Source: a virus. From it: DNA of 27,275 bases. Of the stretch, positions 1-27,275 are shown piece by piece. The DNA lies in the IMG/VR virus record IMGVR_UViG_3300033141_003121, positions 1 to 27,275 of that record. One strand, 5' to 3'. The position numbers and the translations under genes are program-made. The notes below the pieces were generated by a model. The model was given only the letters and a program-made list of their open reading frames with translations, was not told the DNA's origin and did no database searches. The number at the start of each line of letters is the position of its first letter. Position 1 is the first letter of the stretch.

Positions 1-738
1 AAAGGTCCGGAAGATGAGAAATGGCGCAAAGTCTCCAAATCTGCTATAATTATAGATAAGGATAGCACTGACGACATTATAGCTGAAATAATGGGGTTGG
101 ATGCAGTTACTAAAGAATTACATAATAGTAGCGACGGAAGTTTATGCGACTTTTGTGAAAACCCAGCAGTAAAGGCCATGTTATGGGCCGGGGGGTCACA
201 GCACCTATTCGTTTGCTCAGGGCACATTGAAACTGGGATGCGCCAGATCATCGACGGAAACCGCGATGCAGTTAACCAAGTAATTGATTTAATGCCACCA
301 TCCGCCGAACAAGATGGTACCCAAGTCACTATCACCATCTCCAAAGAATCGGAGAATAAAGAAGAGGAAGATATGGACATTAAAAAAGAATTCCCGATAC
401 TAAAGCGGGATGACGACAAACAACTGGTTACTGGCGTGGTACTGGAGCCTGAAGTTGAAGATGCACATGGTGATGTTATCTCAGTTGAAGAAGTTGAGAA
501 AGCAGCCCACAATTTTATGCGGGAATCCAGGGTCATTGGTCTGCAGCACAAGGAACAGGGGCCAGCTGAAGTTGTTGAAAGTTTCATCACCAAGGAAGAA
601 ATGAACATCGGTGGTGAGAAAGTTGTCAAAGGGGCTTGGGTCATGACCGTAAAGGTTCATGATGTAGATATTTGGAAAGCGGTTAAATCAGGCGAATTCA
701 CCGGATTCTCAATCGGTGGTACTGGTATGAGGAGTTAA
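1..738 (+). CDS. Prohead protease, XkdF-like (Peptidase_S78_2), 5' partial
   Basis: The frame is open from base 1 with no stop before TAA at 736-738, so the gene starts upstream and the ATG at 91 is probably internal. The first part carries a zinc-finger-like Cys/His set: CDFC at bases 145-156 and a later VCSGH. A charged linker leads to the protease domain, with VTGVVLEPEVEDAHGD, a conserved-looking GLQHKEQ (His at 547-549) and GFSIGGTG (Ser at 709-711), which I take as the likely catalytic His and Ser of the XkdF/S78 fold. This class of enzyme cleaves the scaffold and capsid protein during head maturation. An ATG at 373 preceded by GAGGAAG could start a shorter, protease-only product. The family's usual EVSLVD..AN C-terminal motif is missing here and lies in the next gene. 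The family call is firm; the catalytic assignment is inferred. Confidence 0.8.
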   Translation, partial: KGPEDEKWRKVSKSAIIIDKDSTDDIIAEIMGLDAVTKELHNSSDGSLCDFCENPAVKAMLWAGGSQHLFVCSGHIETGMRQIIDGNRDAVNQVIDLMPPSAEQDGTQVTITISKESENKEEEDMDIKKEFPILKRDDDKQLVTGVVLEPEVEDAHGDVISVEEVEKAAHNFMRESRVIGLQHKEQGPAEVVESFITKEEMNIGGEKVVKGAWVMTVKVHDVDIWKAVKSGEFTGFSIGGTGMRS

Positions 739-740
739 TT

Positions 741-1736
741 ATGACGAAAAGATTAACTGAACTGAGAATAGGTGAAGTTAGTTTGGTAGACAAAGCCGCT
801 AACAAGCGGAAATTTTTAATCATGAAAAGTGAAGAAGGAGGTGGTACGATGGGCGATCTAATCTTTAAGGATGTCGACGAGGCGGTAGCTAAAGTCCTCA
901 AGGCAATTGCTGAAGATAAAAAGTATCTGGATGTTATCAAGTTTTCTGAAGATAATGCCGATTTGCTGGAAGCTGTAATGACCGGTGATAAAGATGCTGT
1001 TGCAATGGTAAAATCAATTCTTAGCGGCGGTGCAGATACCGTTAAGGTTATGAAATCAGCTTTTGGGGACGAAATGAAGGGCACTGAATCAGAAATGACT
1101 CTTGCCGCTGCAATGAGTCTTCTGACAGCAGTTGAAGGTGATCTACCTGAAGCCGCCGTTGAAAAGATGACCAAAATGCTCGGTCTTCCTGAAAAGAAAG
1201 AAGATTATGGTACTATCAAAAAGAATGACGATGGTTCTTATAATCTGGAATCGATTCCTGAAGAAATGCGCACCATGGTTGAAGGTCTTTGGAAATCAAG
1301 TGAAGCTCAAGCTGAAGCCATTAAAAAGGCTGAAAAACGGGCTGATGACCAGGAAACAGTGCTCAAAGCTGAACGTAATACACGTATTCTTAAGGAATTC
1401 GTACAGAAAGCTGGTGAGTTTAAAAGTTTATCTGTTGATGCAGATAAGTTTGGTGCCATCTTGAAATCGGCAAGTGAATCGATGTCAAAAGAAGACTTTG
1501 AAGAGCTTAACCGGGTTCTTAAGGCTGCAGATGACAACGCGACCAATCTGTTCAAGGAATATGGCCACAGCCTGGATAACGAAAATGATGATAAAACTGC
1601 TTTTGCCAAGTTGGAAAAGGCAGCAGGTGTTATCGCTACTCGTGATGGGATCAGCAAAGAAGTTGCTTTTGTTAAAGCAATGGACGAGCATCCTGATCTA
1701 GCTAAGGCTGAACTGGCTGAGCGTAATTCACATTAA
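741..1736 (+). CDS. Capsid scaffold protein carrying the protease-family C-terminal motif at its N-terminus
   Basis: This 331-residue acidic, lysine- and glutamate-rich, mostly helical protein lies between protease and capsid genes, the standard place for a scaffold. Residues about 5-27 contain EVSLVDKAANKRKFLI, a motif that normally ends XkdF-type proteases. The body is alpha-helical, with a likely coiled coil around residues 185-220 (KSSEAQAEAIKKAEKRADDQ). It starts 2 bases after the protease stop with AGGAG before the ATG, which suits re-initiation. A second in-frame ATG at 849 has a perfect AAGGAGGT and would give a 295-residue product without the protease-like segment; that product may be the true scaffold. 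Scaffold identity rests on position and composition rather than a recognised sequence family. Confidence 0.7.
   Translation: MTKRLTELRIGEVSLVDKAANKRKFLIMKSEEGGGTMGDLIFKDVDEAVAKVLKAIAEDKKYLDVIKFSEDNADLLEAVMTGDKDAVAMVKSILSGGADTVKVMKSAFGDEMKGTESEMTLAAAMSLLTAVEGDLPEAAVEKMTKMLGLPEKKEDYGTIKKNDDGSYNLESIPEEMRTMVEGLWKSSEAQAEAIKKAEKRADDQETVLKAERNTRILKEFVQKAGEFKSLSVDADKFGAILKSASESMSKEDFEELNRVLKAADDNATNLFKEYGHSLDNENDDKTAFAKLEKAAGVIATRDGISKEVAFVKAMDEHPDLAKAELAERNSH
835..851 (+). promoter_or_regulatory. Perfect internal Shine-Dalgarno and start codon inside the scaffold gene
   Basis: AAGGAGGT at 835-842 is a full match to the 16S rRNA anti-Shine-Dalgarno. It lies six bases before an in-frame ATG at 849, which begins MGDLIFKDVDEAV. 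The upstream start at 741 has only AGGAG. This suggests nested translation: a long form from 741 and a shorter scaffold from 849. Confidence 0.7.
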
Positions 1737-1761
1737 TTTTTAATTAGAAGGAGGTCATCTA

Positions 1762-2172
1762 ATGGCTTGGGAACAAAAAGGCTTTTGCGTCGGTGCTCTC
1801 GTATCCGACGCGGATATGGCTAGTAACCAGTTCAAGTGCGTGAAAATGAGCGCTGCGAATGGTGTTTTCTCTCTGTGTGACGCTGACGGCGAAGTAATGC
1901 TAGGTGTTCTACAGGACAATCAGGGCTCTGGTATTGCCGGTGAAGTTTGTTTATCCGGTGTCACCAAGGTCACGGTTGGCGTAGGCGAGACTCTGGTTGC
2001 TGGACAAACATGGGGTACTGATGCAAGTGGCAAAGCTAAGACTGTTGAGGGTTCCGTTACTGGTGCCGATCTCGGTGATTATGCTGCAGGTGTTGTACTT
2101 GAGGGCGCAGCTGCCGGTGAATTGGCAACTGTTACTATTGGCTTACAGACCTTCAAGACTGAAGCTCAGTAA
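1762..2172 (+). CDS. Capsid decoration (head-stabilising) protein, DUF2190-like
   Basis: This small beta-rich protein of 136 residues lies between scaffold and major capsid genes, where cement or decoration proteins are encoded. Its middle has the pattern typical of this group: GVLQDN, then a glycine-rich stretch, SGVTKVTVG, and AGQTWGTDASGKA. Such proteins trimerise on the capsid surface and stabilise the expanded shell. Translation should be strong: AAGGAGGT lies six bases before the ATG, consistent with a protein made in capsid-like amounts. The family assignment is from pattern memory and position. Confidence 0.7.
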   Translation: MAWEQKGFCVGALVSDADMASNQFKCVKMSAANGVFSLCDADGEVMLGVLQDNQGSGIAGEVCLSGVTKVTVGVGETLVAGQTWGTDASGKAKTVEGSVTGADLGDYAAGVVLEGAAAGELATVTIGLQTFKTEAQ

Positions 2173-2197
2173 TTAAACAAACCAGGAGGATATAGTT

Positions 2198-3148
2198 ATG
2201 CCACAACCAACCAGAGGTGACGTGCATGTTGTACGAGCGCTCACCAACGTAAGTGTTGCTTATATGCAAAGTGCCACTGATTTTATTGCACCACACGCTT
2301 TTCCATCAGTGCCGGTGCAGTTTCAATCAGATAAGTACTTTGAGTTCGATTCGGTTGATTTCCGCCGTAATAATGCCAAACCACGCGCTCCGGGTACTGA
2401 ATCCGCTGGCGGTGGTTTCAACGTTACGACTCAGACTTATACCGCTGAGGTATATGCTCTGCATTCGGATATCGCTGATCAGATTCGTTCGAACTCTGAA
2501 ATCGATATGGACCGTTCAGCTTCTGAATTCGTAGCCCAACAGCTACTGATCCAGAAGGAAGTTAACTGGATGGCTTCTTTCTTTGGCACAGGTGTTTGGG
2601 ACACCGACGTTGTTGGTGATACCGACTTCGCTCGTTGGGATGATAGCTCATCTGATCCTGAAAATGACATCGATGTTGGCAAAGCTGCTATCAAAAAGAA
2701 TACTGGCTTAACCGCTAATACTCTGATTGTTAGCCATGAAACACATCAGGCTCTGAAACGTCATCCGTTGATCACTGAACGATTTAAGCATACCAGCAGC
2801 GATTCAATTACTGCTACTATCCTGGCTCGTTTCTTTGAAGTAGATCGTTACATGATCGCTAGTGCTTCATACACCACATCTGCTGAGGGCGCAGCTTCGA
2901 CTGTTAACGCTTTCATCGCAGGTAAAAATGCTCTTCTCTGTTACGTTGCTCCTGCTCCTGGGATTATGGTCCCAAGTGCTGGTTATACCTTCGTATGGAG
3001 TGCATTCTCCGGTGCCAATGGCGGCATGCGTACTAAACGCTTCCGTATGGAGAAACTGTCCTCTGATCGGATCGAGGGTGAGTTTGCTTATGACCATAAG
3101 CAGGTGTTGAGTGAAGCAGGTTACTTCTTCAGTTCAACCGTAAGCTAA
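2198..3148 (+). CDS. Major capsid protein, HK97-fold
   Basis: The 316-residue protein follows protease, scaffold and decoration genes, the standard order for the major capsid protein. It begins with an N-terminal segment (PTRGDVHVVRAL), continues with an extended region rich in aromatic and charged residues (KYFEFDSVDFRRNNA), a helical stretch with QQLLIQKEVNWMASFF (about residues 113-130), and a C-terminal domain with an A-domain-like strand pattern (NTLIVSHETHQALK, ALLCYVAPAP). The start has a good site (CAGGAGGATATAGTT before ATG). It has no long N-terminal delta domain, which fits with a separate scaffold gene. A hairpin terminator follows directly. The HK97 fold is inferred from context and size. 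Confidence 0.85.
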   Translation: MPQPTRGDVHVVRALTNVSVAYMQSATDFIAPHAFPSVPVQFQSDKYFEFDSVDFRRNNAKPRAPGTESAGGGFNVTTQTYTAEVYALHSDIADQIRSNSEIDMDRSASEFVAQQLLIQKEVNWMASFFGTGVWDTDVVGDTDFARWDDSSSDPENDIDVGKAAIKKNTGLTANTLIVSHETHQALKRHPLITERFKHTSSDSITATILARFFEVDRYMIASASYTTSAEGAASTVNAFIAGKNALLCYVAPAPGIMVPSAGYTFVWSAFSGANGGMRTKRFRMEKLSSDRIEGEFAYDHKQVLSEAGYFFSSTVS

Positions 3149-3153
3149 TATAT

Positions 3154-3180
3154 GGGGGGCTAACCACCCCCCTAATTTTA
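3154..3180 (+). terminator. Intrinsic-terminator-like hairpin after the major capsid gene
   Basis: Six G (3154-3159) and six C (3167-3172) flank a 7-base loop, followed by TAATTTTA. It starts 5 bases after the capsid stop codon. The stem is strong but the U tract is short, so it may be a partial terminator or an mRNA 3' stabiliser that raises capsid mRNA relative to downstream genes. Confidence 0.5.
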
Positions 3181-3195
3181 TAGGAGGATGTGATT

Positions 3196-3438
3196 ATGCC
3201 TGTTCCAGGTAATCGACAAACCGCACAAATTACCAAAGGTGGGATCGGCTCTAAATCCGGTGTCATGTTTGGTGATGGTGTGTGGCTATTTACAACCGCT
3301 ACGACCCCAGCTGATGGAGTGTCTGGTGATGGTGCTGGTTTTGCTGGTAAAGGTTCAATTGTTTCCGCACTTGATACTGGTGAAATGTACACAAATCAAG
3401 GCACCAAGGCTAGCCCTACTTGGGTTAATCAAACTTAA
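3196..3438 (+). CDS. Small conserved phage protein, possible head or fibre accessory
   Basis: An 80-residue protein starting at ATG 3196; TAGGAGG at 3181-3187 lies 8 bases upstream, while the GTG at 3190 is too close to that site. It is rich in Gly and Thr and ends with a pattern I know from many phage virion proteins: a GAGFAGKGS turn, DTGEMYTNQGT and ASPTW. That C-terminal pattern usually marks small head-fibre or tail-fibre-associated modules. No enzymatic motif or membrane segment is visible. It follows the capsid hairpin, so its level may be lower than that of the capsid protein. Function is not established. Confidence 0.6.
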   Translation: MPVPGNRQTAQITKGGIGSKSGVMFGDGVWLFTTATTPADGVSGDGAGFAGKGSIVSALDTGEMYTNQGTKASPTWVNQT

Positions 3439-3468
3439 ATAATGTAATGAATTAAGGAGCAATATATT

Positions 3469-3909
3469 ATGAAAACAGTGAAAGTTTTGAAACCCGGTAT
3501 TCTTATGGGCGAGGTTAGAGAGTTTGGTGACGAACTCCCTAAGGATAAATTTTTCAATCTACCAATTAATGTGCAAAATTCATTGATTGGGGCTAATCAC
3601 GTTGAGATAGTTGACGATGAGACCATCAGTGATGAAGATAGATTTGATGCGATTGAAAAACGAATGGCTCACCTTGAAAGTTTAGTATTTGGTACCACAA
3701 ATATTGCCAACGAAGTGAAGATAACAGATATTGTCTTACCAAGTATTGTCTTACCAAGTAAGGGTAATAAGGTATCATTCACGGATAATGGAGTTGAAGT
3801 AACTGGTGTTATTACTTCAATTGCTAAGAAGGGCGAAGTTGCTCGGGTTAAAACCGAAGATGGTCAAAAATTCGCTGTTAATTTTGGGGAAATAACGATT
3901 ATCGAATAG
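3469..3909 (+). CDS. Unknown protein with C-terminal SH3/Tudor-like segment
   Basis: A 146-residue protein I do not recognise. The N-terminal part (KVLKPGILMGEVREFGDELP) reads as a small beta domain. Around residues 58-80 is a short amphipathic helix (RFDAIEKRMAHLESL). Residues about 88-97 repeat IVLPS twice. The last 50 residues (NKVSFTDNGVEVTGVI, VARVKTEDGQ) have the alternating pattern of a small SH3- or Tudor-like barrel. AAGGAGC precedes the ATG. Position between capsid and adaptor genes suggests a head-associated or assembly role, but nothing in the sequence proves it. Confidence 0.55.
   Translation: MKTVKVLKPGILMGEVREFGDELPKDKFFNLPINVQNSLIGANHVEIVDDETISDEDRFDAIEKRMAHLESLVFGTTNIANEVKITDIVLPSIVLPSKGNKVSFTDNGVEVTGVITSIAKKGEVARVKTEDGQKFAVNFGEITIIE
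3730..3759 (+). repeat. Perfect 15-base tandem duplication in a coding region
   Basis: Two identical 15-base units (3730-3744 and 3745-3759) encode the duplicated pentapeptide IVLPS in the linker before the C-terminal barrel-like segment. The identity at every base suggests a recent slippage event in a tolerant linker. Confidence 0.9.
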
Positions 3910-3920
3910 GAGAAATTTAG

Positions 3921-4229
3921 ATGGCTGAACAAGCAGGTTGGAATGTAGCGGCTACGGCCACTGCCGGGATAGCGACGGCACTAAAAGCGGCGGCTGCGAA
4001 TAAAGAGCACATCATCCAATCTGTGGATGCCAGTGCTGTAGGGGCAGCCGAAATACTATTACTACAAATCAAGGATGATACCACCATAATTTGGGAGGGC
4101 CACGTACATCAGTCACGTGGAGTAGTTTTCCCCAAAGGATTATCAATTACCCGTGGCGGCGCATGTAGTGCAGTATTAGCTGCTGGTGCTGGTGTAACAA
4201 AAGTTAATCTACATGGGATAACGCGATAA
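3921..4229 (+). CDS. Small beta-sandwich virion-associated protein
   Basis: A 102-residue protein with an Ala-rich start (AGWNVAATATAGIATALKAAA) followed by regular beta strands (HIIQSVDASAVG, EILLLQIKDDTTIIWEGHVH, GVVFPKGLSITRGG, TKVNLHGITR). This pattern, ending in a VNLHG-type strand, is common in short phage proteins found between capsid and tail genes. It probably folds as one beta sandwich and may decorate the virion. AGGAGAAATTTAG precedes the ATG. Its stop overlaps the next start (TAATG), so the two are probably translated together. No specific function can be assigned. Confidence 0.55.
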   Translation: MAEQAGWNVAATATAGIATALKAAAANKEHIIQSVDASAVGAAEILLLQIKDDTTIIWEGHVHQSRGVVFPKGLSITRGGACSAVLAAGAGVTKVNLHGITR

Positions 4230-4462
4230 TGAATGGTGTTGACACTAAAGCTTTGGAAAAAGCCACGGAGGCCCTAGTGAAAATAGAATCCCATGAAAGG
4301 GTTTGTTCGGTAAGATATAAGGAAATATCGGATGGACAAAAAGCTATTTTTCATAAATTAGATGAATTAGGTAAGAACAATTTTAACAGGTGGATGCAAA
4401 TAGCGGGTGCCCTTATCATGGCCCTGCTAACCGTTATAGCATTTTTATATAAGGCAACTTAA
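4229..4462 (+). CDS. Small membrane protein, XhlA/holin-accessory-like
   Basis: A 77-residue protein with a charged helical N-terminal part (residues 6-50, including KIESHERVCSVRYKEISDGQ) and one C-terminal transmembrane helix (about residues 55-74, WMQIAGALIMALLTVIAFLY) ending in a short tail with lysine. This layout matches the XhlA family, which acts with holins in phage-mediated lysis. It is also a generic layout for small phage membrane proteins. It sits two genes before a signal-peptide protein with an outer-membrane anchor and another single-pass membrane protein, so the three may form an envelope or lysis group. The lysis role is inferred. Confidence 0.55.
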   Translation: MNGVDTKALEKATEALVKIESHERVCSVRYKEISDGQKAIFHKLDELGKNNFNRWMQIAGALIMALLTVIAFLYKAT

Positions 4463-4900
4463 ATGACCTGGACTTATTCCGGTGATCCCGGCTCAACATC
4501 CAGAGATGAAGTTCGATTTTTAATCGGAGACACTGATAATGGTGATCAGATAGTCTCCGATGAAGAAATTGCTTACGCAATTGCTCAGGAAGGTAATAAT
4601 CGTTTAGCAGCAATTAGGGTTATACGGGCTACTGCTGGTAAATATGCCAGGAAAGTTGATAAAGCCGTTGGCGATCTTAAGATGTCTTATGGCCAGATAG
4701 CCAAGCATTACATGGATTTAGCAGTATTTCTTGAATCTTCTGATGATAATTTATACGCACCAATGGCTTATGCTGGTGGTATCACACATTCAGGTAAAGA
4801 TTCAGTAAAAGCAGACACGGATCGAGTGGACCCATCATTTACCAAGGGCGTACATGATAATCCGGAAAATAACAATGATGACAGGGAGTCTCCAGAATGA
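4463..4900 (+). CDS. Head-tail adaptor (connector) protein, gp6-like
   Basis: A 145-residue protein whose first 90 residues match the common phage head-tail adaptor: DEVRFLIGDTDNGDQIVSDEEIA, then helices with AAIRVIRATAGKYARKVDK and GQIAKHYMDLAVFLE. These small helical proteins sit below the portal and form the first connector ring. The C-terminal 40 residues are acidic, polar and probably disordered (NPENNNDDRESPE). Its ATG directly follows the previous stop (TAA then ATG), and its own end overlaps the next gene by 4 bases. The other neck genes, head closure, tail completion and tail terminator, are not next to it but about 17.8 kb downstream. Confidence 0.75.
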   Translation: MTWTYSGDPGSTSRDEVRFLIGDTDNGDQIVSDEEIAYAIAQEGNNRLAAIRVIRATAGKYARKVDKAVGDLKMSYGQIAKHYMDLAVFLESSDDNLYAPMAYAGGITHSGKDSVKADTDRVDPSFTKGVHDNPENNNDDRESPE

Positions 4901-5223
4901 AAAAAATTTTATTGGTGCTTTTATTAATTAGCCCGAGTGTGATGGCCGGTGATCCACATCATTCTCACAATACCGGAACAGTGGTAATATTGGCTGATAA
5001 TACATTCGGTGCGGCATCAGCAGCAGCCCAGGCGCAACATCACCCATACTATGGGACCCGAAAGTTGCAGGGGTCGTTTGGTCTAGGTAGCTTTGAGGGG
5101 GAGTATGCCACCTCAGTTGGGCTGGCCCAGCAGTTAGGTGCGGGGAAGGTAATGATGAATGGTACCGCCACCCAGGAACGTGGTAAAATATCCTATGGTA
5201 TAGGGGCTAACTGGAAATTCTGA
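4897..5223 (+). CDS. Secreted mini-protein with YadA-like outer-membrane anchor and no passenger
   Basis: This 108-residue protein has a clear signal peptide (MKKILLVLLLISPSVMA, likely cleaved after Ala17), a His-rich stretch (DPHHSHNTG), an Ala-rich helix around residues 38-47, then about 50 residues with the strand pattern of the trimeric autotransporter C-terminal anchor: GSFGLGSFEGEYATSVGLAQ, a short turn and KISYGIGANWKF. It ends in Phe, as outer-membrane barrel proteins do. Known YadA anchors trimerise into a 12-stranded barrel. The stalk and head of a normal adhesin are absent. It overlaps its neighbours on both sides. Possible roles are outer-membrane disruption at lysis or receptor masking; both are speculation. 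A fortuitous beta-rich secreted protein is the alternative. Confidence 0.65.
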   Translation: MKKILLVLLLISPSVMAGDPHHSHNTGTVVILADNTFGAASAAAQAQHHPYYGTRKLQGSFGLGSFEGEYATSVGLAQQLGAGKVMMNGTATQERGKISYGIGANWKF

Positions 5224-5459
5224 TGAAATTTAAAACCGTAGCAGAAAATATAATAAAACCACTTTTAGATAATAAAAAGTGGGTTCTATTGATTACTGTT
5301 GGTTTAACTGGTTGGGGCTATACGGCCTATGATTTTATTGAACAAGAACACGTACCCCCTGTTGTCGCAGAAGAGGGGGCCAAACCAACGCAAGATGTTA
5401 AAACCATCTGCGCAGATTTAATTAGAAAACATGTTACTAACATTCATTTAGAGGACTAG
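5223..5459 (+). CDS. Small single-pass membrane protein, unknown
   Basis: A 78-residue protein with a basic N-terminus (MKFKTVAENIIKPLLDNKK), one transmembrane helix (about residues 20-37, WVLLITVGLTGWGYTAY) and a 40-residue C-terminal part with an acidic and proline-containing linker (HVPPVVAEEGAKP) and one Cys (ICADLIRKHV). Basic residues before the helix suggest the N-terminus stays in the cytoplasm and the C-terminal part faces the periplasm. Its start overlaps the previous stop (TGATG), so it is translationally coupled to the YadA-like protein. An inner-membrane spanin-like role is possible, but the periplasmic part is short for that. Confidence 0.55.
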   Translation: MKFKTVAENIIKPLLDNKKWVLLITVGLTGWGYTAYDFIEQEHVPPVVAEEGAKPTQDVKTICADLIRKHVTNIHLED

Positions 5460-5462
5460 ATA

Positions 5463-7889
5463 ATGGCAGCGATAGCAGACGCAGATGTAAGTATTGCCGC
5501 AAGTGGGGCTATCCGGTGGACGGGTGCAGCTACCACCAATAAGCACACAGTACTGGAATTCATTCAGTTTATGATGAATAAGCAGGATGATGAACAGGCA
5601 GCTGGTGACATCTTATTGGATATCACGGTTGACACTCCTTTTGATAGAAAGACCGATACCATCGTCAACTTGAACTTCCCGTTCAATATCGATGATACCT
5701 TTGCCACACATTTATATGATGGTTCGGTGCAACAAGCCCTGGATGCAAATAACTCCGATGGCACGTTGTATTCTGGTTTAGAGGTACTTGGCCCAGTTGA
5801 GACCGGCACTGAATATATGATTCTACAGGCAGGTCGTGTACTCCCTGCTTTCTGGGGCACAGGTATCAATTCCCCCGGCGGTGCATCATTAGTATTCTCA
5901 CGTCACTTAGTTAAATCACGTGAGGGTGGGTCTGATATCGATGGTAAACGTATTGTGGTATTAGCCAGAACGCTGGGGGATGGTTACAGACGATTCCCAG
6001 TACAGCTCGGTACAGCTAATGCTGTTGCCGCTATTGGTAATGGTGCTGATATTTTCAACACTACTTCAGATGCCGCACTGGCAGCTTATGATGGTACCAT
6101 CCTAAACACCGAAGGGTTCCAGGAATTGGACATCGATGCCACTGGCGCTACTGGCCAGGAATTCTATTCCAAATGGGACACCGGCGGGCAGTCAATCAAT
6201 GACGTCTATGAGTTTGGTAAATTTACCACACAAAATGCACATATCGCTGATGCAACAGCAGGTACATTAGTTACAGAACAATTAACTGAAGCACGTTTCC
6301 AGATCAAAATCGGCGCTGATGGCGGTGGTTTGACCGGGACATTGTATGCTGAGTTGTGGGATTCCGATGACATAGGTTCGCAGTTAGCTGAGCCTTCAGG
6401 TGCTGCCTTAGCGCGTTCTGAGGATATTTTGGTCAGTGCGATCACTACCGGTTATGAAGAGGTTATTTTCCGTTTCAATCGAAAAGACCCAACTGGTGCT
6501 ATCGCAGCGCAGGCAACCCAGCGTGATCTAGTTAATGCTGAGTACTTCATTGTGCTGAGACACCTTGAGGGCGATGCATCTAATTATCTGGTTGCTGAGG
6601 GGGCCGCTACTGATCAGGATGCTACCCAGAACACCGCATCAGATACAGGCGCTGTATGGACAGCAGTTGCAACATCAGATATCAATCTGATTGTTAAATC
6701 TTCCCCGGAAATTCACGGCATTGCTGGTGAAACCCTGGAAGGAATCTCAGCCGAGGTCCTATTTGATAATGAATCAGGTACTGGCGTCGTTGAAGATCAG
6801 ATTGTTAATTGGGGCACTGAGCTAGTTATAGATACCTATACTGGTACATTTATCGAGGGCGAACATGTTAGAATATTCGCCGATGGTGGCACGACCGTTA
6901 AGAATGGTGGGCAACTATTATATGATAATGGTTCAACTGCTATGATCTTGGCACTTGATGATATCAGTAGTAATTTACTTGATAATGATGACATCGTTGG
7001 TGTTATATCAGGTGCCACAGCTAAGATCGCTACCACTATCACAAGTATGGATAAGTCTGGTGGTACTGGATTGCTCCTGGCTAAAGATGATAATGGTGTG
7101 AATGGTGAACTTTACATCCAGTTAATTACCGGTGTAAATCCTGTTGATAATTCACGAATTTACGCTCCGGGTTCCGTCGCTAATTTCGTCGATGCTGCAA
7201 CCACTATTAATTCCAGAACATTGAATCCTGAATTTATGGGAGTATCAACTGGTTCCAATATCATCGGCGCATATGGCATCGGTTTTGACCCCAATGATGT
7301 TGGTGCATCCGATCTATTTACCTCACTGGATAACAGCAGCAGAACTCCACCAAATAATCAGACCTTTACGGTCTCGGGTGTAGTCTCAGGTGAAGATCGG
7401 ATATTGGTCGGACCGCGTGTTGGCACAGCCCTGGATTCTGGTCAGTGGCTATTAGCTACTGCTTTAATTGGCGGCACTGAGACTGCCGTGGTTGTTAAGA
7501 CTGGAACGGAAACTATTCCGAACTTGGCCGGTGACACACCCGCATCTGGTAAGGCTGCGGATAACCCCGCCTTGCGTATCGCTTTGGATTCGGGCATTCG
7601 GGGCTATCAGGACTATGAATCACATGATGGTGTAGATACATTTACCATTTTGTCTTCAAGCTATTCTGGTGACATTGCTTCGGTAAACAATGAGGTATAT
7701 TTAGCTTATATTGATGTTCTGGCAGATGCTACGTTGGAATCATACACAGCTACCTACGTTTCGGATAGGGACCTGTTCGTGCGAGTTCGTGATGGCGGCG
7801 GTACTCCGATCAAGACATTTGAATCGGATTCGGCGCAGTTCCTATCAACACCGCAAACAGTGGCTGCAGTTCGGACGCCTGACGTTTAA
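5463..7889 (+). CDS. Large multi-domain virion structural protein
   Basis: This 808-residue protein has no signal peptide or membrane helix and is dominated by beta strands and Gly, Asp, Thr and Ala. Residues about 1-215 form an N-terminal domain with VLEFIQFMMNKQDDEQAAGD and VVLARTLGDGYRRFPV, which resembles large structural proteins of environmental phages. Residues about 255-420 read as a jelly-roll-like sandwich (EARFQIKIGADGGG, GTLYAELWDSDD, EEVIFRFNRKDPTG). Residues about 430-560 repeat the motif of phage fibre linkers (GTFIEGEHVRIF, DDIVGVISGATAKI). The C-terminal 200 residues are further sandwich-like. It opens a run of fibre-type genes. Only a weak GAGG precedes the ATG, 3 bases after the prior stop. 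Its place in the particle is unknown. Confidence 0.65.
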   Translation: MAAIADADVSIAASGAIRWTGAATTNKHTVLEFIQFMMNKQDDEQAAGDILLDITVDTPFDRKTDTIVNLNFPFNIDDTFATHLYDGSVQQALDANNSDGTLYSGLEVLGPVETGTEYMILQAGRVLPAFWGTGINSPGGASLVFSRHLVKSREGGSDIDGKRIVVLARTLGDGYRRFPVQLGTANAVAAIGNGADIFNTTSDAALAAYDGTILNTEGFQELDIDATGATGQEFYSKWDTGGQSINDVYEFGKFTTQNAHIADATAGTLVTEQLTEARFQIKIGADGGGLTGTLYAELWDSDDIGSQLAEPSGAALARSEDILVSAITTGYEEVIFRFNRKDPTGAIAAQATQRDLVNAEYFIVLRHLEGDASNYLVAEGAATDQDATQNTASDTGAVWTAVATSDINLIVKSSPEIHGIAGETLEGISAEVLFDNESGTGVVEDQIVNWGTELVIDTYTGTFIEGEHVRIFADGGTTVKNGGQLLYDNGSTAMILALDDISSNLLDNDDIVGVISGATAKIATTITSMDKSGGTGLLLAKDDNGVNGELYIQLITGVNPVDNSRIYAPGSVANFVDAATTINSRTLNPEFMGVSTGSNIIGAYGIGFDPNDVGASDLFTSLDNSSRTPPNNQTFTVSGVVSGEDRILVGPRVGTALDSGQWLLATALIGGTETAVVVKTGTETIPNLAGDTPASGKAADNPALRIALDSGIRGYQDYESHDGVDTFTILSSSYSGDIASVNNEVYLAYIDVLADATLESYTATYVSDRDLFVRVRDGGGTPIKTFESDSAQFLSTPQTVAAVRTPDV

Positions 7890-7891
7890 AA

Positions 7892-8287
7892 ATGATTACC
7901 GTCATCATTCCTTGGGACGAGGTGCAGATGCCAGCTGCTGTGGAATGGCAGTTATGGCGTCAGCTTAAAGGGGTTTTTTCTATCGACCACTTTATTTTTG
8001 TGCCCCGTGTCCAGCTTGTATTAAATCTTGGCTATGATCATGTTGACACCATGGAGGAAGCCTTAGCCCTGAGCACCGGGGCTAGGGTATTTCTTGAGGC
8101 AGGTGGCGTAAAGGGGATGAATGATATCCCAGACGGGGATATTACGATAATTGTTGGTAATACTAGCACAAGTAATGCTAAACACGCACAGGCCGACGAG
8201 CTATACTCTATTAACACTTCAGGGGTGGGGGATATGTATGGGGTCAATGCTGCTGCAATCGCCTTAGCGTTTAAGGCCGGGCAGTGA
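7892..8287 (+). CDS. Conserved phage protein of unknown role, weak SPOUT-like pattern
   Basis: A 131-residue globular protein starting 2 bases after the previous stop without a clear Shine-Dalgarno, so it probably depends on re-initiation. It reads as alternating strands and helices: TVIIPWDEVQ, a helix (VEWQLWRQLKG), IDHFIFVPR, EEALALSTGARVFLEAGG, DITIIVGNTSTSNAKHA, YSINTSGVGDMYGVNAAAIAL. The last two pieces recall the GN- and SLN-A-A motifs of SPOUT methyltransferases, but key residues are not clearly kept and the protein is short. Similar small proteins occur between fibre genes of marine phages, as I recall. Its GTGA end overlaps the next gene, which ties it to the fibre operon. Function unknown. 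Confidence 0.5.
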   Translation: MITVIIPWDEVQMPAAVEWQLWRQLKGVFSIDHFIFVPRVQLVLNLGYDHVDTMEEALALSTGARVFLEAGGVKGMNDIPDGDITIIVGNTSTSNAKHAQADELYSINTSGVGDMYGVNAAAIALAFKAGQ

Positions 8288-10209
8288 GTTCAGACAATCG
8301 TACGCAGTTAAATGACTGCGAGGACGATGCCCAGACTTTCCAGACTTTCTCAACAACTGGCGCTGCATTAGGCACAAACGCGTTGGCTGGCCATGTCATT
8401 GAACAGTCGAATTCAGTTCAAGTTCAGCATTCCAATGTTTATGATGATACTTATACCGTTGGTGATTCCGCCGCTGCGACATTTAATTTAGATTTTTCGG
8501 ATCAAACTGTTTATCTGATGGTCAAAGATAACGGGCTTGATCTTTACAATGTATCCGGTTCGTCAATTGTTCTTGGCGATGGAACTGATCGTATCGGTTA
8601 TAGTGTCGGTGGATCTGATGCTGTTGGCATGTCCTATGCTAAACAGTTTATTGCTTTTAAATTAGATGGTTCTGATGCGGCAGCGAACCCTGGTACCGCT
8701 GATGTTAATCACCACGTTTTTGCGGGCACTGAAGCTAATCTTGATTTTACACAGATTACCACAGTCGGTTTTGGGTCACTCCATGCCGCAAAAGCCGGTG
8801 GTAATGTTGTAAATGTCTTTATTGATGGTATTTATTATATCGCTAATGGTAGTTATGCACTAACGATCAACGGGGGTACGGTCGGCACACCAGAGACAAT
8901 GACTGATGTGGCGGGAGATGATATAACAAGTGGTTGGGGTTTAGTTTCCAATCCTTTGGGCTCACAATATGTATTCTTTTCACCCACCGAGTGGGGTGAA
9001 TCAGTTGCAAGTGCGGATCACTATTTTACAGCTGATGGTGAACAATGGTACTGGATGGGCGATAATTCAGGTGGCCGGGCTATCGGGGCTGATAATTTCG
9101 ATTTCAGGGTGATTGGGAATGCAACCAATACTGGCCTATGGCAAATTACTAATGTTGCGATCGTTAGTACAGGCGCTAGGGCTAATTTCCTGATGGATGA
9201 TGCTAACGTCAATACCTTGGAGGTTGATACTTGCTCGATGACCGGACTTGGTACTATCGGCGCTCCGTCCTCCGGGGGAACTAGCCGTTATTGTATTAAT
9301 ACAATCTTTTCGGATTGCAACCAGATAACCCACAATGGTGCGGATATGTCCGGTTGTAGTATTTTACTATCTAATGTTGCAGCAGGTAGTGGGGCGTTAT
9401 TTTACAACGAGACCGCTGACCCTGATGGTGAAATGGATAATGTGGTTTTCTCGCAGGGCGCAGCTGCCCATTCTGCGATTGAATTCGGCATTAGTGTTAC
9501 AACAGATGTCACATTAAGAGGCATTGATTTCACAGGATTTGGCTCAACTGATGATGTAAATGGCGCAGTATTTAAATTCCTGGCCACAACTGGGAGCCTC
9601 AACCTTAATCTCGTAGGCTGTACGACTGATGGTACGTTCAGTGTGGATGACTCAGCAGGTATCATAGTAACGGTCGTAATCGACCCTGTTACTACCTTGG
9701 TCCATGTGGATGATAATATTGGTGACGATTTACAGAATTGTCTCGTAATATTGGAGGCTTCTGACGGCACCGGTGACTATCCATTTGAGGACACAATAAC
9801 GATAACAGCATCAGGCACCACCGCTTCTGTGGCTCACACAGCTCACGGGATGAAGAATAATGATAAAGTGGTTGTCAGGTATGCTGCTGAAAATGAATAC
9901 AATGGTGTGTTTGCAATTTCCAATGTCACCACTAACGCTTATGATTATACTATGACGGGTTCACCTTCCTCCCCCGCAACTACCAACCCGGACAGGGCGG
10001 CTATACTTGCCTCTGGCGTAGCACTACATGGCTTAACTGATGTAAATGGTGATATATCGGCATCTAGAACATATACAATAAGTACACCGGTAAAAGGATT
10101 CGCTAGAAAATCCACTTCTTCACCGAGATTTAAATCATTCCCATTAAGTGGTATCATAAATAACACATTAGGGTTGACACTGAGTGCCAGATTAATATTA
10201 AATGAGTAA
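8284..10209 (+). CDS. Fibre-like virion protein, probable beta-helix
   Basis: A 641-residue beta-rich protein starting at GTG 8284, which overlaps the previous stop (GTGA). Residues about 1-180 form a lectin-like sandwich (VIEQSNSVQVQHSN, QTVYLMVKDNGLDLYN, QFIAFKLDGSDAA). Residues about 180-480 have the short repeated strands and polar turns of a right-handed beta-helix (VNTLEVDTCSMTGLG, GCSILLSNVAAGS, VTLRGIDFTGFG). Residues about 500-572 hold a module I recognise from many phage fibres: SVAHTAHGMKNNDKVVV, then EYNGVFAISNVT. The last 60 residues match a terminal module of the same proteins. It probably is a tail or head fibre subunit. An overlapping minus-strand frame at its end is not taken as a gene. 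Confidence 0.65.
   Translation: MSSDNRTQLNDCEDDAQTFQTFSTTGAALGTNALAGHVIEQSNSVQVQHSNVYDDTYTVGDSAAATFNLDFSDQTVYLMVKDNGLDLYNVSGSSIVLGDGTDRIGYSVGGSDAVGMSYAKQFIAFKLDGSDAAANPGTADVNHHVFAGTEANLDFTQITTVGFGSLHAAKAGGNVVNVFIDGIYYIANGSYALTINGGTVGTPETMTDVAGDDITSGWGLVSNPLGSQYVFFSPTEWGESVASADHYFTADGEQWYWMGDNSGGRAIGADNFDFRVIGNATNTGLWQITNVAIVSTGARANFLMDDANVNTLEVDTCSMTGLGTIGAPSSGGTSRYCINTIFSDCNQITHNGADMSGCSILLSNVAAGSGALFYNETADPDGEMDNVVFSQGAAAHSAIEFGISVTTDVTLRGIDFTGFGSTDDVNGAVFKFLATTGSLNLNLVGCTTDGTFSVDDSAGIIVTVVIDPVTTLVHVDDNIGDDLQNCLVILEASDGTGDYPFEDTITITASGTTASVAHTAHGMKNNDKVVVRYAAENEYNGVFAISNVTTNAYDYTMTGSPSSPATTNPDRAAILASGVALHGLTDVNGDISASRTYTISTPVKGFARKSTSSPRFKSFPLSGIINNTLGLTLSARLILNE
10174..10201 (+). promoter_or_regulatory. 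Candidate sigma-70-type promoter before the coiled-coil gene
   Basis: TTGACA (10174-10179) is a perfect -35 hexamer. A 16-base spacer leads to TATTAA (10196-10201), four of six matches to the -10 consensus. It overlaps the end of the preceding fibre gene and would start RNA just before the site AAAAAGGAGCG of the gene at 10225. The weak -10 makes this tentative. Confidence 0.3.
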
Positions 10210-10224
10210 AAAGGAGCGTATAAT

Positions 10225-10602
10225 ATGGGCAATAAAGATGATGATTTAGTGATGGACGGTTTCAAAAAGCTTGACCCACATCTAACTAGCACAAAGGCCC
10301 CCCGGATCAAATGGGGCGATAAATATAAGAGTTGGTCCCCCGAACGGAGACTTAAGTATGTGGAGGATTTGGCCGCTAGTATGAATAATGCTGCAGCGAT
10401 TATCCAGGAAGAAAGGAATGAGTTAGGCCGATTGTGCGAAATGAAAGAAAAACAACTAATTAAAATTAGTGCGGAATTAACTCGGAATAATGAGATGATT
10501 TTAGCTGAAGTAACCAAGATGAACGAATATAAGCAAAGCACTAATCTAGAAATCGCTCGATTGAATGGTATCATTAGAGGTTTCAACGCTGAGGCAAGCT
10601 GA
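10225..10602 (+). CDS. Small coiled-coil protein, unknown
   Basis: A 125-residue charged protein. Residues about 25-45 contain aromatic and basic residues (PRIKWGDKYKSWSPERRL). Residues about 48-118 form a long helix with heptad spacing of hydrophobics (AAAIIQEERNELGRLC, AELTRNNEMILAEVTKM, LEIARLNGIIRGF), so it is probably a coiled-coil oligomer. It has a strong site (AAAAAGGAGCG) and a candidate promoter just upstream, and its stop overlaps the start of the next fibre gene (TGATG). A role as fibre chaperone or linker is plausible from position, but I do not recognise the family. Confidence 0.6.
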   Translation: MGNKDDDLVMDGFKKLDPHLTSTKAPRIKWGDKYKSWSPERRLKYVEDLAASMNNAAAIIQEERNELGRLCEMKEKQLIKISAELTRNNEMILAEVTKMNEYKQSTNLEIARLNGIIRGFNAEAS

Positions 10603-11891
10603 TGGCGATAACAGTCGATTATATAACTAAAGTTATATCTGTGCCACAGGGCGATTTAACGTTCGTCTCCGGAACGCTGTATGAATTAGATACAGAGACA
10701 TTCCGCCAAACGATGAAATCGATTGAAGCCAGTGAGAATGGTATACATTTTGATGATATGCACCAACGTAATGCGCCCTACACTGTGGCCGGTGTTACTT
10801 ATGCTCAATCAATTGAAATAATCAATGGTTATTCCGTTACGTTTACCCCCAATTCTGCTTGGTCTGTGCGTTTGATCGGCAGTAACAACAATATATTTGA
10901 TATCGAGAGTGGTATTTTAAATCAGAATCAGGTCCAGGTTATACCCACTAATTCAGCTGGGTTGATCGACGTTAATAAGCAAGATATAGAGTCAGGCGCT
11001 TATAATTCCCAAATTTACCTTGACACTACTAACGGAACGGATGGAGTAGGTCACCCATTTGGTGCTGAACGCGCACCGGTTAAAACTCAGGCGGTGGCAG
11101 TTACCCGAGCGGTAGATAGGGCGATTAATAGAATTAAAATCGTCAACCCCATAACAACGATAGATAATACTGTCTCTATGGATGGTTATTTATTGCTCGG
11201 GGATAGTCGAGCCTCGACGGTGGTGACTTTTGTCGATGCCGACACCGGCGACATGGGTTTACATAATTTACATTTTACCGGCTCAATGAATGGTGGGATA
11301 AATGCTGATAAATGCGTCATCGGAACGATTACCGGTGCCGGTTGCACAGTAAACGAGACTCTTTTTACCGATTGTTTATTCGAGGGGAATGTTCAGATTC
11401 GACCAGATAATACGCAGCCCTTCGCAATCGTTAATTGTGGCTCCATTGAAAATAATCAGATGGTTTTAGACGTTAACGGCACATCCGGTGATGTTACCAT
11501 CCAGAATTACGCCGATAGAATTAAAATAATCAATATGACGACTGCGATTAATTTACACATTTCTTCGGCGGCTGGTTGTGAACTAGATATAGATGCTAGT
11601 TGCACAGCAGTGAGCCTGCTAGAGGTTCACGGCAACGTAAATATCATTAATAATAGCGGGCTAAGCGTCGACGATGATACAGCCCAGGCTTTAGTGTGGC
11701 AGGAAATCATTGAGACTGAAGGCAATTACACGGGTCAGCAGGTAATGTCGATAATTTTGGCCGTCTTAGCAGGTATAACAACAGATGCAGGTGCCACATT
11801 TAAAACACCGAATGGTGTGGCCACCCGTGTAGCAGCTATTTTGAATGATAATAATGAGAGAACGAGTCAAACATTAACACCGAGTAGTTAA
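10602..11891 (+). CDS. Virion protein with right-handed beta-helix, fibre or baseplate type
   Basis: A 429-residue protein with three parts. Residues about 1-125 are a small beta domain common to phage proteins (VPQGDLTFVSGTLYELD, SIEIINGYSVTFTP). Around residue 140 begins a segment typical of this family (SQIYLDTTNGTDGVGHPFG, then a helix with VTRAVDRAINRIKIV). Residues about 180-360 show beta-helix rungs (LHNLHFTGSMNGGINADKC, CTVNETLFTDCLFEGN, VTIQNYADRIKIINM). The last 70 residues are helical followed by a short tail. Such proteins are usually annotated as phage structural or fibre proteins. It starts by TGATG overlap with the coiled-coil gene and is followed after 2 bases by the next virion gene. 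Confidence 0.65.
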   Translation: MAITVDYITKVISVPQGDLTFVSGTLYELDTETFRQTMKSIEASENGIHFDDMHQRNAPYTVAGVTYAQSIEIINGYSVTFTPNSAWSVRLIGSNNNIFDIESGILNQNQVQVIPTNSAGLIDVNKQDIESGAYNSQIYLDTTNGTDGVGHPFGAERAPVKTQAVAVTRAVDRAINRIKIVNPITTIDNTVSMDGYLLLGDSRASTVVTFVDADTGDMGLHNLHFTGSMNGGINADKCVIGTITGAGCTVNETLFTDCLFEGNVQIRPDNTQPFAIVNCGSIENNQMVLDVNGTSGDVTIQNYADRIKIINMTTAINLHISSAAGCELDIDASCTAVSLLEVHGNVNIINNSGLSVDDDTAQALVWQEIIETEGNYTGQQVMSIILAVLAGITTDAGATFKTPNGVATRVAAILNDNNERTSQTLTPSS

Positions 11892-11893
11892 CA

Positions 11894-13273
11894 ATGGCTT
11901 CAAATGATCAAACTTTTTGGCAGAAGTATTTCAGCAGAAAATATTGGCACCAGAATTATTGGGTAGGTCAATTTATAACACAGGTAGTGGACGCTATGAA
12001 AGAAAACGATTTTACTTCTAAGGGCCATGCGCACAAGCTTGATGGTGAAAGCGGCACGTCCATTAAAACAATACCGGGCGGGGGTGCTGCCGATGCTTTC
12101 GGTAGGATGAGGGTATCATCGCCCCATACCTCATTCCAGGCCATGTTGGAGTACGGATTAAATTCTGCGTTTTATGATCAGGATTTAACCGGATCTGCTA
12201 CTGCTGTCCATGATGCTAATTTATCAGCTGTTAAGTTGAAATGCACTACGGCATCTGGTGATAAATGTATAAGGCAATCATCAACTTATGTGGCTTACCA
12301 ACCGGGTAAATCTCAATTGATAATGGCCTCGGGTGTTATGGGTGCGGCTAAATCAGGAGTGCGCCAGAGAATCGGATTTTTTGATGATAATAATGGTTTA
12401 TTCTTCGAGCAAACCAGTAGTGGGATCAGTGTGGTTCGTAGAACATCCACTTCAGGGTCACCTGTTGATGAAGCGAAACCACAAGCTGAATGGAATATGG
12501 ACACATTTAATGGTAGCAAGACTTATCGAAATGCCAACCAATTGGATGTAGATTTATCAAAAGTACAGATATTCTTTATTGATTTTGAATGGCTGGGCGC
12601 GGGCACCGCACGATTGGGTTTTGTAATCGATGGTGAAATACACTATTGTCATGAATTTGCTGCAGCTAATGTTTTAACAACGCCTTATATGACTACACCT
12701 AATTTACCAATACGGTATGAGATTGAAAATATATCCACTGCAGCCAGTGCTACTGAAATGTTGCAAATATGTGGCACTGTTATTAGTGAAGGTGGCTTTG
12801 AAAGGCATGGTTTGGTCCATGCAGCAGGTACTTCAACGGCTGGTGTTACCGTTGGTGGGACGGAAGTTCCACTATTTAGTATACGCCCAGCATTATTATT
12901 CGGAGGTAAAAGTAATCATTCTATTGCATATCCGTTGATTTTAAGTGCACTTAATAATAATGTGGCAGACTTACAATATAGAATACGTATTAATGGGATT
13001 TTAACCGGAACGCCATCCTGGAGTTCAGTGGAGTCTGATTCAATGATGGAAATTGATATTGCCGCAACAGGTATAACCGGGGGGCATGTCCGTCATACGG
13101 GGTATTTAAGTGGTTCCGGTCAGGGATCATCAGATAGAGTGTCCACTGAACAGAATGATATACCATTGAGTGTACATATGGGTGATGTCCAAGATATTTT
13201 AACAGTTACGGGTATTAGTTTAGGGGGGAATATCAATGTCAATGCTTCAATGTCTTGGCGTGAATTTCTTTAG
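11894..13273 (+). CDS. Conserved phage virion protein (DAFGRMRVSSP family), probable fibre
   Basis: This 459-residue protein contains a block I recognise from many environmental phages: DAFGRMRVSSP (about residues 67-78), then YVAYQPGKSQLIMASGV, GVRQRIGFFDDNNGLFFEQ, VQIFFIDFEWLGAGTARLGF and NLPIRYEIEN. In relatives these form a conserved beta-sandwich core annotated as a structural or tail-fibre protein. The N-terminal 65 residues are aromatic and helical (FWQKYFSRKYWHQNYWVG), possibly an attachment segment. The C-terminal third is variable, consistent with a receptor-facing end. It starts 2 bases after the preceding stop. A 69-base gap, the longest in the window, follows it. Confidence 0.7.
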   Translation: MASNDQTFWQKYFSRKYWHQNYWVGQFITQVVDAMKENDFTSKGHAHKLDGESGTSIKTIPGGGAADAFGRMRVSSPHTSFQAMLEYGLNSAFYDQDLTGSATAVHDANLSAVKLKCTTASGDKCIRQSSTYVAYQPGKSQLIMASGVMGAAKSGVRQRIGFFDDNNGLFFEQTSSGISVVRRTSTSGSPVDEAKPQAEWNMDTFNGSKTYRNANQLDVDLSKVQIFFIDFEWLGAGTARLGFVIDGEIHYCHEFAAANVLTTPYMTTPNLPIRYEIENISTAASATEMLQICGTVISEGGFERHGLVHAAGTSTAGVTVGGTEVPLFSIRPALLFGGKSNHSIAYPLILSALNNNVADLQYRIRINGILTGTPSWSSVESDSMMEIDIAATGITGGHVRHTGYLSGSGQGSSDRVSTEQNDIPLSVHMGDVQDILTVTGISLGGNINVNASMSWREFL

Positions 13274-13283
13274 ATAATGGGTA

Positions 13284-13313
13284 TTGACAGAGGTAGTGGC
13301 TGTAGATTTTACT
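13284..13313 (+). promoter_or_regulatory. Candidate sigma-70-type promoter before the first modification module
   Basis: TTGACA (13284-13289) is a perfect -35 hexamer; after 18 bases, TTTACT (13308-13313) matches four of six -10 positions. It lies in the longest gap of the window and would drive the methyltransferase and sulfotransferase-DUF115 genes, whose start at 13343 has the site AAGGAGC. No terminator is seen in the gap, so read-through is also expected. Confidence 0.35.
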
Positions 13314-13342
13314 TTTAGGGCGAATTAAGGAGCGCTTAAATT

Positions 13343-13945
13343 ATGAACACACATCAAGAAGAGAAAGAAAAATACGAAAAATGTTGGAATACTGAAGGGT
13401 ATCGGATACACTCGCCCGGAGAAAATAGTCTAAAAGCTTTTGAGGAGATTGTTGATCCGCCTGAATTCAGTAGAATAGTTGATTGCGGAAGTGGGACGGC
13501 CAGGGCCAGTTTAGCATTAGCGGAATTGAATTATAGTGTTATGATGCTGGATATCACCGATCAATCTATGGATGATGAAGTTAAAGAAGCCGTTGCCGTT
13601 AAGGATAATTTAAATTTCCACGAAGTTAATTTATGGGAAACAATAGGTATGGATAGTCACGCTTTCGATTACGACTATGCTTATTGTTGTGATGTTATGG
13701 AACATATCCCCACTGAATATGTCATGTTGACCCTACAAAATATCATGAATACCTGTCGGGAGGGAGCATTTTTCTACATATGCTTAGTTCCAGATGGGTT
13801 TGGGAAAATCATAGGTGCTCCCCTTCACCTGACAGTTAAGCCGTTTATATGGTGGCGGGATAAGTTAGCTGAGCTCGGTGAGGTGGTTGATGCACGTGAT
13901 CTATTAACTAATGGTATGTATTATGTAAAACGGAGGTCATTATGA
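13343..13945 (+). CDS. Class I SAM-dependent methyltransferase
   Basis: A 200-residue Rossmann methyltransferase. Motif I is IVDCGSGTARASLALAE (about residues 49-65), the acidic end of strand 2 is MMLDITD, and the motif IV region is YAYCCDVMEHIP (about residues 113-124). After the core comes HLTVKPFIWWRDKL (about residues 155-168), a segment shared with the second methyltransferase at 24360 (HVTVKDSDWW). The substrate cannot be read from the sequence; no DNA-methylase motif such as DPPY or NPPF is visible, so a small molecule or glycan is more likely than DNA. A candidate promoter and a good ribosome site precede it. It overlaps the sulfotransferase-DUF115 gene by ATGA, so the two products probably act together. 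Confidence 0.8.
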   Translation: MNTHQEEKEKYEKCWNTEGYRIHSPGENSLKAFEEIVDPPEFSRIVDCGSGTARASLALAELNYSVMMLDITDQSMDDEVKEAVAVKDNLNFHEVNLWETIGMDSHAFDYDYAYCCDVMEHIPTEYVMLTLQNIMNTCREGAFFYICLVPDGFGKIIGAPLHLTVKPFIWWRDKLAELGEVVDARDLLTNGMYYVKRRSL

Positions 13946-15417
13946 TCTTCGTAACAGGTGCAGCTCGATCAGGTACTTCCATGGTAGCCCGCATTCTTAA
14001 TGATTGCGGTGCCTGGGTTGGTACTACGGGGCCGAAAAGTGATGAAAACCCCAATGGGTTCTATGAAAATATCGGTATACGTGATGGAGTGGTAAAGACC
14101 ATGTTGGCTATGATGGGGGCCGATCCACTGGGTATGTCCCCCCTGCCCTCCCGAGATATCTTCTCGGGCCTTACACTACGACCCCTTATTGATAGGTTCC
14201 TGGATAGTGATGGCTACTCGGAGATACCCGGAGGGGCCCCGTGGATATATAAGGATGCTAAGCTACTACTGATGTGGCGTGACTGGGCCGCTACGTACCC
14301 CCATTCAATATGGGTCCTGGTTCGTCGGGAACGTGAAGAATTAATCGATGCATGTTGCCGCACCTCATTTATGAATATCGCCCAGTATGGTGTTCGGGAC
14401 CGGGAATTTTGGGCACAATTGGTAGATGAATATTTGGAACGGGCTGAGGAATTAAAAGCATCTGGGGCGAATGTCATTGAAGTTGACGCCAATGCCCTAA
14501 TCAAGGGAGATATCAGTTCATTAAAACCCGTTATTGAAAATGCTGGCCTGGATTGGGACCCCGAGAAAATTAAGAAAAATATCATGCCCAACCTGTGGGG
14601 TGAGGACAAAACGGTTATGTCCCGTTTAGAGATGAACATGGGTATGAATGTTTCCGATGAGATTATTTTAGATAACATCAGAGTTAATATCAAGCGCCAA
14701 CTTCCACAGGTCAAACCTTATGAAATTAATAGTCAAAAGATTGCTATCGTGGCTGGCGGTCCTTCCCTCAGTGATACACTTCCTGAGTTGCGTAGACAGG
14801 TTGAAGATGAAGGTATTAAGTTGGTGGCGGTCAATAACACACATGACTGGTTGGTAGAGAGAGGATTTAAACCATCGATTCATGTCATGGTGGATGCTCA
14901 ACAGCATAATGTTAAATTTGTGCAGAACCCTATAAAATCCTGTAAATATTTAATGGCATCTCAATGCCACCCTGATGTATTTGATGCACTGGAAGGATAT
15001 AATACCCAGATATTCCATCTTCTCAATAAATCGGGGGAGGAAAAAGTCCTGGATGAATATTATTATAAGAAGTACCATTTTGTTGTAGGTGGGTCGACTG
15101 TGACTCTCAGGGCGATATGGATGATGAGAATGTTGGGGTTCACCAAAATGGATGTTTATGGTTTTGATTCCTGTTACATGGACGGTAAGCATCACGCTTA
15201 TGATCAAATCGAAAATGATAGATGTGAAGTGCGTGAATTAACATGTGCAGGTAAAAAATTTCAATGTGCTGCATGGATGGCTAGTCAATTTGAGGATTTC
15301 CAACATTTTATCATATCATTGGGTGATAAATTTGAATTAAATGTTCACGGCAATGGTTTGATAGCACATATGATGAATGAAGGGGCGAAATTACAATCAA
15401 CTGTAGGAGGTGATTAA
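13942..15417 (+). CDS. Sulfotransferase-like domain fused to DUF115 (Maf/MptE-like) domain
   Basis: This 491-residue protein joins two domains. Residues about 1-225 resemble PAPS-dependent sulfotransferases: a P-loop-like GAARSGTSMVARIL (residues 6-19) for the 5'-phosphosulfate and WVLVRREREELIDACCRTSF (about residues 123-142) corresponding to the 3'-phosphate site. Residues about 266-480 are a DUF115 domain as in flagellin Maf glycosyltransferases and MptE: KIAIVAGGPSLSDTLPEL, VAVNNTHDWLVERGFKPSIH, VVGGSTVTLRAIWMMRMLGF and DVYGFDSCYMDGKHHAY. A SAM methyltransferase is encoded directly upstream. GGAGGT precedes the ATG. The likely role is to build or modify a glycan on the virion or host surface. 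The fusion itself is unusual to me, and whether both domains are active is unknown. Confidence 0.75.
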   Translation: MIFVTGAARSGTSMVARILNDCGAWVGTTGPKSDENPNGFYENIGIRDGVVKTMLAMMGADPLGMSPLPSRDIFSGLTLRPLIDRFLDSDGYSEIPGGAPWIYKDAKLLLMWRDWAATYPHSIWVLVRREREELIDACCRTSFMNIAQYGVRDREFWAQLVDEYLERAEELKASGANVIEVDANALIKGDISSLKPVIENAGLDWDPEKIKKNIMPNLWGEDKTVMSRLEMNMGMNVSDEIILDNIRVNIKRQLPQVKPYEINSQKIAIVAGGPSLSDTLPELRRQVEDEGIKLVAVNNTHDWLVERGFKPSIHVMVDAQQHNVKFVQNPIKSCKYLMASQCHPDVFDALEGYNTQIFHLLNKSGEEKVLDEYYYKKYHFVVGGSTVTLRAIWMMRMLGFTKMDVYGFDSCYMDGKHHAYDQIENDRCEVRELTCAGKKFQCAAWMASQFEDFQHFIISLGDKFELNVHGNGLIAHMMNEGAKLQSTVGGD

Positions 15418-15418
15418 G

Positions 15419-15874
15419 ATGGCGGCGCAAGCTTGGTTAGTTTATAGAAAATTTAAAGAATATGTGATGGACAATACTATCGATATCGACGGCGATATCT
15501 TTATGTTAGCATTATACACTAGTGCGTCCAATGCTGCAACGGATACTTTATCTCTACGTAGTGAGGTGACTAATGAGGTAACTAACGCCAACGGATATGC
15601 TACCGGTGGTAAAACAGCATCAGCAACTACTTGGTTAACAGGTGCATCATCAGGTGAAATGCGTTTTGATGCCACTGCTACGATTTGGTCCGCATCAGGT
15701 GGGGATATCGTCGATGCTAAATACGCGGTATTATATGATCAAACTACTGGTGCATCGGCAGGTGCCCAAAAATTGATCGCCAGTTCGCGATTATCTACTT
15801 CGCAGTTCACTATTACCAGCGGTAATACGTTAACAGTGACACCAAGTGCTAATGGTATTTTTGAACTGAATTAA
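15419..15874 (+). CDS. Small conserved phage virion protein
   Basis: A 151-residue protein starting at ATG 15419, one base after the previous stop and 8 bases after TAGGAGG; the upstream in-frame GTG at 15410 overlaps that ribosome site and is rejected. It begins with AWLVYRKFKEYVMDNTIDID, then FMLALYTSASNAATDT, a pattern found in many small phage virion proteins. The rest is beta-rich with Ser, Thr and Ala (NGYATGGKTASATTW, IVDAKYAVLYDQTTG, LTVTPSANGIFEL). Such proteins are probably trimeric and attached to tail or head fibres. Its stop overlaps the sigma-factor start (TAATG), which links virion and regulator translation. Precise role unknown. Confidence 0.6.
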   Translation: MAAQAWLVYRKFKEYVMDNTIDIDGDIFMLALYTSASNAATDTLSLRSEVTNEVTNANGYATGGKTASATTWLTGASSGEMRFDATATIWSASGGDIVDAKYAVLYDQTTGASAGAQKLIASSRLSTSQFTITSGNTLTVTPSANGIFELN

Positions 15875-16395
15875 TGGAACAGTATGACGAACACCATTCT
15901 TTTGTGCGCGGGCTATCTATTAAGACAGCCCGCTCTTATTATCCACTAATTTCGGATGATGATGCTGTGCAAATAGGCTGGGAAGGATTTTTGCAAGCAA
16001 AAAGATCGTGGAATGGCGTAGGTAATCTCCACGGTTTTGCATCCATCCGTATTCGCGGTGCTATCATAGATGAAGTTCGAAGATTAATCGGGCGGGGGAA
16101 CAGGTATAACAAGGAAGTTTTTCTGGATGATTTCGATGATGATGAGATCGGGGAGTTATTAAGTTATCGTGATCCTAATTTAGGGGTGGACCCGGCTAAA
16201 ACATTAACAGAAATGATCACCCCTGTTACAGACTCACGGGATAATTTTATTTTATTGATGTATTACGAGTATGATGTGGTCTTTGAGCAGATTGCGAGCA
16301 TGTTAGGTGTTACTGTATCAAGGATTAGTCAGTTGCACAGTAGAGGCATTAAGAAATTAAGAAAGGAACATGGTGTTATTGAGGGATTATTGTAG
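15874..16395 (+). CDS. Phage-encoded RNA polymerase sigma factor, FliA/sigma-28-like, lacking region 3
   Basis: A 173-residue sigma factor. Region 2 (about residues 28-77) shows DDDAVQIGWEGFLQAKRSW, FASIRIRGAIIDEVRR, which is the FliA/WhiG hallmark and binds core polymerase and the -10 element. Region 4 (about residues 120-164) shows LLMYYEYDVVFEQIASMLGV and SRISQLHSRGIKKLR, a helix-turn-helix that would read the -35 element. FliA proteins have about 240 residues with region 3 between; here only a 40-residue acidic linker (LDDFDDDEIGEL) is present. It starts by TAATG overlap with a virion gene, so it is made late. It may redirect host polymerase to phage late or host flagellar-type promoters; no matching promoters were recognised by eye. 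Confidence 0.8.
   Translation: MEQYDEHHSFVRGLSIKTARSYYPLISDDDAVQIGWEGFLQAKRSWNGVGNLHGFASIRIRGAIIDEVRRLIGRGNRYNKEVFLDDFDDDEIGELLSYRDPNLGVDPAKTLTEMITPVTDSRDNFILLMYYEYDVVFEQIASMLGVTVSRISQLHSRGIKKLRKEHGVIEGLL
15908..15940 (+). terminator. Hairpin with U-rich tail inside the start of the sigma gene
   Basis: GCGGGCT (15908-15914) pairs perfectly with AGCCCGC (15927-15933) across a 12-base loop, followed by TCTTATT. It lies within codons 12-22 of the sigma gene. It could act as an attenuator limiting sigma mRNA, but hairpins of this length also arise by chance in 27 kb. Confidence 0.25.
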
Positions 16396-16403
16396 AGGAG
16401 CGA

Positions 16404-16934
16404 ATGATGGAATTAAATCGACGTATAGGAGATATCAAACCCCGTACTGGCAGGGCGACATATGGGGAATTAGTAAATCTCAATAAAAAACAGATTATAG
16501 CCACCCCAGGTTATTTCAAGGTGTATGCAGGGGTTGTTGTTTTAGTTGCCAAGAGCGGTAATAAGACTGGTGCATTAAGTGTACTATTTCCCGGCGATAA
16601 CGTCTGCATATCACATGATTGTTGGGTCGAATCTTTAAGCAAATCTTCCTTATTTATAATTGATCCTATAATTGGTTTGGAAGTAAAACAATTTGCAGAT
16701 GCGGCTGTGCAGCAATTGGAAAATAGGGATTGGAATAGTAAGGAAAATTCATTTAAGAGATCAATCTATCAATTGTTGCAGAAATTCACCCAACACGGCA
16801 TTACTGGTGTGAATATTACTGAGATTGCTAAAGTAGTGGGGGCCTCACGGGAAACTACCGGTCGTCGGATTGATGAATTAATTAAAGAACATAAAATATC
16901 TAAAGTGGCTCCGTCATACTGGAGGACATTGTGA
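16404..16934 (+). CDS. Crp/Fnr-like transcription regulator
   Basis: A 176-residue protein resembling a shortened Crp/Fnr factor. Residues about 28-95 have the jelly-roll pattern of the cyclic-nucleotide-binding fold (GYFKVYAGVVVLVAKSG, LSVLFPGDNVCISHDCW), but the conserved RxE phosphate cassette that binds cAMP is not visible, so the ligand, if any, differs. Residues about 137-165 form a winged helix-turn-helix with NITEIAKVVGASRETTGRRI, matching the DNA-binding helices of the family. The start is at ATG 16404 or 16407, after GAGGAGC. It follows the sigma gene by 8 bases and overlaps the next gene by 4. The pair looks like a regulatory unit. Confidence 0.7.
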   Translation: MMELNRRIGDIKPRTGRATYGELVNLNKKQIIATPGYFKVYAGVVVLVAKSGNKTGALSVLFPGDNVCISHDCWVESLSKSSLFIIDPIIGLEVKQFADAAVQQLENRDWNSKENSFKRSIYQLLQKFTQHGITGVNITEIAKVVGASRETTGRRIDELIKEHKISKVAPSYWRTL

Positions 16935-17404
16935 GTAGAGTCAGAAGTTTCGCGGGTGTTAAAAATCAGGCATTGCGCGAGAAGGTGGATGTCATCACCA
17001 ACGAGCTACACGACCTGCTGGAAGATGCGTACTACGGAACGTATGTGTCCGACGGGGTGCGGATGTCTGACGGGTGGAAACATGGTGTATCTAAACCCTT
17101 CCTGAGTTGGGACGTGGAGCCTACGCTGCCAGAATCGCTGGCGTTGTTTCAGGCACTACATGGTATGTTGTTTCAAATCCACACACTGATGTTCCATGAG
17201 GTAAACCTGAAAGAGCCTGAACCATTATCGTCATCTGCTTATGACGATGACCTTGATGAAAATCAGAATCCAGTAAGTAAGGTATTAGTTATAGGTCAAC
17301 AGTTACTGCAAACAGCGTTGGAGACCGGAGTTAACCCTATACCAATGAAAAATTGGATTAAGTCTGAGGTACAGACACAGCTAGGTCATAATATTAACTT
17401 ATGA
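16931..17404 (+). CDS. Unknown protein, possibly virion-associated
   Basis: A 157-residue protein starting at GTG 16931 within the last codons of the regulator gene, with TGGAGGAC-like bases upstream. It is largely helical: KNQALREKVDVITNELHDLLE, LPESLALFQALHGMLFQIHTLM, and KVLVIGQQLLQTAL. The middle carries a polar acidic stretch (SSSAYDDDLDENQNP). No known domain, signal peptide or membrane helix is visible. Its base composition is more GC-rich than most of the window, like the next gene, which suggests both arrived together. The start of the next gene overlaps its stop (ATGA), so translation is coupled. I do not recognise the family. Confidence 0.5.
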   Translation: MSRVRSFAGVKNQALREKVDVITNELHDLLEDAYYGTYVSDGVRMSDGWKHGVSKPFLSWDVEPTLPESLALFQALHGMLFQIHTLMFHEVNLKEPEPLSSSAYDDDLDENQNPVSKVLVIGQQLLQTALETGVNPIPMKNWIKSEVQTQLGHNINL

Positions 17405-18924
17405 CTACGAAATTTATTACTCCAGTCGATATTACTCCGGGCACGGCAGGCTCATGGCAAGATATCGATGTCACCGCTTACGTCTCGGACAATGCTACTG
17501 GGGTAATTTGCAGAGTGACCACTGATGGCACTGGTAAGCTGCACTGGCGCAAAAATGGCAGTACAGATGCTTTGGAATATTTTTCTGATGCAAATGAACA
17601 TGTCTTTTTCCTGTGCGGCATCGATGGCTCCGATATATTCGAGATGTATATTAAAACACTATCGGTGGTTTACCTTGTGGGGTACACCGAGGATGAAGCA
17701 ACGTACTTCACTAACAGAACAGACATTCAAACTGGTTCAGCTAATGTATGGAACGACTATGATATTTCTAGTGATACCGGCGGGGACACAGCGGTAGCGG
17801 CGATAGTGAGCTTCCGTGGGGCGGGGCATCAAATATTTGGATTCAGAAAGAATGGCGGCACGGACGCCATACAACGACAGAAATATGGGTGGATCGGGGC
17901 CATCGTGGGGGTGGACGGCAGCGAAATTCTGGAAGGGTATCAAGACACCACGACTGACCCCGCTCAGCTAGAAGGTTATTTCACCGAAGGCATCAATATG
18001 TACACCAACGGGGTGGTCAACGACCTCGCTGATAATAAAGATTTCTACCAGCAGCTAGACCCCATGCCGGGAGTAGAAGGGATAATCGTGGAGGCAGAGG
18101 CGTCTTTTGCTCAAGCAGGCAATAGGGTTCGCACAAGGGGCTCAACCGATATGGCCTTCACCAACAACAACATGGATCAGCATATGTTCCACTTTGTCCA
18201 ATGCGATGCACTAGGTAGAACGGAGGGATTGATTGCATCGACCAGTATTGACTGGAACATCCTCGGCTACTGGGGGAAGCTATCCACCGCTGAAATCGTC
18301 GAGGTCACGTACCAAGTCAGCGCCAATGATCGAGACGGAGAAGAAATTGACGACACAACGTGGGATGAGGATGGGTGGGACTCGGACGGTATCCGTGTGG
18401 GGGACGACAGCGGAACAGATCACGATATGGGCATGGCTTGGACGGGGGTTGCGGTGCCTAAAGGCGCTAAGATATTATCGGCTACCATTGAGGTGTTTTG
18501 TAAGTGGGAGTCCAGCGTAGGCATCAATCCCCAGACATTAATGTACGGCTTCGCTGTCGATGATCTCGCTGCCTTCGGAGCATCTAACCGTCCCTCACAG
18601 ATAGCACAGACAACGGCGTTCGTTGACCAGAAATATGACGGCGAGGAAGATTACCGGGATGAGGAGTTTGTTCCCTTGTATGATGCTGCTGATCTTATTC
18701 AAGAAATAGTGGACAGAGATGGATGGGTATCGGGTAATGCTCTAGGTGTAGTCTGGAAGGAGAATGGGTCTCCTAGCAGCTACCGGTGGCAATTACAAAC
18801 CTACAACCGCAGCACAAGCCAAGCAGCGAAGATCACGATCAACTATATTGTACTGGGTGGGATACCGCACACGATCAGGAATCAATATAATTTTAGACAA
18901 ATGCCAGCATTATTAACGAGGTGA
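17401..18924 (+). CDS. Fibre-like virion protein with three tandem beta modules and a carbohydrate-binding-like C-terminus
   Basis: A 507-residue protein built from three diverged modules of about 95 residues (about 8-105, 106-202, 203-298). They share the RKNG(S/G)TDA strand and turn, the GxDGS(D/E)I(F/L)E block and a closing VGY/EGYF/LGYW strand. The C-terminal part (about 300-490) reads as a larger sandwich (VTYQVSANDRDGEEIDD, GAKILSATIEVFCKWE, LIQEIVDRDGWVSGNAL), resembling carbohydrate-binding modules of the DNRLRE/CBM96 type. Such a layout fits a receptor-binding fibre. The gene is GC-rich: bases 18361-18420 have 37 G or C of 60, against 13 of 60 at 24421-24480. It was probably acquired by exchange. 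Confidence 0.65.
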   Translation: MTTKFITPVDITPGTAGSWQDIDVTAYVSDNATGVICRVTTDGTGKLHWRKNGSTDALEYFSDANEHVFFLCGIDGSDIFEMYIKTLSVVYLVGYTEDEATYFTNRTDIQTGSANVWNDYDISSDTGGDTAVAAIVSFRGAGHQIFGFRKNGGTDAIQRQKYGWIGAIVGVDGSEILEGYQDTTTDPAQLEGYFTEGINMYTNGVVNDLADNKDFYQQLDPMPGVEGIIVEAEASFAQAGNRVRTRGSTDMAFTNNNMDQHMFHFVQCDALGRTEGLIASTSIDWNILGYWGKLSTAEIVEVTYQVSANDRDGEEIDDTTWDEDGWDSDGIRVGDDSGTDHDMGMAWTGVAVPKGAKILSATIEVFCKWESSVGINPQTLMYGFAVDDLAAFGASNRPSQIAQTTAFVDQKYDGEEDYRDEEFVPLYDAADLIQEIVDRDGWVSGNALGVVWKENGSPSSYRWQLQTYNRSTSQAAKITINYIVLGGIPHTIRNQYNFRQMPALLTR

Positions 18925-18927
18925 TTT

Positions 18928-19410
18928 ATGGGTAGAATGTACACAACTAAATTTGCAGACGTTGCAGTATCAGCGCTCCAGGATTTATTTGAGATATTAG
19001 CACCATCCAACGCGGTCATAATTGTTCACGAATGGTCTATATTACAAAATTCTGATGTAAGTGACGCGGAGGATGAAGTACTACGTATTGAAACGGTGCG
19101 TGGAGATGGCACCGTTACCAGCGGATCGGGGGGCTCTACGGACACCCCGCAGCCAATTGATAATGGTGATGCGGCATCCGGCGCTACCGTAGAAACAAAC
19201 AATACGACCCGCATGGTCGTGGGAACCGGTGTCCTCGATGTCGGCCCTCAGTATGGGTGGAATGTGCGCATTGGTCTTGAAAAGATTTACACGCCGGAAA
19301 CACGACCTATAATTACGCCATCGGACAGATGGACACTTTCGTTAGATGACACACCTGCGGATGAAATAACTATGAGTGGATCAATTACTTTTGAAGAGAT
19401 TGGGGGCTAG
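18928..19410 (+). CDS. Small conserved virion protein
   Basis: A 160-residue beta-rich protein with a pattern common among phage structural proteins: TKFADVAVSALQDLFEILAP, VIIVHEWSILQNSDVSDAED, EVLRIETVRGDGTVTSGSGG and SGATVETNNTTRMV. The second half (YGWNVRIGLEKIYTP, DRWTLSLDDTPADEITMSG, SITFEEIGG) continues with strands. GAGGTGAT precedes the ATG. It follows the GC-rich fibre gene by 3 bases and precedes the long repeat gene. Homologues are widespread in environmental phages, usually as proteins of unknown location in the virion. A possible hairpin at its end overlaps the ribosome site of the next gene. Confidence 0.6.
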   Translation: MGRMYTTKFADVAVSALQDLFEILAPSNAVIIVHEWSILQNSDVSDAEDEVLRIETVRGDGTVTSGSGGSTDTPQPIDNGDAASGATVETNNTTRMVVGTGVLDVGPQYGWNVRIGLEKIYTPETRPIITPSDRWTLSLDDTPADEITMSGSITFEEIGG

Positions 19411-19419
19411 GGGCCCAAT
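19399..19419 (+). promoter_or_regulatory. Hairpin over the stop codon and ribosome site before the repeat gene
   Basis: ATTGGG (19399-19404) pairs with CCCAAT (19414-19419). The loop holds the preceding stop codon TAG and the AGGGG that would act as ribosome site for the ATG at 19422. Folding could limit translation of the repeat protein unless ribosomes arrive from upstream. Confidence 0.3.
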
Positions 19420-19421
19420 AA

Positions 19422-22340
19422 ATGGCTAGCATTTATCGTCGAAGGTTTGATTATGCTATACACACTCGGCGTAAGAAAATTACGCTTGGGTCGTCGGGCG
19501 TGTCTGTTGATGTTCAGATACCTTCGGTTGATTTAATATTATCTACTTTCTCTACGACGGTTGAACAGACTACCAGTGAAAGCGAAAATCCTGCCTCATT
19601 TAATTTAACGATATCGACTTTTGCTCCAGCGGTAGAGCACACCACTAGTGAAAGTGATTCCATACCAGGATTCAATTTAACGCTATCGACTTTCGCACCG
19701 TCAGTTGAACAGACTACTAATGAAAATGAGATCCCTTCTGCATTTAATTTAACGATATCAACTTTTGCTCCGACGGTTGAACAGACTACTGTTGAAAGTG
19801 ACGTAATACCAGGGTTTAATTTAACGCTATCTACATTTGCTCCATCGGTTGAACAGACTACTGGTGAAAATGAGATCCCTTCTGCATTTAATTTAACGAT
19901 ATCAACGTCCGCCCCGGTAATTGAACACACCACCAGTGAAAGCGAAAATCCTGCCTCATTTAATTTAGCGATATCAACTTTTGCTCCGACGGTTGAACAT
20001 ACTACCAATGAAAGTGATTCCATACCGGGATTTAATTTAGCGATATCAACCTTTGCCCCGACGGTTGAGCACACTACCGGTGAAAGCGATTTAATACCGG
20101 GCTTCAACTTAATATTATCTACTTTCGCCCCGACGGTTGAACAGACTACCAGTGAAAGCGAAAATCCTACCTCATTTAATTTAACGATATCTACTGCCGC
20201 CCCGGTAGTTGAACACACCACTTCTGAAAGTGATTCCATACCAGGATTTAATTTAGCAATTAGTGCCACTGCTCCATCGGTTGAACACACCACTAGTGAA
20301 AGTGACATAATACCGGGGTTCAATTTAGCAATTAGTACCACTGCCCCGGTAGTCGAATTATCCACTAGTGAAAGTGATATAATACCGGGGTTCAATTTAG
20401 CAATTAGTACCACTGCCCCGGTAGTCGAATTATCCACTAGTGAAAGTGATATAATACCGGGGTTCAATTTAGCGATATCCACTTTCGCCCCAACGGTAGA
20501 ACATACCACTGCCGAAAGTGACGTAATACCAGAATTTAATTTGATTATATCTACCGCAGCACCTAGTGTTGCAGTAACTAATCATATCAGTTTTGAGGTC
20601 CCTGCTGCGAACCTTACTCTAGCGACTGTTGCTCCTTCAGTCGGGACGGGTATAGGGGTACCAGCAGTGGACCTCAATCTATCCACCCTCGCCCCAACGG
20701 TAGAACACACCACTAATGAAAGTGATGTGATACCGTCGGCGAATTTAATAATCAGTACATTTACCCCCGCAGTTGAACATACCACTAATGAGGATGAATC
20801 ACCGGTAAGCTTTGATTTAACGATATCTACATTTGCTCCAGCAGTAGAACACACTACCAGTGAAAGTGATATAATACCGGGATTTGATTTAACGATATCT
20901 ACATTTGCTCCGGCAGTAGAACACACCACTAATGAAAGTGATGTAATACCATCGGCGAATTTAGCTATATCGACCTCCGCACCGTCGGTTGAACACACTA
21001 CCAGTGAAAACAAGGTAATCCCGCCCTTTGATTTAACATTATCCACTTCCGTCCCTAAAGTTGGTGGGAGTGTGGATGCAGACATCCCATCCAGTGACCT
21101 GACGATTAGTACGACCGCCCCGACAGTTGAACAGACCACTGTTGAGAGCGATGTAATACCGGGCTTCAATTTAACGATATCCACTGCCGCTCCGGTAGTT
21201 GAGCACACCACTAACGAGATCGAAAGTCCTGCTTCATTTGATTTAACATTATCTACATTCGCACCGTTAATCGAACAGACCACTGATGAGAGTGATGTAA
21301 TACCATCGGCTAATTTAATAATTTCCACTGCCGCACCATTAGTTGAACAGACTACTAATGAAAGTGATATAATCCCATCGGCGAATTTAATAATATCGAC
21401 CTTCGCACCGTCAGTTGAACACACTGATACAGAAAGTGATATAATACCTGGGTTTAATTTAGCATTATCTACTTTCGCCCCGTCAGTTGAACACACTACT
21501 AATGAGAGTGACGTAGTACCATCGATTAATTTGGTGATATCCACTACCGCACCTGTAGTAGGACAAACAACTAATGAGATTGAAACCCCTACCGCATTCA
21601 ATCTAGAGATCAGTACGTTTGCCCCATCAGTCGAACATACTACCGATGAGAGCGATGTAATACCGGGCTTCAATTTAACGATATCCACTGCCGCCCCAAC
21701 GGTAGAGCATACCACCAACGAGATTGAAAGTCCCGCTTCATTTAATTTAGTATTATCAACTTTCGCTCCGACGATTGAACACACTACACATCGTGATATT
21801 GAGATTCCGTCAGTAGATATATCATTATCGACTTTTGCACCAGAGGTAATTACCGATCGGGATTGGGATATTGAGATTCCATCGGTAGATATATCATTGT
21901 CGACCATTGCGCCTTTGGTGGGCGTCACTGATAATACCTTTATAGATGTCCCATCAGCTAACCTAAGTATATTGACGTCAGTGCCGGAAGTATCTAGTAT
22001 TAGAGTATTGGATGTATTCACGGTATTATCCACTAATCTTCTAGATTCCACATTAGCATCTAATGACACTGATTCATCTCTTGATTCCGTCGACCCAGAT
22101 GCATCCCTGGATTCTGTTGACCTGGATTCTACATTGGCGTCTGATGGTATTGATTCGTCCCTTGATTCCACTGACCTGGATTCAACGGTGACATCGAACG
22201 ATTTAGGTTCATCTAAAAGTTCTATTGACCTGGATTCAACGGCGGTGTCTAATAGTTTAGACTCACCTAAAAACTCCAATAGTTTAGACTCATCCTTAAC
22301 ATCCAATCGATTAGGCCGATTGAAAAACACAGGTACTTAA
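19422..22340 (+). CDS. Long repeat protein: about 34 copies of a 24-residue unit plus eleven 9-residue units
   Basis: A 972-residue protein with a basic N-terminus (SIYRRRFDYAIHTRRKKI), a short link, then from residue 36 about 34 tandem units with consensus FNLTISTFAPTVEHTTSESDVIPG-type pattern: hydrophobic strand, STxAP turn, VEHTT strand and acidic ESD turn. Two units are shorter (20 and 22 residues). From residue 873 follow eleven units of nine residues (xLDSxLxSN). No cysteine is seen. Related proline-turn repeats, as I recall, occur singly or in a few copies in phage virion proteins; this copy number is high. The regular strands suggest an extended beta filament or fibre. The early part of the repeat DNA also lacks stops on the other strand, an effect of repetition. 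Confidence 0.65.
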   Translation: MASIYRRRFDYAIHTRRKKITLGSSGVSVDVQIPSVDLILSTFSTTVEQTTSESENPASFNLTISTFAPAVEHTTSESDSIPGFNLTLSTFAPSVEQTTNENEIPSAFNLTISTFAPTVEQTTVESDVIPGFNLTLSTFAPSVEQTTGENEIPSAFNLTISTSAPVIEHTTSESENPASFNLAISTFAPTVEHTTNESDSIPGFNLAISTFAPTVEHTTGESDLIPGFNLILSTFAPTVEQTTSESENPTSFNLTISTAAPVVEHTTSESDSIPGFNLAISATAPSVEHTTSESDIIPGFNLAISTTAPVVELSTSESDIIPGFNLAISTTAPVVELSTSESDIIPGFNLAISTFAPTVEHTTAESDVIPEFNLIISTAAPSVAVTNHISFEVPAANLTLATVAPSVGTGIGVPAVDLNLSTLAPTVEHTTNESDVIPSANLIISTFTPAVEHTTNEDESPVSFDLTISTFAPAVEHTTSESDIIPGFDLTISTFAPAVEHTTNESDVIPSANLAISTSAPSVEHTTSENKVIPPFDLTLSTSVPKVGGSVDADIPSSDLTISTTAPTVEQTTVESDVIPGFNLTISTAAPVVEHTTNEIESPASFDLTLSTFAPLIEQTTDESDVIPSANLIISTAAPLVEQTTNESDIIPSANLIISTFAPSVEHTDTESDIIPGFNLALSTFAPSVEHTTNESDVVPSINLVISTTAPVVGQTTNEIETPTAFNLEISTFAPSVEHTTDESDVIPGFNLTISTAAPTVEHTTNEIESPASFNLVLSTFAPTIEHTTHRDIEIPSVDISLSTFAPEVITDRDWDIEIPSVDISLSTIAPLVGVTDNTFIDVPSANLSILTSVPEVSSIRVLDVFTVLSTNLLDSTLASNDTDSSLDSVDPDASLDSVDLDSTLASDGIDSSLDSTDLDSTVTSNDLGSSKSSIDLDSTAVSNSLDSPKNSNSLDSSLTSNRLGRLKNTGT
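19527..21992 (+). repeat. 72-base coding tandem repeat array, about 34 units
   Basis: Units start at 19527 and each encodes 24 residues, except unit 16 (20 residues) and unit 22 (22 residues); 34 units end at 21956 and a degenerate 35th runs to about 21992. Third-position differences are frequent between most units, so the array is old, but two adjacent units are identical. Linker ends alternate among ENPAS, SIPG, VIPG, EIPSA and VIPS, which hints at units copied in pairs. Confidence 0.9.
20319..20462 (+). repeat. Two identical adjacent 72-base units (recent duplication)
   Basis: Bases 20319-20390 and 20391-20462 are the same at every position, including silent sites. Both encode a unit containing VVELSTSESDIIPG. 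All other neighbouring units differ from each other, so this pair records a recent one-unit gain. Confidence 0.95.
22038..22334 (+). repeat. Eleven 27-base units encoding a nonapeptide repeat
   Basis: From 22038 to 22334 the reading frame divides exactly into eleven units of nine residues with consensus DLDSTLASN (for example DLDSTVTSN and SLDSSLTSN). Ser and Asp recur at fixed positions with a hydrophobic residue at positions 2 and 6. The last unit (RLGRLKNTG) has decayed and is followed by Thr and the stop. Confidence 0.85.
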
Positions 22341-22342
22341 TA

Positions 22343-22702
22343 ATGGCTGCTATATTTACAACTCAACAGATAATTGGCTCGTATATCTTAGGTGAGCTCC
22401 CGAAGGCTTTGCAAATAACTTTTAAAGATGATTCAGATGTGGTTATCGATCTAACGGGATTTACGGCTAAATTTGAAATAGTTAGGTTAGATGGAACTGA
22501 TCCAGGTAATTTAGGGCAAGGAACCCCCTCAATCGTTACGGAGGCCAGTGGATTGACACAATATATCTGGCATGCAAATGATCTATTGACTGTTGGGATG
22601 TACCGGGGTATAATGTGGGTTGGGGATGGTACAAACCGCTATGGTTCCGATTTTTTTGAGTGGTTCGTGAGAGATTCACTTACCACCGTACCGAGTATTT
22701 AG
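22343..22702 (+). CDS. Small virion protein with Ig-like (BppU-N-like) domain
   Basis: A 119-residue single-domain protein: LPKALQITFKDDSDVVIDLTGFTAKFEI in its first half resembles the immunoglobulin-like fold found at the N-terminus of phage baseplate upper proteins, followed by VTEASGLTQYIWHANDL and GMYRGIMWVGDGTNRYGSDF, typical of the same domain. It would be part of a fibre or neck-associated assembly. It begins 2 bases after the repeat-protein stop without a clear ribosome site, so translation is probably coupled. It is the last gene before the neck genes. The fold call is from pattern memory. Confidence 0.6.
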   Translation: MAAIFTTQQIIGSYILGELPKALQITFKDDSDVVIDLTGFTAKFEIVRLDGTDPGNLGQGTPSIVTEASGLTQYIWHANDLLTVGMYRGIMWVGDGTNRYGSDFFEWFVRDSLTTVPSI

Positions 22703-22704
22703 AT

Positions 22705-23034
22705 ATGGCCGTTAATGACTTTTTAGACATGATGCCAGCGACTATTATACATAGTCCATTTGTGAGTCGAGATTCATATGGTCAACCTACATATGGTAGC
22801 TCCACTAATTATAGAGCCAGGATTGTTTACAAGGATACTATAATCCGTGGTGTTGATGGCTCTGAATTGGTATCTAGACAACAATGTTGGGTAAATGGCA
22901 CCCCTTCCATAAGACCCACTGACAAAGTTACCCTCCCTGATGGGACCTCCCCCCCTATATTCAATGTTGAAAAATTCAGCGATGAATCTGGTGATCACCA
23001 CGTTAAAATATTCTTCGGGCAGGAGGTCATATGA
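22705..23034 (+). CDS. Head closure (stopper) / minor capsid protein
   Basis: A 109-residue protein starting at ATG 22705, 2 bases after the previous stop; an in-frame ATG at 22660 would overlap the preceding gene by 43 bases and adds a poorly conserved-looking leader, so the later start is preferred. Residues RDSYGQPTYGSSTNYRAR and GSELVSRQQCWV, then IRPTDKVTLPDG, match the small beta-barrel head closure proteins of siphoviruses and myoviruses, which seal the connector after DNA packaging. It is followed by gp10-like and terminator genes in the standard order. Its usual left neighbour, the adaptor, is at 4463. Confidence 0.75.
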   Translation: MAVNDFLDMMPATIIHSPFVSRDSYGQPTYGSSTNYRARIVYKDTIIRGVDGSELVSRQQCWVNGTPSIRPTDKVTLPDGTSPPIFNVEKFSDESGDHHVKIFFGQEVI

Positions 23035-23414
23035 CAACTATCTCCATGAATATCAAGGGCCTCAAGCAATTGAGGAGCGACATGCGAAAGTATGGGGTTA
23101 GAGCAGATAAAGCTGTGGTGCAATCCCTGAAAGACGAAGCCGAGGGTATTTTGAAACAAAGCCAGGAATTGGTTCCGGTTGATACCGGTGCATTAAGAGA
23201 TTCCGGAAGAGTGGTTGGTCCCAGGAAAAGATCAGTTACCATCGAATATGGTGATGATAAAGTTAATTATGCCGCTGCGGTCCATGAAATTTTAGATGCT
23301 TTCCATCCCTCAGGTATGGCTAAATTTTTAGAAATACCCGCTAGAAGGGCCTTGGTTGGTATGGGCAAGCGCATGGCCAAGGATGTTAGGAATGCCGTGG
23401 GAGGTAAGAAATGA
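23031..23414 (+). CDS. Tail completion protein, HK97 gp10-like
   Basis: A 127-residue protein with the family signature VPVDTGALRDSGRVV (about residues 48-62), preceded by a helical region (MRKYGVRADKAVVQSLKDEA) and followed by VTIEYGDDKVNYAAAVHE and a C-terminal helix rich in basic residues. HK97 gp10 family proteins act where the tail joins the head. GGAGGT lies just before the ATG, which overlaps the previous stop by ATGA; its own stop overlaps the next gene the same way. Length and motif fit the family well. Confidence 0.85.
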   Translation: MTTISMNIKGLKQLRSDMRKYGVRADKAVVQSLKDEAEGILKQSQELVPVDTGALRDSGRVVGPRKRSVTIEYGDDKVNYAAAVHEILDAFHPSGMAKFLEIPARRALVGMGKRMAKDVRNAVGGKK

Positions 23415-23794
23415 GTATTCTAGATGATATAGGTGCTAAGTTGGTCACCGATTTGGTGGTAGAGGGGGTCACTGGTTGGACCCTAGCTAAATCCTATATG
23501 CCGCCCACACCTGATCAGGTCATCGGGATATTTGAAACAGGCGGGATCATACCTGATCAAACTGAAGGGATTTCATATGAATACCCAACATTCCAAGTCA
23601 GATGCAGGGGATTGTCTTTTGGGTACGAAGCCACTCGGATAAAAATACAAGAAGTTTTCGACAGTTTAAATAATTCTACGGTGTCTGGGTATATTTACAT
23701 CTATCCTAATGAATCTGGGCCCATCCTATTGAAATATGATCATGATGATAATCGACCGGAACTGGCATGGAACTTTACGACGATGAAAGGGTAA
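23411..23794 (+). CDS. Tail terminator / minor capsid-type protein
   Basis: A 127-residue protein: SILDDIGAKLVTDLVVEGV at the start, PDQVIGIFETGG in the middle, YEYPTFQVRCRGLSFGYEA and a helix with KIQEVFDSLNNS, then strands ILLKYDHDDNRPELAWNF. This order of helix, strands and the YEYPTFQVRCRG block fits the phage minor capsid/tail terminator fold, which caps the tail tube at the head end. Position after the gp10-like gene agrees. The next gene begins inside its last 28 bases in another frame. Confidence 0.75.
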   Translation: MSILDDIGAKLVTDLVVEGVTGWTLAKSYMPPTPDQVIGIFETGGIIPDQTEGISYEYPTFQVRCRGLSFGYEATRIKIQEVFDSLNNSTVSGYIYIYPNESGPILLKYDHDDNRPELAWNFTTMKG

Positions 23795-24363
23795 TATATA
23801 TCGCTGGCGGTGGTCCTTCATTGAAGGGCTATAACTGGGATCTATTGAAAGGAAAACGGATTATTGCCATTAACCGGGCATATGAGGTTATACCTTGGGC
23901 CGAGATAGTTTATTTTTCCGATGTCAGATTTTTTGATTGGCATAAAGAAGGCCTATTAAAGCATGCCGGTATTAAAGCATCGGGCAATAAACATGTTGAT
24001 CACCCTGAAGTGGAAAAATACAAATTTACTGGTTGCAAAGGAATCGATTTAGGTCACATGAAATTGAAACATGGGAATAATTCTGGATATGCGGCGATGA
24101 ATTTGGCGGTTCATTTAGGTGCTAGAATGATTGTGTTACTTGGATTCGACATGAAATTCAGTAAGACTAACACAGCTAATTGGCATAACGGGTACCCGGT
24201 TGCCAGCAGATTAACGCAGTATGAGAAAATGCTGCCATATTTTGAATCAATGCGTGAAGCCTTGGATGAAAGAGGTATATCAGCATTAAATGCGTGTGAA
24301 GACTCAGCAATAAATGTATTCTATAGAACACCTCTTGATAAGGCACACTTAGTGAGAATATGA
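23767..24363 (+). CDS. DUF115 (Maf/MptE-like) protein
   Basis: A 198-residue single-domain protein whose start lies within the end of the tail terminator gene (28-base overlap). It shows the DUF115 pattern: RVIYIAGGGPSLKGYNWDLL, RIIAINRAYEVIPWAEIVYF, a basic and aromatic stretch (RFFDWHKEGLLK), NNSGYAAMNLAVHLGAR and IVLLGFDMKFSKTNTANWHNG. Relatives include bacterial Maf flagellin glycosyltransferases and archaeal MptE. It resembles the C-terminal half of the gene at 13942 (AGGPSLSDTLPELR, MDVYGFDSCYMDGKHH). A methyltransferase follows by ATGA overlap. A nucleotide-sugar or nucleotide-dependent transferase role is likely; substrate unknown. Confidence 0.75.
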   Translation: MELYDDERVIYIAGGGPSLKGYNWDLLKGKRIIAINRAYEVIPWAEIVYFSDVRFFDWHKEGLLKHAGIKASGNKHVDHPEVEKYKFTGCKGIDLGHMKLKHGNNSGYAAMNLAVHLGARMIVLLGFDMKFSKTNTANWHNGYPVASRLTQYEKMLPYFESMREALDERGISALNACEDSAINVFYRTPLDKAHLVRI

Positions 24364-24881
24364 TGATAGATCAATATAAAATAATGCATCGCAACCCGAA
24401 AAGATTCCCTGGATTTTCTATAAAATTCCATATTGAAGACATTGATAATTTGGTAAAAAAGCATAAAGTAGATAGTTTATTGGATTATGGCTGCGGGAAG
24501 GGATATCAATATTTGGCGTCACGGTGCCATGAGTCCTGGGGCATATTACCGCATTGTTATGATCCTGGCGTGACTTTTTTAGACACTAAACCAGAAGGAG
24601 TATTTGGAGGTGTGATATGCACAGACGTTCTTGAGCATATCCCTGAAGAGGATATTAATTCATTTTTGAAAACATTATTTGACCACGCAGATAAATTCAT
24701 ATTCCTATCTATCGCTACCTTCCCAGCACGGAAATCCCTGCCGAATGGATTAAATTGCCATGTTACAGTCAAGGATTCCGATTGGTGGATTAAACAAATA
24801 GTATCTTTTATGACGTATGATATAGATTGTGTTGTCAGTTTCCGGCATGCTGATAATGAAACGGAATTAGTGGTTGTATGA
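24360..24881 (+). CDS. Class I SAM-dependent methyltransferase, paralogue of the gene at 13343
   Basis: A 173-residue methyltransferase: motif I SLLDYGCGKGYQYLA (about residues 38-53), acidic loop CYDPG, and motif IV region GGVICTDVLEHIPEEDI (about residues 80-96). Near the end is NCHVTVKDSDWWIKQI, matching HLTVKPFIWWRDKL in the other methyltransferase. The start is at 24360 or 24363 (two adjacent ATG codons), overlapping the DUF115 stop by ATGA. It has no DNA-methylase signature, so it is more likely to act on a sugar or other small group. The end overlaps the next gene by 4 bases. Confidence 0.8.
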   Translation: MMIDQYKIMHRNPKRFPGFSIKFHIEDIDNLVKKHKVDSLLDYGCGKGYQYLASRCHESWGILPHCYDPGVTFLDTKPEGVFGGVICTDVLEHIPEEDINSFLKTLFDHADKFIFLSIATFPARKSLPNGLNCHVTVKDSDWWIKQIVSFMTYDIDCVVSFRHADNETELVVV

Positions 24882-25690
24882 ATCCATCAGCACATTGCCT
24901 AGTTAAGAAGTTACCTAATTACCCCTGGAAGTGTATCTATAGCGGTATCAGGGCTCAAGGATATGATCTAAATAGAGGGACCTTACCGACTGATTTGCTG
25001 GTTACATGGACTCCGTGGAATAATTCAATTGGTCATCGAGCCGGTGAGCATCAAAAGTCATCCGGTAAAGATTGGATAGTTTTTGAAAATGGATATCTAA
25101 ATGCTAGTAATGGGACCAGATATTATTGCGCCGGGTTAAATGGTTTCAATGGCCATGGTGACCATAGATTATATACTATTGACAATTCCAGGTTCGACGA
25201 TCTAAAAATTGATATCAAAGATTGGTCTAAAAATGATGGGTATATTCTAATTGTTTCCCAATTTGGTCATCGCGATACTAGATATTCAATGCCAGTTGAT
25301 TGGCCAAATATAATCATTGAGAAAATCAGGAAGGTTACAGATCGACCGATATTATATAGACCGAAACCCGGTAAACTTAGGATTCCCACTAAATTATATA
25401 AGAACACCACTATAGCCAGTGTTGATGACCCTATTGATGAGTTGATTAAAGGGGCTCACATAACAGTTATCTGGAATAGCAAGGCCGCTATTGAATCATT
25501 AATAGCTGGAGTGCCGGTTGTCGTTAACGCTCCGATAGGTATTTCAAAACCGATGGGAACCGAGGTAAGTAATATTGAATCCCCTTATTACCCTGAAAAT
25601 AGGCTTGAATTTTTCAGGGAATTAGCCTGTTCTCAGTGGAACGAAGACGAAATTTATGCGGGCAGACCATTTAGGCATTTACTGCGATGA
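24878..25690 (+). CDS. Glycosyltransferase-like protein (GT-B C-terminal half), paralogue 1 of 3
   Basis: A 270-residue protein. The first 120 residues are variable (TDLLVTWTPWNNSIGHRAG, WIVFENGYLN). The second half matches the nucleotide-binding half of GT-B enzymes such as capsule and glycerophosphate transferases: GYILIVSQFGHRDTR, KVTDRPILYRPKPG, DPIDELIKGAHITVIWNSKAAIESLIAGVPVVV. The SKAAIE stretch corresponds to the (S/G)xxxxE phosphate-binding region. The C-terminus (CSQWNEDEIYAGRPFRHLLR) recurs in the next gene. Start overlaps the previous stop by ATGA. It is short for a full GT-B enzyme (usually 350 or more residues), so its N-terminal half may be reduced. The donor and acceptor are unknown. 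Confidence 0.6.
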   Translation: MNPSAHCLVKKLPNYPWKCIYSGIRAQGYDLNRGTLPTDLLVTWTPWNNSIGHRAGEHQKSSGKDWIVFENGYLNASNGTRYYCAGLNGFNGHGDHRLYTIDNSRFDDLKIDIKDWSKNDGYILIVSQFGHRDTRYSMPVDWPNIIIEKIRKVTDRPILYRPKPGKLRIPTKLYKNTTIASVDDPIDELIKGAHITVIWNSKAAIESLIAGVPVVVNAPIGISKPMGTEVSNIESPYYPENRLEFFRELACSQWNEDEIYAGRPFRHLLR

Positions 25691-26523
25691 TCATCAATTA
25701 TTTTCTGGAACAAGGAACTAGGCCCCGTTTCATCGGGGAAGCCGTTAATGAAGGAGCCAGGAAGAATAATTACAGGTGTTGTACGACACACAAATCTAGA
25801 TTTAGAAATACAGATACCGATGTAGCTGCTATGTATGGTTTAAGAGAGAATAGCAGAGAGATCATGATTGAATATTTAGCAAAGGGCAAAAAGACATTAT
25901 TTTTTGATTTGGGGTATTGGGGTAGGCACACCCCTGATAGGCGGTCTGGTCATCACAGGATTGCTATCAATGGATTCCACGCTAAATTTGGTAGAGAGGA
26001 ATGTAGTTCTGATAGATTCAAGCGATTCGATATTGAATTAAAATCATTTAATCAATCAGGTGATTATATCTTATTGTGTGGTCAATCAGCTAAAGCTGCC
26101 TGGGTTTATGGATTAGACCCCGAAGAGTGGGAATTACAGATTATCGAACAAATAAAGGAAAATACCGATAAGCCTATATGGTATGTACCAAAACCATCCT
26201 GGGACGGTAAGCGTCCCATTCCGGGAACTGTGTATTGTGATGGGCCGGTAGAACAATATATCGATAATTGTTGGGCAGTGGTTACACATCATAGTAATTC
26301 CGGTGTACACGCATTGGCCGCCGGTAAACCAGTATTCACACAAGAGGGCGTGTGTAAATCATTAATCGGTGAACTGGATTTGACGAGTATTGATGACCCC
26401 TTCATTCCTTCTGAATTGGAACGAGATAATTTCCTGTTTAATGTAGCCTATTGGCAGTGGTCAATAGATGAAATAAAAAATGGTTCGATGTTTAGAAGTT
26501 TAAGAGAAAGGGGCTTATTGTGA
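25687..26523 (+). CDS. Glycosyltransferase-like protein, paralogue 2 of 3
   Basis: A 278-residue relative of the preceding protein: GDYILLCGQSAKAAWVYG, IIEQIKENTDKPIWYVPKPSW, DGPVEQYIDNCWAVVTHHSN, SGVHALAAGKPVFTQEGV, and a C-terminal YWQWSIDEIKNGSMFRSLRE that mirrors CSQWNEDEIYAGRPFRHLLR. The phosphate-binding Ser and small residues are kept (HHSNSG), but the Glu found at this place in paralogues 1 and 3 is replaced by His (SGVHAL). The N-terminal half contains a polar block (WGRHTPDRRSGHHRIAINGF) not seen in paralogue 1. Start and stop overlap the neighbours (ATGA, GTGA). Probably a transferase or a carbohydrate-recognition relative. Confidence 0.6.
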   Translation: MIINYFLEQGTRPRFIGEAVNEGARKNNYRCCTTHKSRFRNTDTDVAAMYGLRENSREIMIEYLAKGKKTLFFDLGYWGRHTPDRRSGHHRIAINGFHAKFGREECSSDRFKRFDIELKSFNQSGDYILLCGQSAKAAWVYGLDPEEWELQIIEQIKENTDKPIWYVPKPSWDGKRPIPGTVYCDGPVEQYIDNCWAVVTHHSNSGVHALAAGKPVFTQEGVCKSLIGELDLTSIDDPFIPSELERDNFLFNVAYWQWSIDEIKNGSMFRSLRERGLL

Positions 26524-27275
26524 ACATAGTTTTCTACGCAGCCAATAAGAATAGGGAAGGATTACTGGCGTCGGCTTTTGTGGGGGGCGTTGTGATGAAC
26601 GGTGATAATGCCACCATTAAGATGATAGCGGATTATGAATCACCAGAAAATGATACTGATGTTGCAGTGGTTATCGGTGTTAAAGGCAAAAGTCGGCAAA
26701 TAATAGATGATCATAGGGCGGTTGGTAAAAATATAATTTATATCGATAAGGGGTATTTTAGGATTAGGAATCTAACCCCGGATGGGCTTAGTAGATCATT
26801 GTATTACAAAGTTAGTCTCAATGATTTTCAGTCATTGGATTATTTAATGGATTTAAATGCCCCCAGTGATAGATGGGACAAATTAAGCAAAGATCACGGG
26901 TTGAAATTAAAACCACGGAGAGAGGGGGGCACTAATACTATTTGGTTGGGACCATCTCAGAAATATTGTAATTTCCATAAATTAGGGGATGCCACTGAAT
27001 TTTCAAAGGGATGCATCCAGACACTCATGGAGTATACCAATACTAAAATTGTTTATAGACCTAAACACAGTTGGAAGGATGCAGTACCTATTAAGGGAAC
27101 TGAATTTTCCAGGCCCCCTATTAAAATAGAAAGTGAATTCAATAATGCGTATGCATTAGCCACACATGGTAGTAACACATCTGCCGAGGCAATACTTCAT
27201 GGCGTACCGGTGATTGCATTTGGTCCCGCGATAACCAGACCGATAGCTATAACTGACAGAAGGGAATTTTATAAG
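26520..27275 (+). CDS. Glycosyltransferase-like protein, paralogue 3 of 3, 3' partial
   Basis: A reading frame opening at GTG 26520 (GTGA overlap with the previous stop) continues for 252 codons to the window end without a stop. It contains NTIWLGPSQKYCNFHKLG, EYTNTKIVYRPKHSWKDA, NNAYALATHGSNTSAEAILHG and VPVIAFGPAITRPIA. These align with the two preceding proteins: RPKP/VPKP against RPKH, and SKAAIESLIAGVPV against SNTSAEAILHGVPV, with the Glu kept. It has a longer N-terminal region (MNIVFYAANKNREGLLASAF). This makes a tandem family of three in the second modification cluster. The 3' end and any later genes lie outside the window. Confidence 0.65.
   Translation, partial: MNIVFYAANKNREGLLASAFVGGVVMNGDNATIKMIADYESPENDTDVAVVIGVKGKSRQIIDDHRAVGKNIIYIDKGYFRIRNLTPDGLSRSLYYKVSLNDFQSLDYLMDLNAPSDRWDKLSKDHGLKLKPRREGGTNTIWLGPSQKYCNFHKLGDATEFSKGCIQTLMEYTNTKIVYRPKHSWKDAVPIKGTEFSRPPIKIESEFNNAYALATHGSNTSAEAILHGVPVIAFGPAITRPIAITDRREFYK

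Follow-up and report, generated by a model that had tools for sequence, protein, structure and literature searches.

What use could a phage have for the membrane anchor of a trimeric autotransporter adhesin without its stalk and head? The question is raised by a small gene in a 27,275-base virus record (the window, meaning the whole stretch of DNA analyzed here). The gene lies directly after a PHROG 1732 gene and downstream of the major capsid gene (Table 1), and by this position it belongs to a phage head-neck region, as an initial annotation had stated. PHROG 1732 is annotated as "unknown function" and we call its gene the neck gene from its position. The same annotation offered three roles for the product, namely opening of the envelope at lysis, blocking of receptors against superinfection, or incorporation into the virion.

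Table 1. Position of the anchor gene, parts of its product and neighboring features in the window.
Feature	Coordinates	Strand	Evidence or remark
Holin/XhlA-like small membrane protein	4229..4462	+	Weak: PHROG 689 holin, E 0.003
PHROG 1732 (neck) gene	4463..4900	+	PHROG 1732, E 3.9e-27
Anchor-only YadA-like gene, 108 aa	4897..5223	+	PF03895, ORF and overlaps, syntenic L007 homologue
Sec-type signal peptide, residues 1-17	4897..4947	+	Sequence read by eye, hydrophobic window, L007 pattern
Short His-rich mature N-terminus GDPHHSHNTGTVVILADN, residues 18-35	4948..5001	+	Sequence; His cluster also in L007
Predicted pore-plugging helix, residues 36-46	5002..5034	+	AlphaFold2 secondary structure, low confidence
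Four predicted beta strands and C-terminal Phe	5065..5220	+	PF03895 profile, AlphaFold2 model, fold searches
One-TM protein, 78 aa, N-terminal TM	5223..5459	+	ATGA overlap with anchor gene; partner candidate
Cargo insertion, neck gene to connector gene, anchor gene first	4897..22659	+	Comparison with relatives
Connector gene	22660-23034		17.7 kb beyond the neck gene in the window

The anchor gene and its product

The reading frame shares ATGA overlaps with both neighboring genes and forms part of a continuous gene string. A homologue occupies the same place at a second locus, L007, and the identities between the two genes at codon positions 1, 2 and 3 are 0.49, 0.53 and 0.32. Positions 1 and 2 are hence more conserved than position 3, the pattern expected of a gene under selection. 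From the overlaps, the homologue and the codon-position identities we conclude that this is a real gene. Judged by its position, it is probably transcribed with the head genes. A promoter scan around the gene remained at chance level and RNA folding at the gene start revealed nothing unusual. Terminator-like sites near the gene were more frequent than in shuffled sequence (5 versus a mean of 1.4), yet they are weak and lie inside genes.

Residues 1-17 (MKKILLVLLLISPSVMA) resemble, as read by eye, a Sec signal peptide, with two Lys, a hydrophobic core and V-M-A before the cut. The hydrophobic-window value is 3.0 and a lipobox Cys is absent. A profile search aligned residues 56-108 with positions 8-60 of the 60 positions of PF03895 (YadA_anchor; E 1.4e-8), and the score of 35.1 bits lies above the curated cut-off of 22.7 bits. 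An anchor-only HMM, built from just nine anchors of isolated phages, placed the window protein first with 12.3 bits, compared to 9.6 bits for the best of 2,000 shuffled controls; a line "orf7" in its output is apparently the same window ORF read from stop to stop. The alternation pattern of beta strands did not differ significantly from that of shuffled versions of the protein (p 0.14).

An AlphaFold2 monomer model, made from two input sequences only and of low confidence (pLDDT 53), contains a helix (36-46) and four strands (57-66, 69-80, 85-94, and 97-106) of 10-12 residues each. Helix and four strands per chain are the element set of an anchor. With this model, the four best Foldseek matches in the PDB were Hia and AtaA anchors (E 2.6e-3 to 1.2e-2), and VIA-align ranked Hia (Z 8.5), AtaA (7.8), and YadA (6.8) above unrelated folds, which started at 6.0. 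A Foldseek search with the model of the L007 homologue did not return autotransporter anchors, though the order of its elements is as in the window protein. Profile and fold together support the identity of the protein as a predicted exported, minimal YadA-type anchor.

The initial annotation had called the protein an anchor-only YadA-like protein, and this identity is borne out by the PF03895 match and by the fold matches to Hia, AtaA and YadA. Likewise, the signal peptide and an anchor ending in Phe were recovered, since the C-terminus reads NWKF. The terminal Phe would be an aromatic residue of the kind that BAM recognizes, as judged from the family. The description of an anchor without stalk or head also held; however, the barrel does not follow the signal peptide immediately, because about 18 His-rich residues and then the helix come first. 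These residues are the only mature sequence ahead of the helix, and a surface passenger is absent. In this the protein differs from YadA, Hia and AtaA, the bacterial type Vc proteins that share its anchor fold and profile and that carry a stalk-and-head passenger. What the window protein has in common with a full trimeric autotransporter adhesin at its N-terminus is the Sec signal peptide (by eye), not the passenger.

Relatives of the locus and the cargo slot

Direct sequence relatives of the window anchor were found neither in 50,697 phage records, nor among plasmids or PDB sequences, nor in one genome each for 84,980 species. Viral contigs searched with the anchor yielded the same population only, including a near-identical copy of the locus in contig IMGVR_UViG_3300033153_005536, and the one-TM gene as query also recovered this population only. 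The PHROG 1645 protein as query led to distant loci, all without an anchor. It was the PHROG 1732 neighbor gene that retrieved 80 loci, among them L007, which was thus reached via the neck gene and not via the anchor sequence. Capsid relatives have hosts among both diderm and monoderm bacteria, and a capsid query against the species genomes found no prophage.

At the same place, L007 encodes a 122-aa protein that is 37% identical to the window anchor, while the capsid proteins of the two are 88% identical. The L007 protein has a signal peptide and a His cluster (GGSHHHDQGDN), and both homologues have HHSH or HHH shortly behind the signal peptide. Its C-terminus is WVVK, and against PF03895 it scores 20.6-20.9 bits, just under the cut-off. 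In the records of 50 relatives the only PF03895 matches were those of the window and L007; the other 48 had none. Both lineages that have the anchor gene also have a one-TM gene behind it. The L007 partner (about 101 aa) is 22% identical to the window partner and contains HDH, HGH, and HH motifs, whereas the window partner is not His-rich. Profile searches with the 78-aa window partner gave no family match, and roughly 45 of its residues are predicted to lie in the periplasm.

Isolated phages with related capsid or neck genes, and likewise most of the viral contigs, have no comparable insertion behind the neck gene, and a connector-like gene is usually next. Where an insertion is present, its first gene varies: by eye it is radical-SAM-like in L004-L006 and methyltransferase-like in L011. 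In L090 the same slot holds an endolysin gene (PHROG 894, E 5.5e-20), followed by a PHROG 1645-type gene (by eye). The site between neck and connector genes is a cargo site that has at least once held a lysis gene. The varied contents of the slot, together with the lack of an insertion in most relatives, mark the anchor pair as accessory. Upstream of the neck gene, the holin/XhlA-like gene is conserved in close relatives, with weak matches; its L090 counterpart matches PHROG 689 (E 3e-4) and the hemolysin family PHROG 1193 (E 4e-4).

The insertion of the window carries further genes. A sigma-70-type factor and a weakly Crp-like winged-helix protein lie side by side (15874-16395 and 16404-16934; Sigma70_r4 E 1.5e-10, r2 E 1e-6) within this cargo of a structural-gene region. 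The insertion of a related 89-kb contig, G002, has a different sigma-like ORF at 74762-75229 (by eye). A 491-aa protein (13942-15417) combines a sulfotransferase domain (PF13469) with an MptE-like domain (PF01973), and with nearby methyltransferase-like and WaaZ-like genes it may belong to a glycan-modification set. At 19422-22340, a 972-aa protein is built from numerous imperfect repeats (FNLTISTFAPTVEHTTSESD...); the opposite strand has long open frames here, and G002 encodes a 374-aa counterpart. The product of 5463-7889 measures 808 aa compared to 831 aa in the near-identical contig (L002 2843-5338), and the window copy lacks a stretch of 23 residues. The ORF matching the 641-aa ORF at 8284-10209 is broken in L002.

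Bare anchors in other phages

When viral proteins were searched by structure, the matches included proteins encoded by Yersinia phages TG1 and phiR1-RT, which UniProt names YadA-like anchor-domain proteins. One of them, phiR1-RT g139, consists of a signal peptide and an anchor in 122 aa and matches 102 phage records, and the rarity implied by the initial annotation was therefore mistaken. In the T4-like phages inspected, bare anchors of 122-140 aa are encoded in a tRNA-rich non-structural region. The three that were scanned belong to PHROG 8062, annotated as function unknown; examples of this type are phiR1-RT g139, X20, PEi20 ORF150, PM2, and CGG4-1, and also CBH8 ORF145. Proteus phage PM2 encodes a LysM protein directly behind its bare anchor (L116 2930-3280). 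Phage-borne bare anchors are a known kind of protein, of which the window gene is a distant further example.

How distant it is becomes apparent from direct comparison. The window protein showed no significant pairwise similarity to g139 by blastp, and it matched PHROG 8062 with an E of only 0.034 (residues 38-107 to positions 140-208 of 209). It is thus the same kind of protein from a distant or separate lineage. The order of signal peptide, short linker, helix, PF03895 anchor and aromatic end is common to both, as is the occurrence in lytic phages. The PHROG 8062 anchors lie in tRNA-rich regions, whereas the window anchor sits in the head-gene string; those inspected have neither a TM gene directly behind them nor a His cluster, and the window has both. 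New in the window are the position within the head-gene string, a TM partner encoded by a coupled gene, and a cluster of His residues.

Larger anchor-bearing versions exist as well. phiEco32 (gp119), Salmonella phage SP-058 and Yersinia phage P778 encode mini-autotransporters of 265-329 aa that are exported and end in a PF03895 anchor like the window protein, but carry collagen-like repeats as a passenger, which the window protein lacks, and are annotated as agglutinating adhesin or tail protein. In phiEco32, gp117, two genes after gp119, is a cell-wall hydrolase (L112 4387-4776; PF07486, E 1.7e-7). The version of Erwinia phage Yoloswag has 742 aa, and in Salmonella phages such a gene has been mentioned as an adhesin (PMC3728262).

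Phenotypic data come from Serratia phage CBH8. The YadA-anchor-like ORF145 lies in a 6.5-kb region that is lost in toxin-antitoxin escape mutants (PMC5449768). The deletion mutant CBH8o is viable; its latent period of 25 min equals that of the parent, and its burst size is 28 versus 22 (PMC5449768). Because latent period and burst are kept, ORF145 is needed there for neither lysis nor assembly. Adsorption of CBH8o was lower in exponential phase, a result that the authors call provisional, and since the deletion covers 13-14 ORFs this change cannot be assigned to one gene (PMC5449768).

Possible roles in the infected cell

Among the three proposed roles, receptor blocking or another change to the envelope appears most compatible with these data. 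We tentatively propose, as a reading that may well apply but is far from secure, that the protein is an accessory outer-membrane anchor which modifies the host envelope at a late stage, for example by masking receptors. Within the family, three chains form a 12-stranded barrel, Bam recognizes the C-terminal motif, and the pore is closed by the segment in front of that motif (PMC3297439). By analogy, the window protein would be exported by Sec, the host BAM complex would recognize its C-terminal strand ending in Phe, and three chains would assemble in the host outer membrane into a barrel of 12 strands whose pore their helices plug. Nothing beyond a short His-rich tip would be displayed on the surface. 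Receptors might then be masked or crowded, such that sister or rival phages would not adsorb. As accessory cargo, the anchor gene would come and go as a unit with the one-TM gene that follows, whose product may help barrel assembly. An inner-membrane helper of a trimeric autotransporter has a precedent in SadB (PMC3953254), which is encoded with SadA in one operon, comparable to the window pair; SadB is a lipoprotein, however, and differs in this from the window partner with its TM segment, for which no family match was found.

A plugged barrel without passenger makes free leakage unlikely, which favors a surface-altering role over an essential one in lysis or in the virion, and the CBH8 data agree with this preference. 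Some points count against the envelope reading, the size of the CBH8 deletion with its 13-14 ORFs among them. The link to the T4-like anchors is one of fold and profile only, with the model at a pLDDT of 53, and the position in the head-gene string suggests late expression, when excluding other phages matters least.

A helper role in lysis, in which barrel and one-TM protein form an envelope-disrupting module with the upstream holin-like protein and weaken or open the outer membrane as infection ends, seems rather unlikely to us. An essential role is weakened by CBH8, where deletion of the anchor gene left latent period and burst unchanged (PMC5449768); the holin/XhlA-like gene just upstream of the neck gene and the L090 endolysin in the same slot speak for a helper role. 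The pairing of anchor and TM genes in both lineages and the hydrolase gene near the anchor-bearing gene of phiEco32 point in the same direction. Furthermore, a part in the timing of lysis has been suggested for the CsgG outer-membrane pores of phages (PMC9004378), and a spanin could not be recognized in 91 of 677 phages (PMC6139136). CsgG of pelagimyophages such as Melnitz is, like the predicted barrel of the window, an outer-membrane pore protein encoded by lytic phages, but its fold and assembly are unrelated. Leakage is not expected from a plugged autotransporter pore, and the G002 contig has amidase-like, cell-wall-hydrolase-like and holin-like genes elsewhere (by eye). A more specific version, in which the bare barrel takes the place of the o-spanin lipoprotein, with the one-TM protein as its partner in a two-gene lysis module at the slot that holds the endolysin in L090, we consider distinctly unlikely. 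A two-component spanin combines a lipobox o-spanin lipoprotein with an i-spanin, whereas the window pair has no lipobox, and the roughly 45 periplasmic residues of its TM protein are few for spanning the space between the membranes.

It is improbable that the gene is what decay has left of a complete trimeric autotransporter and that it no longer has a function. The missing passenger and the low identity of the anchors relative to the capsids of the window and L007 would fit decay, but frame, signal peptide, four strands and terminal aromatic residue are all intact, codon positions 1 and 2 are conserved above position 3, and bare anchors of the same design occur in many unrelated phages. We regard it as quite improbable that the protein acts as a pore or a surface patch which takes up or binds metal ions by means of its His-rich tip and a His-rich partner: the His clusters of both homologues and the His motifs of the L007 partner would suit it, but T4-like anchors lack the cluster, the window partner is not His-rich, and autotransporter pores are plugged. 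A place in the virion, as a trimeric tip or neck decoration, is very improbable despite the location among structural genes and the annotation of longer phage versions as "tail protein," given that the protein has a signal peptide, that comparable anchor-only forms sit in non-structural regions, that we saw no virion evidence behind the tail annotations, and that a published YadA match of a tail fiber concerns a head-type structure (3S6L) and not the anchor (PMC3909814).

Lytic phages of several kinds thus carry bare anchors, and the window adds a distant example with a fixed partner gene. Its distance and its different place in the gene order suggest that the design has been taken up more than once. 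Anchor and TM genes together offer a small two-gene unit for questions of outer-membrane insertion, exclusion or lysis.
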